Translations under genes and position numbers: made by a program
In this document: positions 1 to 64,000 of the stretch, in pieces
Layout of the letters: each line of letters begins with the position of its first letter
Position numbering within the stretch: the stretch's first letter is position 1
Origin: a virus
Direction: 5' to 3' (one strand)
Virus record (IMG/VR): IMGVR_UViG_3300045146_000214
Location: 1 to 64,000 of that record
DNA: 64,000 nt
Notes under the pieces: generated by a model
What the model saw: only the letters and a program-made list of their open reading frames with translations
What the model was told of the DNA's origin: nothing
The model's database searches: none

Positions 1-602
1 TTATGCTGTAAATCATACACATGGTCAATCCATACTTGCTTGTCTTTAACTGTTTCAGCATCATATAGCTTTAACCATCCATCTGCAATTTTTCCCCATA
101 GCTCACCACCGTAATTTTCGTTCCATCTGCCTACTTCAAATGCATTCTTGGCAGCGTTGACCACTAACTCTCTATTGTTGTTGCTTGCGTCATTTAGCGC
201 AGCATATGACGCACCTCGATTAAGATCACTACCATATTTTCTTTTTTCTTGATCTGTTATGTGAACTTCCTTCGAGAAAACAGAATAATCATTTCGTGAC
301 CTGTATTCAGTATAGAACTTCTTTAGAAAATCAAAGTATTTAAAATTAACATTCTTTTGTGACTTGTCGAACAAGTGCCGAAATTCACAGCAAATTGAGA
401 AATATACTGCATCAAGCATTTCCTGCCTTAATGACTCATAAAGTGTTGATTTTGCTTCTTGCAGTGCATAATTTATATCTTCGTCATTTGCCTCTGTTAG
501 TATAGACATAAGGTAAAAATCCATAAGTTGCTGATCTGGACTATCAGGCAGGGTATAGGTAAAGCTACCTAACTTGGATTCTAATAATTCTTTAATTTTC
601 AT
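1..602 (-). CDS. Hypothetical phage protein, C-terminus off the window
   Basis: An open frame of 200 codons that starts with ATG at 602 and runs off the left edge, so only the N-terminal part is visible. It begins MKIKELLESKLGS, a start shared in variant form by other genes here. Near the edge it carries a Trp-rich segment, YGGELWGKIADGWLKL, followed by WIDHVYDLQH. A similar pattern (YYGGEGWGVLAWLMLRL) recurs in the 459-aa protein at 33779-35158, which points to a shared domain. I recall this type of segment from uncharacterised phage proteins but know no function. The first 40 codons are the source or sibling of the broken leader upstream of the Trp-repeat gene at 681-1583. Confidence 0.75.
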   Translation of the reverse strand, partial: MKIKELLESKLGSFTYTLPDSPDQQLMDFYLMSILTEANDEDINYALQEAKSTLYESLRQEMLDAVYFSICCEFRHLFDKSQKNVNFKYFDFLKKFYTEYRSRNDYSVFSKEVHITDQEKRKYGSDLNRGASYAALNDASNNNRELVVNAAKNAFEVGRWNENYGGELWGKIADGWLKLYDAETVKDKQVWIDHVYDLQH

Positions 603-644
603 ATTGCCTACATTTTTAAGTTAATTACAATTGGCTATAACGCT

Positions 645-670
645 CACTACATACAATGTACGATATAGTG
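645..670 (-). other. Small stem-loop between two leftward genes
   Basis: On the leftward transcript CACTATAT pairs with ATGTAGTG (8 bp including one G-U pair) around a 10-nt loop. It lies 11 nt past the stop of the Trp-repeat gene and 42 nt before the next start. No U-run follows, so it is not a classical intrinsic terminator. It could be a processing or mRNA-stability hairpin, or chance. Confidence 0.25.
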
Positions 671-680
671 AACATATTCG

Positions 681-1583
681 TTATTTATTGTTCTTTTTTT
701 TGTTTTCAAAATATGTTTTTGGATCTACTTTAGATATTACGTATTTGTTAAGTTCTGCATCGTAGATTTTTCCACCTTTCCATGTGCCACCTTTCCATAT
801 GCCATATTCCCATATACCACCATTCCATGTGCCACTTTTCCATATGCCATCTTTCCATGCGCCACCTTTCCATGCTCCATTATTCCATATTCCAGATTCC
901 CATGTACCACCTTTCCATGTGCCGTTATGCCATGTGCCATCATTCCATGTGCCATTATTCCATATGCCATCATACCATTTTCCACCTTTCCACGTGCCAC
1001 CATTCCATGTGCCATTTTTCCATATGCCATATTCCCATGTGCCATTTTTCCATGTGCCCCCACTCCATGAGCCTTTTTTCCATGTACCATTATACCACCA
1101 GCCATCTTCCCATGTGCCACCATCCCATGTGCCATCTTTCCACGTGCCGTTATTCCATGTGTCATTATACCACCAGCCATATTCCCATATGCCATTTTTC
1201 CATGTGCCATTTTCCCATGTGCCATTTTTCCATATGCCACCATTCCATATGCCGTCACTCCATATGCCATTATACCACCAGCCATCTTTCCATATGCCAT
1301 ATTCCCATATGCCATTATACCATTTTCCACCTTCCCATGTGCCATTTTTCCATGTACCATTTTTCCATATGCCATTATACCATTTTCCACCTTCCCATAT
1401 GCCACCTTCCCATATGCCATTTTTCCATATGCCACCTTTCCATGTGTCGCCATCCCATGTGCCACCATTCCACGTGTCACCTTTCATATTTTTAATTTTT
1501 GCATCTTTATTATACCCTGTTTCATCTTTTTTATTAACTTCCACATTCGCCTCTGTTAATATAGACATAAGGTAAGGGTCCAT
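681..1583 (-). CDS. Trp-pentapeptide repeat protein (47 tandem W-x-x-G-x units)
   Basis: A 300-aa protein. Residues 1-37 are a polar leader that starts MDPYLMSILTEAN. Residues 38-272 are 47 consecutive pentads with no register break, consensus W-[KENY]-[NGD]-G-[TI]; about 28 charged residues follow. Strict five-residue spacing suggests a stacked solenoid, as in pentapeptide-repeat beta-helices, but the motif is not the classical A(D/N)LxX and I know no named family for it. There is no signal peptide or membrane segment. The ATG at 1583 has no clear Shine-Dalgarno site. It follows by 3 nt the stop of a 19-codon leader that has a good site, so translation is probably coupled. Function unknown: surface adhesion, carbohydrate binding or structural are all possible. 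Confidence 0.8.
   Translation of the reverse strand: MDPYLMSILTEANVEVNKKDETGYNKDAKIKNMKGDTWNGGTWDGDTWKGGIWKNGIWEGGIWEGGKWYNGIWKNGTWKNGTWEGGKWYNGIWEYGIWKDGWWYNGIWSDGIWNGGIWKNGTWENGTWKNGIWEYGWWYNDTWNNGTWKDGTWDGGTWEDGWWYNGTWKKGSWSGGTWKNGTWEYGIWKNGTWNGGTWKGGKWYDGIWNNGTWNDGTWHNGTWKGGTWESGIWNNGAWKGGAWKDGIWKSGTWNGGIWEYGIWKGGTWKGGKIYDAELNKYVISKVDPKTYFENKKKNNK
768..1472. repeat. 15-bp tandem coding repeat array (47 units)
   Basis: The DNA behind the Trp pentads: 47 direct 15-bp units, on the plus strand roughly CCATNTGCCATNNTT. The period is a multiple of 3, so several other frames, including two on the plus strand, also stay open through it. Those are artefacts. Units differ mainly at codons 2 and 3 of the pentad, while TGG and the GGC/GGT glycine codons persist, which indicates selection on the protein. 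Confidence 0.9.
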
Positions 1584-1586
1584 AAA

Positions 1587-1646
1587 TTACTGGTCTAGGT
1601 TGTCAAAGCTACCTAACTTGGATTCTAATATTTTATAAACTTTCAT
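1587..1646 (-). pseudogene. Duplicated 5' leader, stopped after 19 codons
   Basis: An ATG at 1646 behind AAGGAAAA (a good ribosome site) encodes MKVYKILESKLGSFDNLDQ and then stops at TAA. The peptide and the DNA match the first 27 codons of the gene starting at 602 (MKIKELLESKLGSF...). Where that gene has CAG CAA CTT ATG GAT, this copy has CAG TAA TTT ATG GAC. The homology then continues into the Trp-repeat gene (MDPYLMSILTEAN versus MDFYLMSILTEAN). This is a copied gene start with an in-frame stop. It may act as a leader that reinitiates at ATG 1583, or the stop may be suppressed at some level. Confidence 0.75.
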
Positions 1647-1667
1647 TTAATATTTTTCCTTAATTAT

Positions 1668-2198
1668 TTAATGTTTTTCAAAAACACTATACGACCTAAT
1701 TCTATTATTAAAACCACACACAACACCTACAACTGCCACAAACTTTGAGTTTGAAGGAGGCTTTGGTATAACGTAGTGAATGATACCAACTCTTTGCCCA
1801 ACATTTAATGACTTCATCGCATTATCAACGAGTTTAGAGGGCGATGGGTAAACAATTCTTCCACAGTTATAATTATCCGCATCTTCTACGCTATAAGGAG
1901 GGTCAAGCAACATAGCGGAAAACCCAGTAGGTAATGGGTCTAATGCGTTTTGCAAATAGTCTGGTTCTGTTGCAGTGTCAATGTCTAATGTTTTGTCGTT
2001 TGGACCAAAGCCACCACGATACAGATAATGTTTCGCCATGCCGCCACATACATGTAAAACTGGATCGTTAATAGTAACACCAAGCAATGCTCGCGCTCGT
2101 TCTGGAAAGCCGCCTAAATATGCGCCATAGTATTTCTTCTCACCCTTTAGCTTCGCTCTTGCCAAAATCCACATATCAGTAATTGGACGATAGCTCAT
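1668..2198 (-). CDS. Phage DNA methyltransferase-like protein
   Basis: A 176-aa protein with a DPPYS motif (N6-adenine/N4-cytosine methylase motif IV) in AMLLDPPYSVEDADNY. An upstream VLHVCGGMA and LDID pair resembles the SAM-binding motif I/II region, and a closing segment reads CGFNNRIRSYSVFEKH. I recognise the overall layout as a small family common in phages and annotated as DNA methyltransferase. At this length it has no evident target-recognition domain. AGGAG precedes the start; an ATG just upstream opens only a two-codon frame. It lies 29 nt after the gene at 2228-3208. It might protect phage DNA from host nucleases. The class is fairly sure; the target base is unknown. Confidence 0.65.
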   Translation of the reverse strand: MSYRPITDMWILARAKLKGEKKYYGAYLGGFPERARALLGVTINDPVLHVCGGMAKHYLYRGGFGPNDKTLDIDTATEPDYLQNALDPLPTGFSAMLLDPPYSVEDADNYNCGRIVYPSPSKLVDNAMKSLNVGQRVGIIHYVIPKPPSNSKFVAVVGVVCGFNNRIRSYSVFEKH

Positions 2199-2227
2199 AA
2201 CATTTCACTCCTATAGAATTAATTCAC

Positions 2228-3208
2228 TTAAACACTAACATTTTCAGTTGGCTTTTCCTCTCCTAACTCACGCGATGATAACGTTGGTATATCTGTATAC
2301 ACATGAATTAATGCTCTTAACTTGTCAGAAGATATAGTGGTGTCCTTGTTGGTCATGCCTTTAATAAACCAAAACTCAACAAGTTCTTTTGAAATTGCAT
2401 AATAACGAACTCTTCCATTATAAAGTAAATCTTTTGTATCCAATAAAATATAACCATCAATGTCATTTAGTTTTTCTGTGTAAAATCCGACCAAATTAAA
2501 TGCTCTACCTTTTCCTCGCTGATTAGCTGGATTAAAATAAATTCCACCTTGCTTAACCGACATCATTCTTACTTCAAAATTCTTATCGTTTATCTTAATA
2601 TCATAGTGCGCATTTTCTTCTGTTGCACGTTGCCAACCATTTGATTGGCATAACTTAATCTCCAGCAAAAGACCTAAAAATCTTCCATCTGTAAAAATCT
2701 TCTTTAAATCCTCGTCTAGATTAAGCCCAAATCCACGAACAACAACATCGAAGTTTATGGTAAATTCTCCGTAGCCATCACTTAAACCAACAGATTGTCT
2801 AAATCTCTTTTCTTGCTGTAAACCCGACCATACTTTCCAGATGTTTTTTATACTTGGCCGTTGATAAACATTTTGTTGCTTAATAACGGCATTAATATCA
2901 GGGTTCATTTTACATTTTTTAAATAGAAGTTTAAGTTCTTCAGCATCTATATTTGGAGAAACTTTTTTGGCATATTCTGCTGCTTTCTCTTCCGACTCGT
3001 CTGTAGCAAGTAACTTACCAACAATCTTTTCAAGTTTAAACTCACGTATTCTTTTAACAATTTCATCTAAAGAGCTTTTTGATCCTGTTTTTAGCACCTT
3101 ACCCATCGCAATCAAAACTTCTTTTTCATCATTAGTTAAAGTAACTCTTGGAACCGTCGCCATCTTTTTAAAACCTATCTCTTCTTTAAATAATTCTTTT
3201 ATCTTCAT
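2228..3208 (-). CDS. Hypothetical phage protein, possible nuclease-like fold
   Basis: A 326-aa soluble protein starting MKIKELFKEEIGFKK, the same type of start as the gene at 602. The first ~110 residues are helical and charged. The C-terminal half contains HYDIKINDKNFEVRMMSVKQ, then GIYFNPANQRGKGRAFN, then a strand-rich segment ending IDGYILLD. D...E-x-R spacing followed by a conserved Gly/Arg patch is loosely like a PD-(D/E)XK nuclease core. I recall a similar E-V-R...G-R-x-F pattern in uncharacterised T4-like phage proteins. It sits directly upstream of a methylase-like gene, so a modification/cleavage pair is conceivable, but nothing proves it. Confidence 0.6.
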   Translation of the reverse strand: MKIKELFKEEIGFKKMATVPRVTLTNDEKEVLIAMGKVLKTGSKSSLDEIVKRIREFKLEKIVGKLLATDESEEKAAEYAKKVSPNIDAEELKLLFKKCKMNPDINAVIKQQNVYQRPSIKNIWKVWSGLQQEKRFRQSVGLSDGYGEFTINFDVVVRGFGLNLDEDLKKIFTDGRFLGLLLEIKLCQSNGWQRATEENAHYDIKINDKNFEVRMMSVKQGGIYFNPANQRGKGRAFNLVGFYTEKLNDIDGYILLDTKDLLYNGRVRYYAISKELVEFWFIKGMTNKDTTISSDKLRALIHVYTDIPTLSSRELGEEKPTENVSV

Positions 3209-3282
3209 AGTAGTAAAACTTGTGGATTAATATCGTTAATAGAATATACGGTTTTCTCTCATTAATATTACTATTAACATAT

Positions 3283-3972
3283 TCATATAGGCTCATATGT
3301 TACCATAAATATGTCTGGTTTGCACGGATACCTTTCACCCTTTACGCCGGTGATGATGAAATCTCCTGGGCATACAATATGGCCACCCTCTAATGTGTCT
3401 ATCCAACCATGCTCATGAAATGTTTTACCACATTGTGAACACGCATCTTTTCCAGAGACATCCGGTCTGCGGTAATAGCGAACAACACCACCCTCCCACT
3501 CTTTTTCTTTAGCTTCTTGTCCAGCCCATGTGCGTAGTTCATCATTTTCATAGTCAGTCCTATCTTTTTTGAAATCATCAGGATGGTCGCCATTTTTGAA
3601 CCACTGCGTTGCCTCTACTATAACAGGTTTTTTACGATATTGCATATTTTCTCCTTGTATATTATTAACATCAAAACCACCTTTTCTATAGGCATCAATT
3701 TTTTTGTTTAATTCATCAAGCCAATTACAATGTTCTGCTGAAACATCATTTTCTGCTCTTAATGCTCCTAACATCATAAAAACTTTTGCAAATACCCACA
3801 CGCCTATAAGAGATAATAGTGCTAGTGCCCAAATTTTTATACTAATGTTGAACTCATATAACTGCTTCTGTAGTTCACGCGAACTAATGTAAATAATCAT
3901 TAGTGCAGAAAACCAACCCCAGCCGTAATTGAATACAGCTTTTTGCCGAGCTATAAATTTTAATATTTTCAT
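3283..3972 (-). CDS. Two-TM anchor fused to a KYRKKPV-type phage domain
   Basis: A 229-aa protein. Residues ~18-69 hold two hydrophobic segments (GWFSALMIIYIS; IKIWALALLSLIGVWVFAKV), then a short linker with LDELNKKID. From residue 110 a different domain starts MQYRKKPVIVEATQW and ends PGDFIITGVKGERYPCKPDI, a widespread small phage domain of unknown function; here it has a CSQCGKTFHEH insert that could bind zinc. Directly before MQYRKK lies AAGGAG (3651-3656), a textbook ribosome site, so this domain was, and may still be, a separate gene starting at 3645. The TM part is a near copy of the N-terminus of the methyltransferase at 7635-8669. I start at ATG 3972 (MKILKF) because that start is conserved in both copies; longer starts read into copied nrdJ sequence. 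Confidence 0.7.
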   Translation of the reverse strand: MKILKFIARQKAVFNYGWGWFSALMIIYISSRELQKQLYEFNISIKIWALALLSLIGVWVFAKVFMMLGALRAENDVSAEHCNWLDELNKKIDAYRKGGFDVNNIQGENMQYRKKPVIVEATQWFKNGDHPDDFKKDRTDYENDELRTWAGQEAKEKEWEGGVVRYYRRPDVSGKDACSQCGKTFHEHGWIDTLEGGHIVCPGDFIITGVKGERYPCKPDIFMVTYEPI

Positions 3973-3978
3973 TATCCA
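3693..3978. repeat. Direct repeat copy A: membrane-anchor cassette
   Basis: 286 bp aligned without gaps to 8390-8675 at constant offset 4697, well above 90% identity by eye. It covers the TM-anchor codons from the MKILKF start to LNKKID, plus the last bases before the ATG. Both copies point the same way, so recombination between them would delete the ATP-grasp, DUF362, glycosyltransferase and methyltransferase genes. Confidence 0.9.
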
Positions 3979-4076
3979 CATTTCGAAAATCCGCATTGAG
4001 TGCAGACAGGACAACCATCTACGAATTTCATATCGCCTTCACATTGTGGGCATTTTCTTGAACACGCAGTCCCATC
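3972..4076 (-). pseudogene. Copied 3' end of nrdJ (zinc-ribbon tail fragment)
   Basis: About 105 bp that match the nrdJ 3' end at 9574-9678 with two visible mismatches, constant offset 5602. The reading frame is intact (DGTACSRKCPQC ... GFSKCG, stop), but no start codon opens it at full length and a stop lies shortly upstream. It therefore looks like a remnant, not a gene. The stop overlaps the ATG of the TM gene (TAATG), probably the ancestral nrdJ-TM junction. An internal ATG could yield a 20-residue CxxC peptide; one substitution relative to nrdJ creates AAGG just before it, perhaps by chance. Together with 4077-4207 this makes a stretch without a full gene; I see nothing else in it except an AT-rich leader with a 16-codon frame. 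Confidence 0.85.
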
Positions 4077-4207
4077 ATAAATGTAATGTTTGTTGGCTGC
4101 AAATCTTATTTAATTCATTCATCATAGTAGTAATATATCAATTTTACTGTATTTAAATCTTGGTAATATATATTAGCTTTAATAAAAACATAACAGTCTT
4201 TAATGGA

Positions 4208-5230
4208 TCATGTTTCATCCTTACTTTTGATATAATCATCAACACTATTAACTATTTCTCTCTCTAATAATGGTTGTTCTACAGTTTTAACCCAATGATG
4301 GTTATCGTGTGAAAAAAAACATTTTGACCGCTGTAGGCATATTGGCCCAAAATATGTAAATTGAAACTCTAATGCATAATATTGTTTACCATCAAATGCA
4401 ACATCTAAAGATAAGAATGGCACATCAAGTTTTTCAAATATGTTTTTAGCGAACCACAATAAATTATCAACATTTTCTTCTGGCCAGCTAAAAACACCAC
4501 TACCGCTTGCTCTAAAATCATTCTCTCTATTGTCTCGCTTCATTATATAATACTTGTTGCCAAAAACCAATATCTTCCAATCGTTCATCAAATTTGGTAT
4601 AAACTTTTGAATTATAAATTTTTTTCTGTATCTCGAAACTGGTTTATAACCACTATAAAAAAACGGGGCAATTAAATCCTTTATACCATTAATACCACTA
4701 TAACTTGCCTTGCTTATTTGTTTAATTATTTTTTCTGTTTGTTTAATGTCGTCTGACTTAAACACAAAGCGACTGCCAGCACCAGATGCAGCCTTAATAA
4801 CTATAGGCTCTTTAATTTTATTATTTTCTCTATATTCTTCAATTGTGCCATATACACCGGTTTCAATGTTTAACAACTCATCAATATCCAAATGTTTTCT
4901 AAGCATCTCCATACACGATTTATTATGATGTGCTCTAAAATATTTAAACTCAGGCAGTAAAATTGCGCCTGATTCTTTTAGCATAAGTAACACATCCTCT
5001 ATGTAATCTTTATAAAACAATCCTTCATCTTCTGATGATGGGTATAAAACATATTTTTTGAACAAATTTTTATCGCAATAATCAATTGTATTATATGATG
5101 ATATAACGATCTTATAGCCACGATTTTCAAACAAATTCTTAATTAATGATATATCAACACCAGCCTTATTAGTGGTTGATGAAAAGAATCTTTTATTATA
5201 ATCCACCAAAATAACTATATCTTTACTCAT
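4208..5230 (-). CDS. ATP-grasp family ligase-like protein
   Basis: A 340-aa protein. The N-terminal ~110 residues look like a Rossmann-type pre-grasp domain (MSKDIVILVDYN). An ATP-grasp core follows: IVIKAASGAGSRFVF (lysine and Gly-rich loop), FIIQKFIPNLMNDWKILVFG, and the metal-site strand FLSLDVAFDGKQYYALEFQF. Known ATP-grasp enzymes activate a carboxylate with ATP and join it to an amine or thiol. In polysaccharide loci they can add amino acids to sugars. I choose ATG 5230: it overlaps the DUF362 stop as ATGAGTAA, matching the overlap of the preceding gene pair. Last gene of the four-gene operon. The substrate cannot be read from the sequence. Confidence 0.7.
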   Translation of the reverse strand: MSKDIVILVDYNKRFFSSTTNKAGVDISLIKNLFENRGYKIVISSYNTIDYCDKNLFKKYVLYPSSEDEGLFYKDYIEDVLLMLKESGAILLPEFKYFRAHHNKSCMEMLRKHLDIDELLNIETGVYGTIEEYRENNKIKEPIVIKAASGAGSRFVFKSDDIKQTEKIIKQISKASYSGINGIKDLIAPFFYSGYKPVSRYRKKFIIQKFIPNLMNDWKILVFGNKYYIMKRDNRENDFRASGSGVFSWPEENVDNLLWFAKNIFEKLDVPFLSLDVAFDGKQYYALEFQFTYFGPICLQRSKCFFSHDNHHWVKTVEQPLLEREIVNSVDDYIKSKDET

Positions 5231-6542
5231 ATTCAATTTTTCCAATCCAACCAAATGGTGGTTTAAAATATTTACCGAATAAAGTCATTACATCTTTATA
5301 ATCATATTCTTTATTATTATGACAAACCACCATATCCTGTCCATCTAAATCAAATAAATGTTTTGCGTTTAATAGTAGCGGTATTTTTGTCCAGTCATAA
5401 CGCATTAATGCTGCATGAGCAATATCTGCAAAACATGATGATGAAGAAAAAGTTATTGCCCCAAGATTTGTTGGCCTGTTGGACAGTGGCCCGTCGCCAT
5501 CACCAGCAATAATTGCATCAGTTAGTGTATATATTGTCCTTTGTCGTTCTTTTTGAATGTGCCCATCAGATAAGCCACATAATAATATTTTGTTTAAATC
5601 AATCACCATTCTCCAAACTGTATCGTTCCCGCACCATGCTCCTTCTATAGTTGTGTCTTTATTGAATAAATATTTATATGCCCTTAATAGCGCAATTGAT
5701 GTTTTATTTAAAACACTATACTTATACGTTCCGATGTTACGATTTGCAATATCCATAATCAATTCTGCACAATATTTCAATTTGCTTGATTCGGCATAAC
5801 AATCACCACCCTTTGACATATCTCCTAAGCGATGATGCGGCAAGTAGCTTTTATCACCATTAATACCAACAATGTTTTTTAATGCTCCAGTGATTCCAGA
5901 TTTGCAATGAGTTTTTAATTTTGGCATGTTAATTATTACATCTGCATCAAAAATATCTTTCCAAATTAAATACTCATGTTTGCCTAGTTTTTGCCTAATG
6001 TTCAATTCGCTACTATCATAATTAGTTATTCTAAAATTATTTAATGTGGATATTGGCTCTAACATACTATCACATCCAAGATCAAAAAGACAATATTGAT
6101 TTTTACTTATTATTTTTTTAGAATAAGCGTTGTCCCAAACAGATAATCTTAAATCACAAACGTCTATGTTGCTCGATAAACTTCGCAATTCATTTAAAAA
6201 ATTTTCAGTTACAATGTTATTAAATTCACAATTTTGTATAGGCGCATCTGCTATAATTATTTTTTGCGGAGCACATTTTAAGATTTCCTTAACAACTGTT
6301 ATTATTAAATTTTTATTTGTTATTATACAATCAACTGTATAACCGTTATTGTTTTTGTGGCAAACAAAATTTGGTTTTATAACAACAACATCGCCATTTT
6401 TGATAATTGCATTAAATGCCCCTCGGTGGTTATCGTAGAGATAACCAGCAGAATATATAGCTTGCAACATTAAGTTTGTTAATAAACTTCCGTCATTGTA
6501 AACACACCTGTTGGTTGTCGCCATTCCAACTTTGTTATTCAT
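5223..6542 (-). CDS. DUF362 domain protein
   Basis: A 439-aa protein with the DUF362 hallmarks: VVIKPNFVCH near residue 55, then DADVIINMPKLKTH and SGITGALKNIVGING around residues 200-225 (the N-x-P-K-x-K-T-H ... T-G-A-x-K-N signature). DUF362 proteins are uncharacterised. In bacteria some carry ferredoxin-type clusters, but I see no CxxCxxC here, and some sit in polysaccharide and lipid-modification loci. The start overlaps the stop of the glycosyltransferase (ATGAATAA), so the two are translationally coupled. Rare in phages to my knowledge, and probably acquired together with its neighbours from a bacterial cell-surface locus. Confidence 0.75.
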   Translation of the reverse strand: MNNKVGMATTNRCVYNDGSLLTNLMLQAIYSAGYLYDNHRGAFNAIIKNGDVVVIKPNFVCHKNNNGYTVDCIITNKNLIITVVKEILKCAPQKIIIADAPIQNCEFNNIVTENFLNELRSLSSNIDVCDLRLSVWDNAYSKKIISKNQYCLFDLGCDSMLEPISTLNNFRITNYDSSELNIRQKLGKHEYLIWKDIFDADVIINMPKLKTHCKSGITGALKNIVGINGDKSYLPHHRLGDMSKGGDCYAESSKLKYCAELIMDIANRNIGTYKYSVLNKTSIALLRAYKYLFNKDTTIEGAWCGNDTVWRMVIDLNKILLCGLSDGHIQKERQRTIYTLTDAIIAGDGDGPLSNRPTNLGAITFSSSSCFADIAHAALMRYDWTKIPLLLNAKHLFDLDGQDMVVCHNNKEYDYKDVMTLFGKYFKPPFGWIGKIEYE

Positions 6543-7638
6543 TGAATAATACCTTTTTGTACTGATTTACTATAATGTCTTTTGAGAACTTTTTATTAAT
6601 ATCATCAAAAGCAATTCTGGCCATATCTTTATATAAGTTCTTATTATTGATTGTGTCCTCTATTAAGCCAGCTAATGAAACATAATCGCCAACGGCGAAT
6701 AAACGACCATTAACCCCATCGTTAATAATTTCTCTTGGGCCATAATCACAATCTGAACTGATAACTGGCACCCCACATGCCATTGCCTCTATAACAACGT
6801 TTGGGAATGCTTCTGTTTTTGAGCTTAATATAAACAAATCTGATTTCTTGAAATAAGAAAATGGCGTTTTTACTTGACCAACAAAATCAACAATATTATC
6901 TAGTCGCAAGTCATGTGTTAATTTTTCTAAGTGGTGCCTAAGATCTCCATCACCAAGTAAGATCAATTTTAGGTTATAAGTTTTCATCTTTAAAGCATAC
7001 ATTGCCTTTAATAAAGTACAATGATCTTTATATTTGCTGAAATTAGCACACGATACAATAACAAAATTGTTTTCGTTAAACCATCTATGCTCAACATTAT
7101 CTTCAGAAAGCAACCTTATCTTACTTGTATTAATTAAATTGTTAATTACTGTTATTTTTTTGGTTGGAACATAAAAATATTTTATTAGTTCTTTAGCGGC
7201 ACCATTAGACTGGCAAATAACACCATTGCACATTTGTAAACAAATTGGCAAAAGAATTTTATGCAATATCTTATTAACACCACTTAGTAACTTATTGTGG
7301 CAAACACATTCTCTAGCATATAATTTTATATTTCTTATTCCAATTAATGACAAAACGGTTTGAAATGTAACGCTTGACATGACAGACAATATTGCGTCTG
7401 GTTTTGTCGTTTTAACAGCACTTCTTATGCCCCTACAAACTCTTAATATATCAAATGAATTTGTACGTTTTAAATCAATAACGGTTATTTTTTTATCAAG
7501 TTCAAAATATTGTTTTTCTGTAGTAAAAACTACAACAGTAATCTTAACATCGTCAATAAGCTCGGATGATAACCTTTCAACAAAACGTTCTGCGCCACCA
7601 CATTGTAGTGTGTTTATCACGATCATCAAATGTTTCAT
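6535..7638 (-). CDS. GT4-family glycosyltransferase
   Basis: A 367-aa protein of full GT-B length. N-terminus MKHLMIVINTLQCGGAERFV is the GG-A-E-R acceptor-domain loop typical of O-antigen and capsule enzymes. The C-terminal donor domain has FVIVSCANFSKYKDH, LILLGDGDL, and the E-x7-E segment EAFPNVVIEAMACGVPVI, followed by GPREIINDGVNGRLF. Such enzymes move an activated sugar onto a lipid-linked or protein acceptor with retention of configuration. It starts in a 4-nt ATGA overlap with the methyltransferase stop. It may glycosylate the host surface (superinfection exclusion) or virion components; DNA glucosylation cannot be excluded, but the sequence looks like the cell-surface type. Confidence 0.85.
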   Translation of the reverse strand: MKHLMIVINTLQCGGAERFVERLSSELIDDVKITVVVFTTEKQYFELDKKITVIDLKRTNSFDILRVCRGIRSAVKTTKPDAILSVMSSVTFQTVLSLIGIRNIKLYARECVCHNKLLSGVNKILHKILLPICLQMCNGVICQSNGAAKELIKYFYVPTKKITVINNLINTSKIRLLSEDNVEHRWFNENNFVIVSCANFSKYKDHCTLLKAMYALKMKTYNLKLILLGDGDLRHHLEKLTHDLRLDNIVDFVGQVKTPFSYFKKSDLFILSSKTEAFPNVVIEAMACGVPVISSDCDYGPREIINDGVNGRLFAVGDYVSLAGLIEDTINNKNLYKDMARIAFDDINKKFSKDIIVNQYKKVLFNE

Positions 7639-8669
7639 ACCTCCCCTTTTTTACCCAAAAATATTAAATGTGAACGTTCTTTTTTAAGAATAAAATCACC
7701 AATGCGATAGGATATATTTTTTATAACATCATTAGAATAATATAGTAAATTTGTCTGGTCGCACCAAATTGAACTAAATCCATATTTCTTCAATCGTTTG
7801 CTCAACAAATCTTTATTAAACGACTGTAGGTGCTGCATTTTATGGAATATAGAGTTACATTCTGGACATATAATATTACTATCCGATAATTTTTCATTAT
7901 TCGGGACAGTTATAATAATAACTCCATTATTTTTTAATATTCTATTAATTTCATTAAGACATATATCTATTTTATCATTATCCATATGTTCAATGACTTC
8001 GATTAAAAATACCGCATCAAAAGTGTTGCTTGGATATGATAGTTCCCCGTCAGTAATCAATCTAGCATCTATAAAATTTTTATGTTGTTGATATTTTTGT
8101 AATACAAATTCCACTGATGTATTTGAATAATCACAAGCATACACCTTATTGTTATTCGACTTTAATAAATAATAGCATAGTGCACCATTCCCGCATCCAT
8201 AATCTAATATATTCCCACATACTGTAATTTTTTTATTGATAAAATTAATTATGGCATCTCCAACTTGTTCGGTGAAATATCCGCAGCTATGCATTGCCAT
8301 ATAGTTCCAAAAATTATTTATTTTTTCGTCACTCCATGTGACGCTGGATTGCAAAAATGAGTCTTTTGTATTGTTATCAATTTTATGACCATCAATTTTT
8401 TTGTTTAATTCATCAAGCCAATTACAATGTTCTGCCGAAACATCATTTTCTGCTCTTAATGCTCCTAACATCATAAATAATTTTGCGAATGCCCATACTC
8501 CTATAAGTGCCATCAATGCCAACACCCAAATTTTTATACTAATATTGAACTCATATAACTGCTTCTGTAGTTCACGCGAACTAATGTAAATAATCATTAG
8601 GGCAGAAAACCATCCCCAGCCGTAACTGAATACAGCTTTTTGCCGAGCTATAAATTTTAATATTTTCAT
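7635..8669 (-). CDS. Membrane-anchored class I SAM methyltransferase (fusion)
   Basis: A 344-aa protein. Residues 1-93 are the duplicated two-TM anchor; residues ~110-344 are a class I methyltransferase with ILDYGCGNGALCYY (motif I), VYACDYSNTSV (motif II), FDAVFLIEVIEHM (motif IV) and VIIITVPNN. After motif V come CPECNSIFHKMQHLQSF and KKYGF, a Cys/His element typical of methyltransferases in bacterial O-antigen and capsule loci. The anchor would place the enzyme at the cytoplasmic face of the membrane, where glycans are assembled. The start at MKILKF (8669) is conserved with the other anchor copy; a longer frame reads back into the Dam gene. First gene of the coupled operon with the glycosyltransferase, DUF362 and ATP-grasp genes. 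Confidence 0.8.
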   Translation of the reverse strand: MKILKFIARQKAVFSYGWGWFSALMIIYISSRELQKQLYEFNISIKIWVLALMALIGVWAFAKLFMMLGALRAENDVSAEHCNWLDELNKKIDGHKIDNNTKDSFLQSSVTWSDEKINNFWNYMAMHSCGYFTEQVGDAIINFINKKITVCGNILDYGCGNGALCYYLLKSNNNKVYACDYSNTSVEFVLQKYQQHKNFIDARLITDGELSYPSNTFDAVFLIEVIEHMDNDKIDICLNEINRILKNNGVIIITVPNNEKLSDSNIICPECNSIFHKMQHLQSFNKDLLSKRLKKYGFSSIWCDQTNLLYYSNDVIKNISYRIGDFILKKERSHLIFLGKKGEV

Positions 8670-8675
8670 TATCCA
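8390..8675. repeat. Direct repeat copy B: membrane-anchor cassette
   Basis: Partner of 3693-3978. Similarity ends abruptly at codon LNKKID on one side, where the methyltransferase domain begins, and at TGGATAATG on the other, where the Dam gene replaces the nrdJ tail present at copy A. The sharp edges mark recombination joints. Confidence 0.9.
8655..8675. repeat. 21-bp repeat flanking the Dam gene, left copy
   Basis: On the minus strand this is TGGATAATGAAAATATTAAA plus one A. It occurs again at 9560-9580 with one mismatch. The two copies bracket the Dam gene exactly, and removing the segment between them would recreate the nrdJ/TM junction seen at 3972. Confidence 0.75.
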
Positions 8676-8679
8676 TAAT

Positions 8680-9540
8680 TTAAAAGTTAAAAACAAGTGC
8701 CTCAACCACTGAGGTTCTGTTTCGAGTTTCTCCACCTACAAAATAAAAGTGGTCTTTTGTGACCATATTGAACTTACTCCAAAATTTCTTAATAAATGGA
8801 TTAATTCGATAAACGTCATGATGCCATGTTGAAAGAATAAATCGTGCTGGTGTTGATAAAAGCAAATTGAACAACATTTGCTCGTCTTTTTCTGACCAAC
8901 CACCATAATAATTAACACACCTTCCAATATATGGTGGGTCGCAATAAATAATATCGTTTTTTGTCGCCTGTAAAATAGATTGTTTAAAATCACCTACTAA
9001 GAAACTCCATTTTGGGTTAATAACGCAGGCGACATTGTTGACCTGATTAACTATCTTTGTAATATATGCTGGTGAAAAGCGATCTGGCTTCTTACAGAAA
9101 GGGACATTCCACTTTCCGTTACGGTTAAATCGCATTATTCCGTTAAACCCAGCGCGTGACAGAAATAGAAAATCTAACGGGTCATTTGATTGATTAAAAC
9201 GATCTCTGACTACTCGAAAATGCGCATAACCATTATCATGAGAGTTTTTAAGCAATGAACCTTCTCGCTCAAGATAATCGCGTACACTCCTTGACGTAAT
9301 TTTTAAATCTTTGATTTCGTTATAGAACTTAATAACATGTGGGTTAATATCACATAGTAACGCTTCTTGAAAGCCAGAGTTAAAAGCAACAACACCTGTA
9401 CCAAGAAATGGCTCAATCCAACGACCACGCACTGAAGGGGTTATAGATTTAATCCATGGCACCAGTTTTGTTTTGATGCCTTGACCCTTAATCGGCGGCG
9501 TAATTACACGTATTGTTTCGTTATTGTTTTCACAAGACAT
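8680..9540 (-). CDS. dam: D12-class N6-adenine DNA methyltransferase (Dam-like)
   Basis: A 286-aa protein with family motifs in the D12 order: PPIKGQGIKTKLV (motif X, residues 15-27), EPFLGTGVVAF (motif I, 43-53), LLCDINPHV (61-69), and DPPYIG (motif IV, 201-206). D12 enzymes methylate adenine N6, often in GATC, and can protect phage DNA from restriction. Target not determinable here. It sits between nrdJ and the TM-methyltransferase gene and is bracketed by 21-bp repeats, which suggests a later insertion. The weak ribosome site AAGG lies 5' of the start, inside a 14-codon frame (9530-9574, MKILKTLRPKTDVL) that seems to be the severed start of the original TM gene. Confidence 0.88.
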   Translation of the reverse strand: MSCENNNETIRVITPPIKGQGIKTKLVPWIKSITPSVRGRWIEPFLGTGVVAFNSGFQEALLCDINPHVIKFYNEIKDLKITSRSVRDYLEREGSLLKNSHDNGYAHFRVVRDRFNQSNDPLDFLFLSRAGFNGIMRFNRNGKWNVPFCKKPDRFSPAYITKIVNQVNNVACVINPKWSFLVGDFKQSILQATKNDIIYCDPPYIGRCVNYYGGWSEKDEQMLFNLLLSTPARFILSTWHHDVYRINPFIKKFWSKFNMVTKDHFYFVGGETRNRTSVVEALVFNF

Positions 9541-9559
9541 CGGTTTTTGGCCTTAGAGT

Positions 9560-9580
9560 TTTTAAGATTTTCATTATCCA
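9560..9580. repeat. 21-bp repeat flanking the Dam gene, right copy
   Basis: Second copy of the 8655-8675 repeat (one mismatch). It spans the nrdJ stop codon and an ATG that overlaps it (TAATG), the same arrangement as at 3970-3974. Confidence 0.75.
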
Positions 9581-11832
9581 CATTTCGAAAATCCGCATTG
9601 AGTGCAGACCGGACAACCATCTACGAATTTCATATCGCTTTCACATTGTGGGCATTTTCTTGAACACGCAGTCCCATCTTCAATATAACGCTTCAACACA
9701 CGCATAATGCCTTTATGAAAGCTATGTAAATCCTTGTTCGAGTCTTTCTCTAGTTGCTCAACAACAAAACGTATACTGGCACCATGACGTATCGCCAGTG
9801 AGATTAAGCGTGTTTGCGATCCATACGCATCATTATTAAACTGTGACACAATATCCTTGATGACTATTTCGTTATCCTGACCGCGATTAATGATCAAGTC
9901 ATATTTTGTTGTGTGCATCAGTTTGCGCTTCACAATAAATGCTTCTTTTACTGATGGTGAAACTTGTATATCTGCTGCTTTGCCTGCAAACACTTCATAA
10001 GGCCTCCCATCGTAAAGTCCAATAATAGCAATCCAATCTTCACCAGACTTGAAATGATAAATATGCGCAGGAAGATCAACTGGACGTTTAGGAGCATTCG
10101 TTGAAACAAATTTGTTTGCTGTTGTTCCGGTTGACAGAATGCTTTTCAGATTGCTATTAGGACGATATGTTGTGCATCCTTTACAACCAGATTGATACGC
10201 ATATGTGTACACGTTCTGAAACTGTTCAAAAGAAAAATCAGATGGAATGTTGATTGTTTTTGATATGCTTGAGTCAACCCATTTCTGCAATACGGCTTGA
10301 ATGTCAATATGCTGCTCTGGCGTTAAATCAGAAACAGTAGTAAAATATTTTGGCAGTGGCTTATTACCAAACTTATCTCGATACATCAATACTGCATAAT
10401 CATATACTGTTTGCTCAATTTCTTCTTCATTATTCGCTCGATACTTTCTCTTATACTCTAATGCAAATATCGGCTCAAGACCGCTGGACACATTGCCTGC
10501 ATACAACGATATTGTGCCGGTTGGAGCAATTGATGTTAAATGAGAATTGCGAATACCATTAGCTGCTATTGACTCCTTAACTGAATTCGATAACTTAGAA
10601 ACAAACTTGCTGTTTAGATACTTGTCCTTGTCATAAACAGGGAAACTACCTTTTTCAGATGCCAAAAGAGATGATGCCATATACGCTGTTTCAGTAATGG
10701 TTTTCATAATCTTATCGGCAACCTCCAGCGACTCTTTTGAGCCATATTTAATTCCCAGCATTGCAAGCACATCTGCCAGACCAGTAATACCAACACCCAT
10801 GCGTCGTTTATTTTTAGCTTCAGTTTCTTGCTGCTTTAATGGAAAATTGGTGATGTCAATAACGTTGTCTAAAAATCGAACAACTGTTGGCACGACTGAT
10901 TTAATTAAAGCGTAATCAATACCCGCATTGTCTGAAAATGGATTTTTGACGAACTTTGTAAGATTTAAAGAACCAAGCAGGCAATTAGAATTCGCCCCAA
11001 GGAGTTGTTCTCCACAAGGATTTGTCGTTGCTATAACTTCACAATAATTTAAATTATTCATTTCGTTAGCACGATCAATGAAAATCACGCCAGGTTCAGC
11101 ATAATCATATGTTGATTTGGTGATCCTATCCCACAAATACCGAGCATTAACAGTACGATATACCTTGCCATTAAATTTCAAATCAAAATCGCTATCATCC
11201 TTTACGGCCTTCATAAAAGCATCAGTAATCGCCACAGACAAATTAAAGTTTTTTAGTGACACATTATCTCGTTTCGCATCAATAAACAACTCAATATCTG
11301 GGTGGTCAATTCGTAATGCAGCTAACATGGCACCGCGCCTTGATCCAGCACTCATAATTGTTTTGCACATTGAGTCGAACATGTGCATAAAGCTAACTGG
11401 GCCGCTTGATTGCGCCTGGACACCAGACACATACTCACCTTGTGGACGAAGTGTGCTATAGTCCAAACCAATACCACCACCTTGTCGCTGTGTTAAAGCA
11501 GACTCAGTAAGAATTTTTAATATCCCCTCCATTGAGTCTTCGATAGTTCCCATGACATAACAATTATTCATGGTGGTCTTTTTTCTACCAGTTCCCGCAT
11601 TGGAAAGAATTCTTCCACCTGGCAAAAATTTGTAATCGCTAAGAATGTCATAAAACTTTGTAGACCATTCATCTTTATTCTTCTCATTGACAGCAATTGC
11701 ATTGGCAACTCTTTTCCATGTATCTTCGACAGTTACATCAATAGGATTGCCGTCTTTATCTTTAAGCCTGTATTTCAAATCCCAAATTTGATAGCTTAAT
11801 GTGTTCCCCGCAACAGTTTCAACATTATTCAT
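9574..11832 (-). CDS. nrdJ: Class II (B12-dependent) ribonucleotide reductase
   Basis: A 752-aa single-chain reductase that converts ribonucleotides to deoxyribonucleotides for phage DNA synthesis. Visible landmarks: FLPGGRILSNAGTG, NNCYVMG, RQGGGIGLDYS, the radical-site segment ATTNPCGEQLLG, SNCLLGSLNL, and SIAPTGTISLYAG. The C-terminus is a Cys-rich zinc ribbon and re-reduction tail (CSRKCPQC ... CPVCTQCGFSKCG). Length and motifs fit NrdJ, and no small (NrdB) subunit gene is present. It needs adenosylcobalamin, so the host must make or import B12. The start is preceded by AAAGGGC. The 86-bp upstream gap is too short for a cobalamin riboswitch. Its last ~105 bp are copied at 3972-4076. Confidence 0.93.
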   Translation of the reverse strand: MNNVETVAGNTLSYQIWDLKYRLKDKDGNPIDVTVEDTWKRVANAIAVNEKNKDEWSTKFYDILSDYKFLPGGRILSNAGTGRKKTTMNNCYVMGTIEDSMEGILKILTESALTQRQGGGIGLDYSTLRPQGEYVSGVQAQSSGPVSFMHMFDSMCKTIMSAGSRRGAMLAALRIDHPDIELFIDAKRDNVSLKNFNLSVAITDAFMKAVKDDSDFDLKFNGKVYRTVNARYLWDRITKSTYDYAEPGVIFIDRANEMNNLNYCEVIATTNPCGEQLLGANSNCLLGSLNLTKFVKNPFSDNAGIDYALIKSVVPTVVRFLDNVIDITNFPLKQQETEAKNKRRMGVGITGLADVLAMLGIKYGSKESLEVADKIMKTITETAYMASSLLASEKGSFPVYDKDKYLNSKFVSKLSNSVKESIAANGIRNSHLTSIAPTGTISLYAGNVSSGLEPIFALEYKRKYRANNEEEIEQTVYDYAVLMYRDKFGNKPLPKYFTTVSDLTPEQHIDIQAVLQKWVDSSISKTINIPSDFSFEQFQNVYTYAYQSGCKGCTTYRPNSNLKSILSTGTTANKFVSTNAPKRPVDLPAHIYHFKSGEDWIAIIGLYDGRPYEVFAGKAADIQVSPSVKEAFIVKRKLMHTTKYDLIINRGQDNEIVIKDIVSQFNNDAYGSQTRLISLAIRHGASIRFVVEQLEKDSNKDLHSFHKGIMRVLKRYIEDGTACSRKCPQCESDMKFVDGCPVCTQCGFSKCG

Positions 11833-11918
11833 ATCAAAGCCCTTTTAGATGTTAAAAATTATTGTTTTTTCTACGCTTAATATACGAAATTTTGTTTTGC
11901 AGCAACAAACATTTTTTA

Positions 11919-12662
11919 CTACTTCTTGTAACAAAATGCACAATTATGAGCATATTCACAATACTTACAAAGGAACCCAGGCTTTGCCTCAAATATTTTC
12001 TTTTCTCGTATTTCCTTTATCTTAGAATACACACCATATGAAAAAAAGCCAGTCTCTTTCTTTGATAATACAACTGGCTTCGATAACGTGTTGTTCCGAA
12101 TGTAAAAAATTCTTGCCGATATACTATGGTTGCCAAACAGCCCATTGCTCTTCAATGCCATAAGAAGATAGCTTTGAAGCTGAAACTTAAATCGTATATC
12201 ATTTTCACTTTTAGCGCTTTTATAGTCAACAATCTCATAGTGTTCATTGTCATACGTATAAATCAAATCTGCAATACCGCGCATCATTGAAAACTCATCT
12301 AGAGTATACGTCAAATATTTTTCTTCAAAAACAGTCTTAGCATTATTCAATATATTTGTCTTGAACTCAACAATATTACCAACAACCTTTTGTATTTCCT
12401 TCATTTTATCAGCATACACATCAGCACTATATGATATACCCTTAAACGCTTCGGCGATTAGCTCATCAACGTTTGCGCCAATTTTATACTTCTCTGCAAT
12501 AGTGTGAAACGCCTTACCTTCATGTGTTTCAATATTATCCGGCTCCACACCAGTTTCGCCGTCAATGTATCTTCTTTTATAACGAAACGGACACTGTTCA
12601 AATGTTTTAAGTTTAGACGGAGAGAAATCTTCTTTTTTGACATTACCAAAAACTGTTACCAT
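11919..12662 (-). CDS. PD-(D/E)XK nuclease with Cas4/RecB-type Cys cluster
   Basis: A 247-aa protein with the RecB/AddB/Cas4 layout: SPSKLKTFEQCPFRYKRRY (first Cys, residue 24), HEGKAFHTIAEKY, MMRGIADLIY (catalytic Asp), YEIVDYKSAK (D-x-K core), FQLQSYLLMAL (Q-x-x-x-Y motif), and a C-terminal CKYCEYAHNC triple. Four such cysteines usually hold a 4Fe-4S cluster, and the family degrades DNA ends as a 5'-3' exonuclease. It overlaps the polymerase stop by 7 nt (ATGGTAA), so it is co-translated with dnaE. Probable role in end processing during recombination-dependent replication or in host DNA breakdown. Confidence 0.82.
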   Translation of the reverse strand: MVTVFGNVKKEDFSPSKLKTFEQCPFRYKRRYIDGETGVEPDNIETHEGKAFHTIAEKYKIGANVDELIAEAFKGISYSADVYADKMKEIQKVVGNIVEFKTNILNNAKTVFEEKYLTYTLDEFSMMRGIADLIYTYDNEHYEIVDYKSAKSENDIRFKFQLQSYLLMALKSNGLFGNHSISARIFYIRNNTLSKPVVLSKKETGFFSYGVYSKIKEIREKKIFEAKPGFLCKYCEYAHNCAFCYKK

Positions 12663-15600
12663 AGCGACATTTCCATTTGTAGTGTATGGCCAATTAATGC
12701 TTTATTGTCTGTATTTGTAGCACTCAATTGACCGTATTTTATATTACCTGATAATTCGTTGACTATAGATGTGTCCTTAACCGCACTGACAAATTGAACA
12801 AATCCATTGTTTTTTGAGACAACACACCGTATAATGTCACCCGCAGTAATATTGTCTTTCTCAAACTCTTCTAACTCCCATACAAAAATATTAAAAGAGC
12901 CACCATCTACTATAATCATCTTATAGGGTTTGTTCTTTTTTGTTTTCTTACTAATGATGTCTTTCACTCGAAACGCAATTTCATATTTTCCGCTTTCATT
13001 ACTGGCAACATATTGTAATGTATGATGTGCTTTGATAGCTGATACCTTGTCCAACATGTCAAAGTTAATTCCGATTAAATCCTTTTCAATGTTAAGCAAT
13101 TCATTAACAGAGAAGTTTTCGACCTTATCTTTTGTGCTTGTCATTATTTTATACGCTTGCCACATATCATTTCGACCAATATTGAATACATCACATGCAC
13201 CGCAAAATATCAAGGAAAATACACTCGCCTTATTAAACTTATTGATAATCGTAAAATCAATAAAGTTCTTGAATGTTTTGAAGTGTGATTTCTTATTGAC
13301 CAATTGCAGCAAATCTTTTGACATAATACCTTTGATGTAGCGCAGGCCATAGCGGATGTGGTATTGCTCGTCAAGAATAAATTGCTCAGAAGGATTGTTT
13401 ATATCTGGTGGCAGCACAGAAATTGGATATAACACGGTTTCCCCATTAACGTGAAATGGAAGTTTTTTGTTATTAATATTATTGATAACCTCACTAATCT
13501 TGTCAATGTTCTTGTCGCCAAGGTTGTTTAACACACTGGTGTAGAATTCAAAGCCATAGTAATATTTCAACCACATGTCAAAATCAGCAATAATGGAATA
13601 GCATACTGCATGAGCACGACAGAACGCATATTCGGAAAGACGTTCCATTTCATCCCATAATCTGTTTGCTTCGACACTGCCAATTTTCTCTGTGGCATTT
13701 GAAATGAACTTATCTTTGTATTTTTTAACTGAAACAATGTCTGATTTTTTAATAAGCAGCTTTCTTACTTTATTTGCCTCTTTTGAGGAAAAATCACCAA
13801 TTTGCATACACAACTGCATACATTGTTCTTGGAAGATGATAATACCATACGAGTCACCAAGAATTGGTTGTAACTTTTCATGAAGCGTATAACGCTCTTG
13901 TCCCGTTGCTCTACGAATGTATGTTTCCGTTGAACCATAGCGAATTGTTGCCGGTCTCAAAATACTATTTAACGCAACCAAATGTTCAAAGTTACTTGGC
14001 TTCAATCTACTCAATATCGGTTTCGCAGTGTTCGTTCCAAACTGAAAAATACAATCATACCCATTATCAGTTGTGTTGGCATAATTAAAAACATCCTTAT
14101 CGTCTATACCACAGTCTCTATAGATGTCAATATCAACAGCATTACCATTACTGTTTTTAACAATAAATGGTGGAAGAACATTTTTTCCGTTTTTAGCTTC
14201 ATAACATTTTCGAAACTTGCGTATAAGCGACAAGGAGTCGTCAATTACTTGAACGTTGGTGACGCGCAATAAATCATATTTGTAATAACCAAGGTCTGAG
14301 AGTGTGTCACCATCCCAACCGGACACAATTGTATCGTTATAATGGTAATATGGGATAAGATCACCAAGTGGTGTGTTTTTGTCGCCAATTACAACACCCG
14401 CCGGATGTTTACCGCTTGAGCGATATGTGCCATGCAGTGTATCAAGTATAGAAATATCCTCTACCAGTTCAGATATTTTCCTATACATGTTAGGGCACAC
14501 TTCTTCTAGGTGAAAAAAATCTAAATGCTCATAGTCATTTTCAATTTCCTTGGTAAGCTCATTCGCCTCCATAAAGGGAACATTATAAAACCTTAGAATG
14601 TCCTTAATGACCGATTTCCACTTGTATTCTTGTAACGTTCCAATTGGTATGCTGTTGGGATATTTTTCATAGATGTATTTTTTGACATGCTCATGCACAT
14701 TCTGAGCAAAATCCAAGTCAACATCTGGGCCAGAGCCAGACTCAATTTTTGACTCATCTAAAAATCTCTCAAACAAAAGATTGTGCTTTATCGGATCAAT
14801 TTCTGTAATGCCAAGACAATACAACACCAATGATGCTGCTGCACTACCACGGCCTGGAGCCATGCTGGTAACGCCATAGTTTTTCTTTGTCCAACTTACG
14901 AAGTCGTATAAAACGTCAATGTAACTATCAATCTTAAGTTTTTTAATGACTTCCATTTCATACGCAATTCTGTCTCTGTATTGTGCAATATCGGCAATAC
15001 CACGTATTTTTGCCCCTTTTATTACTTCTGCTACAAGGTCTTCAAAATTTGTTTCTTTTGGCCTTGGAATATTTGAGACGATATTAGGTATGAAATTCCC
15101 AACTCTCTCAACAAATATTTTCCTATTGTTCTCTATCGCTTCATCAAATACTTTATCGGTAAATAATTCAGTTTTGAGATTGTTGTTCCAATATGTTCGT
15201 AATTCATCATATGTTTTAAAGTATGTTTCTTTGCACGTCTCTTCAACATATTTGATTGACTTAGCATTCTTCTCTTGCCGTTCTTGAATATCCTGTAATG
15301 TAAGGTTCTCTCGCAGCGCATGAAGAATATAAGACGCTTGCCAATCCGACTTTTTAACAAAGTGGATGTCATTTGAAATAACACAAGGAATTGACAGCTT
15401 TTTAGAAAGCATAATCAATGCATCGTTATATTCGCACACATTATCAACATCAACAGCGGTCAATTCTAAAAAGAAGTTCTCGCCAAAGATTTTTTTATAC
15501 TTCTTCGCATAGGCAATCGCTTCTTCAATGTTGTTTTTACGATATGATTTACCGATCAGCCCACCAATACAAGCAGAAGTTATTATCAATCCATCCTTAT

Positions 15601-16018
15601 GCTGCTTAATTTTCTCGGTTGTGATGAGAGGTTTGTTATAGAAGTTATCAGCGGAAAACGCCACAATATTCATAAGATTTTTGTAGCCAGCGGCATTATA
15701 CGCTATAAGAATAAGGTGACGAACAGACTCGGAGTATAGTTTCTTCGCCAGTTCCGAGTCTTTATTATCTCGTGCCTTTAGAATATCGTTGAGGTTGTCA
15801 CAAACATATGCCTCAATACCAGCTACAGGAATGATATTGTTTTCTTTGCACTTGAAATACAAATCAGCAAATGAATTAATATTGCCGTGTTCCGTAATAC
15901 ACACATGCGAAATGTTGTTTTCTTTATGAACCCTAACAACATCTTCTACGTTACAGATGGCGTCACCAACAGACCCTTTTGAAGTATGTTGGTGAAAGTT
16001 GTAAAACAATTTGTTCAT
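12656..16018 (-). CDS. dnaE: DNA polymerase III alpha subunit (DnaE type)
   Basis: An 1120-aa replicative polymerase of the bacterial C family. An N-terminal PHP domain starts FHQHTSKGS and contains ITEHGN. The palm holds PGRGSAAASLVLYCLG and the catalytic acidic segment GPDVDLDF. QEQCMQLCMQIGDF and AFCRAHAVCYSIIADFDMWL are the finger helices that bind incoming nucleotide. A C-terminal OB-fold (IIVDGGSFNIFVWELEEF) ends the protein. No separate epsilon exonuclease or beta clamp is in the window; proofreading could come from the PHP domain. It overlaps the ClpP-like gene by 1 nt (TAATG). Family C polymerases replace the T4 family B enzyme in some large phages. Confidence 0.93.
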   Translation of the reverse strand: MNKLFYNFHQHTSKGSVGDAICNVEDVVRVHKENNISHVCITEHGNINSFADLYFKCKENNIIPVAGIEAYVCDNLNDILKARDNKDSELAKKLYSESVRHLILIAYNAAGYKNLMNIVAFSADNFYNKPLITTEKIKQHKDGLIITSACIGGLIGKSYRKNNIEEAIAYAKKYKKIFGENFFLELTAVDVDNVCEYNDALIMLSKKLSIPCVISNDIHFVKKSDWQASYILHALRENLTLQDIQERQEKNAKSIKYVEETCKETYFKTYDELRTYWNNNLKTELFTDKVFDEAIENNRKIFVERVGNFIPNIVSNIPRPKETNFEDLVAEVIKGAKIRGIADIAQYRDRIAYEMEVIKKLKIDSYIDVLYDFVSWTKKNYGVTSMAPGRGSAAASLVLYCLGITEIDPIKHNLLFERFLDESKIESGSGPDVDLDFAQNVHEHVKKYIYEKYPNSIPIGTLQEYKWKSVIKDILRFYNVPFMEANELTKEIENDYEHLDFFHLEEVCPNMYRKISELVEDISILDTLHGTYRSSGKHPAGVVIGDKNTPLGDLIPYYHYNDTIVSGWDGDTLSDLGYYKYDLLRVTNVQVIDDSLSLIRKFRKCYEAKNGKNVLPPFIVKNSNGNAVDIDIYRDCGIDDKDVFNYANTTDNGYDCIFQFGTNTAKPILSRLKPSNFEHLVALNSILRPATIRYGSTETYIRRATGQERYTLHEKLQPILGDSYGIIIFQEQCMQLCMQIGDFSSKEANKVRKLLIKKSDIVSVKKYKDKFISNATEKIGSVEANRLWDEMERLSEYAFCRAHAVCYSIIADFDMWLKYYYGFEFYTSVLNNLGDKNIDKISEVINNINNKKLPFHVNGETVLYPISVLPPDINNPSEQFILDEQYHIRYGLRYIKGIMSKDLLQLVNKKSHFKTFKNFIDFTIINKFNKASVFSLIFCGACDVFNIGRNDMWQAYKIMTSTKDKVENFSVNELLNIEKDLIGINFDMLDKVSAIKAHHTLQYVASNESGKYEIAFRVKDIISKKTKKNKPYKMIIVDGGSFNIFVWELEEFEKDNITAGDIIRCVVSKNNGFVQFVSAVKDTSIVNELSGNIKYGQLSATNTDNKALIGHTLQMEMSLW

Positions 16019-16632
16019 TATTTCTTTACCTTCTTTTCCTTTTTATCGTTGTCTTTTACCTCTTTAATTATCTTGCCGATTTCTTGCTTTCTGCGTTTTA
16101 GCCTTCGTACTACTTCTTCACTGCCAAACCAAAAGTCATGGCCATCAAACAATTTTTCCAATTCTTCGTCTGTCAAGAAAAACCTATAAATGTCTCGAAA
16201 AATATTCTTAAATAAATCATCCTTGAAATCTACGCTGGCTTTATTCTCCTGTCCCTTACCTCGTTCAGAAGAAGAATACCAATGACATAACATTTGGCTA
16301 CCATATTCAACCTTAATATTTCCGGTTGCGCTTAGTAGGATTAACGATGCTGCACTTAGAGCACTACCAGACAATACAACATTAACAGGAATTCTACAGT
16401 TCTTAATCGCGGAAATTATTTGCATAGCAGTATGAAGATAACCACCATAACTGTTAATATAAAGAATAATACCATTCTCACCACTAATTGTATTAAGCAA
16501 ATGCAGTAACTTTACATATTTATCTGGCGACTCAATCGGGGAGTTCATGTAAACGTGGTGAATTGTCTTTGTAAACGTCTGCTCAACTATGCTTATCGCT
16601 TCTTCTTGAACTTTATTATCCGTGTTGTTCAT
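16018..16632 (-). CDS. clpP: ClpP-like serine protease
   Basis: A 204-aa protein with the ClpP signature ILYINSYGG (residues 56-64; ClpP has LYINSPGG). The probable triad is Ser93 in GSALSAASL, His117 in MLCHWYSS and Asp166 in DGHDFWF, in the canonical order and spacing. The Lys-rich C-terminus (from ~178) is longer than in housekeeping ClpP. Phage ClpP homologues usually act as capsid prohead proteases, but this one lies inside the replication operon between dnaE and the helicase. It could instead remodel replication or host proteins together with a host Clp ATPase. AGAGG precedes the start. Confidence 0.8.
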   Translation of the reverse strand: MNNTDNKVQEEAISIVEQTFTKTIHHVYMNSPIESPDKYVKLLHLLNTISGENGIILYINSYGGYLHTAMQIISAIKNCRIPVNVVLSGSALSAASLILLSATGNIKVEYGSQMLCHWYSSSERGKGQENKASVDFKDDLFKNIFRDIYRFFLTDEELEKLFDGHDFWFGSEEVVRRLKRRKQEIGKIIKEVKDNDKKEKKVKK

Positions 16633-16640
16633 AAACCTCT

Positions 16641-17957
16641 TTAATTCATTGTTAATTCACGAATATGGCATCTTGCTGGATTAAACCCCATTAGTGTAAA
16701 CTGATTAGCTCTCGACTCTCCAAATCTATTAAACAAAACACTAACGCGCAATTGATTAAGTTCTTGTTCTGACTGGTTTTGAGAGATGACAATCGTTGCA
16801 TCGGCAATTCGTGTTTTATCAACCGAACCACCTAAAGACTGCTCTACCTCTTCGTCTATTTTATTACCAGAATTTTTCGTTCTCTGAAACGCTGTAATAA
16901 CACAGCAATTAAGTTGTGACGCCAATGCTTTTGCTTCACGATATGTATACGCCTCTTTAATCCAAGGGTTATTATCGTGAGCTTTTTCTATTGAGTTGAT
17001 GGTAGTGTGGTCAATATAATCAATCACAATAACTTCTGGAACAAACGAGTATTTTGCTTTCAATATATCAACATAGCATCGTATATCATTAACATTAGCA
17101 GTTCCCATTGGAAATTCTTTGATTATAAGCGAGTGTTTATCCACACCAAATTCTTTTTTAATCTGTTCAATAACTTCATTGAGTTTTTCTGGATAATTCT
17201 TTACGATATTAATGTCTTTATTGAGCACCATGGCATCAAGACGAACTTTCTGCATTAATTCAGAAAGCTCCAATGATACAAACAAAACTTTTGTATTTCT
17301 CAACATTAACTGGCCTGCAATATTAAGTAGCATCATTGACTTGCCTGACTTTTGACTGCCTGCAAATGCAATGAGCGACTTTTTAGGAAAACCACCACCA
17401 AAAACATTGTCAAAGAAATGAAAACCACTCTTGATAAATTCAATTTTTTCGTTGGCATAGCTCATTGGGTCAAGATACACCAACCCACCAGAACCAACTG
17501 CCCGTAGCGACTCGGCCTCTTGCAGTCTTTTGATAACTGTTGAAAAGTTACCAGTGTTAATATCAGAAATTGACTTGCGCAGCGCATCCGTCATTCGATT
17601 GTTAATTACAAATTTTTTGGCCTGTTCAAAAACGTATTCAGCTTCATTCTTATCCTCAATAAAACTGACAATATCCTGTTCAATTTGTAACAAACAATTA
17701 ATCGCTTTAACTTTTACATCACCAGTTTCATGTTTTTGAACGTGGTCTTTCAGCATCGTCAGCGTTGGAACTTCCGTAAGTGTTTCGTGCAAGGCCGCAA
17801 TCGCCGCAAATATTGCCTTATTTTCTTCAACATCAAAAAAGCATTTATTGATATATGGTATAAGACTTTTAAGTTGCTTATCTCCGCGCAATATTGAGCG
17901 TAGCAATATTAGCTCAAAATGCGGTTCTAAAAAAATAGTTTGTGTTTCATTTACCAT
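16641..17957 (-). CDS. dnaB: Replicative DNA helicase (DnaB/gp41-like)
   Basis: A 438-aa hexameric helicase candidate. The N-terminal ~110 residues match the DnaB N-domain (FELILLRSILRG). The RecA-like core has Walker A AGSQKSGKS (199-207), VLFVSLELS, Walker B EVIVIDYID (308-316), a Gln-sensor segment CVITAFQRT and arginine-finger region LFNRFGESR. It would unwind DNA 5'-3' ahead of the DnaE-type polymerase. No separate primase gene is visible in the window. The start overlaps the end of the upstream sigma-like gene by 11 nt. Confidence 0.9.
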   Translation of the reverse strand: MVNETQTIFLEPHFELILLRSILRGDKQLKSLIPYINKCFFDVEENKAIFAAIAALHETLTEVPTLTMLKDHVQKHETGDVKVKAINCLLQIEQDIVSFIEDKNEAEYVFEQAKKFVINNRMTDALRKSISDINTGNFSTVIKRLQEAESLRAVGSGGLVYLDPMSYANEKIEFIKSGFHFFDNVFGGGFPKKSLIAFAGSQKSGKSMMLLNIAGQLMLRNTKVLFVSLELSELMQKVRLDAMVLNKDINIVKNYPEKLNEVIEQIKKEFGVDKHSLIIKEFPMGTANVNDIRCYVDILKAKYSFVPEVIVIDYIDHTTINSIEKAHDNNPWIKEAYTYREAKALASQLNCCVITAFQRTKNSGNKIDEEVEQSLGGSVDKTRIADATIVISQNQSEQELNQLRVSVLFNRFGESRANQFTLMGFNPARCHIRELTMN

Positions 17958-18414
17958 GACTATTAAACCTCTTGATTGGTTTTATATTTGTGTTTTGATG
18001 ATAATAGCCCTTATGATTAGTTGACAAATTAGTCAAATAGTTCTTGCTGTTAATATCCGTCAAACCATGATATACATACTTTGTAAAGCTGTGACTCTTT
18101 ACAAGATCGCGTATCTTATTATACAATATCATGTAACAAAAAGCAAAACATACACGTTTTTTATTGCCATTGTAGTGCTTGAGTTTGTTAAACATATGTG
18201 TAATACATGTTATTTGTATGTCAAGCCAATCCTCATTGTTCAAGTTTTTATACCCTCGCACCGAAACATATGCTCGAATTATCTTGCTTATCTCCCAAAA
18301 CGCACAAAACAATTTTTCTTCATTTGGTTTTGACTTATCTTTTCTATAGTTTATTATCAATTCATGCAGTAATTGAGACGTTACTTGATTTTTTAAATTA
18401 TAAGGTAATACCAT
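17947..18414 (-). CDS. Putative late sigma factor, T4 gp55-like
   Basis: A 155-aa basic protein. Residues ~40-115 follow the sigma region 2 pattern seen in T4 gp55: a helix ending at YVSVRGYKN, acidic NNEDWLDIQITCITHM, then KHYNGNKKRVCFAFCYMI and YNKIRDLVKSH, which corresponds to the FAYFTQI / NAFIRRI(KKEK) core. Like gp55 it lacks an evident region 4, so it would need a sliding clamp and coactivator. The start has a very strong ribosome site (GAGGAGG). Position between the endonuclease and helicase genes resembles T4-like early clusters. If correct it would direct RNA polymerase to the rightward virion genes. Similarity is by pattern only. Confidence 0.5.
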   Translation of the reverse strand: MVLPYNLKNQVTSQLLHELIINYRKDKSKPNEEKLFCAFWEISKIIRAYVSVRGYKNLNNEDWLDIQITCITHMFNKLKHYNGNKKRVCFAFCYMILYNKIRDLVKSHSFTKYVYHGLTDINSKNYLTNLSTNHKGYYHQNTNIKPIKRFNSHGK

Positions 18415-18416
18415 TA

Positions 18417-18923
18417 TTAACCCTCCTCATTAACAATACATAAATTTTCTAAAAGGCCAAAATCTATTTCTTCAAATCCATTAATGGTGAAGCGACCACA
18501 AAATATTCCTTTATGTAACTCGACCACTCGATTGTTTGCTAATTTTCCACTTCTGAGACTTCTCGTAAAATACATTATAGGTCGCTGATTTGATTTAACA
18601 ATAAGCAGCCAATCTTCTTTACCTTCCTTGTCAAGTTTATCTATCCATTTACGAATATCTGATTTAGCATTTTGCATATCATACATAATATTGAGATTCT
18701 TATAGCTCTTACACTCAATATTTGTATACCAGTTTTTTAATAGATTATGATCATAGGTCACATCGCCGCGCTGACCGTCAACTGCTAAACTTTTCCCCTT
18801 ATGAATTGTAGCATATGCTCCAGAATTGGCGGTGCGGAAAAACTCAACACCAGTTCTTTCTGTTAAAAACTTTGCAACATATCGCTCAAATGTCTTTCCT
18901 TTATTGCATCCATTAACCCCCAT
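18417..18923 (-). CDS. PD-(D/E)XK endonuclease, Holliday-junction-resolvase-like
   Basis: A 168-aa protein with the resolvase/restriction-nuclease core: KGKTFERYVAKFL (catalytic Glu at residue 13), a Gly/Ala-rich turn, GDVTYDHN (metal-binding Asp), and NIECKSYKN (E-x-K). C-terminal strands contain WLLIVKSNQRPIMYF. This order fits archaeal Hjc and phage recombination endonucleases that resolve branched DNA, a function supplied in T4 by gp49. A good ribosome site (AAGGAAG) precedes the ATG. It neighbours the sigma-like and cytosine methylase genes. A restriction-type role is the main alternative. Confidence 0.72.
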   Translation of the reverse strand: MGVNGCNKGKTFERYVAKFLTERTGVEFFRTANSGAYATIHKGKSLAVDGQRGDVTYDHNLLKNWYTNIECKSYKNLNIMYDMQNAKSDIRKWIDKLDKEGKEDWLLIVKSNQRPIMYFTRSLRSGKLANNRVVELHKGIFCGRFTINGFEEIDFGLLENLCIVNEEG

Positions 18924-18932
18924 GTTGCTTCC

Positions 18933-19784
18933 TTATATATGTTTTAAAATGTGTGCGACTACATCAACTGTCCACGCATTACCAATCAACTTAACAGCCC
19001 TGTGGTAACTAACAGATTTTGTATACTCTGCCGGAAGTGTTTGTAACCGCTCCATTTCGCATTGTGTAAAATAACGCCACTTAACTTCTTTTGATGGAAC
19101 TCTGCCAACACGCTTCTCGCTGGCAACATTATCTTTTGCGACTGTAGAAAGGCAATTGGTGTAATTATCATAGCGACTTTCTATGTATTGCACAATGGGA
19201 ATACTCATGTTGTAATCATCTCGCTTTCCGTTTTTCAACCTTCTTCCGCGCATTGCTCCTGCATACCACCCATCATCACACACATCTTCCCAGTGTGTTT
19301 CTTTATCGGTTGGAAGTGTTATATCTGGTATGTTTGTCCAATACAGTCTTTTCCGATCTTGTGCGCTTACTAATTTACTATTAATGTAAATCGGCTCCAC
19401 ACCAATGAAGTTACTTATTACATTTTGCCATTCTTTCCTCATGCAAACATTTTCAAGCAAAAAATACTTTGGCTTACATTCATTGATAAGACGGATGAAC
19501 TCAAAGAACAAAGCACTACGATGGTCAGAAAAATTAAGCCCTTTGCCAGAGTATGAAAATCCCTGGCAAGGACTACCACCAATCAACAAATCTATTTTAG
19601 GCAATGCTTTCGCAGAAAGTTTTTGAATACTCCCTACTTGTAGTGTATTAGGAAAGTGTAACTGTGTTATCGTAATAGCATCTTTATTGATTTCAGAAGC
19701 GTAATAATCTTTAACTTTTATTTTTGCTCTTTGTAATGCTATTTGACCACACGATATACCGTCAAAGCAGGAGAGAACGTTCAT
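18933..19784 (-). CDS. DNA (cytosine-5) methyltransferase
   Basis: A 283-aa C5 methylase with the full motif series: LSCFDGISCGQIAL (I), GGSPCQGFSYSG (IV, catalytic Cys73), FLLENV (VI, residues 108-113), SAQDRKRLYWTN (VIII), MERLQTLPAEYT (IX) and IGNAWTVDVVAHIL (X). Shorter than most bacterial enzymes because the target-recognition region is small. I start at ATG 19784 because GAGGAT lies 4 nt upstream; a longer TTG start would read through that site. It overlaps the upstream gene by 23 nt. Probably protects phage DNA from host restriction; specificity unknown. Confidence 0.9.
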   Translation of the reverse strand: MNVLSCFDGISCGQIALQRAKIKVKDYYASEINKDAITITQLHFPNTLQVGSIQKLSAKALPKIDLLIGGSPCQGFSYSGKGLNFSDHRSALFFEFIRLINECKPKYFLLENVCMRKEWQNVISNFIGVEPIYINSKLVSAQDRKRLYWTNIPDITLPTDKETHWEDVCDDGWYAGAMRGRRLKNGKRDDYNMSIPIVQYIESRYDNYTNCLSTVAKDNVASEKRVGRVPSKEVKWRYFTQCEMERLQTLPAEYTKSVSYHRAVKLIGNAWTVDVVAHILKHI

Positions 19785-20187
19785 TTTTATCCTCAAATTT
19801 TCTTTTTGTAAAGAACTTTTCTTTTTCCAAACTACGCACTCTATGTAGCCTGTAAACGATTTTATAGTCTACGGTGTTTTTGGATTTCTCCAACTCCAAC
19901 ACCAGCGGTAAAATATTTGTTGTTGCGTAAATCTCATTAACGATATAGATTGCCGCAATGCTCAATGCGGGAGGGCAAACCATAACAAATTCATATTCGA
20001 GAAGCTGGTCTCTAACTTCGTCTATCACATTCACAATCTGTTGATAACAATTCGACTTCAAATTTAAAGCAATTTGTTTTCTAATAGTTGTAACCGGAAC
20101 TCCTAACGTATGAGATATGTCGTTATTAACAGTCTCGTCAAAGATAAGTTCCGAAAAATTAAGAAACAATACTTCTCGCTTTTTCAT
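19762..20187 (-). CDS. Hypothetical protein, faintly Csx15-like
   Basis: A 141-aa protein. The layout is an N-terminal VLFLNFSELI strand, a helix with a conserved Gln region, then EFVMVCPPALSIAAIYIVNEIY and a following LPLVLELE strand. This strand - PP/Pro-rich turn - Ala-rich helix pattern recalls small Rossmann-like proteins of the Csx15 type sometimes encoded in phages and near CRISPR loci, but the match is from memory and weak. No CRISPR array is present in the window. The C-terminus is Lys/Arg-rich. Co-transcribed with the C5 methylase and the gp46/47 genes. Function unknown. Confidence 0.5.
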   Translation of the reverse strand: MKKREVLFLNFSELIFDETVNNDISHTLGVPVTTIRKQIALNLKSNCYQQIVNVIDEVRDQLLEYEFVMVCPPALSIAAIYIVNEIYATTNILPLVLELEKSKNTVDYKIVYRLHRVRSLEKEKFFTKRKFEDKNERSLLL

Positions 20188-20195
20188 GTCTTTCC

Positions 20196-20465
20196 TTATT
20201 CTTCTTCTTCACGCCCTTCATCATCACCATCCATCTTCTTCAACTTCTTATAATATTTTGAATCTTCTCTCAAGTGATCTAGTGCAATACCCGCGACTAT
20301 ATCCATATCATTATTAACCGTTTCTGCATGTTCCTTTTCAACAAAAAATCCTTCTTGCATATCTTCACGCGAAAAATCTTCTTCTTCAAAGTCAACACCT
20401 AACTTATCAATAGCGTCGTCGGCTTCCTTGCACTCTTGTAAAAGCTGTTTAATAGTCATCTTCAT
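20196..20465 (-). CDS. DUF5661-like small acidic protein
   Basis: An 89-aa protein rich in Glu and Asp. The segment FFVEKEHAETVNNDMDIVAGIALDHLREDSKYYKKL (given as FFVEKEHAE ... IALDHLREDSKYY) matches the E-H ... A-x-D-H-L-x-E-x-x-x-Y-Y pattern I associate with DUF5661, common in phage and bacterial genomes and of unknown function. It starts in a 4-nt ATGA overlap with the gp46-like stop; a second ATG two codons later is equally possible. Confidence 0.7.
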   Translation of the reverse strand: MKMTIKQLLQECKEADDAIDKLGVDFEEEDFSREDMQEGFFVEKEHAETVNNDMDIVAGIALDHLREDSKYYKKLKKMDGDDEGREEEE

Positions 20466-22207
20466 ACTGTTTCTCCATTATGGGTTATTTTATCGCCTTT
20501 AATTACAGACACACCATTTTGTTTGACAATCGTTAATACATTTTCTTCATCCAGAAAGTTTTTCGACTCTGAATTGTGACTCACTAAAAATACCGTGCTC
20601 ATATCTCTACATTTTGTTTTCAGCAAGTCAATAACTGCCTCAATACCCACAGGGTCTAATTTATCAAGCAATTCATCAAGAAACAATATGTTGCAACTAT
20701 GCTGTGCCGACATAATCTGCATAAGACTAATTGCTATAGCCACATCCACACGCCTACGCTCACCTTGGCTCATGGTGCTATAATTGCCAATCTTATCGGT
20801 TATGTCCTCATCAAACTCAAATGGCAAATACTCTTTCGGTGACAAATACTGTAAAAACGTATCAATGTTTCTGTTGAGTAAATTGATGACGTTTCTTAAA
20901 AATATGTTACGAATACCGTCATAACCAAATAGCTTTTCACAAATTGACAGCTTCTCAAGATCATTCTTCATTTCCTTGGTCGCATTATCAAGGTCATTAA
21001 TTTCATTTGCCAGAGACGTTAATTCGGAAATTGAATTCTCTAAAGCAACAGAATATGGGTTCTGTCCCAATTCTAAGGACCTAATTTTCTCTTTGCATAC
21101 ATCCTTTTTGTGTAGAATGTCTACTATTGACATTCTATCTAGCATAGTGTACACTATGTTTGTCTTTTTGTCAATTTGTTCATCAAGTTTTTTGATAACA
21201 CTAATTGCCGCATTTATCTTTTCGTTGTTTTCCTGTATTTCTTGTTCCTTAACATGAGTGGACTCGTCAATGCTTTTCTTATAGTGAGCATAATCACTAA
21301 TAGATTGTTTACATGTCGGACATATTTCCGGTAGCTGCTTTTTCTTTTCTGCAACAATCACTCCATACAACTTCTTGTTGATCTCTTTAAATGATTTGAC
21401 GTCGTAGTTCTTTGCGTTCTTTTCTTGTTTGATTTTCTCCACTTCCTCCAATATTGCCTTAGCTTCAACAATATTATACTTATCCAGTTCAGCAATATCC
21501 TTTCTATAGTTCTCCAGCACTGCATCTTTTGTTTCATTCCAATTATTAAAGTTACCCTCCAATGCGGATTTCTTTATCACCAACTTATTATGCTGCTCTT
21601 TCTTGTTTTCGAATGTAGACGTTTTAATTACAAACGCTTGTTCTTGTTGTTTGAGCAACATTCGCGTTCTATTAAGGTAATCATCAAAATCTGTCAACTT
21701 AAACATCTTTTCGATAAACTCTCTTCTTTGAGACCTTGACTTATTCATAAACGAAGCAACCGTATCGCCGGATAAAACGTAACTGTTCTTGAATACCTCA
21801 AAAGGCATACCGATATGTGACTCAATTAACTGTTGTGTATCACTGGATGTTCCTTTGGTTATTTCTTCTCCATCAATCCACATGCGTAAAAAGTCAGGCT
21901 TTCTGCCACGGCTAACGATACAGTTGTCAAAATAAACCGTTACACAACAATATTTCTTTTCATCTCTATTGATAACATTATCTTTGCGGTCTGGTGAACG
22001 ATCCAAATTACCATATAACGCCCACAACACAGAAGATATTAAAGCACTTTTCCCACTACCATTGCTGCTTTTTGTATCGCCGTTGTCGGTCGCATCAATT
22101 GTGTCATTGTTATAGCCGACAATAAGGCACAAGCCCCTATCAGACAATTTGAAATGTGCCTTTTTAAACGAAAGGAAATTAGTAATCTCTACTTTATGTA
22201 TGTTCAT
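20462..22207 (-). CDS. 46: Recombination exonuclease ATPase subunit (gp46/SbcC/Rad50-like)
   Basis: A 581-aa SMC-type ATPase. The N-terminal Walker A is SSNGSGKSALISS (residues ~48-60). Two coiled-coil arms surround a zinc hook CPTC (~297). The ABC signature MSQGERRR lies near 475 and Walker B NILFLDELLD near 505, with SHNSES as the H-loop. Length equals T4 gp46, much shorter than SbcC. With the gp47-like partner it resects DNA ends to load UvsX for recombination-dependent replication. The start overlaps the gp47-like stop (ATGA), as expected for a stoichiometric complex. Confidence 0.92.
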   Translation of the reverse strand: MNIHKVEITNFLSFKKAHFKLSDRGLCLIVGYNNDTIDATDNGDTKSSNGSGKSALISSVLWALYGNLDRSPDRKDNVINRDEKKYCCVTVYFDNCIVSRGRKPDFLRMWIDGEEITKGTSSDTQQLIESHIGMPFEVFKNSYVLSGDTVASFMNKSRSQRREFIEKMFKLTDFDDYLNRTRMLLKQQEQAFVIKTSTFENKKEQHNKLVIKKSALEGNFNNWNETKDAVLENYRKDIAELDKYNIVEAKAILEEVEKIKQEKNAKNYDVKSFKEINKKLYGVIVAEKKKQLPEICPTCKQSISDYAHYKKSIDESTHVKEQEIQENNEKINAAISVIKKLDEQIDKKTNIVYTMLDRMSIVDILHKKDVCKEKIRSLELGQNPYSVALENSISELTSLANEINDLDNATKEMKNDLEKLSICEKLFGYDGIRNIFLRNVINLLNRNIDTFLQYLSPKEYLPFEFDEDITDKIGNYSTMSQGERRRVDVAIAISLMQIMSAQHSCNILFLDELLDKLDPVGIEAVIDLLKTKCRDMSTVFLVSHNSESKNFLDEENVLTIVKQNGVSVIKGDKITHNGETV

Positions 22208-23304
22208 GTGTCACTTTTCCCACTAATTATATTCAATGCTGTTTGAAGAACCGCATCAATCTTATCGTTGGATATGTTGCTTGATTTGAGCCATGACATA
22301 ATAACTTCTTCAATATTGTTCGTCAACGACTCCTGTGATGCAATTGGTGTTTCTTTGACCTCTAAATCATCAGAAGAACCAGTAAACGCAGAACAGCATT
22401 CAATCTTTAGCTGTTTTGGTTTAAACCTTTCTTCAAATAACTTTTTTAGTGTGATTAGCCACTCAGAACCCAAGTATTCGTTAATTTCAATTTTAACAAT
22501 ATTGTCGTTAAAGTTTTTCATTATGTTAAGCTCTTCCTTGCTCAACAAATCAATTTTATCTATTCGATGAACAATAAACTGACGGCAACATAATGGAATA
22601 AACTTACTCTCATGTGTTTCAGTGTCAAACACTACAAATCCATGCTCAATGTTTCTATCACCAAATGTTAATTGTAATGGTGAACCGATATAGCTTACGT
22701 TTGATTTTGTTTGATGTGAATGAAGGTGGCCAAGAAATACTTTATCAAATATCTTAAAATCACTTATGGATAATCGTGATTTACTTTCCTGCCCACTCTC
22801 TAAAGAAAACCCTCCAATATCAAGGTGTGAACAAAGAACATTGAAGGAATTACTATAGTTATTAATAATCTCTTCTTGTATCTTATTGAGAATGTTTAGT
22901 GTCTTATCATATTCTTCAATACAATGCAAAAACCAAAACGTGCATCCACCCAATTGCACACAACCATAATCTTTGTCATAAAACGTTTCCATTAATGACG
23001 AAAGATGACGGATATTATTCAGCCCTTGAATGAATATCTTAAATGGTGCATCATGGTTTCCTGCAACTGCATAAATCTTTTTGGTCTTGGAGATTTTTTC
23101 AAACAACTGATAGCTTTTATAGAGAGAGATTGAGGGGACATTATCACGTAAATGAAAAATATCTCCTAGAATTGCAAGAACAGAAATGCCATTGCATGAA
23201 CAATAATCATTGACTTGTTCTACGGCATTTAAACAATCATCCAATCTAAAAGAATTTGAACCATGTGGATGTATATGTAAATCAGCAATAAGCGCAATTT
23301 TCAT
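22204..23304 (-). CDS. 47: Recombination exonuclease nuclease subunit (gp47/SbcD/Mre11-like)
   Basis: A 366-aa calcineurin-like phosphoesterase. Metal-ligand motifs appear in family order: IADLHIH (residues ~6-12), LGDIFHLRD, AGNHDAPF, CSHLDIGG and LGHLHSHQ. The C-terminal ~100 residues would bind the gp46 coiled coil. I start at ATG 23304 (MKIALIADLHIH), since known members begin directly at this strand; longer starts run far into the upstream gene. It overlaps the GroES-like gene by 23 nt, with an alternative ATG three codons earlier. Confidence 0.92.
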   Translation of the reverse strand: MKIALIADLHIHPHGSNSFRLDDCLNAVEQVNDYCSCNGISVLAILGDIFHLRDNVPSISLYKSYQLFEKISKTKKIYAVAGNHDAPFKIFIQGLNNIRHLSSLMETFYDKDYGCVQLGGCTFWFLHCIEEYDKTLNILNKIQEEIINNYSNSFNVLCSHLDIGGFSLESGQESKSRLSISDFKIFDKVFLGHLHSHQTKSNVSYIGSPLQLTFGDRNIEHGFVVFDTETHESKFIPLCCRQFIVHRIDKIDLLSKEELNIMKNFNDNIVKIEINEYLGSEWLITLKKLFEERFKPKQLKIECCSAFTGSSDDLEVKETPIASQESLTNNIEEVIMSWLKSSNISNDKIDAVLQTALNIISGKSDT

Positions 23305-23623
23305 ATTGACCATTTTTGAGAATAGCTTGCACAGAAGAAATATCAATGAAAAAGTATATTTCTCCGTCAACCAGTATTTCGCAACCACTAAACTTTTCTA
23401 TGAGCAATCTATCTCCTTTGTTAATAGTGGCCATCGCTCGTTTTTCTTCATCACTTTTGCCATCACCCTTGTCAATAACAACAGCCATTCTTAAAGTCGG
23501 GTCATCTCGCTGCGGAATATGAATGCCGCCAATTTGCTCCGTCATAATCTTTTTTACAAGGATAAGATTGCTCTTTTTAATAACCTTAATTTTATCTAAC
23601 GTAGTTGATACTGAGCTTTTCAT
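23282..23623 (-). CDS. GroES-like co-chaperonin (Cpn10 family)
   Basis: A 113-aa protein with the Cpn10 plan: LVKKIMTEQIGGIHIPQ corresponds to the mobile-loop boundary (GGIxIP), RMAVVIDKGDG to the GxVVAVGxG strand, INKGDRLLIEKFSGCEI to VKVGDRVLFxKYxGTEV, and YFFIDISSVQAIL to the C-terminal strand ending A-I-L. T4 gp31 and the RB49 CocO protein replace GroES so that host GroEL can fold the capsid protein; this is probably the counterpart. It also has ~14 extra C-terminal residues with two Cys. Lying between gp47 and a secreted protein gene, it is early-transcribed. Confidence 0.8.
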   Translation of the reverse strand: MKSSVSTTLDKIKVIKKSNLILVKKIMTEQIGGIHIPQRDDPTLRMAVVIDKGDGKSDEEKRAMATINKGDRLLIEKFSGCEILVDGEIYFFIDISSVQAILKNGQYENCAYC

Positions 23624-23625
23624 CT

Positions 23626-24057
23626 TTAACCATTCGTGTTTGGTGTTATTAACTCTTCGGGAACAATTGCCTCTTCAACAGTGTTTGTATCAGAAAATTG
23701 GATGATTACATCTTCATATGCGACTACATCTTCATATGCGACTACATCTTCATATGTGTCGGTAACTGGGTCAATATAACCCAAATTTAAATCCCAATCA
23801 ATAAACACAGTAAAGTTAGTGTATGCAGAACCATCAGAGTAATGACTTACCGTAGGACAACGTGTATATAAAGCCCATGTCCCCTTAATCACAGTGTTGC
23901 TTACTAACTCTGGACTTTTTGCCAAATCTCTACGTGCAACAAGTGGAGCATTATCTGTTTTAAACACAGCGTAATCTTCTGCAAATATTTTATTATTAAC
24001 AGCAAAAACAGTGGCATATAAAACAAACATACCAATAAAAAATAGCATCTTTTTCAT
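23626..24057 (-). CDS. Hypothetical exported protein with short repeats
   Basis: A 143-aa protein with a clear Sec signal: MKKMLFFIGMFVLYATVFA, cut probably near residues 19-26. There is no lipobox Cys. The mature part has two Cys at most and a repeated acidic block YEDVVAYEDVVAYEDVI from 18-bp tandem repeats. Function unknown; an envelope-located phage protein could act in exclusion, lysis control or host-surface change. Odd among replication genes. It starts in an ATGA overlap with the upstream gene. Confidence 0.7.
   Translation of the reverse strand: MKKMLFFIGMFVLYATVFAVNNKIFAEDYAVFKTDNAPLVARRDLAKSPELVSNTVIKGTWALYTRCPTVSHYSDGSAYTNFTVFIDWDLNLGYIDPVTDTYEDVVAYEDVVAYEDVIIQFSDTNTVEEAIVPEELITPNTNG
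23708..23756. repeat. 18-bp tandem repeat, 2.7 copies
   Basis: Units ACATCTTCATATGCGACT at 23708 and 23726 are identical, and a third copy is cut short at 23757. In frame, it encodes the YEDVVA repeat. Identical copies suggest recent slippage, so copy number may vary between isolates. Confidence 0.85.
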
Positions 24058-24380
24058 TTTTTCTCCTTTTTGTTCATTTGATCTTCTATTCTCTCTATAT
24101 CGGCAATCAATTCATCATCAAAGATTTGCTTACTACCACAATATTGATAAAGACAATACGATAAAAACCCTATTGTAATTTTCTTTTTTATCTTATCCTT
24201 ATCAATAAAGTCCTCTAAACATTCCTTAAGTCTTTTAACGTTAGTCAGTTTTAACTTCTTGATTTTTGAGGGACATGAAGTTGTTAAAATCTCTATGCGA
24301 TTGTCAATTTCTGGGAAATTGATCATCATTGTTCCAATCGCACCAACAACAACCTCGCGTTCTTCTGTTGTATAGTTCAT
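24054..24380 (-). CDS. Hypothetical protein
   Basis: A 108-aa, Lys/Ile-rich, mostly helical protein without membrane segments or recognisable motifs. It starts MNYTTEEREVVVGAIGTMM. It lies between uvsX (12 nt downstream of its stop) and the exported protein gene (ATGA overlap), so it is part of the same transcript. I do not recognise it. Confidence 0.65.
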   Translation of the reverse strand: MNYTTEEREVVVGAIGTMMINFPEIDNRIEILTTSCPSKIKKLKLTNVKRLKECLEDFIDKDKIKKKITIGFLSYCLYQYCGSKQIFDDELIADIERIEDQMNKKEKK

Positions 24381-24392
24381 GGTGCTATCTCC

Positions 24393-25562
24393 TTATTCTT
24401 CTTCACTAACCTCTTCAAGCTCATAAGAATTGTTAAATGTTTTAATTTTATCCACCATATGCTTTAGCGAATCCCGAAACTCATCGGTATTGACTTTATC
24501 CTTATCGCCTCCAAGAATATGCTCTGCACCAGCAAAGGGCGTTTCTTTTTCTGCCAATTCCACAAAAACCTCAGAAACGTTTGATTTATTGAATTTAATA
24601 TTGGTGTTATAAAAGTTACACCACGCTCCTGCTTGTTCAATAAAACCTTCTTGCTTACCAATATTAATAAAGCCACTAAGAGGGTTAATTCCCTTGTCAT
24701 ACAATATGTCATATTCAACCTTGATGTCGGGAATGTAAATCTTATTCTTAATGACTTTAAGTTCGCCTTGAATTCCAATAGTTTTCTTTGTATCGGAATC
24801 TTGAATTTTTGCACGTGTTTTTGTCTGAACTCTCAATGAAGCATGGAATCTAAATGCAGATCCACCAGATGTAGTTGTTGAGTCGCCAAAAACTAGACCA
24901 ATTTTCTGTCGTGTCTGATTGATACAGATAAGTGTAATTTTCTGCCGCGCAATTTGTCCGGTGAGTTTGCGAAGACCCTTTGAATTAAGTCTCGCTCGTT
25001 CAGCCATTTCCGCATCTGAAATATCGCCATTAAGCTCTTTTGCCGTTGGTGTTGCCGTTACCGAGTCCCATACCATAGTAACATATTTTTCCGGTATCTT
25101 TTCACGTATCATTTTAACGGCACCTTCAATTTGCATCCACACACTTTCCAATGTTTCTGGATGAACGCGCATAAGTTTGTCAATGTCGCCACCTTGTCGT
25201 GCAAAATATTCCTTCCAAAATGCGTATTCTGTATCAAAAAGAATAGGAATGCCACCACGCCGCTGTGTTTCAATAACCGACATGGTGCTTAACAGTGTCT
25301 TACCACTTGCCTCTGACCCAAATACTTCAGTTACACGGCCAACAGGAAATCCACCAGTAACCGGCTTTCCAGAAATAGCATAGTTAATGCCATAATTGCC
25401 CGTTGAGATAAACTCATCACATGAAAAATCATCGGCACTTAATACTGACAAATCCGAGTCTGGCCCCATTGCCTCTCGAAGACTGTTGGCAATGTCACTG
25501 ATCATTTCACTGTTCATCGGTTTTTGTATTGTTTCTTCATCTATTCTTTTCTTTCTCGACAT
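24393..25562 (-). CDS. uvsX: RecA/UvsX recombinase
   Basis: A 389-aa strand-exchange ATPase. Walker A is GSEASGKT (residues 82-89), the catalytic Glu region FDTEYAFW (109-116), Walker B VTMVWDSVTA (161-170), and CINQTRQKIGLVFGDSTTTSGGSAFRFHAS covers the L2 loop and Gln switch (key residues N-Q-T-R and the GG turn). It forms filaments on ssDNA with UvsY as loader and the SSB as partner, all within 5 kb. A strong ribosome site (AAAAGGAG) precedes the ATG. Confidence 0.92.
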   Translation of the reverse strand: MSRKKRIDEETIQKPMNSEMISDIANSLREAMGPDSDLSVLSADDFSCDEFISTGNYGINYAISGKPVTGGFPVGRVTEVFGSEASGKTLLSTMSVIETQRRGGIPILFDTEYAFWKEYFARQGGDIDKLMRVHPETLESVWMQIEGAVKMIREKIPEKYVTMVWDSVTATPTAKELNGDISDAEMAERARLNSKGLRKLTGQIARQKITLICINQTRQKIGLVFGDSTTTSGGSAFRFHASLRVQTKTRAKIQDSDTKKTIGIQGELKVIKNKIYIPDIKVEYDILYDKGINPLSGFINIGKQEGFIEQAGAWCNFYNTNIKFNKSNVSEVFVELAEKETPFAGAEHILGGDKDKVNTDEFRDSLKHMVDKIKTFNNSYELEEVSEEE

Positions 25563-25582
25563 ATACTTAACTCCTTTTAGCT

Positions 25583-26734
25583 TTATAGTTTTTCGATTTT
25601 TTCACCTCTACCATATTTTTCGATAAGATTAACAAATTGTTGTTCGTCTTTACCTACCCAATTAAACAATCCTGATGTTTTTGTAATCGGCAAAAATCCA
25701 TGAATATGAGTGTATAACTTACGAAATCCACGCAGTTGTTGTTTTGTCCACCCCCTACTAACATAGGTGTGTCTCTTCAACGAAGTTAATGGCTCATATT
25801 CTTGTGGAAATAAAAACACCGTCTTGCCAACCTTTAACACTGATTTTTCTACACACCGTAACTTTTGATATAGCTCTTGTGGTGTATCATTAAAGTTATA
25901 CAGAAAATATGCAAAGTATTCTGCTCTAACTTTATGAGCTTTACACCAAAGTAATGACCGTTCCAATTCTTCTATTTGCTTCCATTTATCAAGTGCAAAA
26001 CGAATATACGTTGTTCCGTTTTTTGACTGTGATAAAAACGACACTTTAGCCAATGCCTGTATTTGCTCTTCTGTAATGATTAAATTATCCAAACCTTGTG
26101 AGAAATCAACGGGCAGATTATTTTCTCTAATCTCATCAACAATCTGAACAAAGTTTGGATGCGCAGTAAAGTTATTATCAAAAAGAACCAAGCCGTCAAA
26201 ATTCCGTTGCTTTTTCGCCTCCTCTATAACGGTAGATATTGACGGCATTGGTTTAAATGCGCCTTCGATTTTCGGCACACAACAAAAACCACATGTGTTT
26301 GGGCATCCTCTTGAGGCATACATTATAATTTTGTTGGTCGAAATGCCGTGTTCTTCCAAGGCGCGGTAATCTGGGATCACACTGTCTAAGTCATTATCAA
26401 GCCCAACGTGTGTTACAATATTATGATTGTCTTTAAAATACTGTGGCATTAATGACGCAAATATTCCTCCAACAACCCATCGTGCATGTGGAAACAGTTT
26501 TTGATAATGACTAATCCAATCGCTATACTTAGAAGCGTTATATGTAAAAAGAGTAGAAAGAAAGATAGTATCTGGAACAAACTCAATGTGCTTCGCCTTA
26601 TCCGAATGAATTTGATATTGAATATTGTTGGTATTACAATATGTTATCATCTTCATGGTCGCTAACGACGGGTGTTTTGTTTTGATGTCTTTCGGCACCA
26701 AAATAACTACCTTATCTTTCTTCTCTATGTTCAT
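25583..26734 (-). CDS. Radical SAM enzyme with putative N-terminal B12-binding-like domain
   Basis: A 383-aa protein. The 4Fe-4S motif CPNTCGFC (C144-x3-C148-x2-C151) defines radical SAM. Residues ~1-125 form a Rossmann-like domain (VVILVPKD ... WVVGGIFASLMPQYF ... ALEEHG) laid out like the cobalamin-binding domain of class B and related radical SAM enzymes, though the D-x-H-x-x-G motif is not obvious. The C-terminal part (LFDNNFTAHPNFVQI, FRKLYTHIHGF) fits the partial TIM barrel. The reaction is unknown: methylation or ring modification of nucleic acid, protein or a small molecule are options. Its place between uvsX and the SSB gene hints at a nucleic-acid role. Confidence 0.78.
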   Translation of the reverse strand: MNIEKKDKVVILVPKDIKTKHPSLATMKMITYCNTNNIQYQIHSDKAKHIEFVPDTIFLSTLFTYNASKYSDWISHYQKLFPHARWVVGGIFASLMPQYFKDNHNIVTHVGLDNDLDSVIPDYRALEEHGISTNKIIMYASRGCPNTCGFCCVPKIEGAFKPMPSISTVIEEAKKQRNFDGLVLFDNNFTAHPNFVQIVDEIRENNLPVDFSQGLDNLIITEEQIQALAKVSFLSQSKNGTTYIRFALDKWKQIEELERSLLWCKAHKVRAEYFAYFLYNFNDTPQELYQKLRCVEKSVLKVGKTVFLFPQEYEPLTSLKRHTYVSRGWTKQQLRGFRKLYTHIHGFLPITKTSGLFNWVGKDEQQFVNLIEKYGRGEKIEKL

Positions 26735-26752
26735 ACATCACCAACAATGATG

Positions 26753-27724
26753 TTATTCACTATCTTCAAACTGCAATTGGTTTGTCAGAATAGCAAGACG
26801 GTCAGTGACGCTTGGCTCCTTTTTGTCTTGTGCCTTTTTTGGTGTATTTGAAGGAATTTCAATTTCAAGTTCTTCAACAATCGGCTCGCTCTTTGCCTGT
26901 AGTTCCGGTTTGGTTGCCTCTGCGCCGACAACATCTGTAATGGAACTCTTTGGCGTAAATGTTCGTGCGCTGGCCTTGTTGCCAACCTTAACCAAGTTCA
27001 CCAATTCTTCTTGGCCGATTTCCTTCAAATACTCAATCAGCAATTGCTCTGTTTCTTCTTGAGAGTATACCTTTGGTTGATATTGACGCAAATCAAAACG
27101 CTTGGACAGAATTGCATCAATTTCATCCTGCGACTTTGCCAAAGGACTTGCGGTAAAGTCAAACGAAGACTTACTATAATCTGGATATGGATCCTTACCG
27201 CCTGTTGATTCAACAATAACGTTATAGTCTCGCCCTGTTTGCGGATTAGTAATATCCCAATCTTGATCTTTAGTCTTTAGACGTTGAATACCCGCAAGAA
27301 TATTTTCCCTTACCTTCTTACCGACATTCCACACCTGAACGCCCTTGTCCTCTTGACCTCTTACAACAACGTTGAAGATGAACCGTGTGTAACGTTTGAT
27401 GTCAGAAGCAAATGCGATGTTTTCCGCAACGTCACTATCGTAAAGTCTGCTGACAAAGTTGCACACTGGACAACGTTCATCGTTAATGATTTTTAGACAC
27501 CCGACGTTCTTAACCTTCTCTCCAACAAGGCGATGGCGCGCTGTGATTTCAAAGAACCAATCTGGATTTGTTGTAATGTCATCTCCACCAGGAAGAATTC
27601 GCACCATGAAATCCTGACCTGGCTTCGGCAAAAACAGATTTTGCTGTGTAGCGAATTTTGTCTTACCGCTATCACGGTTGTAAATCTTGATAACTGACTC
27701 ATAATCGAACGATGGCTTACTCAT
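26753..27724 (-). CDS. 32: ssDNA-binding protein (T4 gp32-like)
   Basis: A 323-aa protein. The zinc ligands H64, C76, C85 and C88 (HRLV ... GCLKII ... RCPVCNF) nearly coincide with those of T4 gp32 (H64, C77, C87, C90). The N-terminus is basic (cooperativity domain) and the C-terminal ~70 residues are acidic (VEELEIEIPS ... QLQFEDSE), which in gp32 recruits partner proteins. I start at MSKPSF because AAGGAG lies 8 nt upstream; an ATG 11 codons earlier would put that site inside the gene. It has its own consensus promoter and a ~65-nt leader. Confidence 0.9.
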   Translation of the reverse strand: MSKPSFDYESVIKIYNRDSGKTKFATQQNLFLPKPGQDFMVRILPGGDDITTNPDWFFEITARHRLVGEKVKNVGCLKIINDERCPVCNFVSRLYDSDVAENIAFASDIKRYTRFIFNVVVRGQEDKGVQVWNVGKKVRENILAGIQRLKTKDQDWDITNPQTGRDYNVIVESTGGKDPYPDYSKSSFDFTASPLAKSQDEIDAILSKRFDLRQYQPKVYSQEETEQLLIEYLKEIGQEELVNLVKVGNKASARTFTPKSSITDVVGAEATKPELQAKSEPIVEELEIEIPSNTPKKAQDKKEPSVTDRLAILTNQLQFEDSE

Positions 27725-27768
27725 TGTAACTCCTTGTTTTTTATTATTTTGTAACACGTATAAAATAA

Positions 27769-27781
27769 CAGCACGGTGCTG
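27769..27781. promoter_or_regulatory. Perfect palindrome in the SSB leader
   Basis: CAGCACGGTGCTG, a 6-bp inverted repeat around one G, lies about 8-20 nt downstream of the expected transcription start and 45 nt before the SSB start codon. It could be an operator for a repressor or a 5' mRNA hairpin. T4 gp32 represses its own translation through a leader structure, so an autoregulatory role is possible but unproven. Confidence 0.5.
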
Positions 27782-27795
27782 AAATTTTCAACTCT

Positions 27796-27824
27796 AGTAT
27801 AGCACAATTTCCATGAATTGTCAA
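27796..27824 (-). promoter_or_regulatory. Consensus sigma70 promoter for the SSB gene
   Basis: On the minus strand, -35 TTGACA (27824-27819), a 17-bp spacer and -10 TATACT (27801-27796). Expected start near 27789. It sits in the gap between uvsY and the SSB gene and would drive SSB, the radical SAM enzyme, uvsX and onward. One mismatch from the ideal bacterial promoter, consistent with early expression by unmodified host RNA polymerase. Confidence 0.85.
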
Positions 27825-27836
27825 TTTCTCATCACT

Positions 27837-28277
27837 TTATTGTGCATTGTCCATTTTTTGTTCTGCTCGCATATTCGCCGACAGAGTAACCAACAAATCC
27901 TTTTGTGCAATCAGTGCCATAAGAAAACTATAAAGAACTTGCTCATTTGCTCTTACACGAAAATACTCTTCATATGCAGCAATAACTCTTTCATCTGTAT
28001 CAACAACAGCTTCAATCTGTGCTTGTGTCACCTTCCCTTTATGACATGCTCGTATTTCCAAATCAACCTGTGATTTTGTCTTTTTTACAAGCCATTCCTG
28101 CCTATCAGCTATTGATTTACTCTTGCTATGTAACAGACCATAAAAAGAAATATTACTGGCACACTCACTAATGTGATTAGAAATTTTTGTTGGATCTATT
28201 CGTGTTAATTCACGAACGTCAATTTTGTTAATCTTTCCATCAATTTGAATATCCAATTCACAGTTAATGATTTCCAT
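27837..28277 (-). CDS. uvsY: Recombination mediator, UvsY-like
   Basis: A 146-aa helical protein. The pattern IDPTKISNHISECASNI, a basic helix with RQEWLVKKTKSQVDLEIR, then GKVTQAQIEAVVDTDERV and a final AQKDLLVTLSANMRAE helix follows T4 UvsY (single-helix tract, K-x-T-x-x-x-I-x-x-x-V-x-x-D motif, C-terminal helix). UvsY loads UvsX onto gp32-coated ssDNA. Position between uvsW and the SSB gene supports this. ATG 28277 is chosen because GAAGGAGA lies just upstream; an ATG 5 codons earlier would engulf it. Confidence 0.65.
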   Translation of the reverse strand: MEIINCELDIQIDGKINKIDVRELTRIDPTKISNHISECASNISFYGLLHSKSKSIADRQEWLVKKTKSQVDLEIRACHKGKVTQAQIEAVVDTDERVIAAYEEYFRVRANEQVLYSFLMALIAQKDLLVTLSANMRAEQKMDNAQ

Positions 28278-28303
28278 AATATTCTCCTTCACTCATTGAA
28301 AAC

Positions 28304-29755
28304 TCAATTATTAATAATGTTCTTCACAACATCATACAATTGACCGTTACTATCAATGTCAACTACGGAAACTCTATTCTTACCAAATGTTTCCTTGTAT
28401 ATCTCAACACGTTCTTGACTATGTGATATGGTATTACTATCATCATCATAAAAATCATACACTGTCACCGCACCTTCTTTGTTCATTCGTAATGCTCTGC
28501 CTATTTTTTGAATTACCGGAATATCTGTTTTTGACCCACTGGCATTAATCATTACTGCAAAACCACCACGAATGTCAATACCAACACCAAGCACTTGTTC
28601 GTTTCCTAACAGTATTTTTGATTTGCCGCTTTCAAAATCTGCAATCATTTCTTTTCGTTCAGACAACGGCGTTTCTCCACACAGATATGGTGTATGTAAT
28701 ATTTTTGAGAGAAACTCTCCATGGTCTTTTCTACGCACTAAAATAAACACTTTGTCGTTAGTATGCTTCTTCACCAATGAAACAATAAGCATGTTGCGAT
28801 ACACGTTGTAGACATATACTCTATTTTCAACTGCCGTCCACGCATTTGCCGAGTCCAACTTATCTTCATTTTGTTTATCTATGATACTTTTTTCACTACG
28901 ATTGCGCACCATAACGATTGTCGGCTCTGCCAAAACTTTTTCATCACGGTCAAGCAACTCTGACACCTTCAATTCATACAATAGTTTACCATATTGACCT
29001 ATCAATGTCAAATATTCAACAGATTTTGGCGAATGGAACGTTGCGGAAAAACCAAATTTATTATAGGCATTGGTGCATTTCTTAATAACACTTTCATAGC
29101 TTTTCGCCACAGCAGTATGAATTTCGTCAACAATAACCAATTTATAGTCGCTATAGTTAGTTATTTTGTCGGAAGATTGTACAAGCAGAATACATACTTG
29201 ATGATTTTGATATTCAACATCCGATTCTGAGTGGATTAAATCACAGTCTATGCCCCATTCGGATAATCTTGCATATAGCTGTTCAGCAAGATTTTTTCGG
29301 TGTACAAGCACAAGTGTTTTGGTATTATACAATTTTATGAGTGTTGAGAAGATAACGGTTTTGCCTGAAGATGTTGGAGATTTGATTAAACCGTTACCGT
29401 TGTTAAGACAGGAAAGAATACAGTCTTTTTGATAGTCGCGTAACTGTATGTCTTTTGGAATTTCACTTTCGTGAAACTGCGGCATTATCAACTCACAATT
29501 GGATTTGATGGAAACTTCACAGCCATTTTCACTCAGGAAGTCAGCAACAAAAGGACTCAAACATTGGAGAAATCTATTCGTCTTTAAAGAAAAGAAATGT
29601 TTTTTACCGTCCCATATCCTATTTTTATATGCCTGTGACCATATTGCATTTAGGCATTTGACTGACAAGAAGTCATCAAGTTGTCTTGCCAATTCATTGC
29701 TTATTATGGGAATTCGCGCCCAATAAGCATTCTCTATAATGATTTGTATTTTCAA
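28304..29755 (-). CDS. uvsW: UvsW-like superfamily 2 helicase
   Basis: A 483-aa helicase. The N-terminal ~100 residues resemble the UvsW N-domain (AIWSQAYKNRIWDGKKHFF). Motifs: LRDYQKDCI (Q), SPTSSGKT (I, 126-133), LVLVHRKNLAEQ (Ia), VIVDEIH (II, 208-214), GFSATF (III), GVGIDIRGG (V) and QKIGRALRMN (VI). UvsW unwinds R-loops and recombination branches and turns off origin-dependent initiation late in T4 infection. The only start that keeps the N-domain is a TTG at 29755. It is the first leftward gene beside the divergent control region. Confidence 0.88.
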   Translation of the reverse strand: MKIQIIIENAYWARIPIISNELARQLDDFLSVKCLNAIWSQAYKNRIWDGKKHFFSLKTNRFLQCLSPFVADFLSENGCEVSIKSNCELIMPQFHESEIPKDIQLRDYQKDCILSCLNNGNGLIKSPTSSGKTVIFSTLIKLYNTKTLVLVHRKNLAEQLYARLSEWGIDCDLIHSESDVEYQNHQVCILLVQSSDKITNYSDYKLVIVDEIHTAVAKSYESVIKKCTNAYNKFGFSATFHSPKSVEYLTLIGQYGKLLYELKVSELLDRDEKVLAEPTIVMVRNRSEKSIIDKQNEDKLDSANAWTAVENRVYVYNVYRNMLIVSLVKKHTNDKVFILVRRKDHGEFLSKILHTPYLCGETPLSERKEMIADFESGKSKILLGNEQVLGVGIDIRGGFAVMINASGSKTDIPVIQKIGRALRMNKEGAVTVYDFYDDDSNTISHSQERVEIYKETFGKNRVSVVDIDSNGQLYDVVKNIINN

Positions 29756-29791
29756 TTATATAACCCATTAAAATAAAATGTTGACGAAAAT

Positions 29792-29820
29792 TTGACACAA
29801 TTTCTACTTTTCGTTATAAT
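29792..29820 (+). promoter_or_regulatory. Perfect-consensus sigma70 promoter, rightward
   Basis: TTGACA (29792-29797), 17-bp spacer, TATAAT (29815-29820), a full match at both hexamers. Expected start near 29827, giving a ~280-nt leader, or a separate non-coding RNA, before the first rightward gene. The 7-bp repeat array lies inside this transcript. A second TTGACG lies 11 bp upstream of the -35. Confidence 0.9.
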
Positions 29821-29884
29821 TAAAACGCAGAAGCAGAAGCAGATAGCTCACGCTTGGGAAAAACAATACTATACAGAACATTAA

Positions 29885-29900
29885 TGTACTTTAGTGTACA
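29885..29900. promoter_or_regulatory. Inverted repeat TGTAC-N6-GTACA
   Basis: A 16-bp operator-like palindrome about 60 bp downstream of the expected start of the rightward promoter; it runs into the first repeat unit of the heptad array. Shape fits a dimeric regulator site; none of the proteins in the window is an obvious candidate. Confidence 0.4.
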
Positions 29901-29973
29901 GATTACAGATTACAGAGTACAGAGTACAGAGTACAGAGTACAGAGTACAGAGTACAGAGTACAGAGTACAGAA
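29897..29973. repeat. 7-bp tandem array, 11 units
   Basis: Two TACAGAT, eight TACAGAG and one TACAGAA, end to end, with a detached TACAGAT at 29980. The period is 7, so it is not coding. It lies in the presumed leader of the rightward transcript. Possible roles: iterons for an initiator, a protein-titrating DNA or RNA decoy, or simple slippage. Near-identical units suggest recent expansion or selection. Confidence 0.9.
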
Positions 29974-30019
29974 GAAGAGTACAGATGCTCCGCTTGAGAG
30001 AATATATATTAAGAATAAT

Positions 30020-30037
30020 CATTAAAGTTCTTTAATG
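30020..30037. promoter_or_regulatory. Perfect palindrome CATTAAAG-TT-CTTTAATG
   Basis: An 18-bp inverted repeat with 8-bp arms about 70 bp before the first rightward start codon. The 2-nt centre is too small for a good RNA loop and no U-run follows, so a protein-binding site is likelier than a terminator. Confidence 0.4.
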
Positions 30038-30105
30038 TACTGTATAGTATTAACTTCCGAAACTTGTGGTAATCTATAACAATATACACAATATGGAGTA
30101 AAATC

Positions 30106-30741
30106 ATGTTGGAAAAAATTTATACGCAAAATAAGCTCGATACGAAAGAAAAGTTTGTTGACTATTACAACTCTAAGTTTCGAGCAAGAGCAGCACAGGA
30201 ACATTCGCCGGTGTTCTTTAAAATTTCTGTCAATGGTAAGATGAAAACTCATATTCAAAAGATATGGGACTTTTTTACCATGTTTCCAGAAATTGATTTG
30301 CGTCATTATACGGATTGTGTGTTTCAATACAGTGAAGACTTGAATGGATGTTTGCCGCATAGATTCCTTTCAAAGAAGTATGTTTTGCGTTATAGTAAGT
30401 ATATTCAAGATAAGAACCATCAAGTAACCAACAAAGATCATTTGCATTTATTGGTTGAACTTGAACTTAAAAACTTTTTGGATGAGCTTATAAAAGGAAA
30501 GAAGAAATACATGGATATGTTTAATGGTGTGTTTCCGTTAGCTTCTTCAATTTCACTTTATAACTTTCCTCCTGTTTCTATTCTGGCAATATCAAAAAGC
30601 TATATGCGCTATTACCTTAATGCAAACGATAAAACATTACCAAATCCTGAAGCGTTGTCGTATATTGTATGCATTGTTAAGCAATATCCAGAATTGCTGA
30701 ATAAACTTAAACAAATAATTGGTGACGACTTTACCATATGA
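30106..30741 (+). CDS. Hypothetical protein, first rightward gene
   Basis: A 211-aa basic, helix-rich protein starting MLEKIYTQNKLDTKEK. It has a good ribosome site (TATGGAG) and ends in a 4-nt ATGA overlap with the CCA-fusion gene. No membrane segment or known motif. Residues ~105-150 (HLHLLVELELKNFLDELIKGKKKYMDMF, key features alternating Leu and Lys) look like a long amphipathic helix. I do not recognise it. Coupling to the next gene suggests a shared task. Confidence 0.7.
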   Translation: MLEKIYTQNKLDTKEKFVDYYNSKFRARAAQEHSPVFFKISVNGKMKTHIQKIWDFFTMFPEIDLRHYTDCVFQYSEDLNGCLPHRFLSKKYVLRYSKYIQDKNHQVTNKDHLHLLVELELKNFLDELIKGKKKYMDMFNGVFPLASSISLYNFPPVSILAISKSYMRYYLNANDKTLPNPEALSYIVCIVKQYPELLNKLKQIIGDDFTI

Positions 30742-33700
30742 TATATAAGAAACTGTTTGAAACTCCAGATAAATTGTATCTTGATGATGGCGGCGTTGTG
30801 GTGTTTGCCGCCAAGAATAACATTACGTTTATTACGCAAGGTGATAGTTACGCATTTTGTCAGAATGGAACATACGTCCCAATTCCGTATGCCTCGATAA
30901 GTGACACACCATATAAACTTGCGCAACCAGTTCGTATTGTAGTAGTTGATAAAAATGTTGTTGTTTTTCAAAAAGATATTAATATCAATGATAAAATGTT
31001 AATGTCATCACCCGAAGAAAAAACTAAGATGTTATCACATATTAATTTTCTTGAATTTTTGAATAAACTGGAAAATGATGAAGGTTTAATACCAAAATTT
31101 GTAAAAGGTGAAAATATACAGGGAAGAGTTTTTACAAATTATAAGACAATTTCTCTTTGGCATACTGTTAGTTTTGATTGGATGTTAAAGTTTTACAGCG
31201 TGTTCAAGAATGTTGCTGAACGGTATTATAATGTCAATGTTGATGAAAATTGGGATTTTGAAATTCCTAATAAGGTAACGACCTATATGAAAGGTTATAC
31301 TAAGTATAAGATTTCATCGTTGCATAATAGTAAAGAGAGAGTGGCGCTTATTAATGATGCTTATAAGAACCAGCCAAGCTATTATGATGATAGTTATAAT
31401 CGAAAAGTTAGTGGTTTGTTAAAGGAAACAAAACAAGAGCGTTTTTTACGACTGCTTGAAAATCCAGATATATTTTATGTTATAGGTGACGCTGGCAACA
31501 TTACTGACAGATTGTATTTTGATGAGAGTGATGATAATATTACGTTTATTGCTTGCGGAAAAAGTATTGTGTTTGTTAAAAACTTTAATTATTATGATGA
31601 TTCTTCTGCGCCATTTTATGTGATTGTTAATAACGGAAAATTTCTCGATAAAGGATATATTACTGAAAAGAAATTTCCCAAATTTGGTTCAAACAATTAT
31701 GGTAATCATTCGCGTGGTGATGTTATTGGTATAACACATTGGAACATTGGTTCTTTTCTTGACAACTACAAACAATACAATAAAAAATTCGTCGAAGATT
31801 TTTTAAATCACGAGACGCCTATACAAGGAAGAATATTTCCACTATATAATGCAGTATCACTATGGAAGCAAGTTTCTTCATCTTGGGCAAAAACGTTTTA
31901 TGATATATTTTTAAGAGTTGCGGAGAATTTTTCGCTAGAGTTTGATGATGATTGGTTTATAGAAATTCCGAGTTCTTCATATAACATAGAACAAAAGAAT
32001 TATGTTCTTAAAAGATTTTCTGAGATAATTGATGATACTAACTCTAAAAATAATGTCAATTTTGGAAGTTGGAAGTCTATGGAGCCGCCAGAAGGTATAG
32101 ACCTATATGCATGGAAGGAAATTAAGAGAGCCGGTAGTGAGTATGTTGTTAATCTTTTACAAGTGATGAACCGTTACAAGAAAGAGAAACCGAAAGTATG
32201 GAAGAAATATGTGGAATATATTAACGATACATATAAAATGCAGCCGAGCTATTACAGTGATAATCTGAACCGCATGGCTGATGAAATGTTTCTGTTGGAG
32301 GATACGTTAAAAGATTGGTCATCGTCTGTTCAAAAATATGATATGCTTGTTAAGGCACTAGAAGTCATAAAGATAATCAACCAATATGGAAAAGCATATA
32401 TTGTTGGTGGTTCAGTGCGCGATATACTTATGGGCAAAGAACCAAACGATATTGATATTGCAACAACATTGTCAACACAAGAGATAAAAGAGATTTTTCA
32501 AGATAGTTCTGATAATATCGGCCAATCGGAAAAATTTGGCATTGTAATGGTAAAATACCAAAATTATAATTTTGAGATTGCACAATTACGTAATGATGGT
32601 GAATATTCTGATGGCCGTCGTCCAGAAACAGTAGAGCTTGGCGTTTCGGAAAAAGAAGATGCAGCGCGGCGAGATTTTACTATTAATTCAATGTTGATTG
32701 ATGTTGATGGAAATATTCTTGATTATTTTGGTGGCCAAACAGATATTCAAAATAAGAAAATAAGAGCAGTGGGCAATGCGAATGATAGGTTTAAAGAGGA
32801 CAAATTAAGAATTATGCGCGCTATACGGTTTGCCTCTCGCTTAGGTTTTGAAATTGAACCAGATACATTCAATGCCATTAAAGACAATGCCAATGCTATT
32901 ACAAATGTTTCTGTAGAACGCATTACAAAAGAACTTGTCAAAATGGCTGAACAGACTGGTGATAAGTTTGCCGATGCTATTGTTACTCTCAAGGATGCAG
33001 GAATTCTCCAAAAGATAATTCCAGAAATTGTAGAAATGGAAAAATTTGATCAATCTTTAAAACATCATCCAGAAGGCGCAAAAGTAAAGAACATTATTAC
33101 GAATGTGATTGAGGACTATAATCCACAAAATCAAGAGCATTTGGATGATACCAAGTATTTAATGGTAAAAAAGGGCAACGTGTTAGATCATACTTTGGCT
33201 GCGTTACGCCAAAACAAGATTGCAGATCCTATTATCAATCTTTCAATTCTTCTTCACGATGTGGGTAAGATAAAAACATTCAAAATGTCAGAGGATGGTA
33301 AGATGCGTTATTTGTATCATGCTGAAGTTGGTGTTAATGTGGTTAATGACATTTGTGATAGACTTAAAATTGATAATAAAACTCGTCGGGCGATTGTATT
33401 TGCGACGTTAAATCATATGAAAATGCACGAAGTATTAAATATGCGCACGTCAAAAATATATAATCTCATTCAAAATGAAGATTGGGATGTGCTATATGCT
33501 GTGACCTATTGTGATGATATTTGTAGAAAAGGTGCCAACACTCGATGGGATGAAGTTGGGAAAAAGATAGAAGAGTTGGTAAGAAAGTTTAAAGACTCAA
33601 AAGCAATTAAAGATGTAGTAAATGGTGAACTGGTTATGAAAACGCTCAATATACCACCTGGTAAAAAGGTTGGATACGTTATACAAAAAACAATTAATTG

Positions 33701-33782
33701 GATACTTGATAAAAACATTGATATTCACAATGTTGATGCTATAACTAGGCACATGCGCCAATACAAAAACATTACGATATGA
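30738..33782 (+). CDS. Duplicated unknown domain fused to CCA-adding nucleotidyltransferase/HD
   Basis: A 1014-aa fusion. Residues 1-~230 and ~231-535 are two divergent copies of one unknown domain, shown by GRVFTNYKTISLWHTVSFDW versus GRIFPLYNAVSLWKQVSSSW, the following FY-x-x-F-x-x-V-A-E, and NDAYKNQPSYYDD versus NDTYKMQPSYYSD. From ~550 it is a class II poly(A)/CCA polymerase: YIVGGSVRDILMGKEPNDIDIA (nucleotidyl-transfer Asp pair), ARRDFTINSML, DKLRIMRAIRFASRLGF. From ~830 an HD phosphohydrolase domain follows (SILLHDVGKIKTF, YHAEVGV). Bacterial CCA enzymes are ~400 aa. It could repair tRNA 3' ends after host nuclease attack. No family I know carries this N-terminal half. Confidence 0.85.
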   Translation: MIYKKLFETPDKLYLDDGGVVVFAAKNNITFITQGDSYAFCQNGTYVPIPYASISDTPYKLAQPVRIVVVDKNVVVFQKDININDKMLMSSPEEKTKMLSHINFLEFLNKLENDEGLIPKFVKGENIQGRVFTNYKTISLWHTVSFDWMLKFYSVFKNVAERYYNVNVDENWDFEIPNKVTTYMKGYTKYKISSLHNSKERVALINDAYKNQPSYYDDSYNRKVSGLLKETKQERFLRLLENPDIFYVIGDAGNITDRLYFDESDDNITFIACGKSIVFVKNFNYYDDSSAPFYVIVNNGKFLDKGYITEKKFPKFGSNNYGNHSRGDVIGITHWNIGSFLDNYKQYNKKFVEDFLNHETPIQGRIFPLYNAVSLWKQVSSSWAKTFYDIFLRVAENFSLEFDDDWFIEIPSSSYNIEQKNYVLKRFSEIIDDTNSKNNVNFGSWKSMEPPEGIDLYAWKEIKRAGSEYVVNLLQVMNRYKKEKPKVWKKYVEYINDTYKMQPSYYSDNLNRMADEMFLLEDTLKDWSSSVQKYDMLVKALEVIKIINQYGKAYIVGGSVRDILMGKEPNDIDIATTLSTQEIKEIFQDSSDNIGQSEKFGIVMVKYQNYNFEIAQLRNDGEYSDGRRPETVELGVSEKEDAARRDFTINSMLIDVDGNILDYFGGQTDIQNKKIRAVGNANDRFKEDKLRIMRAIRFASRLGFEIEPDTFNAIKDNANAITNVSVERITKELVKMAEQTGDKFADAIVTLKDAGILQKIIPEIVEMEKFDQSLKHHPEGAKVKNIITNVIEDYNPQNQEHLDDTKYLMVKKGNVLDHTLAALRQNKIADPIINLSILLHDVGKIKTFKMSEDGKMRYLYHAEVGVNVVNDICDRLKIDNKTRRAIVFATLNHMKMHEVLNMRTSKIYNLIQNEDWDVLYAVTYCDDICRKGANTRWDEVGKKIEELVRKFKDSKAIKDVVNGELVMKTLNIPPGKKVGYVIQKTINWILDKNIDIHNVDAITRHMRQYKNITI

Positions 33783-35158
33783 AAGTAAAGAGAATAAATC
33801 CGACATGTTCTTTAAATGAACATATTGATAAAACGTTGTTCAATGATTTTTATTGTTGTTTGTATATCAACACTGCGTTTAAAGACCCAATGTTGAAGGA
33901 ATACTTTAAAAGAGAATTGGCATTGTTTCCAGATGTTAAAAAACACTATGAACAGTTACCGATTGTCTTTGCGCGAGAGCTTCTTGATGATATTATGCCG
34001 CCTGTTTTCTTGGAGTTCAGCCATGTTTTTGAACGCTTTAGCGGCATTGACAGCGTAGAAGATAGCTCAGAGTTGGATGCCCTTAAAAAAGTGTATGATT
34101 ATTCAAGTAATTATAGCCATGAAGAATTTATTGGTCTTAGTAAAGAGTTTCACAGTGCTTCTAAAAAACAAAAGGAACATGCTAAAATACAAAATGTGAT
34201 GAAGGGTATTGATAATCTTATTAACTACATAGAGATTAATAAAAATAATCTTCCAGGAAGTTTTGGTTATTCTTTGGAGTCCGTAAAACGTCTTAGGAAA
34301 AAAGGGAAATATGAGATTGTCCGACTAATGATAAGAACATTTTTAATACCTCAAGAATTTTCCGACGATAATCTTAAAAAGTATTCTGAATTATTAAAGA
34401 CAGTACCTTTTTATAATGATGATGATATTACAGAATATAAAAAAGAATACGATGAAAACATTCATTGGGATCAATATTATGGCGGTGAAGGATGGGGTGT
34501 TCTAGCGTGGTTGATGCTGCGATTAATGCGCTTTGTAGATGGAGTAGAAAGAACCAGTGATATATGGGAGCAAATATCATTATTAACGAATGCGATTATG
34601 ATGATACAACACAATTCAGGAAACATCATTGCGAAGTTTAAAAATTTTGAAGATACATGGCAACCAGGTATAAATATTAAGTCGTTTGCGGTTTCTGCCA
34701 GCGAGTTTTCACCTGTTTCCAATAAGGTTGAGAAAATTAAAGAGTTGGCCGAAAATGCCTTGAGACAGTATAAGAAACACAATGTTATATATGGTGAGAA
34801 GGCTGAAAATCCATTAATAAGAAGTAAGGTTGGTGAACAAATTGAGGCACTGACAACAGCGGTTAGAACCATTCTACAATATCGTTTACAAAACTCAAGA
34901 TTTAAAAATAACGATATTTCAAAATGGTTATTACAATATTTTCCAATCGTTGCTATTAAAAATATTTTTAGAGTAGGCATATCCAACATTAACAAAAAAT
35001 CAAAGGAAAAAATTGCTTATGATATATATGAACAGTTATGTGATATTGCTGGATTTTATAAATACAATTTAAAAAGTTGTGGTATAAAAGAAGTTATAAT
35101 AGATGCTGTTGTCGAAAAAACTATTGACATAATAATTAACAAGATAAAAAACAAATAG
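33779..35158 (+). CDS. Hypothetical protein sharing a Trp-rich domain with the gene at 602
   Basis: A 459-aa charged protein that starts in an ATGA overlap with the CCA-fusion gene. Its middle contains WDQYYGGEGWGVLAWLMLRL followed by LLTNAIMMIQHNSGNI. This parallels NYGGELWGKIADGWLKL and WIDHVYDLQH in the partial protein at the left edge: the same Gly-Gly-Glu-x-Trp-Gly turn, Trp-Leu helix and D/Q-H end. The C-terminal ~80 residues are basic and hydrophobic-periodic. Function unknown. A 100-bp gap to the next gene (35159-35258) holds no gene; it is AT-rich with a GGAG ribosome site at its end and perhaps a promoter I cannot define. Confidence 0.65.
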   Translation: MKVKRINPTCSLNEHIDKTLFNDFYCCLYINTAFKDPMLKEYFKRELALFPDVKKHYEQLPIVFARELLDDIMPPVFLEFSHVFERFSGIDSVEDSSELDALKKVYDYSSNYSHEEFIGLSKEFHSASKKQKEHAKIQNVMKGIDNLINYIEINKNNLPGSFGYSLESVKRLRKKGKYEIVRLMIRTFLIPQEFSDDNLKKYSELLKTVPFYNDDDITEYKKEYDENIHWDQYYGGEGWGVLAWLMLRLMRFVDGVERTSDIWEQISLLTNAIMMIQHNSGNIIAKFKNFEDTWQPGINIKSFAVSASEFSPVSNKVEKIKELAENALRQYKKHNVIYGEKAENPLIRSKVGEQIEALTTAVRTILQYRLQNSRFKNNDISKWLLQYFPIVAIKNIFRVGISNINKKSKEKIAYDIYEQLCDIAGFYKYNLKSCGIKEVIIDAVVEKTIDIIINKIKNK

Positions 35159-35258
35159 TCGTATATTTATTACATTACAATACAAAAGACAAAAAACTAT
35201 CCTATATTGAGGGTAGAATGGAAACAAACAAAAGGTAACGAGAACCAATGGAGAAACT

Positions 35259-36251
35259 ATGACAGAAAGAAATTTCAATGAAAAGGCGCTTAAGCAAAAG
35301 TATGAAGCAGCGAGAGGAAGAGCGATAACACCTCCCAGTGCGCCGGACAGTGCGCAAGATAATGCGCATAAACTACATGCCAGGCCGGACAGTGCGCAAG
35401 ATAATGCGCATGAACTACGTGCCAATGTTTCATCCCAAGAAACATCTAATATAAAAATTCCCGACAATCTTTCCGAACAAATGGGAATTACCTCACAAAA
35501 GAAACTCTATGACATTCCTACAATGAGTGTTGATCTTCCTTCTGGTGGTAGAATTTACGAAGGATTAATACCAGATGGTGTGATTAAGATTAAAGCATTA
35601 GAGCAAAAAGAAATAGATATACTCAATACAGACCATTTGAACAAGAAGAATATTGCATTTGATACTGCTATTGATAGTTGTATTTTGGAACCGAAGGTTT
35701 CTTCAAATGTGCTTATTTCAGCAGACAGAGTATATCTGCTTTTTAAGCTTTTTGAGTTAAGCAAAGGAACATCAGTGTATGACTTTACAGAAAAGTGTCC
35801 AAAGTGCGGTCAAAAGAATAAAATCAGTATTGACATTTCCGGTTTGGAAGTAAGGCGAATTAACTTGGCATCAAACAAGTTCAGTGTTCTGTTGCCGTTA
35901 TGTAAAAAGAACATTACATACCATCTTTTAACAGGAAATGAGCGAAAGGAAATTGAAAACAAGATTAAGATTTTGATGTCGCAAACTGCTGCATCAAAAC
36001 TTATTGATACGACTACAACTGAAACATTGATTAAGTCAATTGATGAAGTTGAAGGTGTGCCGCCAACACAAAAGGTTGAGTTCATTAAGCATCTTATTTA
36101 CGGCGACTCGGTGCGTTTGCGTGAACATATGAATGATAATACGCCTGGCATTAATCCAGTATATGAGTTTTCGTGTGTCAATTGCGAGTTCGAGGATAAA
36201 TTAATTATTCCAATAACGTCATCTTTCTTCTCGATGGCATCAAATATTTAA
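35259..36251 (+). CDS. 26: Baseplate hub assembly protein, T4 gp26-like
   Basis: A 330-aa protein. Residues ~75-330 follow the T4_baseplate family plan: SVDLPSGGRIYEG, IKALEQKEIDIL, DSCILEPKVSSNVLISADRVYLLF, then a zinc-finger-like CPKCGQKNKISIDIS with a second Cys pair CVNCEF near the end. T4 gp26 helps assemble the central hub. The N-terminal ~70 residues are a disordered, low-complexity extension containing two tandem 14-residue units PDSAQDNAHKLHAR and PDSAQDNAHELRAN (42-bp repeat). First gene of the tail block, with a clear GGAG site. Confidence 0.65.
   Translation: MTERNFNEKALKQKYEAARGRAITPPSAPDSAQDNAHKLHARPDSAQDNAHELRANVSSQETSNIKIPDNLSEQMGITSQKKLYDIPTMSVDLPSGGRIYEGLIPDGVIKIKALEQKEIDILNTDHLNKKNIAFDTAIDSCILEPKVSSNVLISADRVYLLFKLFELSKGTSVYDFTEKCPKCGQKNKISIDISGLEVRRINLASNKFSVLLPLCKKNITYHLLTGNERKEIENKIKILMSQTAASKLIDTTTTETLIKSIDEVEGVPPTQKVEFIKHLIYGDSVRLREHMNDNTPGINPVYEFSCVNCEFEDKLIIPITSSFFSMASNI
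35343..35426. repeat. 42-bp tandem duplication, 2 copies
   Basis: In-frame direct duplication with a few substitutions near the unit ends, encoding the 14-residue PDSAQDNAH repeat in the N-terminal extension of the gp26-like protein. Linker-type expansion, likely variable among relatives. Confidence 0.85.
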
Positions 36252-36263
36252 TGCCGATGAACA

Positions 36264-37064
36264 ATGTCGGCATCAATATTAAAGTTGCCTAGTGGTGGTT
36301 TGTTTAGTGGCATTGAAAGAGTTGTTGTGCATGACATAACATTGCGCAACTATCTTGAGTTACTCTCTAAAAGAAATAACGATATTGCCATTATTGAGTC
36401 ACTGATAATGGGATTTGTAATTCGTGATGAAGCTATTGTTAGTAAACTTCCGAACGTTGACAAAGAGTTCATACTGACAAATGTTTTTGCAGATAACTTT
36501 CGTGATACGTATAGTTTTATCTTTACATGTCCGGTATGTGAAAACAAAGTAACCGAGTCATTTTTCATACCGGACTATAAAGTATTCTATTTGGATGATG
36601 ATGATGGGAAGATGTTTACCTATCATATCAACAACAGGCAAATTTTCCTTCATCTTCCGCACACGCACAACACCAATATTGTTCTGGAAGATTATCTGCA
36701 TGTTAAAAGTCAAAATGAACAATTCAATGAGGATGAGAAACAAGAGCTTTTATCGTATATTATATCTGAGATAAACTTAAATATAGGCATACAAAAGAAT
36801 ACCTTTATGTATTGCCCGTTTTGTGGCGTTGAACTACCAGTCGAAAGACCGTGTGGTTCTATTCTTTTTAAGATGACGCCAGAGATTATCGAAATTGAAC
36901 GAAAGAACATACTTGAGTTGTTCAATTACTTTTCGTATGCGGCACATCAACCTATAGCAGGATTGATGGATTTAACATATAAAGATGTTTTGTTTATGTG
37001 GAAGCATTTTGTAGATATTAAGGAAAAAGAAGCAAAAGAATTTAATAAAGCGAGAAAGGCATGA
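36264..37064 (+). CDS. Second gp26/gp51-like baseplate assembly protein
   Basis: A 266-aa protein built like its upstream neighbour but shorter: LKLPSGGLFSGI at the N-terminus, LRNYLELLSKRN, a Cys pair in FTCPVCENKV (residues ~92-101), and a second pair YCPFCGVELP. The C-terminus is helical and charged. The paired Cys and the LPSGG start place it in the same baseplate assembly family, perhaps the partner of the gp26-like protein as gp51/gp26 are in T4. It overlaps the next gene by 4 nt. Confidence 0.55.
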   Translation: MSASILKLPSGGLFSGIERVVVHDITLRNYLELLSKRNNDIAIIESLIMGFVIRDEAIVSKLPNVDKEFILTNVFADNFRDTYSFIFTCPVCENKVTESFFIPDYKVFYLDDDDGKMFTYHINNRQIFLHLPHTHNTNIVLEDYLHVKSQNEQFNEDEKQELLSYIISEINLNIGIQKNTFMYCPFCGVELPVERPCGSILFKMTPEIIEIERKNILELFNYFSYAAHQPIAGLMDLTYKDVLFMWKHFVDIKEKEAKEFNKARKA

Positions 37065-37546
37065 AGGTAGGAGAAATAGTTAAAACATTGTATATCATGC
37101 GAGGTATTCCTGGCAGCGGCAAAAGCACACAGGCGAAAAAACTTGTCGGCGCTGGAAAAATATTTTCCACGGATGACTTGATTGAAGCAACCGGAGATTA
37201 CAATGGCTTTTTCGCGTCCATGTCAGTAAAAGGAGATTTCACACCACTGCGTCAAATGCACGAACAAAACCTCAACAATGTAAAAGCAGCATTTGCGGAA
37301 GGCGTCTCACCAATAATTGTTGACAATACAAACTTATCGGCGCGAGAAGCTGCACCATATGTTAAGGCTGCAACTGAAAATAATTATGATGTAAAAATAA
37401 TTGATGTTGGTTTAGGTGGTGCCGATGCTGAAACACTGACAAAAAGAAATAAGCATAATGTCCCTCTTGAAGGAATTAAAAGAATGATAGACAAATACAA
37501 AACTTTAGGAAACTACACCATTGAGGATTGCCTATATGAAGGTTAG
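37061..37546 (+). CDS. P-loop polynucleotide kinase-like protein
   Basis: A 161-aa AAA_33-type kinase. Walker A is GIPGSGKST (residues 15-23), followed by IFSTDDLIEATGDY (the acceptor-site D-D segment), a QMHEQN helix, SPIIVDNTNLSAREA (the V-D-N-T-N motif) and KRNKHNVP (lid). T4 Pnk and relatives phosphorylate 5' ends of RNA or DNA. There is no phosphatase domain. Embedded in the baseplate block by 4- and 11-nt overlaps, it is out of place functionally. With the CCA-adding fusion it could serve tRNA repair. Confidence 0.78.
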   Translation: MKVGEIVKTLYIMRGIPGSGKSTQAKKLVGAGKIFSTDDLIEATGDYNGFFASMSVKGDFTPLRQMHEQNLNNVKAAFAEGVSPIIVDNTNLSAREAAPYVKAATENNYDVKIIDVGLGGADAETLTKRNKHNVPLEGIKRMIDKYKTLGNYTIEDCLYEG

Positions 37547-38429
37547 TTCATTACTGTTTACATTACCGCCAAAAATTAAGAAGAACTACAAAATTGTTGG
37601 CGATCTCTCCAATGTAAATAATTGGGAGGCAAAAACAATTCTTGCCAACAGTGGAGGAAAGGTTGGGGAATGGAGTGAGGTTGGTTATATTCTCATCAAT
37701 CCAAATGGCGACGATATTATACCAGTATCGCGTAATGATGAACACCAAAACGGCTATGAACTCATGCATCATTTGCTGGATAAAGGAATGATAAAATTAA
37801 ATTCGTATGTGTCAATTTTTTCAAACGGTAAGAATTATATATATCTCAGCGGGGCAAAGGAAAAAATTGACGAAAAAACTCTTATGGCATATCGAAAATT
37901 TGTGCAGTATGGTGGTGATAGCAATGGCGTTGTCACCATTACAAAGCAATATTGGAGGGATAAAGGTTTTCAAAAATTGATTATTACAATTGATGATATG
38001 CTGTCGTCTCTGTCAAATGGTAAGGTTGTTGAAAAAGTTGACGGTATTTCAAAAATTGGCAAAAGAGTAATAGATGGTTTGGAAGAAGTATCAAAGCTAT
38101 ATGTGCAGCGTTCAAAGAGGTTGTTTTCTGCTGCTTATGGTTTTGTCAATACGTTTTTAACAAAGTTGATGTATGAGCTTGGTTGTGATTATAGCTGGGA
38201 AGTTGTACAACAAATTAAAGAGGAATTGTTAAGAGCAGAAAGTATGGAAGATTATGAGAAAGTAGGCAAACTCTTTTTTACAATGAATGGCATAAAGAAC
38301 AATATTCATAACGCAATACGGAAGGCAAGGAGCAATGATCGTTTTTTTTCTTCTGAAACAATAAAGGAATTTTGGAATGATATTGAGGCAGCAGACAATG
38401 AATTTCAACGGCTGGCAAACAAATATTAA
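37536..38429 (+). CDS. Hypothetical tail-region protein
   Basis: A 297-aa protein. It has an alpha/beta N-terminal part (YKIVGDLSNVNNW, GYILINPNGDDIIPVSRNDEH) and a helical C-terminal half (YVQRSKRLFSAAYGFVNTF and later EFWNDIEAADNEFQRL). I start at MKVSSLL; a start five codons earlier has no ribosome site. Directly before the tape-measure candidate, where tail chaperones usually sit, but no slippery frameshift pair is visible. Function unknown. Confidence 0.6.
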   Translation: MKVSSLLFTLPPKIKKNYKIVGDLSNVNNWEAKTILANSGGKVGEWSEVGYILINPNGDDIIPVSRNDEHQNGYELMHHLLDKGMIKLNSYVSIFSNGKNYIYLSGAKEKIDEKTLMAYRKFVQYGGDSNGVVTITKQYWRDKGFQKLIITIDDMLSSLSNGKVVEKVDGISKIGKRVIDGLEEVSKLYVQRSKRLFSAAYGFVNTFLTKLMYELGCDYSWEVVQQIKEELLRAESMEDYEKVGKLFFTMNGIKNNIHNAIRKARSNDRFFSSETIKEFWNDIEAADNEFQRLANKY

Positions 38430-38438
38430 AGGATAACT

Positions 38439-40928
38439 ATGGCAGGAACATATACACAAGCTGCTCAATTGTTGGTGTCGGTTACGTTGGACTCTACTAG
38501 TGCCGGTAAATTCGCTGATGATTTATCCAGTAAGATTGCTGGTTCTGTAAGAAAGGCATTAATGAAAATCAATAAAGATGTTGCCAAAGATTATGTTGAT
38601 GCAATAAAGTTAGGGCTTACTGGAGTAACGCCATATGGAAAGACAGCGGCGAAAGGGACATCAGGCGTAGGCTCAATTAGTCCAGCATCGTTTGATATAT
38701 CTCCATTAATTAAATGTATACAAAAAAACGCCGTTAATGTAAGATTGGTGGATATTGGTTCAGTTGGTGCATTTGGAACAAGAATAAAACAATTTATGGT
38801 TTCTGGAGGTGTTAGTACAAGTGTTTCTGCTAAACCAGAAAAGGTTATCGAAAACACATTAAAAGAAAGTTTAAAAGATGTTGGTGGTGGTGGTGGAATA
38901 GATACAAAATTATTAAACGCTGTATTCAAAAAACTTACTGGAGTCTTGCCGCTTGTAGCAACTGGAATGATATTATTGTCAACTATTTCGTGGATAATTT
39001 CTCAAATATTTGCTGGAATAGAAAATGGATTTAAGATGTTTAAATCATATACGAGTATAGGTGTTTCAACTGAAATGGCTACAATGATTGGTAGAAAAAG
39101 ATATGCGATAACAAGATCTGGAAGAATTAATGTTGAAAAAATGAATGAAGTTTTAACTCAAAATAATTATCAAGTTGTGTCATTAATAAGATCATATATG
39201 ATGTTTAATGATACTATGAAAGATGCAGTAGAAAACACTATGGATTATATGAGATATATTATGGAAACGGGTAAGGCATATAGCGTTTCAGAAGATAAAT
39301 TATTGAGTTTTACGACAACACTTTTAAGAAGAATGTGGTTGTTGAAAGAGGATGCAGAGGACTTTATAAGTCGTGTTGGCAAAGCACTTGGATCATTAAC
39401 GGATAGTCAAAAGGATGTGTATGATAATTTACAACAAAGAATTACGCTTGATTATGGTATGCTGGATTTGGGGGAAAAAGGAAAACAAATATTAGATAAT
39501 CTTAATATAGCAATGCCAGCACTTAGTGCAATAACAAGCCCTGAAACTGCTGCTTCTTTAATGGCTACATTGTTTAATTCATGGACAAGCGAACAGGGAC
39601 TATTCAACAAACAGCTTTCTCCGCTTTTTAGAAGATGGGAAAATACACCAGTGCCAAAGGATAGGGCAGCAAGAGATGAATACGAAAAAACGGTGAGAAT
39701 GCAAATGGTAACAGCTTTTTATGATGTTACTGAAGATGTCCAAGATTTATTGGAAGATGCAACCGAAAGTTTTTTAAGCGCTGAGGGGACACAACAATAT
39801 TTGGAAAAATTAAGAACAAATGACCCAAGACTTAGAGCGTTTGGAGATGACCAATTAAGACAAATAATAACTTTTGTAAATGGACTAAATAAAATGGGTC
39901 GGACAAAAGAAGAGGTTATAGAAAGTTTGGAAAAAACGATGGAGAACACTAGATTAAAAGAAGAAAAAAATAATTTACTTAATTTAACTCAAAGCCCGAT
40001 AGAAAGATTAGTAAATATTGCGCAATCTTTATTACAGGAATTAGGGGAGGTGTTAGTGCCTTATATAAGAACTATATCTTTTTATATTAATAAAGGTATA
40101 GAATACATTATGGCTTTTACAAACATGTTTAAGTCGGAAGAAGAACAGAGAAAAGCAAATGAAGATTTAAAGACAGAATTTGCGGAATATACAAAAAAAG
40201 AACAACAAGAGAGAGACATAAAAGAACAATCAGTGTTTGCATCAAAGGTTAAAGAACAATATGGGATTAATATTGATGACATAATTAAGGGGCAATATAA
40301 TAATGGAAAGGGTGAAAAAGAATTTGAGAGTGAATTAAGAACACGTTTAACTGAGGAGTTCGGTAATGAAGATGCAGGCGGGGAACGACGAGACATGATA
40401 GTGAATGAGCTATTGAGAATAAAAAGAGCTAATAACGAAAAATTTACAAAAGAATTAGAAAAAATGGATAATTCACGGTCAGGAGAATTACCGCGATTTG
40501 ATGTAGCAAAGTTTGCAGTTAAAGTTGGTTCGACTGTAATAAAGAAAGTAGCATTGAAAGTTGGTGAAGAAATGTCCCCTTATAGTGGTTTGGGAAACAT
40601 GAATATCTATGATCCTGGTTGGCAGTATGGTGGTTTTTCTGGTTGGAATGGAGCGTTTGGAGGTTTTGACCCACAACAGCAGCAAGTATATGTAATAGAA
40701 CCTGCCGGAGGAAATGAAGACATAAAAAGATTTGAAGAAACGAAGGAACTACAACAGCAGCAAAAAACAGAAGATGAAAGAGAAAGGAAAGACACCAACG
40801 ACAGAGAAGAAAAACGGTTTAAAAATTTTATAGATAAGTGGGTTGAAACACATAATTATTTAAAGGATATTATAAATAATATAAAGATTGGCTCTGGTGG
40901 TATTTCATATATATATAAAAACAATTAA
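38439..40928 (+). CDS. Tape-measure / hub protein candidate (gp29-like)
   Basis: An 829-aa, mostly helical protein with one strong hydrophobic segment (VLPLVATGMILLSTISWIIS, residues ~168-187), the typical feature of tape-measure proteins that are ejected to the membrane. The N-terminus (AAQLLVSVTLDSTSAGKF) reads like the domain that many tape measures share. Residues ~540-670 are Glu/Lys/Gln coiled coil and the end is Gln-rich (EETKELQQQQKTEDERE). Position between the gp26-like and hub genes fits gp29. At ~1.5 A per residue the length would suit a ~120 nm tail, but that is a rule of thumb. Confidence 0.55.
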   Translation: MAGTYTQAAQLLVSVTLDSTSAGKFADDLSSKIAGSVRKALMKINKDVAKDYVDAIKLGLTGVTPYGKTAAKGTSGVGSISPASFDISPLIKCIQKNAVNVRLVDIGSVGAFGTRIKQFMVSGGVSTSVSAKPEKVIENTLKESLKDVGGGGGIDTKLLNAVFKKLTGVLPLVATGMILLSTISWIISQIFAGIENGFKMFKSYTSIGVSTEMATMIGRKRYAITRSGRINVEKMNEVLTQNNYQVVSLIRSYMMFNDTMKDAVENTMDYMRYIMETGKAYSVSEDKLLSFTTTLLRRMWLLKEDAEDFISRVGKALGSLTDSQKDVYDNLQQRITLDYGMLDLGEKGKQILDNLNIAMPALSAITSPETAASLMATLFNSWTSEQGLFNKQLSPLFRRWENTPVPKDRAARDEYEKTVRMQMVTAFYDVTEDVQDLLEDATESFLSAEGTQQYLEKLRTNDPRLRAFGDDQLRQIITFVNGLNKMGRTKEEVIESLEKTMENTRLKEEKNNLLNLTQSPIERLVNIAQSLLQELGEVLVPYIRTISFYINKGIEYIMAFTNMFKSEEEQRKANEDLKTEFAEYTKKEQQERDIKEQSVFASKVKEQYGINIDDIIKGQYNNGKGEKEFESELRTRLTEEFGNEDAGGERRDMIVNELLRIKRANNEKFTKELEKMDNSRSGELPRFDVAKFAVKVGSTVIKKVALKVGEEMSPYSGLGNMNIYDPGWQYGGFSGWNGAFGGFDPQQQQVYVIEPAGGNEDIKRFEETKELQQQQKTEDERERKDTNDREEKRFKNFIDKWVETHNYLKDIINNIKIGSGGISYIYKNN

Positions 40929-42790
40929 TGAATTCTTTAAATATAAAAATTCCTGTTAGAAATAATTATGAGCTAAATCATAAAAATTTTAGTGGTATGA
41001 AAGTGCCGCTACGACCGTTTGTGCAAATTTTGGTTTTTAATAATGCAGATGATAAAAACGCAATTGATGTATTTAGTATTCCCTATAATTACTTTGAAGA
41101 TTTTGTTTTGCACTTCGGAGAACCAGGTATTGGCGGAACTCTTACGGTTTTAAATCCATACCCTATTTCAAATGAGAAAAGAGAAAAAGATAGATTTCAG
41201 AAGTTTCAAGATATAATAGCATCTTTGGTTAAAATTGATAAAAAAAATCCAACAGATAAAAAAGACGAAAACGCTCGCGCACGTGCGTATTATCGTTTTG
41301 GGTGGTGTGATGAAGAAGCAGTGTATTATGTATCGAAGTTTTCAAGATTTGGCATTATAAATTTAAAAGTTAATTTTAGTGTTGAGGGGTTTAGAACCAA
41401 AATAGACTTCATGGATTTTGGTCAAAAAATTTCTCATACACAGCGTATTGATGTTACGTTAGAGAATAATTCTACAGATATTTTATTAGATGTTGCTGTT
41501 TACTTAATGCTTAATTATGATATTAAAATGGATTTTCTTGAGCGTGATGATCAAGAATATAGAATTTGGAAAAACACAATTGACACAGAGGCATCAAGAG
41601 AGTTTATAAAATCCATGAGAGAAAGCGTTAAAAATAATAGTGATGCGCAGCAGCAGATAATGCAATTAATAAAACGAGACTTTACTATGCAATCACCTGC
41701 TCGCGCTGCGTTGAAAGGAAATTCTTCTAACAGTGTTGGTAAAAAATATTCTGCACAACAACAAACAGTTTTTGAATATATTAGTCAATTGACTAAATCA
41801 ATAATTAAACCAGATGATAACCTTTATAATGAAAGCAAAGCAATACAGAGAGAAAGGATATATGTTTCATATGAGTCTCCTATAACTAGTGATGACAATG
41901 ACTTCGAGAAAAATCCTATATTTTTAACAGCGGCAAAAAAAGAGATGTTTGATGTTATAGATATTCCTAATAACAATTTTAAGGAAGTCAACACTACAAT
42001 TAATCTTTCGTGGAAACCAGCAGTTCCAAACGATAAGACGATAGTAGCAGAACGTTTTGCAAATTACACAGGAGGTAATGAAAAATTAAGTGAAAAGTAT
42101 AAGAAGTATCTATTGCCGTCAAGAGATGGTGGTATATATACATATTTTCCCTCTAATGTGTTACCTGTTGATTATAAAGATAAAATATTTAGCACTAAAA
42201 AAGTTCGTCAATCAAACGTATTAAATTTTTCCATTGACTCTGAAGCGTGGATGGGTTTTTATTTGCAAGGAACACAATATTCAATTAATATAGATAGAAG
42301 CACAGGAGAAACAACGTCATTAATGTCAAAAAGTCAACAAAAATATGTTGACAAACCGACTTCTGTTGTTAGTAATACAATACAAGACCCAACTAATAAT
42401 TTAAATGGTAGTTCTAAAGCACAAGCTGCTTTCATACAGTCATATAAGAATATTTTAGTGAATAAGGGCACTGTAGAAATTTTAGGCGATCCAACGTTAT
42501 GTTTTGGTGGAAATCTCATGGGTAAATATATTTATTTAACAGTGTGCTACCCTAATGGAGATATAATTAAAGAATTCACCGGATTTTATAATGTTTGGGG
42601 ATATACACATTCAGTTGCATCAGGAAGGTTTACAACACAGCTTTATGTGTTGATGCCGCCGACTTGTCCGTTTGCATTGTTTGATGGAAAGACAAAAGAA
42701 GAGGTCGAACAAAAAAGTCAAATTGGAAGCGATGGTGTTATTCCTATTGGTGCAAACCAAATTAATCCTTCAACAGAGGCAGTTGCGTAA
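40928..42790 (+). CDS. Baseplate hub protein (gp27-like candidate)
   Basis: A 620-aa beta-rich protein. Late in the sequence KGTVEILGDPTLCFGGNLMG and FYNVWGYTHSVASGRFTTQLYVL follow the pattern of gp27/gpD-type hub domains (a G-D-P strand and an H-x(2-4)-G-x-[FY]-x-T/S-x-L hairpin). N-terminal RPFVQILVFNNADD and FGEPGIGGTLTVLNP are also typical of hub domain 1. It would form the trimeric platform beneath the tube and above the spike. The stop/start with the tape-measure gene overlap (TAATG). A ~200-residue low-complexity Asn/Ser/Lys-rich middle is unusual. Confidence 0.55.
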   Translation: MNSLNIKIPVRNNYELNHKNFSGMKVPLRPFVQILVFNNADDKNAIDVFSIPYNYFEDFVLHFGEPGIGGTLTVLNPYPISNEKREKDRFQKFQDIIASLVKIDKKNPTDKKDENARARAYYRFGWCDEEAVYYVSKFSRFGIINLKVNFSVEGFRTKIDFMDFGQKISHTQRIDVTLENNSTDILLDVAVYLMLNYDIKMDFLERDDQEYRIWKNTIDTEASREFIKSMRESVKNNSDAQQQIMQLIKRDFTMQSPARAALKGNSSNSVGKKYSAQQQTVFEYISQLTKSIIKPDDNLYNESKAIQRERIYVSYESPITSDDNDFEKNPIFLTAAKKEMFDVIDIPNNNFKEVNTTINLSWKPAVPNDKTIVAERFANYTGGNEKLSEKYKKYLLPSRDGGIYTYFPSNVLPVDYKDKIFSTKKVRQSNVLNFSIDSEAWMGFYLQGTQYSINIDRSTGETTSLMSKSQQKYVDKPTSVVSNTIQDPTNNLNGSSKAQAAFIQSYKNILVNKGTVEILGDPTLCFGGNLMGKYIYLTVCYPNGDIIKEFTGFYNVWGYTHSVASGRFTTQLYVLMPPTCPFALFDGKTKEEVEQKSQIGSDGVIPIGANQINPSTEAVA

Positions 42791-42792
42791 AT

Positions 42793-43791
42793 ATGTTTTC
42801 ATCAATTAAATTTGCTAACGTTGACAAAAATTTTACAAAAGTAGAGAATGAAAAAATTCCTGCTAATGATCAAAATAGGTCAGAGAATAGTAAGGCACCA
42901 AAAGCTATTGATGGAAGTCCATTTAATAACTTTATCGGTTACATACTGTTTACTCGACCAGACAACGGAACATTAGATGCTTTTAAAATATACAATGAAG
43001 GCAGAGAAGATTTTACCGACTCACATACGGCAACATTTAATTCTGTTCAGTTTGCCGGAAGAAACGAACCAGTATGTGTGTATTATCAAGGCAGTGAAAG
43101 AAAATTCAGTGTTAAAATTGAGTTGTTTGCCAGTCGCCGAGGTTATTCTACACCACCTTCATTGCGTGTTGCGGATATTCCAAGAGACCTTATGACGATT
43201 ACTGATGTTGACTATATTTCACGTATGGCATTGGCATTAACATACAGTAATTATAAAATGAAGTATTCTGGTCCGCATCGTGTATGGCTGACATATGGTA
43301 ATTTTATTAAAATGATACCATGTGTTTTAAATTCAGTATCAAGAGTATTCGTGGGGTCATCGCCAGTAGACAGAACTGGTGAGTCAACAGACTTTTTACC
43401 GTATCATCAGAAAATTACCTTTGAATTAACTGCGTGTCCAGAAGAGTTGACGAAGTGCCCCGACTCGGAAGACATTATGACGGACTCTAATGCCAATAAG
43501 TCCTATGGTATTGGCACTCCTGTTACAGGTGTCCCACAAGAACCTACCGTAATTGCCAGCACGATGCAGGCATTTGATTTTGTTCGTAGAGTTAATTTAT
43601 TACTTGAACAGGGCAGAAGAATTATCTGGCAAGCAGCAAATCCATTTCAATCCGCGATATGGAATGATCTTAAAAATTCAGTAACGCAATATGCAAATCT
43701 TGGCAATCAATTTACTGGATTTGATCAGCAACAGTTAAACACTATTATTGATAAGTCACTACCAGCCAATAAAGTTCGACTTTATAAATAA
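42793..43791 (+). CDS. Baseplate tube-cap-like protein (gp48/gp54 type)
   Basis: A 332-aa protein whose core is NSVQFAGRNEPVCVYYQGSE then KFSVKIELFASRRG, followed by SRMALALTYSNYKMKYSGPHRVWLTYGNFI. Gly-Arg + Tyr-x-Gly, an F-x-x-x-x-x-F strand and a 'tracks-of-tyrosine/proline then x-L-T-x-G-N' segment are what I expect for tail-tube initiator proteins that cap the hub. Its place between the hub and gp53-like genes agrees. Specific assignment to gp48 or gp54 is not possible by eye. Confidence 0.5.
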   Translation: MFSSIKFANVDKNFTKVENEKIPANDQNRSENSKAPKAIDGSPFNNFIGYILFTRPDNGTLDAFKIYNEGREDFTDSHTATFNSVQFAGRNEPVCVYYQGSERKFSVKIELFASRRGYSTPPSLRVADIPRDLMTITDVDYISRMALALTYSNYKMKYSGPHRVWLTYGNFIKMIPCVLNSVSRVFVGSSPVDRTGESTDFLPYHQKITFELTACPEELTKCPDSEDIMTDSNANKSYGIGTPVTGVPQEPTVIASTMQAFDFVRRVNLLLEQGRRIIWQAANPFQSAIWNDLKNSVTQYANLGNQFTGFDQQQLNTIIDKSLPANKVRLYK

Positions 43792-43793
43792 TT

Positions 43794-44093
43794 ATGAACC
43801 GCTATAGCATTTTTTCAAGAGAATTTTATATAACAGAGGATAACAAGTATGATTATTCTCCTGTTCCATTTTACACATTTCCTGCTAATGAAAATGACAA
43901 ATATATTGTTATTGATAAAGCAGAACAGTTTAATCCTGATTTAATTGCTTATAATTACTATGGTGATGAGCGTTTATACTGGGTTATTCTGATGGCAAAT
44001 GAAATTTTTGATCCGTTCTCACAACTATATGCTGGTCGTTCAATTCGTATACCAGATTTATTAGAATTGCAAATGGCAGCAAGTCTTGCGTAA
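43794..44093 (+). CDS. 53: Baseplate wedge protein with LysM-like fold (gp53-like)
   Basis: A 99-aa protein. KYIVIDKAEQFNPDLIAYNYYGDERLYWVILMANEI (key part FNPDLIAYNYYGDERLYWVI) plus DPFSQLYAGRSIRIPDL matches the gp53/LysM wedge module: R/N-P-D-x-I-A-x-x-x-Y-G-x-x-x-L-Y-W-x-I, then x-x-x-G-x-x-I-x-I-P. T4 gp53 clamps the wedges around the hub. Much shorter than T4 gp53 (196 aa), it keeps only the LysM core. Confidence 0.75.
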   Translation: MNRYSIFSREFYITEDNKYDYSPVPFYTFPANENDKYIVIDKAEQFNPDLIAYNYYGDERLYWVILMANEIFDPFSQLYAGRSIRIPDLLELQMAASLA

Positions 44094-44101
44094 GGAGTAA
44101 T

Positions 44102-45706
44102 ATGGCATTTTGGTCTGAAGTATTAACACAGTTTTATGATGTAATGCGAATAACGCAGAAGTCTCGTGCAAAGTCATTGAGTTCAACTGGCACATGTATT
44201 GGCGAAGTGATAGATAATAATGACCCGTTAAAACTTGGCAGATTACGCATTTACATTCCAGAGCATGACGAGTCTATATTGCTTGAAGCCGGAAGAGTGG
44301 AATGTAAGAATAAAGAGAAAAACTGGTCGCCATATGTTTCACCATTTGGTGGTATGCACAATTCTGGATTGTTTTTTGTGCCCGACATTGGCGCAAAAGT
44401 TGTTGTAGGATTTTTCAATAATGATTTGTATGATAGATTCTGGTTGGGAGCTATAAATAACCCAAATACGAACAATCCACCACTTGAGTCTATTGGTAGT
44501 CACTTAACAGAATATCCTAAAAATAGAATTATCAAAACTCCGGCTGGTCACACTATTGAAATGGACGACACTAGTGGTTATGAACGTATTGCTATAACGA
44601 CTGCTAATGGTAACAGTGTTTCTTTGGAAGATTATAGAGATAATGCACTCAAGGTTGAAGCGCGTGGCGATGTTTATATTCATTCTGGTGGCAACATTGT
44701 TTTTGAAGCAGAAGGCGATATATTTATGAAGTCGAACCGTGATATTGCACTTAGTTCTGGCAGCAGCGTCAATATTGCATGTCCTAATGATGTTAATGTT
44801 GAGAAAAACCTTAACATTCATGGTGATACGATACTACGATTTGGTGGTATTATGGTGGCCGATGGTAGTATAGATGTTAATGGCAATGTGTTGGCAACAG
44901 GCAATATGCTATGTGAAGGGTTATCAACAAATCATCACCAGCATATCGTTATTGCAGAAGCGGTTGACCGAGATGTTGACGGCGGCGAAATTATTGACAA
45001 GAGAATGATACGTGCAAGTCACGTGCATACATATCAAGATAAGCATATTGTTGAAAACCATACACATCAAAGAATGGAAAAATGCAAAGATAAGTCGAAG
45101 TATAAAACATCAAAATCAAAAGATGCCTCTATTCTGCGCGACCATCCAGAAGACTCAGATGATTCTGATAAAATTCTTGGTGTAAAAGTAGAGAGAGATG
45201 CACCAGCAATAAATAAAATGGTTGGAGAGACATATGATAACATGCATCATATTGGTGGCGCAACGTGTGAATTAAATATTAAGGAAGCAGAAAATAATGA
45301 GCATGGAGAAAGTGAATTCGTTTGTACAAAGAGAATTTCTGAGCGTGATTGTCATGAACATTTGAAAGACGTAAACGATACAGATTCAACTAAGATAGAA
45401 ACAAAAGCCGACTCTGAAAGTGACGCAAAAGATATGAACAGTATGGACGGTGGAAAGGGTAAAACTGGCTATATTGAAACACCAAAACCAGAATTTGAAC
45501 AGCAAAACGTCAAGACTGATTCTCCTGACTCGATGATAGATGGGTCGAATAGAAAGACTGATGTAATTATAGAGCAAGTTGATAGAGATTATTATGAAAA
45601 AACGATTAAAGAACGTGCTCCACAGGAATTACAAAAGAACTCAATGCACGACACGCCTTTTGCCGTAATGCAGCATAGGCATTCAGTAAGAGGTATTGCA
45701 ATATAA
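44102..45706 (+). CDS. 5: Baseplate central spike (gp5/gpV/VgrG-like) with C-terminal extension
   Basis: A 534-aa protein. Residues ~28-130 are the OB-fold (GTCIGEVIDNNDPLKLGRLRI ... DIGAKVVVGFFNND ... FWLGAI, shown in parts). Residues ~140-270 are strand repeats forming the spike helix (GDVYIHSGGNIVFEAEGDIF, ALSSGSSVNIACP). Three His motifs then follow: HHQH (~277), SHVHTY (~305) and NHTHQ (~318), like the H-x-H iron sites at spike tips. Unusually, ~200 hydrophilic residues rich in Asp/Lys/Ser continue beyond them to the end (HDTPFAVMQHRHSVRG). There is no lysozyme domain. AAGGAG precedes the ATG. Confidence 0.75.
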   Translation: MAFWSEVLTQFYDVMRITQKSRAKSLSSTGTCIGEVIDNNDPLKLGRLRIYIPEHDESILLEAGRVECKNKEKNWSPYVSPFGGMHNSGLFFVPDIGAKVVVGFFNNDLYDRFWLGAINNPNTNNPPLESIGSHLTEYPKNRIIKTPAGHTIEMDDTSGYERIAITTANGNSVSLEDYRDNALKVEARGDVYIHSGGNIVFEAEGDIFMKSNRDIALSSGSSVNIACPNDVNVEKNLNIHGDTILRFGGIMVADGSIDVNGNVLATGNMLCEGLSTNHHQHIVIAEAVDRDVDGGEIIDKRMIRASHVHTYQDKHIVENHTHQRMEKCKDKSKYKTSKSKDASILRDHPEDSDDSDKILGVKVERDAPAINKMVGETYDNMHHIGGATCELNIKEAENNEHGESEFVCTKRISERDCHEHLKDVNDTDSTKIETKADSESDAKDMNSMDGGKGKTGYIETPKPEFEQQNVKTDSPDSMIDGSNRKTDVIIEQVDRDYYEKTIKERAPQELQKNSMHDTPFAVMQHRHSVRGIAI

Positions 45707-47172
45707 TGGCAACTGTTAATACAAATCCGTTTGTTAGGGAGAACGCTACAACTGTCAATACAAATCCATTTGTTAAAGAAGATGTAACAGTCCCAACAGG
45801 AAATAACTCCACGCCGTTATGCAGTAAGTCATGCGCAACAGGTAACGATAAGCGTTATGTTGCGTTTGGCAAATATGATTATGGCTGCAATCAAAAAGCA
45901 GTCATAACAGAAAAATACATAATGGAGAAGTTGGACTCGCTTACTAGGTTGGATAAGAAAACTGGCGACTCAATAAAGGAAATTCAATGCTTAGTGTCAA
46001 GTGCGATGGACTTGAATTTGGTTGATCCTAATCAAGTTCTTAAAGAGTTGCAAAAAATTGACGCAGAACCATATCCAGAACAATCGAAGTATTTCTTGTT
46101 GCCAGACCGCTCTATAGAAGATGCAAAAAACGAAGTGTTAAAATGGTTTAAGCGTCAACAGGAAAAATACCAACAATATCAATGCTGGCATAATAGAGAT
46201 ATTAAGCAAATTGTTAGTGGTGGAATTCGCACTGAAGCTGAAAAGAAGATTTCAAGTATTAAGAAAGCAACAGAAAAAAACCACTTTCAAACATTTGACC
46301 AGTTGTTTCCCAAGCACTCGTTGTTAAAAGATAAGAACCAACAAGAATTGTCAAAAAGAAAAGGCGGTGATGATTGGATTGTTCGTCCATTTGGTCAAGC
46401 ATATCGAAATTGGATAGAATATGAGTGTAATATTAAAAACGCATTTGAGTGGTATATCTCAGTTGTTAAGGAAAAAGTTGATAATGTTGTTGATATTAAG
46501 ACTGCTCTTACTGGTATTGAACAATTCTTCTTGTTTAATACCAATACCGATACTGATTCTGTAATTAATCGCCCACACAAGAGCTTGAATGTTCTTATTT
46601 TACTTAATAAAGAATATGGAAGAGCAGTGGATAAATACTCGATGGCAGTGAAATCTGGGACAATTGAGACAGAAGCAGAAAGAATGGTTGAAAGTGCTAT
46701 CAAGGAACATTATTTGCCTTATAATGTTAAAAACGACTACAATGTTGTTAATATTATGTTTCAGCAAGAAATTGATGATGCGTATGACTCAACGAAATCA
46801 CGAATGTCTCAGAAAACAGGTAAGAAACAAGATACAGATAAAACTAAGAGTGCAGAAAAAACAAATAATGCCCAATCTCTTATGCTTAAATCACAAGGTA
46901 AGTCACAAAGTGTAGAGAGTTCACAAAGTAATAAAAAAACACAAACGACGCATACGTCACAGGATAAAGAAAATAAGTCTTTGTATGATATTTTTATGGA
47001 TGAAATACGTAAAAACATTACCAATAAAGGAACTGTTACGTCAGCACAGATTTCAAACAATGCAACGTTACAATTGCTGTTGTATAAGAATAATAGTTGG
47101 GATTATGCCTACAAATTGTATAGAGATTTAAAACATATGCGTGATGTGCAATATGAACAAAGACTTAAATAA
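45706..47172 (+). CDS. Hypothetical baseplate-region protein
   Basis: A 488-aa protein that begins with two tandem 13-residue units, TVNTNPFVRENAT and TVNTNPFVKEDVT (39-bp repeat), then CSKSCATGNDKRY. Most of the rest is helical; residues ~375-435 are a Lys/Ser/Gln linker. It overlaps the spike gene by 1 nt (TAATG), so it may bind the spike or its extension; the repeated N-P-F peptides look like short binding motifs. No family recognised. Confidence 0.65.
   Translation: MATVNTNPFVRENATTVNTNPFVKEDVTVPTGNNSTPLCSKSCATGNDKRYVAFGKYDYGCNQKAVITEKYIMEKLDSLTRLDKKTGDSIKEIQCLVSSAMDLNLVDPNQVLKELQKIDAEPYPEQSKYFLLPDRSIEDAKNEVLKWFKRQQEKYQQYQCWHNRDIKQIVSGGIRTEAEKKISSIKKATEKNHFQTFDQLFPKHSLLKDKNQQELSKRKGGDDWIVRPFGQAYRNWIEYECNIKNAFEWYISVVKEKVDNVVDIKTALTGIEQFFLFNTNTDTDSVINRPHKSLNVLILLNKEYGRAVDKYSMAVKSGTIETEAERMVESAIKEHYLPYNVKNDYNVVNIMFQQEIDDAYDSTKSRMSQKTGKKQDTDKTKSAEKTNNAQSLMLKSQGKSQSVESSQSNKKTQTTHTSQDKENKSLYDIFMDEIRKNITNKGTVTSAQISNNATLQLLLYKNNSWDYAYKLYRDLKHMRDVQYEQRLK
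45712..45789. repeat. 39-bp tandem duplication, 2 copies
   Basis: In-frame duplication at the very start of the gene, encoding the repeated TVNTNPFV peptides. The second copy has a few substitutions, mostly silent or conservative in the NTNPFV core. Confidence 0.8.
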
Positions 47173-48595
47173 AGAAAAGTTAGACAATTTCATAAAGAAT
47201 ATTGGCTATAGCGACTGGCACTTAAACCAAGGTGCGCGAGTTTACAATAGCGCCAATCGCGCATCTGTATTAAGTGTTTTACACGCATATTTTGCAAGGC
47301 TTATAAATCATATGTCGGAAATGTCTGTTGTGGGATGGACGAAAAAAATGTTATCATCCGGCAAAAGCAAGTGTGCGTATAGGTCAGAGATAGAAGAGGA
47401 TGAGAATAAGTCAGAGAAAGCATTGGCATCAACCTATGTCGCCGCTGAGTCGTTTGTCGGTTACGTGTTTGATAGAAGATATTGGCAGTTGCACCAGTGG
47501 TTGCATGAAGAAGAAACCAGTAGAAGTCACGCAGGGATGCAAACTATTAACGGGCAAAGAGAATCTGTACATAAGGAACATTTAAGCTATAATAAGCATA
47601 ATTTAATGAAGAATGACTCGATGGCACAAGAAATGAACTTGGACAAAATTCATGATTATGCTGAAATGATACGTAAAGATAAGGCTGAAGGTGACATAAT
47701 AGACATCCCGTATGAAAAGATTGGTCAATGGGATTACTGTAAACATGTTGACTCCGGTGGTGGTGCTGTTATGGAAAACAACAAATTGTTTAACTTTTTG
47801 GATGCGCTGCGAATTGTTCAATCTGCAATGAGCGTTATGCAAATCAATCAGCACAACACCGCACCACTATATGCAGTGTGTGGTATGGGTGCAGCGGAAA
47901 AATTCAGCATGGCACCAGAAGGAGAACAAGAGGTTGACCATACCGTATATCGTTATACTGATATTAACATGGTCAAAAGAAGGTTTGCCCACTATGATAT
48001 TTTGGCGAAAGAAGCGGCCTTATCTGGTATTGGTGTTGCGGGTAACGCTCGCCACACACTGCCATCAGAAAAGTTTTCAGGTTCAACTACAAAAATACTC
48101 AACGATCATTTGGTCGCGCATAGTGTTGAAGTAGTAAACGCTATTGCTGAAGCATCGTATAGACTTGATAATCTTGGCGATGCAGGTGAGTGGAATAGTG
48201 CGATTTTTGAACAAACCAGTTTAACCAATAAGAAGATAAACAATCTTGAAGAGTCGTTTGGTGAGGCGATGTTCAAAAACCATGAAAAGTGCAAGTCATT
48301 GTTGAAAAACGGTGACGATCCGCTTATGTTGTATGCTTTTAATGTGGATGACTCAAAACTTAAGGATGAAGAAAAGAAACGTGTCAGTTATTTTGACACA
48401 ACACAAGTTGCACCGTCTACGATGCTTGGTGTTGAGAAACTATATGTAATTCAAACATATGTGGAGAATATCGAAATAGAGGACAAGGGCGTAGAAAAAG
48501 CAATGAAAGAAAAAGAAAAAGAAAAAAAGTTAAAAGAAAAGGAAAAACCAAAAGAAACACCTATTGACAAACCATTTACGGGTAATATTGCATGA
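47153..48595 (+). CDS. Hypothetical baseplate-region protein
   Basis: A 480-aa mixed alpha protein with no recognised family. The middle has GQWDYCKHVDSGGGAVMEN and later MLYAFNVDDSKLKDEEKK. The C-terminus is a Lys/Glu stretch (EKEKEKKLKEKEK) before PFTGNIA. ATG 47153 (MNKDLNKEK) is my start; GTG 47141 and ATG 47144 are in frame too and no candidate has a strong ribosome site, so initiation probably depends on coupling to the overlapping upstream gene. It ends in an ATGA overlap with the gp25-like gene. Confidence 0.6.
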   Translation: MNKDLNKEKLDNFIKNIGYSDWHLNQGARVYNSANRASVLSVLHAYFARLINHMSEMSVVGWTKKMLSSGKSKCAYRSEIEEDENKSEKALASTYVAAESFVGYVFDRRYWQLHQWLHEEETSRSHAGMQTINGQRESVHKEHLSYNKHNLMKNDSMAQEMNLDKIHDYAEMIRKDKAEGDIIDIPYEKIGQWDYCKHVDSGGGAVMENNKLFNFLDALRIVQSAMSVMQINQHNTAPLYAVCGMGAAEKFSMAPEGEQEVDHTVYRYTDINMVKRRFAHYDILAKEAALSGIGVAGNARHTLPSEKFSGSTTKILNDHLVAHSVEVVNAIAEASYRLDNLGDAGEWNSAIFEQTSLTNKKINNLEESFGEAMFKNHEKCKSLLKNGDDPLMLYAFNVDDSKLKDEEKKRVSYFDTTQVAPSTMLGVEKLYVIQTYVENIEIEDKGVEKAMKEKEKEKKLKEKEKPKETPIDKPFTGNIA

Positions 48596-49023
48596 ATAGA
48601 CTTTACACATATATAGGACCTTCACTGTATGCAGTTTCAAACAATGAAACTGTTCCAATTAATTTTGAAACTGTTGAAGTAATACAAGATGGTCATACTA
48701 TTGAGGTTGTGCCAGCGATAAAGACTGATATTGATTTAATTAACGAGTCAGTTTATCGAATATTGACGACTAGTAAGGGTGAACGGCCATATTTAAGAGA
48801 TTTTGGTTGTAATCTTAAATCTTACGTTTTTGAGCCGTTGGATAGTATATTGTTTGAGGTGATTAATAAGGAAATTCGTGATGTATTGGGGAAGTGGGAA
48901 CCGAGAGTTGGTGTGCAGGATATAGCCGTGGAAAAGGCTAGTGAACATACTGTATATATAACGCTGTTGTATTACATTATTTTGGATCAACGGTATTTAA
49001 TTAAGGCAAGATTTATTCTATGA
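48592..49023 (+). CDS. 25: Baseplate wedge protein gp25-like (GPW/gp25 family)
   Basis: A 143-aa protein. DIDLINESVYRILTTSKGERPYLRDFGCNL holds the family hallmark (I-x-x-I-L-T-T-x-x-G-E-R ... F-G, key part ILTTSKGERPYLRDFG), and the C-terminal strands include HTVYITLLYYIILDQ. gp25 proteins join the wedge to the inner baseplate and help trigger sheath contraction. It lies two genes before the gp6-like protein, as in T4 and many contractile systems. Both ends overlap neighbours by 4 nt. Confidence 0.88.
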   Translation: MNRLYTYIGPSLYAVSNNETVPINFETVEVIQDGHTIEVVPAIKTDIDLINESVYRILTTSKGERPYLRDFGCNLKSYVFEPLDSILFEVINKEIRDVLGKWEPRVGVQDIAVEKASEHTVYITLLYYIILDQRYLIKARFIL

Positions 49024-50045
49024 AAATATTGGAACTATTAGAAGATTTACAACGTGTTCGAGATACTCCTTATGAACTCGATAAGCAAGTAATTGAGTTA
49101 TATCGTTGGTCATATTGTTATCAAATGGCACAGCAAGAATTCAGTAAAACTGGACTTAAACGATTTGAGAATGTTGCAAGAATATTTGAAAGTAATTTTG
49201 ATCAGTTATATGATGTGGTTACGTCATGGTTAATACCTACGTTTGAGTTTTGGTTAAGCACGCATAATGTTGATAATCCTAAACAGTGGGCAAGAGCCAT
49301 TGCAGAAATGCATAATAAGTTATATGTTAGAGAATATGATAGTATTTATGGTTATTTTAGAGATAATGACAGCTTTGTTCATGGTGGCGTGATAGTTGGA
49401 ATGACAGAAATTTTTCCATATCTGTTTTCCGTTGATAAAGTGTATAGTGGCTATGGTGTAAACGGACTTTTAGAGATGTTTGGATACTATTATGTTAATA
49501 AGTTTGTTAAAAAAGGCATAAATGACGTTGACTCAGGCGACCCAAACGCATTGAGCGAGTTTTTAGAAGAAAAAGGTCTAATGGATGGCTTTGTGGATTG
49601 GTGCAGAAAAAATGAAAGAATGCTGGTAGAAGAAATGATTGATAGTCTTGGGAGAGAGATTATTAAAGATGATTGGTTTATTAACAGTTGTGTTGGTAGT
49701 GAGGACAAAATACTTGACAGATTATCTACTGCGCTATACGAAAAACTTTATAATAAGTATGTTGCTGTGCACCCAGATATTAAGCTAATATATAAAAAGA
49801 ATAAAGCTATTCTGGACAAACTTGTTGCGTCATCTTCAACAAATGATAAAATAGTGAATATCAATATTGCCATTAACGCCGTGCATAAAAATGGTAGTAT
49901 GCTTGATTATGTTGTTGAAGCAAACGAAGATATTGATAATGAAGGTGGTGCCGAGCACATCGAAAACGTGTTGGAAGGATTGTCGAATGGAGAGTATGAC
50001 GATGAGTTTCATGAAACACTTGATGAAGTTGGAATACAATATTAA
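49020..50045 (+). CDS. Hypothetical baseplate-region protein
   Basis: A 341-aa acidic, helical protein that starts MKILELLEDLQRV, another member of the MKIxELLE-type starts. Features: FEFWLSTHNVDNPKQWARAI, LLEMFGYYYVNKFVKK, WCRKNERMLVEEMIDSLGRE, and an Asp/Glu-rich tail (NEDIDNEGGAEH). No family recognised. Its place between the gp25- and gp6-like genes suggests a wedge or assembly role. Confidence 0.6.
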   Translation: MKILELLEDLQRVRDTPYELDKQVIELYRWSYCYQMAQQEFSKTGLKRFENVARIFESNFDQLYDVVTSWLIPTFEFWLSTHNVDNPKQWARAIAEMHNKLYVREYDSIYGYFRDNDSFVHGGVIVGMTEIFPYLFSVDKVYSGYGVNGLLEMFGYYYVNKFVKKGINDVDSGDPNALSEFLEEKGLMDGFVDWCRKNERMLVEEMIDSLGREIIKDDWFINSCVGSEDKILDRLSTALYEKLYNKYVAVHPDIKLIYKKNKAILDKLVASSSTNDKIVNINIAINAVHKNGSMLDYVVEANEDIDNEGGAEHIENVLEGLSNGEYDDEFHETLDEVGIQY

Positions 50046-50059
50046 TTGGAGATTTTACA

Positions 50060-53000
50060 ATGGCTAGACAAAAAATGCCCTTACTGCCTCGTATCAAATT
50101 TTCAGCATTAGATTATGATGCTGTCAATAATGATATTGTGCAATATTTAAAAGCAGCATATCCCGATAATTGGAATGATTTTCTGGAGAGTAACGCTGGA
50201 AAAATGTTTGTTGACATGTTCAGTTATTTTGGAGAATTATTAGGTTATCGTATTGACGTTGCTGCCAATGAGTGCTTTCTTCCCACTGCTCGTTCTCGTG
50301 CAGATATTATCCGATTGCTACAATTAATAGATTATCACTTAAAATCAGTTGGTCAGGCATCCGTTCAAATTGATGCAACACGATTAGATACAGTGTTAAC
50401 TAATAGTGCTGTTTCAAATCGCAATGTGCAATCTCGTTATTATGATGTGGTTGTTTCAGATTTAGCCAATGGTATTAATACACAATTAACAGCACGTGGA
50501 ACAAACGGTAAAGAAGTTCCTTTTACGGTGCTTGCAGCGCAATATGATTATGACAGTAGAGTTTCTATTTTGCATACACACGAAATAGATAATTATGGTA
50601 ATGTGGCATCAGTAAACAGTGCGGCACAAGTTATCAATGCATATGAGGGTATTGTAATATATGATCTCATAACAGATGTAACTGGAGAAGAATATCAGAC
50701 CTATTACACATCAAAGGGTAATGTTGTTTTTGGTTCATTAAAGGTTTATATTGATAAAGGTCTTGGCTGGGAATTGTTGCAGCCTAATCAATATCTGTTA
50801 AACTCTCCTGTTGATATTAGTGCGGAAAAAATCGTATATCGCACAGAGTATACAGAAGATTACAAGGCGAGAATTTCATTTGGTGATGATAAGTTTGGCG
50901 GCATTCCAAAGACTGGTTATAAAATCAAAATGGTTTACATGATTGGTGTTGGTGAACTTGGTAATGTGTCATCACGAAGTATCAATAAACGTGTATTATG
51001 CCCGATTGTTGATAATATTAACAGTCAACCAAACTCTGTGCTTGATTATATCAATGTGTATTTCATTAACAATACACCGGCAACGGGTGGTAGCAATCCA
51101 GAAACTCTGTCAAACGCTATTCAGTATGCGCCATTGACATTACGCGCTAATGAAAAGATGAATACCAGAGAGGATTACAAAATTCTTCTGGAAAATAATC
51201 CATCTGTTAAAGAAGCATATGTTGAAGACGATTTAATTAACGATGAAACGCCAGTTTATACGGTCAATCTCTATATTTTACAAAATGGTGCGATTTCAAC
51301 AGCATCATATATGTCATTAAGTTCATCATTATACAATTCTATTAAGCAATATGTTGATGAGCGTAAGGTTATTGGTATTGACAATAACATTTTTCCTGCT
51401 GATGTAAAATTGGTTAAAGTTGAAGTTACTGTTAAAAAGAATTCTTTTGCGAATGCTTCTGTGGTTTCTGAAAAGATCAAATTGGCAATAGAAGAGTATG
51501 TTACACAAACTAAAAACTCTCTTGGAACCAATGTTGAAGTGTCAGAAATAAGCGGTTTGATACAATCTATTGATGGTGTTGATTATGTGCAATCCATCAA
51601 TGTATATGTTTCTCCGAATATTGTTATAACAACAAATGATACAGAAATTTTGTTATCAACACAGCGCAAGGCTTCTGACGCAAAGGTTGAAATACTACAC
51701 AAAACCAACAAAAACGAGTCGCCGATATTTAATTATTTGCAAATGGCAGGCTCAAATGAGTATGATTCATATTATCACACTTACAAGAAGCTTAAAAATT
51801 CATTAATACCATATGACAAGAATGGCGTATATCTTGGTGATGACGTGGTTAATAACTGGTTGTTGTATTCCTATAACTTCAACGATAAATATGATTATGA
51901 GAAAAAGGTTTATCGTGGTGCCGACCCGAAAATTGTCAATAATGTGCAACAGGAGGCAAGAGCGTGTGTTGTTGCGAATGTCATAGACACATATGTTATA
52001 ACTTCCACAGAAAGAACAATTCAAGACGGTCAAGAAGGCATAGGCATGGAGTATTTGTATAATTACATGTTCAATGTTTACAACACCAATGACAATCTTC
52101 TTATTCTCAATGTTAGAAAGCCAGAAGGAAACATTATTGTTAAGATAAATTTTTCCCGTAACAACTTAATTCAATGCCGTAACGAAAACGGTTTTTCAGA
52201 AAGCCAAGATGCAAGTTTCCCTCAAACGGGATTAACGCCAAAGAGCTTTACAGAGTTTATTAATTGGTATATCGGCAAGTATTATAGTGTGTTTTATGTT
52301 AAGGATGAAAGTTTAAAATATGAACTATGGTCGGAGCAATATGGCGATTATGGTATAAAACTCTTGTGCCGTTATCCGTTTTCATCATTAGACTCGTATA
52401 GTGACGAAGCAGGAAATATTCTTAACAACAATGCTCATTCCCTTATTGGTTTTAGTGATAAAGAAGCATTTAAGGATGCCGTAGACAACCGTTATTTACC
52501 ATGTGAAGGCGGTATGCTGTTGCGTCAAGGCGAAAACAAGTTGTGGTTTAAGATAAATGGCAATGATGAGATTGTTGAGTTGCCATTAGGTAAACCTTCA
52601 ATGGTTATCACTAATCCTCCGCTAGGCGTGTCTGTTATCGGAACAGCCAAATATCCATTGCCGTTATCGGAAGAGAGTTCTGCTATGGTAGAAATTGATG
52701 ATGACATGTATGAGATAGTGTTTTCTCATTATCCAAAGCGTTTTATTATTGATGACAACATGTGGAAACTCAATAATGAACTTGACTTGTCGGACGATAT
52801 CAACATTGTCAATACATGGGGAACTGGCTCAATCAATGACATATTGTTTAAGATGACCCAAAACTTCAGAGACAAAAAAGTTTTATCTACAACGAACTTT
52901 GAGAAACCTATTGCGTCTGATACCGACATCATCAATATTTGGAGCGACAATATTCAATTTTGGAATGCATTTAGTGTATTCTATGACATCATGCGTAAAG

Positions 53001-54961
53001 AAGTTGACAAGGTTATTAATTTTAAAAACAATCCATATAAGTATGATTTTGAAAAGGCCAAATCGAGTATTGAGTCCTTTGTTGTTGAAATAATGAAGCA
53101 ACCATTGGGCACGTTTAAAAAATTTGTCAACGACTTTTTAAGTATCAATGTTAATATTGATGTTAATTTCAACATTGGTGATGATGCCAGTGCCGTCAAC
53201 AAGACAGTCAATCTTAATGTTGGTGCATATCAATTGAATACACTTAGAAATAAGGATGAAATACTTTCTTATATGTCTAAGCAGGGGTTAATCAGCAAAG
53301 AAGACCTTGAAAGAATTTCTAATGAACGACATATATATAGCAGTTTGTCAATTGCAAGTACAATAATGCAAAAATATGCAGCATTACAGGCATATTTAAA
53401 TCAATTTGTCAATATGCTATTCCCACCCGTAGCGTCATCATCAAAAGAAGCATTTCCTCTTGTTGGAAACGCAAAAAACTTCAAGGCCAAAGGAACTTTT
53501 GAGCTTTCAGCATCGGTGTATATTGATGAGTATGTTTCATTTTTCAATATTGACAACAATAGCAGCGAAGGTGTCAATATTAATTTTATCAAGGGTGCCG
53601 TCAATGATTATGCTGGTTGGTTTTCATATGATAAGTTCCAAAAATCAAGAGAATTTCATACGTTGGCCTACACTATAGCGAAGATGTTTTATCGGTTTAA
53701 AGAAGACATGATATTAACGAGTAAACAGTATCTTTTACAACAGAATAATCTTCTATATAATGAACTGCCTGAGCTTGCCGATAGTTCATGGGATATTTTT
53801 AGCAAAAGCGATTATTCCTCATTAAGCGATAGTGAAATTAAGCTGCTGAATAAAGAGTTTAAAGAATATATAGCCAATACATATGTTTTCCGAGTGCCAA
53901 GATCTATTATTGAAGAAGGTGAATATGTAATAGAGTGTAAGGCGATTAAGAATTATAATGACCCGCGCTTTGTGAACTTAGAAAGTGCGCCGGAGTCAAG
54001 AGTGGTCACAATACAACGAAATCATGTTGATACCGCTATTTATCCAATAGAAACGCAAATGTTTCCAGAGATAACAACGTTGAATTGTTATACAAATACT
54101 ATTGTAATGTCAAATGATAATATACCAAAACGTATTACGTGGAAAATTAAACAGCAAATTGATACAACATCTACACGCCCACAATTGACCGCATGGCGTC
54201 TGGATGCATTTGACGAAAACTTCAATGCTTCAGATGTGTTGCAGCAAAGGTCAACACTTTTGAAAGAGGGTGAAATTAATTCATATGTTATTGGTTCGGC
54301 ACTCGATGATATTCAGTTTGATTCGGCGACCAATGCACCATCTATTGTATTTGACTCGGCAGATTGGACAAAATTGGTATGCGATATATCTTTTTTTGGC
54401 GAAGCACCGCAAAGAATTGTGTTTGATTTGATAAGTGCATTTGGACCAAATATTTCTGTTGTTCCAATACAGCGCTTAATTGATGCAATTAATGCTATAT
54501 CATATAAGACGTTTAAAAAGCCGTTTTACGCTTTCTTGGTGGATGAAAATAGAATTGGTATTTACTCAGCATTGCCATATGTCAAGTTTCTTCTAAGCGA
54601 ACAGCCCAAAACGCTAAACTATTACATTGGCGTAGAGAACAAGTCAATCAACAATATTGTGTTGCTTGACTTAACGCCGGATATGTTTCTTAACAGACAA
54701 CCTGGCTTATATTACATTCGCTGTGAAGTGTCACCCGCAAATTTATCTGTTACCGACAAGCCGTTTTCTTACATACGAGTATTTTGGAACAAGAAACCGG
54801 ATTATACAGGAACGCTTTCAACAGAAGAAGTTGCACAAGAAATCATTAACCAAATACCCAATGAAAACAAATACATAGCAGATAACGTAGTGTGTAATGA
54901 TAAGCAATTTGCCATGTTTGGCGGAAGTAACAATGATTCAATTAAAATCAATGTAGTTTAA
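50060..54961 (+). CDS. 6: Baseplate wedge protein gp6-like, enlarged
   Basis: A 1633-aa protein. The N-terminal ~550 residues match gp6/gpJ-type wedges: DIVQYLKAAYPDNWNDF, FVDMFSYFGELLGYRIDVAANE, LPTARSRADIIRLLQLIDYH, and later LRANEKMNTREDYKILL with an ISGLIQSIDGVDYVQSINV segment. T4 gp6 is 660 aa, so ~1000 extra residues follow, strand-rich and with no motif I know. gp6 dimers form the inner iris that opens at contraction. A clear GGAG site precedes it; the stop is 1 nt before the giant gene. Confidence 0.82.
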   Translation: MARQKMPLLPRIKFSALDYDAVNNDIVQYLKAAYPDNWNDFLESNAGKMFVDMFSYFGELLGYRIDVAANECFLPTARSRADIIRLLQLIDYHLKSVGQASVQIDATRLDTVLTNSAVSNRNVQSRYYDVVVSDLANGINTQLTARGTNGKEVPFTVLAAQYDYDSRVSILHTHEIDNYGNVASVNSAAQVINAYEGIVIYDLITDVTGEEYQTYYTSKGNVVFGSLKVYIDKGLGWELLQPNQYLLNSPVDISAEKIVYRTEYTEDYKARISFGDDKFGGIPKTGYKIKMVYMIGVGELGNVSSRSINKRVLCPIVDNINSQPNSVLDYINVYFINNTPATGGSNPETLSNAIQYAPLTLRANEKMNTREDYKILLENNPSVKEAYVEDDLINDETPVYTVNLYILQNGAISTASYMSLSSSLYNSIKQYVDERKVIGIDNNIFPADVKLVKVEVTVKKNSFANASVVSEKIKLAIEEYVTQTKNSLGTNVEVSEISGLIQSIDGVDYVQSINVYVSPNIVITTNDTEILLSTQRKASDAKVEILHKTNKNESPIFNYLQMAGSNEYDSYYHTYKKLKNSLIPYDKNGVYLGDDVVNNWLLYSYNFNDKYDYEKKVYRGADPKIVNNVQQEARACVVANVIDTYVITSTERTIQDGQEGIGMEYLYNYMFNVYNTNDNLLILNVRKPEGNIIVKINFSRNNLIQCRNENGFSESQDASFPQTGLTPKSFTEFINWYIGKYYSVFYVKDESLKYELWSEQYGDYGIKLLCRYPFSSLDSYSDEAGNILNNNAHSLIGFSDKEAFKDAVDNRYLPCEGGMLLRQGENKLWFKINGNDEIVELPLGKPSMVITNPPLGVSVIGTAKYPLPLSEESSAMVEIDDDMYEIVFSHYPKRFIIDDNMWKLNNELDLSDDINIVNTWGTGSINDILFKMTQNFRDKKVLSTTNFEKPIASDTDIINIWSDNIQFWNAFSVFYDIMRKEVDKVINFKNNPYKYDFEKAKSSIESFVVEIMKQPLGTFKKFVNDFLSINVNIDVNFNIGDDASAVNKTVNLNVGAYQLNTLRNKDEILSYMSKQGLISKEDLERISNERHIYSSLSIASTIMQKYAALQAYLNQFVNMLFPPVASSSKEAFPLVGNAKNFKAKGTFELSASVYIDEYVSFFNIDNNSSEGVNINFIKGAVNDYAGWFSYDKFQKSREFHTLAYTIAKMFYRFKEDMILTSKQYLLQQNNLLYNELPELADSSWDIFSKSDYSSLSDSEIKLLNKEFKEYIANTYVFRVPRSIIEEGEYVIECKAIKNYNDPRFVNLESAPESRVVTIQRNHVDTAIYPIETQMFPEITTLNCYTNTIVMSNDNIPKRITWKIKQQIDTTSTRPQLTAWRLDAFDENFNASDVLQQRSTLLKEGEINSYVIGSALDDIQFDSATNAPSIVFDSADWTKLVCDISFFGEAPQRIVFDLISAFGPNISVVPIQRLIDAINAISYKTFKKPFYAFLVDENRIGIYSALPYVKFLLSEQPKTLNYYIGVENKSINNIVLLDLTPDMFLNRQPGLYYIRCEVSPANLSVTDKPFSYIRVFWNKKPDYTGTLSTEEVAQEIINQIPNENKYIADNVVCNDKQFAMFGGSNNDSIKINVV

Positions 54962-54962
54962 A

Positions 54963-57900
54963 ATGGATACAACAGACAAAAACAATGTATACAGTAAGTT
55001 GGGGTTCTTTGAACAGAACATATTTCAATATGTTCCTATACAAGACGCCAATTTTATAGAGGAAAAGACTAATCTTCTGAAGAGTTTTCTACAACGTGCA
55101 GGATTTAATCTTGATAATACGGTTGTAGATGTTGAGTCAATTCAAAGATTTTATTGGTTGGACGATAATTATTCCAATGCGTTACGTAATGCGACTTTTA
55201 GAGAAGAGAATGAGCAGTTTCGTCATTGGACTACCTTTACCGACTATTCGTTGTCTGATTACTATGATTACTCATATGTCGAACAACAAGAAAAGCCCAA
55301 TGCTGTTTTAGAAGAGAAGTTTTACTCGAACATAATGAGCAATATTGATGTTGAGCAGTATTTGAAATTTAATGTATTGCTTAATGCGGAAATTGATAAA
55401 GGCATCATCACAACACTCAATCATAATTCTGATGAATATGGTGTCTATATACAAGAAGGCAGTAATCAAGGTAAAGAAGAAACGTATTCATTTGATGAAA
55501 TTCTCAATATTGTTAGAAGAGAATATCTTGAAGTTGGCACAAGTGTTTTTGTTACAAGATTACAAGAAGGCTCCAAGGGCACAAAAGGAAATATTAGCAC
55601 AATTCACTTTAATCGTGTTGATAGCGGCTTTTACATCTATATTGGTTTTCTCAAAAACATACTTGGTTCCAATGATGCTGTTTTGACATTCTTAAAGCAG
55701 ATAAGCAATGTTGACAGTTCACATCAACCATATATGGCGCGACAAACACTTATTGATTATTTCAAAGTGTTGGAAGATAAGTATGTGGTCATTAGAAATG
55801 CTGTAGAAAAATTTGGTATTAACTATAAAGAATCATTCAATGCTGTTTGTGGTGAAGAGTTGAATGATCTTGGCGATGCGCTTCGTGCCGGTGAAATTAA
55901 CGATAGTCAGTATAAGCACCTTCAAGATGAAATACTGAAAAAATACTCAGATGAGAACGAGTTTTTCTCTACGAATGTTATCACTACAGTTGACGATTAC
56001 AATAAAGCTCCTTATGTAATTAAGTCTGCCATACGAACACTCTATACGAATTCATTGGCATATACACAATCACTTAACCCAAATGCAGATAGTTATTATT
56101 ATGATACAGTTACTGCAATTACCAATGAAGAAAAGATATACACGCTCCTGCCAGAAGACGTAGACGCTATAAAGAATGGAAGAATTTATGTGTTTCCAAA
56201 TCTTGCATATGCGAATACTATTATTCTTAATAAGAACTTAACACCAACTATTTCTAATGATGATATTGACGTTTTGAATTTGGATGCCGCGCAAGTTGGG
56301 GAACTTATTACAGAGATAGAAGGAAATTCGATAAATCCATATAAAGTCGCAATGGATAACGGTGAGTATCAAAAATGTTACTTTTCTGTTGCGAACGATC
56401 ATGCTGTTGGTGCCAAACAAATAGCGAGATTTCAACGGCACGTTACCGATGTGCGTCTTAATTATATTGTCAATGTTGAGCCAATTGTGTTTACATATAA
56501 CACAACTGATGATGTTTACGCATTGCTGGTTGACAACACTCGTCTTGGAAGGGATATTTCCGTTGACCAGTTTGTGACTAAAGAGAGAATGAACAGTTCT
56601 GAAGAGATTATTTGTGATTTATATAATGAAAAACATCGTAGTGTTAATAACACTTACATCCTCTATGCTCGTCAAAATATACCAAATAATAAGGTTGGTT
56701 TAGACAAAATACGCAACAGTATTGGTTGGAGTTCATTTGACAGCCCATGGAGAAAACAAAGCGACGGGACACCATATACTGATTGGTATGAAGAAATTGA
56801 ATGGGTAGAAAATCCCTTATCATATAAGTTCTCAATGAATGATACTGTTTTCTCGTTCAATATTCTTGAGCCATATCCAGGAACCGACAATATCTGCCGT
56901 GCAATCACACAAGCAATCAATGGCGATGGCGACACGTTATACGCAGTGTATGGTATAACGTGTTTAGCGACCAATGATGGCTTGCTGTATTTTATCGGCA
57001 ATGATGAAATGACATTAAAGAGAGTGAACGATGAAGCTGGATATCGTTTTTGGGAAAATTTAGGGTTCACACGCTTTAAAATTGGTGCATGGCAAAAACC
57101 AAACAACTATTATGCGGTGGAGTCAACACAAAATTTAGCATATCCGATGGACAAAAAATGGAGTATGATTGTTGATGTTAATGATACAACGATTATACTC
57201 AATGGAGCAATTGATTTGGCAACAAAAACTGCATTGTCAAATTCAGATGAAAAATATAATTTGTTCGATAAGACTGTTGAAGATTTGACAACGGCAAAGT
57301 TGCGCATAACTGAAGAGCCTTATACGGTAGAAGTTCTCAATGCGTATCATACTGCATTTGTAGCTGATATTCAAAAGCAGTTAGACGATCAATACAACAA
57401 AAAAGATGGAGTTGAGCTTGAGAACAGTAAACGTATTAATGTGTATAGAGTTCCCGACACGAATTTCACTATAGGTATTGAGTCATATAATCAACCGTTC
57501 TTTATCAAGGCGTATGACAACAAGGGCGATGGTTTGACCTCATGGAGAAACCTATACTTTGATAATATTTTGTATAGTGAAATCAATGATGATGTTTACT
57601 CATATGAAACATGGATAAATACAGATTTAAATAAGACAGCATATCGTTACGATTACAGAGAATTAATTGCCAAACAAAGTATTAGTGATGCTCCTGATGA
57701 TAGTGCTGTTCTCCACGACAATTACTTTTATTTTACCTGCAACGTCAACACAACAGAAAACTTTTCTCTTATTGTGCCCCGCCGCTGGATGTTGCCAAAA
57801 TATTCGATAATTAGTGAAGCTCTTCCTGATGATTTGTCTACAGCGCGTGGTGATATTGTATTTTATAAGTATACACCATCTGATGTTACTGCTACTACCA

Positions 57901-60900
57901 AATCATCCATACAATATTGGACAGAAGGCAATAACTCATTATGCTTTAATGATGCGGCAAATTTAATTGAGTCTCATAGAATTAATATCAATCAAAATAT
58001 AATAGAGGCATATGATAATCTGTTCTTCACGAAATTTACGGATAGCACATTTTATCGTGAATATATTGGAACAGCGACTGCTAAGAAATATGTGGTTCCA
58101 TCAATTGTTGGCACATATACATTTTGGGATTTAGGCAAGTCGGTAAATAATGTTCTGGATAGAGATTATACCTTAACCTTTAAGATTTGTGATGGTGTTA
58201 ATATGTCTGCCAGCATTAACGGTAATGTTGCCGGACAATCCATAACAATACCAAAAGGTCGTTGGTCGCCGGAAGAACTGGTTGACTATATTAATACAAT
58301 GCGACGAGTTATTGGTGGCGAAGGTTATATTGCGCAAAGCAATAGCGAATATGCTGACCGTCAGAATGTATGGAAAGTTGAAGCAAAATTGATGAACGTT
58401 AAGGGTATTTATGATACTGATGACAAATACATAATTTACTTTGAGCAGATTTGTGAAAATGAAGATGACACATTAATGCTTGATGGTGACTTTTTAACAG
58501 CATTAGGGTGCTCTGGCACTGGCGTATATGGTATATGGGCGTCATATACATCGCCACGTTGTAATAATGTTTGGCGTGTTCAAGATTACTGCAATTGGTT
58601 GAACTGGAGATCGTTGTGGAAAAAAGTTGATGAAACCGAAACTGTTTCATATGATCCTGCGGAAGATTGGGATGTGCCGACGTTGGTAGAAGAAACACAT
58701 TATTATGATAATAGAAATTCTACCGATGCATATTCAATATTACAATGGAAAACACTTAATAGTAAATGGTTGGGCGTAGAACGTTGTAATAAGCCATTGA
58801 CCTTTGATACATTGGAAACATCAAGTGCAACAAGCGTTTTAGGTGAACAGATTGATTTATTCTTCAAATTTGAAGATTATACAGTTGCAGGGTCAACAGT
58901 GAGTTTTGAGCCACATAAAGGCTTATTCTATTTGTTGCGCGATGTTATCTTAAGACATCACGATAAAAAGTATGTTCATGGCGAAGAGCGTAATTATAGT
59001 AGTCGTATTACCGCAGATGGCGTCACGGATGATGAAAAGTCAGAAGCACTGAGTGAGATGAAATATTATGCTGAACGTAGTATTCTTGACAATATTTTTG
59101 AAAAGAAAAACACACTAACAGATCGTTGTTTCCATACTATTAAGGGCAATCCAAGAATTAAGGTGAAAGCATGGCGTGAAGGCACACGGTATGGTAGTGC
59201 ACGATATGGTGTTTCTAAATATCCAGAATATTATGAAGACTATGTTGATATTAAAATGTTAGATTTGGACGAAGCAGCAAATCTTATTGAAGATGAAATT
59301 CTCAAAACACAACGAATTGACAATGTTGCGCGTGAAATCAGCAAGCATTTTCAGTGGTCGGTCAACACAACATATAATGATGTTATTAAACAAGTATTAA
59401 AGTTCTATGATTTTTATAATGGGCAGTTTAATACGTGGCGTGGTAGAGCATTTCGTCTCGGCAGCGGTTGGGACACAGTGTCAGTATCATTAGAGGGCGG
59501 TTCGGCTGATATTAACATCACCAATTGTGAAAGCGATTGGCGTGAACCTCCATATTTACCATATGTCGCGTATTTGCTCGGCTGGGATTTCACCGGCGAT
59601 AAGGACTTCTCATATCTTGACAAGAGCCAATTGATTAAATCATTGGTGAAAATATACAAAACGAAGGGAACATTTACAGGCATGAATCGTTTGTTCAACA
59701 TGCTTGGCATGGTGACGACAATTGATGAGCTATACCGTTCTTTTCCTCTCAATGGCGACTTTAATTTGCTTAATAAAGAGAATATTAATAAGGCGCAAAA
59801 TTGTCTATATGACACAAAGCCATTTACCAGCGTCTTTTTACCGGATTTCTATAAGAACGAAGAAGGGCGTATTCTCTTGAGTGATATATTACTTGCCCTT
59901 GGCTATTCCAAAGATGACATTATCAATGACAACGTAGACTTTGATGAGTTTATTGCTAAAGTTCGAGAATATCCAGCAATAAAGAATTATTTACTGGTGT
60001 TTGCCAATAATGAAGATTACCGCCATGATGGTAAGTGGTATCTCAACAAGTCAAATCGAGTTCGTTTGGATATGCAAATGGCGTTTTGGCAACCGTTGAC
60101 GGATAGAAAAATAAATACCATCAATTATTTCGTTGATTTTATGAAACCGGTGCATGTGTTGTATGAAACAAAGAAAATATCAACACCGCGCATTACGGAA
60201 AAACCTTATGATGTTAAATTAGGAAAGGCCATAGTAGAGAATATTGATATAAACATTAATGCACCAGCAGAAGATAAGTTTAATTATCTAATGCGATTAG
60301 ATGGAAGAGTATTCCATAGTAGACGAGATCATTTAAATAGTGTTGACCGCGCCGCAAAAGATACTGCTACAAAATATCAGGAATTAAGGCTTAATACATG
60401 TTCATCAGTTGTTTCAGCACATGAGTTATTTGATTTTAGTGTTGTTGATGACAAGAAGATTAAGTTTTTACTACATAATGGTAAACAATATTTCAACGTC
60501 AATACGTCTGTTGCAGAACCAGCATATTATTATAAGAGATTTGGCATAGCATATGATGCTTCTGGAAAATTTAGAGTGCCATCTAAGGGAATTTTCTATA
60601 TTACACTAAATAATATTAAGGTAGAGATAACTAATAGTGATGTTGTTGAGCGGGGCTATAAAACAGCCGAATTAGCAACAGCATTGTATGAAAAAGCCAT
60701 TGAACTTGGTTTAACAAAATTCTGGTTTACGTCGGATGAAACAAAACGAGAGATTATTATACACTCTCTTACCCCATTTACATTAGGTGCATTTTATCCG
60801 ACAACATCGCTTGATTATTCTGCCGATGGTGAAAATACCAGCCATTTCACTGGTTACGTGTCTTTACTAAATATTCAATTTAATGAAAACGGACTATACC

Positions 60901-63900
60901 GAGCTTTTGCAACACCAGATACGTTTAATATTGTGCTGGCAAATAAACAAACTGGCAGCGAAACAAGCATTACTGTTGAAATGCCAAAAATTGTCTCTGA
61001 AACATTCCTTCAAGACGGTGTTCAGGTTACTTACAACAAAGAGCTTTATGCCATGTCTGATATTGCCGCGTATTTCGATAAACAACTGGTGGCATATCAA
61101 AGGCATTATCAACTTTGGTCATTCATGGTTATTGACGAGTCCGGTGCTTACTTCGACTTTATCTCTTATAGTGATACTAATGATGTTGATAGAATTGAGT
61201 TGATAACCGCGCAAAGTATATCAATATTAAACAACAACGACATTAGCAGAAACTTAGGATGCTATAGCGGTCAATGGATAAATGGCGTTATATGGACTGC
61301 GGAAATGTTTTCTGAATGGCTGTTGGCAACTGTGTTTAACGTTGTTGTTAATGGTCAATATGCTGAATATAGAAATTACACAATAGACGACATTCGCACC
61401 AAGGTATTTAATGCGTTTACCCATGAAGTTGACAATATGAATTGTAGTAGAATGGCTACAATTGGTGGATGGTCATTGCATTTTGAAATGAACGATATGT
61501 TTGCGTATATGGATTGGCAATCATACCATTCGCGCCCACACCATTCGTTTATGATTGATAATGATTATAATGATAGTGAAAACACAACTGCGGCAACGTT
61601 ATATTACAACAATCAAATGATGTATGAAAACAATGCCGACAATGTGCAAAGAGTTATTAATGATGCAGTTGGTGAAGGTAATGAGTCTTATACAATGTTG
61701 TTAAGGCCAACACCCAATGCGAATAATGTTGGTGATTATAGTAGAATTTCACGTTTTGGGAAAATAGGCGAGGATAGAGTTCCTTATGGTGTAGATAGTT
61801 GTCCAAAAGAAAAATATGGCATTAATCTTCTACCAAATTCGTTACCGCTAGAATGGTTTGTTGAGTATGAAACAAATCCACAAACGCGAGCAAATCAAAG
61901 CTGGAGTTATGCGCGCCTTGATGGTATTCCTTATTATTGCAAAACTCCTTCGTTTGCCACACCATTTTATTATGAAGTAAAAGTTTCCGGCGACATCAGC
62001 AATAACGAAGCAACAGAATTGCGTGAATTAAATCCTCCTCTTGAGATAACCAACAGCAACAACAAATTGTTTTTTGACATCTATGTTGACAATGAGTTAA
62101 TACGTGATGTTGTCGTATTTGTTCGTAGTGGTGTTTATACCAACCTATATGACTTACGTGAAGCAATTCAAAACGCACTTGATGTTTATATCAATCGTCC
62201 TTATGGTCTTTCCGGTAAAAACGTCGGCAAAATATCTGCCATAGAGTCGTATTCACGTAATCGCCATAATATGAGCGATACATTTATTAAGCGATTAATG
62301 TTGTCATTGGAAAATAATGGTATGTATAAGCTCTTGCCGAAGGAGTCGTGTATAATTGAGACATCCATTGCAACATTTAGTGCACACAACAGCACAAATA
62401 CGGTAATACAGATAAATCCAATACAGTTAGTGGATATGTTAAACAGTGGCGTTGAATATAAGAATGGCCAAAGTGGTAAGCAGATATATCTAACATATCG
62501 TGCTTTGTCGGATGGTGATTTTATTGAAATAGTCGCCAATGAAGATTTTACGTTATTGTCATATCCGGTCATTAACAATGTTACTGGTAGCTATGTCATT
62601 CCAATTGAAATAACATCGGAGTCAACAGTTATTGTAGACCCGCAGAAGAAAAGGTTGTCAATACAGATGGTTGATGGTGTGTTTAAAATTCTTCCTGCCG
62701 AGAGTGTTGGGTTCACTACAAATGCTGGCGAGTCATGTTATGAAAATACCAGCAGTTTAATGGAAACACTGTCGCCACAACAATTGTATAATAAGCTGGT
62801 AATGAATAAAACAGCAACAATCGGTATGGAGTTTGTTGAGCATGACGGTGAGTATTTTATTGATATTATTGCCAATGCTACAAATACACTGACATTAACA
62901 TCATATACAACAGTCAACAAAACAACACAATGTTATTTGGCAGAGGCACCTATAGTAAACTTTTCCAAGAGTTTGTTGTATACCTATATTTTTGATCGAA
63001 GCATATCGTTCGAGTCTCTTGGCACGAATTTCACTATTAAGACAGATGCAGAAGATGGTTCGGCTGCAACACTATTCCCATATCTGTTTAGACGTTATAG
63101 CTTTGTCAGAAATGATGCAAACTTTACTGCACAATCAGACTATTATGTATATAATAAAGATGTGGTTGCAATTAAACAGTCAAATCGAAACCTCTTCCGT
63201 GTGGATGGTTTTGTCTATGATGATAAGCGTTGGTTTAAACTATGGGGTATTGATGACACCAGAGAAAGTATGGCATATGAGTTAAGACCACGCGGCTTTC
63301 ATTTGGCGCAAACAACATATCCTGAAGAAGATGGTTATGCAAAGCTACCAGATACAACTTATTACGAAGAGCAATTTCTGGTGATAGGCACAAGCAGTGA
63401 TGATGGTAAATTTACGATACCACCCGCAGAAGGTCGTCGGCTTGCATTTGATATATTCGTCAAAAATGGTGAAAGTAACTTTATTGAAGTGTATAATAAC
63501 ACACCAACAGTAATGCGCTTAACGTTGTTTGAGTTGGCAGATTTGATGCAAGAACAATTCAATTCTGGTGTTAAATATGTTGATAGCGATGGCGATGAAG
63601 TTATTAATGGATTTGCATGTGGTATGTTTTCTGTTACCGCCAATCGCTATACAGATTATCAAGGTATGCCACAAGCGCAACCTTCTATTGTTATACGCTC
63701 ATCAATTAGTTGGTCGGTATGTGAAGAAGCAGGCAATCCGTTTAATTTGAGTGGAAAACAATATCAATCATATGCTGATGTAAGTAAGAGCACTATATTA
63801 AGCCCGAATAACATTACTGGTGACTATATGATTTGGGTGAATAGAGCCAAGAACAATACGTCGTTTCCAAATGGCATACCATCATTGGGTGGCGAAGTGA

Positions 63901-64000
63901 GACCATTTGGTGTGCTGTCATGGTCAAGCACAGAAGAGAATGCGCTGTCTGATGATAATTTCTGGTATTACAACGAAGAAGAAACACCGAGAGTTGGGTG
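54963..64000 (+). CDS. Giant baseplate/tail protein, at least 3012 aa, C-terminus off the window
   Basis: One uninterrupted frame from ATG 54963 to the right edge (3012 codons and 2 nt); the small frames inside it are shadows. Residues ~1525-1740 (YLPYVAYLLGWDFTGDKDF, IYKTKGTFTGMNRLFNMLG, ending FMKPVHVLYE) resemble phage tail protein I (P2 gpI), the wedge partner of gpJ/gp6; T4 gp7 holds this position. From there on, and in parts before, a beta-rich module recurs with a helix of the type T-x-x-[DE]-L-x-x-x-I/L-N: SPEELVDYIN, KTAELATALYEKA, TIDDIRTKVFNAF, NLYDLREAIQNAL, LSPQQLYNKLV and TLFELADLMQEQF. It is probably a gp7-like wedge with a large peripheral extension. Confidence 0.8.
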   Translation, partial: MDTTDKNNVYSKLGFFEQNIFQYVPIQDANFIEEKTNLLKSFLQRAGFNLDNTVVDVESIQRFYWLDDNYSNALRNATFREENEQFRHWTTFTDYSLSDYYDYSYVEQQEKPNAVLEEKFYSNIMSNIDVEQYLKFNVLLNAEIDKGIITTLNHNSDEYGVYIQEGSNQGKEETYSFDEILNIVRREYLEVGTSVFVTRLQEGSKGTKGNISTIHFNRVDSGFYIYIGFLKNILGSNDAVLTFLKQISNVDSSHQPYMARQTLIDYFKVLEDKYVVIRNAVEKFGINYKESFNAVCGEELNDLGDALRAGEINDSQYKHLQDEILKKYSDENEFFSTNVITTVDDYNKAPYVIKSAIRTLYTNSLAYTQSLNPNADSYYYDTVTAITNEEKIYTLLPEDVDAIKNGRIYVFPNLAYANTIILNKNLTPTISNDDIDVLNLDAAQVGELITEIEGNSINPYKVAMDNGEYQKCYFSVANDHAVGAKQIARFQRHVTDVRLNYIVNVEPIVFTYNTTDDVYALLVDNTRLGRDISVDQFVTKERMNSSEEIICDLYNEKHRSVNNTYILYARQNIPNNKVGLDKIRNSIGWSSFDSPWRKQSDGTPYTDWYEEIEWVENPLSYKFSMNDTVFSFNILEPYPGTDNICRAITQAINGDGDTLYAVYGITCLATNDGLLYFIGNDEMTLKRVNDEAGYRFWENLGFTRFKIGAWQKPNNYYAVESTQNLAYPMDKKWSMIVDVNDTTIILNGAIDLATKTALSNSDEKYNLFDKTVEDLTTAKLRITEEPYTVEVLNAYHTAFVADIQKQLDDQYNKKDGVELENSKRINVYRVPDTNFTIGIESYNQPFFIKAYDNKGDGLTSWRNLYFDNILYSEINDDVYSYETWINTDLNKTAYRYDYRELIAKQSISDAPDDSAVLHDNYFYFTCNVNTTENFSLIVPRRWMLPKYSIISEALPDDLSTARGDIVFYKYTPSDVTATTKSSIQYWTEGNNSLCFNDAANLIESHRININQNIIEAYDNLFFTKFTDSTFYREYIGTATAKKYVVPSIVGTYTFWDLGKSVNNVLDRDYTLTFKICDGVNMSASINGNVAGQSITIPKGRWSPEELVDYINTMRRVIGGEGYIAQSNSEYADRQNVWKVEAKLMNVKGIYDTDDKYIIYFEQICENEDDTLMLDGDFLTALGCSGTGVYGIWASYTSPRCNNVWRVQDYCNWLNWRSLWKKVDETETVSYDPAEDWDVPTLVEETHYYDNRNSTDAYSILQWKTLNSKWLGVERCNKPLTFDTLETSSATSVLGEQIDLFFKFEDYTVAGSTVSFEPHKGLFYLLRDVILRHHDKKYVHGEERNYSSRITADGVTDDEKSEALSEMKYYAERSILDNIFEKKNTLTDRCFHTIKGNPRIKVKAWREGTRYGSARYGVSKYPEYYEDYVDIKMLDLDEAANLIEDEILKTQRIDNVAREISKHFQWSVNTTYNDVIKQVLKFYDFYNGQFNTWRGRAFRLGSGWDTVSVSLEGGSADINITNCESDWREPPYLPYVAYLLGWDFTGDKDFSYLDKSQLIKSLVKIYKTKGTFTGMNRLFNMLGMVTTIDELYRSFPLNGDFNLLNKENINKAQNCLYDTKPFTSVFLPDFYKNEEGRILLSDILLALGYSKDDIINDNVDFDEFIAKVREYPAIKNYLLVFANNEDYRHDGKWYLNKSNRVRLDMQMAFWQPLTDRKINTINYFVDFMKPVHVLYETKKISTPRITEKPYDVKLGKAIVENIDININAPAEDKFNYLMRLDGRVFHSRRDHLNSVDRAAKDTATKYQELRLNTCSSVVSAHELFDFSVVDDKKIKFLLHNGKQYFNVNTSVAEPAYYYKRFGIAYDASGKFRVPSKGIFYITLNNIKVEITNSDVVERGYKTAELATALYEKAIELGLTKFWFTSDETKREIIIHSLTPFTLGAFYPTTSLDYSADGENTSHFTGYVSLLNIQFNENGLYRAFATPDTFNIVLANKQTGSETSITVEMPKIVSETFLQDGVQVTYNKELYAMSDIAAYFDKQLVAYQRHYQLWSFMVIDESGAYFDFISYSDTNDVDRIELITAQSISILNNNDISRNLGCYSGQWINGVIWTAEMFSEWLLATVFNVVVNGQYAEYRNYTIDDIRTKVFNAFTHEVDNMNCSRMATIGGWSLHFEMNDMFAYMDWQSYHSRPHHSFMIDNDYNDSENTTAATLYYNNQMMYENNADNVQRVINDAVGEGNESYTMLLRPTPNANNVGDYSRISRFGKIGEDRVPYGVDSCPKEKYGINLLPNSLPLEWFVEYETNPQTRANQSWSYARLDGIPYYCKTPSFATPFYYEVKVSGDISNNEATELRELNPPLEITNSNNKLFFDIYVDNELIRDVVVFVRSGVYTNLYDLREAIQNALDVYINRPYGLSGKNVGKISAIESYSRNRHNMSDTFIKRLMLSLENNGMYKLLPKESCIIETSIATFSAHNSTNTVIQINPIQLVDMLNSGVEYKNGQSGKQIYLTYRALSDGDFIEIVANEDFTLLSYPVINNVTGSYVIPIEITSESTVIVDPQKKRLSIQMVDGVFKILPAESVGFTTNAGESCYENTSSLMETLSPQQLYNKLVMNKTATIGMEFVEHDGEYFIDIIANATNTLTLTSYTTVNKTTQCYLAEAPIVNFSKSLLYTYIFDRSISFESLGTNFTIKTDAEDGSAATLFPYLFRRYSFVRNDANFTAQSDYYVYNKDVVAIKQSNRNLFRVDGFVYDDKRWFKLWGIDDTRESMAYELRPRGFHLAQTTYPEEDGYAKLPDTTYYEEQFLVIGTSSDDGKFTIPPAEGRRLAFDIFVKNGESNFIEVYNNTPTVMRLTLFELADLMQEQFNSGVKYVDSDGDEVINGFACGMFSVTANRYTDYQGMPQAQPSIVIRSSISWSVCEEAGNPFNLSGKQYQSYADVSKSTILSPNNITGDYMIWVNRAKNNTSFPNGIPSLGGEVRPFGVLSWSSTEENALSDDNFWYYNEEETPRVG

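Follow-up and report, generated by a model that had tools for sequence, protein, structure and literature searches.

A four-gene polysaccharide-type cassette with a DUF362–ATP-grasp pair in an uncultured phage carrying T4-type genes

Organisation of the Cassette

The virus record IMGVR_UViG_3300045146_000214 (81.4 kb) represents an uncultured phage whose tail and recombination genes are of the T4 type; its first 64,000 nucleotides form the window analysed here. Four intact, overlapping ORFs occupy its minus strand from 8669 to 4208 and code, in this order, for a methyltransferase, a GT4-family glycosyltransferase, a DUF362 protein and an ATP-grasp protein (Table 1). A preliminary description of this DNA had joined the four genes by an ATGA and two further overlaps, all of which are present, namely 4 bp (ATGA) between the methyltransferase and GT4 genes, 8 bp (ATGAATAA) between GT4 and DUF362, and 8 bp (ATGAGTAA) between DUF362 and ATP-grasp. 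Such overlapping starts and stops on one strand support its reading of the genes as a single operon. The ORFs harbour no inner stops, GT4, ATP-grasp and DUF362 retain their conserved residues, and the motifs that had been named (CGGAERF, E-x7-E and CPEC...HLQSF) are found in the sequence.

The cassette is located in the DNA-metabolism half of the phage, adjoining ribonucleotide reductase. Its GC content is 28–31% (GC3 0.23–0.25), and that of the core replication genes of the phage is higher, at 35–42% (GC3 0.31–0.39). The cassette lacks genes for a flippase, a polymerase and nucleotide-sugar synthesis and would thus rely on the host. The sole PADLOC match in the cassette, mad2 (2.4e-14, on the methyltransferase domain), was taken as a generic domain match.

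Table 1. Features of the cassette and of the adjoining phage sequence (window positions).
Feature	Position	Strand	Basis or remark
SAM-dependent methyltransferase ORF (whole)	7635–8669	-	Leader + enzyme domain
SAM-dependent methyltransferase domain, class I, Methyltransf_11/23	7635–8389	-	Pfam Methyltransf_11 3.4e-18, residues 155–253; outside duplicated leader
GT4-family glycosyltransferase	6535–7638	-	Pfam Glycos_transf_1 1.7e-37
DUF362 protein, LarA (nickel-pincer racemase) clan	5223–6542	-	PF04015 1.1e-23; conserved H212, K222, H236
RimK/ArgX-type ATP-grasp carboxylate-amine ligase (predicted)	4208–5230	-	Alignment, RimK Pfam in relatives, Foldseek; K146, D276, E288 kept
Leader copy 1: membrane-protein gene 5' end, ~93 codons, hydrophobic segment	8390–8675	-	Fused in frame to methyltransferase
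Leader copy 2 (3693–3975) fused to phrog_419 phage domain (3283–3692)	3283–3975	-	Duplication + phrog match
Remnant copy of ribonucleotide reductase 3' end, in left flanking repeat	3976–4091	-	Repeat comparison
Dam-type adenine DNA methyltransferase, between ribonucleotide reductase and leader copy 1	8680–9540	-	MethyltransfD12 4.9e-39
Phage ribonucleotide reductase, tail intact, right border of island	9574–11832	-	Ribonuc_red_lgC 5.2e-129

Duplicated Phage Sequence around the Cassette

The cassette lies between duplicated phage sequence, with a leader copy at one end and a duplicate of the ribonucleotide reductase tail at the other. Leader copy 1 and positions 3693–3978 share 92.7% DNA identity over 286 bp, and positions 3958–4086 are 95% identical over 129 bp to 9560–9688 in the reductase tail. 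This difference of 5–7% between the flanking copies would not be expected had the assembly collapsed or looped a single repeat. The Dam-type gene is itself flanked by 21-bp direct repeats (8655–8675 and 9560–9580, 20 of 21 positions identical). Within the 81 kb record, the leader/tail repeat was found at no further places that would mark it as a dispersed element, and the leader has no match in known phages.

The methyltransferase had been described as membrane-anchored. The anchor, comprising residues ~1–93 and including the hydropathy peak of the ORF (residues 43–71), proves to be the duplicated phage leader, of which a 93% DNA copy starts ORF 3283–3975, and is not part of the imported enzyme. 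With regard to the relatives of the phage itself, IMG/VR matches obtained via ribonucleotide reductase (L004–L012) are unrelated phages without shared synteny. For the large baseplate protein, all matches in known phages are distant, and IMG/VR gave none. No relative thus revealed an empty insertion site.

Glycosyltransferase and ATP-Grasp Protein

The GT4 protein carries Glycos_transf_1 and Glyco_transf_4 domains together with the E-x7-E motif of the family, and its GG-x-ER and E276/E284 are invariant in the GT4 alignment. It resembles PglJ and TIGR03088, but scores under the NCBIfam cut-offs.

The ATP-grasp protein has no match of its own in the Pfam scan and is divergent (18–24% identity to its relatives), and eight of the ten members of its alignment match the RimK Pfam. 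K146, D276 and E288 are invariant across this alignment; by analogy with ATP-grasp enzymes in general, we take them to bind ATP and Mg. A partial, low-confidence structure model, poor over the first 100 residues (mean pLDDT 60.6), matches ArgX, LysX and RimK (Foldseek, E 2.7e-11). In the PDB, a weak match to an L-amino acid ligase was the sole one returned by a single-sequence search (E 0.17). The only relative on a plasmid belongs to an E. coli capsule locus, where it adjoins N5-(carboxyethyl)ornithine synthase. A TupA-like identity (PF14305) was ruled out by the lack of a Pfam match and by pairwise comparison (E 1.4).

The DUF362 Protein and Its Likeness to LarA

DUF362 (PF04015), which shares the Pfam clan CL0471 with LarA (PMC11770544), is the sole domain detected in the third protein by the Pfam scan, at 84.8 bits against a gathering score of 24; no Lar_N domain (PF09861) was found. 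The top 16 PDB fold matches of its structure model (pLDDT 89) are all LarA-family proteins, the best with E 4.2e-5 and probability 1.00, at TM-scores of just 0.2–0.3. A weak hhalign alignment (E 0.0017, probability 15.6%) pairs K222 and H237 with LarA K183 and H199, which are the Lys linked to the cofactor and the His that binds Ni. For this cofactor, PMC12611868 gives a mass of about 449 Da. K222 is invariant in 31 of 31 DUF362 sequences; position 237 is His in 20 of the 31, and the neighbouring H236 is invariant. In addition, H212 aligns with the second catalytic His of LarA (His174), the alignment not extending over the region of the first (His108); certain members of the LarA superfamily have a single catalytic His.

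The DUF362 protein thus resembles the LarA nickel-pincer 2-hydroxy-acid racemases in its clan, its fold matches and a His-x9-Lys followed by a His 14–16 residues on, but differs from them in lacking a Lar_N match and an identified equivalent of the first catalytic His. Moreover, LarC, a protein of cofactor synthesis, is absent from all seven virus records with DUF362, this phage record included, whereas it is present in six of the nine bacterial genomes that carry the DUF362–ATP-grasp pair. From its residues, DUF362 appears to keep a His-Lys-His pattern like that of the nickel-pincer site of LarA, and it may have a related chemistry. No DUF362-like fold was found in the viral structure library BFVD, and the literature search returned no glycan-synthesis role for DUF362; PMC12423673 was a false lead, the names in it being DUF3623 and DUF3120-type.

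Bacterial Loci with the Same Genes

In nine bacterial genomes, DUF362 is directly followed by a RimK-type ATP-grasp gene, mostly with a GT4-type gene next to the pair or near it, in loci that also hold glycosyltransferases, epimerases and nucleotide-sugar dehydrogenases and contain no further ATP-grasp match of this type. For DUF362 and ATP-grasp, this adjacency does not fit unrelated genes acquired one by one, the outcome that would have spoken against the preliminary description. The phage DUF362 nests within the clade of ATP-grasp partners (tree support 100/99), its nearest neighbour being a Verrucomicrobiota protein (97/91). Capsule/O-antigen-type loci of this kind (e.g., L014–L017) share with the phage the gene families and the adjacent DUF362 and ATP-grasp genes in the same order. 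However, GT4 comes after the pair in bacteria and before it in the phage, the assembly machinery is fuller there, and the methyltransferase of the phage carries a fused phage leader. As members of the same families are neighbours in polysaccharide-type loci of bacteria, the assignment of the glycosyltransferase and methyltransferase to O-antigen/capsule-type enzymes is supported, and the acyl- or aminoacyl-glycan function put forward for the cassette is plausible.

The association extends beyond RimK-type partners. Another DUF362 relative belongs to a capsule locus of Firmicutes type, in which genes for a TupA-like ATP-grasp and a CapK-like protein also occur; such TupA-like (PF14305) loci likewise join an ATP-grasp ligase to DUF362 in a polysaccharide context, although the TupA-like protein has no pairwise similarity to the phage ATP-grasp. 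Overall, 25 of 26 glycan loci have an ATP-dependent ligase-type gene at most two genes from DUF362, drawn from four families (RimK-type, TupA-like, CapK-like and asparagine-synthase-like). Ligase-type genes account for 24 of 51 immediate DUF362 neighbours versus 7 of 293 other genes (Fisher 6e-17), a count for which some ligase reference proteins were picked after the loci had been seen.

Related Genes in Other Phages

Searches of other phages and viruses yielded this four-gene cassette in no other phage. In IMG/VR, six further virus records, four of them with clear phage genes, have DUF362 and such a ligase in glycan-type islands, and their DUF362–ligase genes represent an acquisition independent of this cassette. 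The pair is located 3' of the Gp23 capsid gene in L094, upstream of the major head protein in L105 and downstream of the portal gene in L107. An apparent case in MT835502 ('Bacteriophage sp.', 18.7 kb) was discarded, since it reads as a Firmicutes-type polysaccharide locus.

Among known systems, T4-like cyanophages (P-SSM2, S-SSM7 and S-SM2) carry large LPS-type clusters that are presumed to modify the glycans on the host surface (PMC3037559, PMC7824862). These resemble the cassette as glycosyltransferase and sugar-modifying genes in phages with T4-type genes, but exceed it in size and provide for nucleotide-sugar synthesis themselves, and the passages considered here mention neither DUF362 nor a ligase pairing. 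As the Pfam scan gave no match to an epimerase, a dehydratase or a nucleotidyltransferase, the cassette does not qualify as an LPS cluster of the cyanophage type despite its GT4 gene. Nor is it a Gtr-type O-antigen conversion cassette, as the GtrA flippase, the GT2 GtrB and the multi-span GtrV are all absent among the four ORFs. In view of the cyanophage clusters as described in those passages and of the six virus records, the earlier statement that nothing comparable was known in T4-like phages is not supported.

Proposed Function and Alternative Explanations

We consider the cassette to be a piece of a bacterial surface-polysaccharide locus that the phage has captured as cargo and that modifies a host-envelope glycan, with a probability of about 0.6. 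Its most likely role would be acyl or aminoacyl decoration combined with methyl capping of that glycan. As predicted from the gene families, DUF362 would prepare a small carboxylic acid, with epimerisation of an alpha-hydroxy acid as one possible route, and the ATP-grasp ligase would activate a carboxylate with ATP to form an amide, by which either an amino sugar would receive the acid or a uronic acid would receive an amino acid. The GT4 enzyme would attach the sugar to a glycan that is lipid-linked or part of the envelope, and the methyltransferase, anchored in the inner membrane through its phage-derived leader, would cap or modify it. Competing phages might adsorb less well to a host envelope altered in this way during infection, which would amount to superinfection exclusion.

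A less likely use of the same enzymes, to which we give roughly one chance in six, would be to add a glycan or aminoacyl-glycan to the capsid or tail of the virion. The DUF362–ligase pairs among virion genes in L094, L105 and L107 are in its favour; here, however, the cassette sits beside ribonucleotide reductase in the DNA-metabolism half and its methyltransferase is membrane-tethered, and on both counts an envelope target fits better. It is more doubtful still that the genes do nothing during infection, being inert cargo, cargo carried only transiently or an artefact of assembly. The cassette comes from a single record, its GC lies below that of the phage, and flanking duplications are spots where cargo comes and goes, but the intact overlapping ORFs with retained conserved residues and the independent DUF362–ligase pairs of other phages argue against this.

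Two further explanations are very improbable. Three DNA-methyltransferase-type genes nearby (the Dam-type gene at 8680–9540, phrog_3816 at 1668–2198 and a C5 enzyme at 18933–19784) could suggest hypermodification, with the glycosyltransferase, methyltransferase and ligase acting on phage DNA bases. Yet those DUF362 and ATP-grasp relatives that can be placed are in bacterial polysaccharide-type loci, the best GT4 matches are polysaccharide and protein-glycan enzymes, and no other viral DUF362 gene was seen within a DNA-modification cluster. At the level of gene context, the cassette genes thus showed no sign of the known DNA hypermodification pathway that the preliminary description had named as a counter-indication. 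Alternatively, the product might be a diffusible glycoside or amino-acid conjugate instead of a surface decoration. The account of jumbo cyanophages in PMC7824862 proposes that their clusters make sugar and amino-acid secondary metabolites, and the weak L-amino acid ligase hit of ATP-grasp points the same way, but the bacterial neighbours of these genes are polysaccharide assembly genes.

Implications for DUF362 and Phage Biology

Beyond the cassette as a captured envelope-modifying fragment, we tentatively propose a broader, rather less likely idea. The DUF362 proteins of polysaccharide loci may be LarA-like nickel-pincer enzymes, or derived ones, that work as a unit with an ATP-dependent ligase of exchangeable type and build unusual acyl or aminoacyl glycan decorations; phages may have taken up such a unit on at least two occasions, as a means of changing host surfaces or their own particles. 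The uncharacterised DUF362 family is widespread, and its recurrent pairing with four ligase families, together with the LarA-like residues, provides a specific and testable idea of function. The repeated capture suggests that phages benefit from glycan decoration, and DUF362 with a ligase may serve as markers for finding more such islands.

Genomic setting of the cassette

The cassette consists of four intact minus-strand ORFs on an IMG/VR virus record of 81,446 bases, of which the window covers 1-64000. The overlaps claimed in the preliminary description were borne out, consecutive ORFs sharing 4, 8 and 8 bases; the Pfam scan gave no direct match for the ATP-grasp protein. A run of four overlapping ORFs, 340-440 codons long and backed by family matches, is not a product of chance. 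Their GC and GC3 are lower than those of the core replication genes of the phage.

Features of the cassette and of the adjoining Dam gene
Feature	Position	Strand	Pfam match
Methyltransferase ORF, intact	8669-7635	minus	Methyltransf_11, 3.4e-18
GT4 ORF, intact	7638-6535	minus	Glycos_transf_1, 1.7e-37
DUF362 ORF, intact	6542-5223	minus	DUF362, 1.1e-23
ATP-grasp ORF, intact	5230-4208	minus	
21-bp direct repeats bounding Dam	8655-8675, 9560-9580		

The record carries genes for baseplate wedge and hub proteins, a UvsX-like recombinase, an SbcC-like nuclease subunit, a phage DNA helicase, a DnaB-like helicase and ribonucleotide reductase. Its DNA polymerase matches phrog_405 and reads, by eye, as PHP/DnaE-type, not T4 type. 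Terminase, Gp23 and portal (three models tried) had no match on the record, which is therefore probably partial, and neither known phages nor IMG/VR records yielded a close relative. ARAGORN found no tRNA genes in the window, where a 300-residue protein made almost entirely of 15-base (five-residue, GTWKN-like) repeats (681-1583, minus strand) and a poly(A) polymerase/CCA-adding-type domain within a 1014-residue protein of the structural half (30738-33782, plus strand) were noticed. Beyond the window, the record (stretch L003) encodes a caspase-family protein (Peptidase_C14, 2.6e-15; L003:11348-12217, record bases 73347-74216) and, near its end, consecutively, a weak sulfotransferase-like ORF, a papain-family protease and a YaeF/YiiX-type papain-like amidase (L003:15968-17949, record bases 77967-79948).

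The first ~93 codons of the methyltransferase ORF do not belong to the enzyme. Over 286 bp, 8390-8675 matches 3693-3978 at 92.7% identity; the latter stretch opens ORF 3283-3975, whose remainder is phage domain phrog_419. Two different proteins carry the same membrane leader (3693-3975, 8390-8675) as a fusion, which gives it the look of a reusable 5' module. Just before the second leader copy, 3958-4086 is 95% identical to the ribonucleotide reductase gene end (9560-9688). The minus-strand order is therefore reductase, Dam methyltransferase, leader fused to methyltransferase, GT4, DUF362, ATP-grasp, reductase-tail remnant, and leader fused to the phrog_419 domain, so that copies of the reductase-tail/leader junction flank the cassette on both sides. 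The rest of the record holds no further copies of the long repeats. The 5-7% divergence between copies argues against a simple assembly loop; the arrangement suggests that the junction is a site of cargo uptake by recombination, a mechanism that we infer.

Bacterial relatives of the DUF362-ATP-grasp pair

One DUF362-alignment scan of bacterial and archaeal genomes returned 80 loci. In nine (L013-L020 and L028), from Verrucomicrobiota, Bacteroidota, Ignavibacteriota, Aminicenantota and Thermodesulfobacteriota, the gene right after DUF362 encodes a relative of the phage ATP-grasp protein, mostly with a GT4-type gene next to the pair or nearby, and the surroundings hold glycosyltransferases, epimerases and nucleotide-sugar dehydrogenases. 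Within these nine, ATP-grasp matches occurred at no position other than directly after DUF362.

When 31 DUF362 proteins were placed on a tree, the clade of the phage protein included eight of the nine pair-locus proteins (support 100/99), and the phage protein lay beside one from Verrucomicrobiota (97/91). Those eight DUF362 proteins are 37-41% identical to the phage one; the ATP-grasp proteins share 18-24% and the GT4 enzymes 20-28% with their phage counterparts. Values this low imply an old capture or an unsampled donor. Independently of that scan, the phage ATP-grasp protein has a single plasmid relative (25% identity, E 2e-4), encoded in a capsule locus of E. coli next to N5-(carboxyethyl)ornithine synthase, an enzyme making an unusual amino acid.

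DUF362 and ligase-type genes elsewhere

In the remaining loci, DUF362 neighbours TupA-like ATP-grasp (Firmicutes), CapK/PaaK-like adenylate or asparagine-synthase-like enzymes. With four ligase kinds pooled, a ligase-type gene lies within two genes of DUF362 in 25 of 26 loci, and such genes make up 24/51 immediate DUF362 neighbours vs 7/293 other genes (Fisher 6e-17, the loci being related by descent, and the reference proteins for asparagine synthase, together with one for CapK, having been picked after the loci had been seen). Judging by their families, the four kinds have in common an ATP-dependent activation step, acting in most on a carboxylate. The TupA-like example (PF14305, 1.7e-82) comes from MT835502 (L002), deposited as 'Bacteriophage sp.' (unverified); its 18.7 kb stretch is a Firmicutes-type polysaccharide locus, and MT835502 is probably bacterial DNA.

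A broader profile found DUF362 in six further IMG/VR records (L094/L103, L104-L108), in all of which an asparagine-synthase-like or CapK-like gene adjoins or is near it. Four stretches hold clear phage genes, namely Gp23 capsid (L094), major head protein (L105), portal (L107) and endolysin (L108); the viral origin of L104 and L106 is backed by IMG/VR classing only, L104 also having a phage-type homing endonuclease. A UDP-glucose/GDP-mannose dehydrogenase-type gene follows DUF362 in four (L105-L108; Pfam-checked in L105 and L106). These six proteins form their own clade (99/96, same tree), separate from the window protein, which implies at least two acquisitions.

A LarA-like candidate site

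The predicted DUF362 structure, a good model (pLDDT 89.2), has as its top PDB fold matches LarA-family nickel-pincer enzymes, with low TM-scores; Pfam clan CL0471 includes both DUF362 and LarA (DUF2088) (PMC11770544). When the DUF362 profile was compared with five LarA-family sequences from the same set of bacterial genomes, one alignment resulted (E 0.0017, probability only 15.6%), pairing DUF362 H212, K222 and H237 with LarA H173, K183 and H199. By our own numbering match, the latter would be His174 (catalytic), Lys184 (cofactor-linked) and His200 (nickel-binding) of L. plantarum LarA (PMC9283937, PMC12611868). H212, K222 and H236 are invariant in all 31 DUF362 proteins, and position 237 is His in 20; these conserved residues likely form a putative cofactor-type site.

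LarC, the nickel-inserting enzyme, is present in six of the nine bacterial genomes with the pair and absent from all seven virus records; the phage would therefore depend on host LarC. The genomes of L014, L016 and L028 have LarC without any Lar_N match, and among 14 control genomes LarC occurs in six vs LarA in two, observations that allow for additional users of the nickel pincer, e.g. DUF362.

Significance

The cassette is a phage-captured fragment of a bacterial surface-glycan locus, best read as serving decoration and capping. No description of the general DUF362-ligase pairing was found in the literature searched. The cassette is of a known kind, that of phage LPS clusters (PMC3037559, PMC7824862), but its composition is new.

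Follow-up and report, generated by a model that had tools for sequence, protein, structure and literature searches.

The region downstream of nrdJ in this phage genome raises the question of how a Dam-type DNA methyltransferase gene came to separate nrdJ from a membrane-protein gene, when copies of these two partners lie directly joined ~5 kb away, and which of the two arrangements is the older.

Organization of the locus

The window analysed here comprises bases 1-64,000 of the 81,446-base virus record IMGVR_UViG_3300045146_000214. The genes of the seam region, where nrdJ meets the membrane gene, all lie on the minus strand, and the order of transcription follows falling coordinates: nrdJ, Dam, a membrane domain with a SAM methyltransferase and a GT4 glycosyltransferase, followed by DUF362 and ATP-grasp-like genes, a copied nrdJ tail and a second membrane domain with phrog_419. 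The features are as follows.

9574-11832, minus: nrdJ, adenosylcobalamin-dependent (class II) ribonucleotide reductase, 752 aa, ending GGATAATG (TIGR02504, PF02867)
9560-9580, minus: nrdJ-proximal 21-bp repeat with one mismatch; nrdJ end and severed membrane-gene start
9530-9574, minus: severed 14-codon open reading frame, MKILKTLRPKTDVL and stop, overlapping the Dam start (coordinates counted from the sequence)
8680-9540, minus: Dam-type N6-adenine DNA methyltransferase, 286 aa, the inserted gene (TIGR00571, PF02086, PADLOC PDLC03264)
8655-8675, minus: membrane-gene-proximal 21-bp repeat; the last nrdJ codons as non-coding scrap past the Dam stop
8391-8669, minus: copy B of the membrane-gene domain, with two hydrophobic stretches in ~93 codons (identity to copy A; hydropathy)
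7635-8669, minus: open frame, copy B in frame with a SAM-dependent methyltransferase (PF08241, residues 156-254 of query 7638-8672)
6535-7638, minus: GT4 glycosyltransferase, cargo (PF00534)
5223-6542, minus: DUF362 protein, cargo (PF04015)
4208-5233, minus: ATP-grasp-like protein, cargo, a weak assignment (PF14305, E 0.025, under the Pfam cut-off)
3972-4091, minus: headless copy of the nrdJ 3' end, a zinc-ribbon-like tail (BLASTN 9560-9688 versus 3958-4086)
3958-3978, minus: 21-bp repeat sequence within the unsplit joint
3694-3972, minus: membrane-gene domain copy A (protein similarity to copy B)
3283-3972, minus: open frame, copy A in frame with a phrog_419 protein (phrog_419, residues 110-229 of query 3286-3975)

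The nrdJ product scores 592.6 bits against TIGR02504 (cut-off 399.95). The Dam gene is intact and its product scores 177.5 bits against TIGR00571 (cut-off 114.85) over residues 14-285; its best PADLOC model, PDLC03264, is that of a Type II restriction-modification methylase (366.8 bits).

The initial annotation had described a copied nrdJ tail running straight into a TM gene at 3972. The two do overlap there as TAATG; the nrdJ tail is a headless remnant, and each TM 'gene' makes up only the opening ~94 codons of a longer open frame, the two frames continuing into different genes near the point at which the copies cease to resemble each other. The phrog_419 part of the copy A frame has its own start codon with AAGGAG ahead of it (identified by eye), and the best INPHARED homologues of this frame match only from residues ~111-113; in Shewanella phage 3/49 the annotated homologous gene begins 9 bases ahead of the match. 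The fusions may therefore be either accidental read-through or real anchors.

Repeats at the edges of the Dam gene

As proposed initially, Dam is flanked by 21-bp repeats with one mismatch, TGGATAATGAAAATATTAAAA (8655-8675) and TGGATAATGAAAATCTTAAAA (9560-9580) on the minus strand, spaced 905 bp start to start. A third, unsplit copy at 3958-3978 is identical to that at 8655-8675 and sits between the copied nrdJ 3' end and the copied membrane-gene start. These three are the only matches in the 64 kb at up to three mismatches, and none of 400 random window pairs gave 21 nt at up to one mismatch (the best was 14; near-overlapping draws were skipped yet counted in the 400). Similarity past the 21 bp was equalled by 298 of 5000 random 30-mers on the stub side, and the proposal that the 14-codon stub belongs to a longer start of the membrane gene, now decayed, was dropped; at the other Dam edge it was equalled by 4202 of 5000. 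An ungapped 31-nt extension of the repeat similarity (84%) was left out of the count.

It is very improbable that the repeats arose by chance or that an assembly artefact joined unrelated stretches. Shuffling predicts 0.01 matches in the window at up to three mismatches. The record is probably metagenome-assembled and assemblers can be misled by repeats; however, the longest exact run common to the two seam copies is 56 nt, which is short for long-k assembly, and the reading frames are unbroken across the Dam joints.

The insert itself contains one recognisable intact gene, Dam, with no transposase or endonuclease gene (Pfam, NCBIfam). Its edges carry an imperfect 20-nt inverted pair (80%); four pairs of this kind, this one included, occur within 1 kb of the AT-rich sequence. 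Methyltransferase matches alone were obtained from the insert (Pfam, NCBIfam), and no homing endonuclease family was matched among the nine genes between 1668 and 11832 (Pfam).

Direction of the change

Deleting 8676-9580 in silico (one repeat plus Dam, 905 bp) restores the unsplit seam. Over 385 positions the restored joint and the unsplit copy show 24 differences, with only one (4008) among the 101 positions between 3930 and 4030, in agreement with the initial annotation that cutting between the repeats regenerates the other joint. The severed 14-codon start that it reported is likewise present, as MKILKTLRPKTDVL and a stop.

The composition of the repeat bears on the order of events. It consists of the nrdJ end (TGGATAA) followed by the membrane-gene start (ATGAAAATATTAAAA), and each flank of Dam accordingly carries a non-functional scrap of the opposite partner: the membrane-gene part 3' of nrdJ has no evident use, and neither has the nrdJ part ahead of the membrane gene. 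From base composition, the membrane-gene scrap TGAAAATMTTAAAA is expected at any one place with a probability of 1.1e-7 and the nrdJ scrap TGGATA with one of 3.6e-4. Since the repeat joins parts of both partners, and Dam has a functionless scrap on either side, the unsplit seam most likely predates the presence of Dam in it, as judged from the sequence. The initial annotation had gone further and placed duplication of the joint before Dam insertion, with loss of Dam before duplication as its alternative. Its first element, a joint that existed before Dam split it, is retained on this evidence; the second does not follow from it, since the second seam copy may have been made before Dam arrived, may have carried Dam and later lost it, or may have come from a Dam-less relative, and all of these would look the same.

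Our preferred reading, to which we assign a probability of about 0.7, is that Dam recombined into a pre-existing joint of nrdJ and the membrane gene, duplicating 21 bp, and that the unsplit copy shows the Dam-less state. A tailed-phage ancestor would have carried a small membrane-protein gene directly after nrdJ, the stop and start codons overlapping as TAATG. Dam would then have recombined into the exact boundary between the two genes, either through short identity or with a duplicating repair step, and 21 bp of the joint would have been duplicated, leaving nrdJ, Dam and the membrane gene intact and a 14-codon membrane-gene stub behind nrdJ. The second, unsplit joint (~400 bp), ~5 kb downstream past four foreign-looking genes, would represent the Dam-less state, and the role of Dam in the phage might be DNA protection or regulation. 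One point against insertion is the length of the target duplication, since simple transposition would be expected to leave fewer than 21 bp. Published phage cases with the same anatomy support the preferred reading (PMC3029335, in the portion available).

The reverse history, in which Dam was once present in both copies and was lost from that at 3972 by precise deletion between the 21-bp repeats, making the unsplit copy secondary, is unlikely. Such repeats can recombine, the deletion yields exactly the joint that is seen, and a cut that kept the membrane-gene-proximal repeat would leave zero differences inside the repeat. Gain and loss were likewise inseparable for the authors of the mycobacteriophage study, in the part of their text available (PMC3029335). 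However, composite repeats, and hence an earlier unsplit joint, are still required, and the loss adds one step; if the order nrdJ-Dam-membrane gene were ancestral and copy A had been deleted later, the repeats would need another origin.

Divergence of the two seam copies

The duplicated seam is ~400 bp long and comprises the nrdJ tail and the membrane-gene start, the copy at the nrdJ locus being split into two parts by Dam. It is the sole long dispersed duplication that BLASTN (E 1e-3) gives in the 81 kb, leaving aside local repeats near 72-77 kb, unlisted repeats within 600-1650 and a gene start shared by 472-602 and 1530-1646. The last of these, at 1530-1646 on the minus strand, is a decayed copy of the 472-602 gene start (MKIKELLESKLGSF...) with an in-frame stop (MKVYKILESKLGSFDNLDQ and stop); it is another duplicated gene start in the same 10-kb stretch as the seam and lies ahead of a WG-repeat gene (681-1583, minus), whose ~300-aa product consists mostly of five-residue W-N/D-G-type repeat units with a 15-nt period in the DNA.

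The nrdJ-tail parts are 95.3% identical over 129 nt and the membrane-domain parts 92.7% over 286 nt (BLASTN), with 93% protein identity between membrane-domain copies A and B. The nrdJ match is strong up to about 4076 and fades past it. The differences between the membrane copies are clustered: 16 of 21 fall inside 60 nt (matched by none of 20,000 random placements), and by codon 10 of 15 fall inside 20 codons (20 of 20,000). Five of the nine silent changes lie in a 16-codon patch of the 93 codons (p 0.007 for a patch chosen post hoc). Such clustering is better explained by two alleles, or by a conversion patch, than by simple drift following a single duplication.

It is thus quite possible, if somewhat short of even odds, that the two joints came from two related phages, copy A and its downstream genes having been acquired from a Dam-less relative by unequal recombination. 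The headless nrdJ tail and the enclosure of the four-gene block would be products of the same recombination, and such a history is compatible with the joint having existed before Dam. The clustering of membrane-copy differences, set beside an nrdJ tail with just two differences between 3979 and 4076 (at 4008 and 4037), is what it would produce. On the other hand, the same clustering could result from gene conversion of a patch or from relaxed constraint on the second hydrophobic stretch, and the searches for relatives returned no donor.

The four-gene block

The seam copies bracket four AT-rich genes, a feature absent from the initial annotation, encoding the methyltransferase, the glycosyltransferase, the DUF362 protein and the ATP-grasp-like protein. 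The G+C content of the block (glycosyltransferase, DUF362, ATP-grasp-like and methyltransferase parts) is 28.7-31.4%, compared with 34.4-41.8% for ten core genes at 11919-29755, 38.5% for nrdJ and 36.5% for Dam, a contrast weakened by low values outside the block (membrane domains 32.3 and 33.3%, the 2228-3208 gene 32.9%). MT835502.1, an INPHARED record with an unverified phage label, resembles a bacterial surface-polysaccharide locus: genes for GT2, GT4, a TupA-like ATP-grasp protein, DUF362 and a polysaccharide flippase are adjacent in it. The window DUF362 and GT4 proteins match it with 32% and 37% identity, respectively; the ATP-grasp-like protein gave no match there (tblastn). From this gene set and the two matches, the four-gene cargo probably derives from a surface-polysaccharide type of bacterial locus.

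A broader reading, which we regard as distinctly unlikely, is that the seam is a repeat-built cargo slot that made two separate acquisitions, the membrane domain being an interchangeable N-terminal anchor. Dam would have entered with a 21-bp duplication of the joint and the surface-glycan-like block of four genes with a ~400-bp one, and the membrane domain would be read in frame into two different proteins.

Restriction-related features

In the protein encoded by the minus-strand gene at 2228-3208, residues 165-296 match the PADLOC model PDLC03550, that of a Type II restriction enzyme (E 1.2e-15). The protein has no phage homologue by tblastn and no Pfam match, and its predicted structure was unusable (mean pLDDT 38). 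As this protein and Dam both match PADLOC models of Type II restriction-modification, the two, 5.5 kb apart, could be parts of one system. The 2228 protein also shares a short N-terminal motif with otherwise unrelated proteins (MKIKELFKE, MIYKKLFE, MKILELLE, MKVNQLIE), located at window positions 2228, 30738 and 49020 and record position 79945; such starts are reminiscent of the head-targeting leader peptides of T4-like phages.

GATC occurs 96 times against 220.6 expected. Avoidance of GATC was considered as a sign of late Dam arrival, but GTAC is under-represented to a greater degree and CTAG to a similar one, and the argument was dropped. On the same grounds the shortage is no proof that Dam methylates GATC. 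Over the whole record the palindromic tetramers GTAC, GATC, CTAG and GGCC stand at 0.29-0.53 of expectation, which suggests past restriction pressure.

Search for relatives

No relative with an unsplit nrdJ-membrane joint or with the order nrdJ-Dam-membrane gene was found at the sensitivities used, and the direction of change is therefore read from one genome. The membrane gene had no relatives in INPHARED (tblastn), viral_contigs or genome_contigs at these sensitivities, and the C-terminal quarter of nrdJ had no match in viral_contigs. The nrdJ alignment set was the best 80 of 583 related candidates (best identity 56%), and homologues reached at most 58% identity over the matched part among the matches listed. 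Neither Dam nor the membrane domain occurred at any of 94 nrdJ loci (E 1e-3, among the matches listed), all distant nrdJ homologues and not close relatives; these were drawn from 106 loci by excluding the window's own and keeping nrdJ matches of >150 aa, and 67 of them have at least 2.1 kb of sequence past the nrdJ match. Five annotated nrdJ neighbourhoods list no Dam gene. A degenerate pattern of the nrdJ end plus TRATG found one contig (L100), with a different gene downstream, and at four Dam-homologue loci (L012, L013, L014 and L104) the stretch examined contained no nrdJ and no membrane domain. For a dnaE segment relatives reached only 35-39%, and the DUF362 protein had no match in genome_contigs.

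Comparison with known systems

Short sequences at gene boundaries have reportedly been proposed, by Arbiol et al. in 2010 and Comeau et al. in 2014, to drive module exchange in the mobile regulatory cassettes (PeSLs) of T4-type phages. The Dam edges share the position of such sequences at gene boundaries; they differ in that no PeSL-like promoter with a stem-loop was demonstrated there, a scan giving promoter-like sites at chance level (40 versus 37.7). Insertions of free-standing homing endonucleases (mobE) in phage nrd genes have been reviewed (PMC3653736, as far as its text was available). These too lie in or between ribonucleotide reductase genes, but the insert is an endonuclease, whereas here it is a methylase.

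The closest published case is that of mycobacteriophage LRRHood, in which 29-bp repeats, present once in relatives, bound a 1.35-kb insertion of four genes, 43-46 (PMC3029335, here and below from the part available). Both cases have added genes and short direct repeats that are single where the insert is absent, and the LRRHood repeat also lies at a gene end. The repeats here are 21 bp with one mismatch and bound a single gene, rather than 29 bp around four; the empty site of LRRHood is found in relatives such as Cali, whereas here the uninserted site, with its single repeat, is represented only by a further copy within the genome itself and not at a relative's locus. In Island3, the end of gene 68 duplicates that of its neighbour, and Brujita has the 60-bp sequence in single copy. 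That pair likewise points to gain or loss through duplicated gene ends of ~50-60 bp, for which the authors gave no direction; the candidate routes that they named are short boundary sequences and illegitimate recombination (PMC3029335). The sequence shared by Island3 and Brujita is the 3' end of one gene, whereas here it is a joint of two genes, hence the argument for polarity.

The Dam seam is the same kind of event as that in LRRHood, with the addition that the uninserted state is kept as a second copy within the genome. A single phage genome thus holds before-like and after-like states of a gene gain, a readable case in which the composite repeat yields a direction that the LRRHood and Island3 cases, as published in the text available, did not (PMC3029335). 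Should relatives bear this out, cargo genes could be sought at the seam next to nrdJ.
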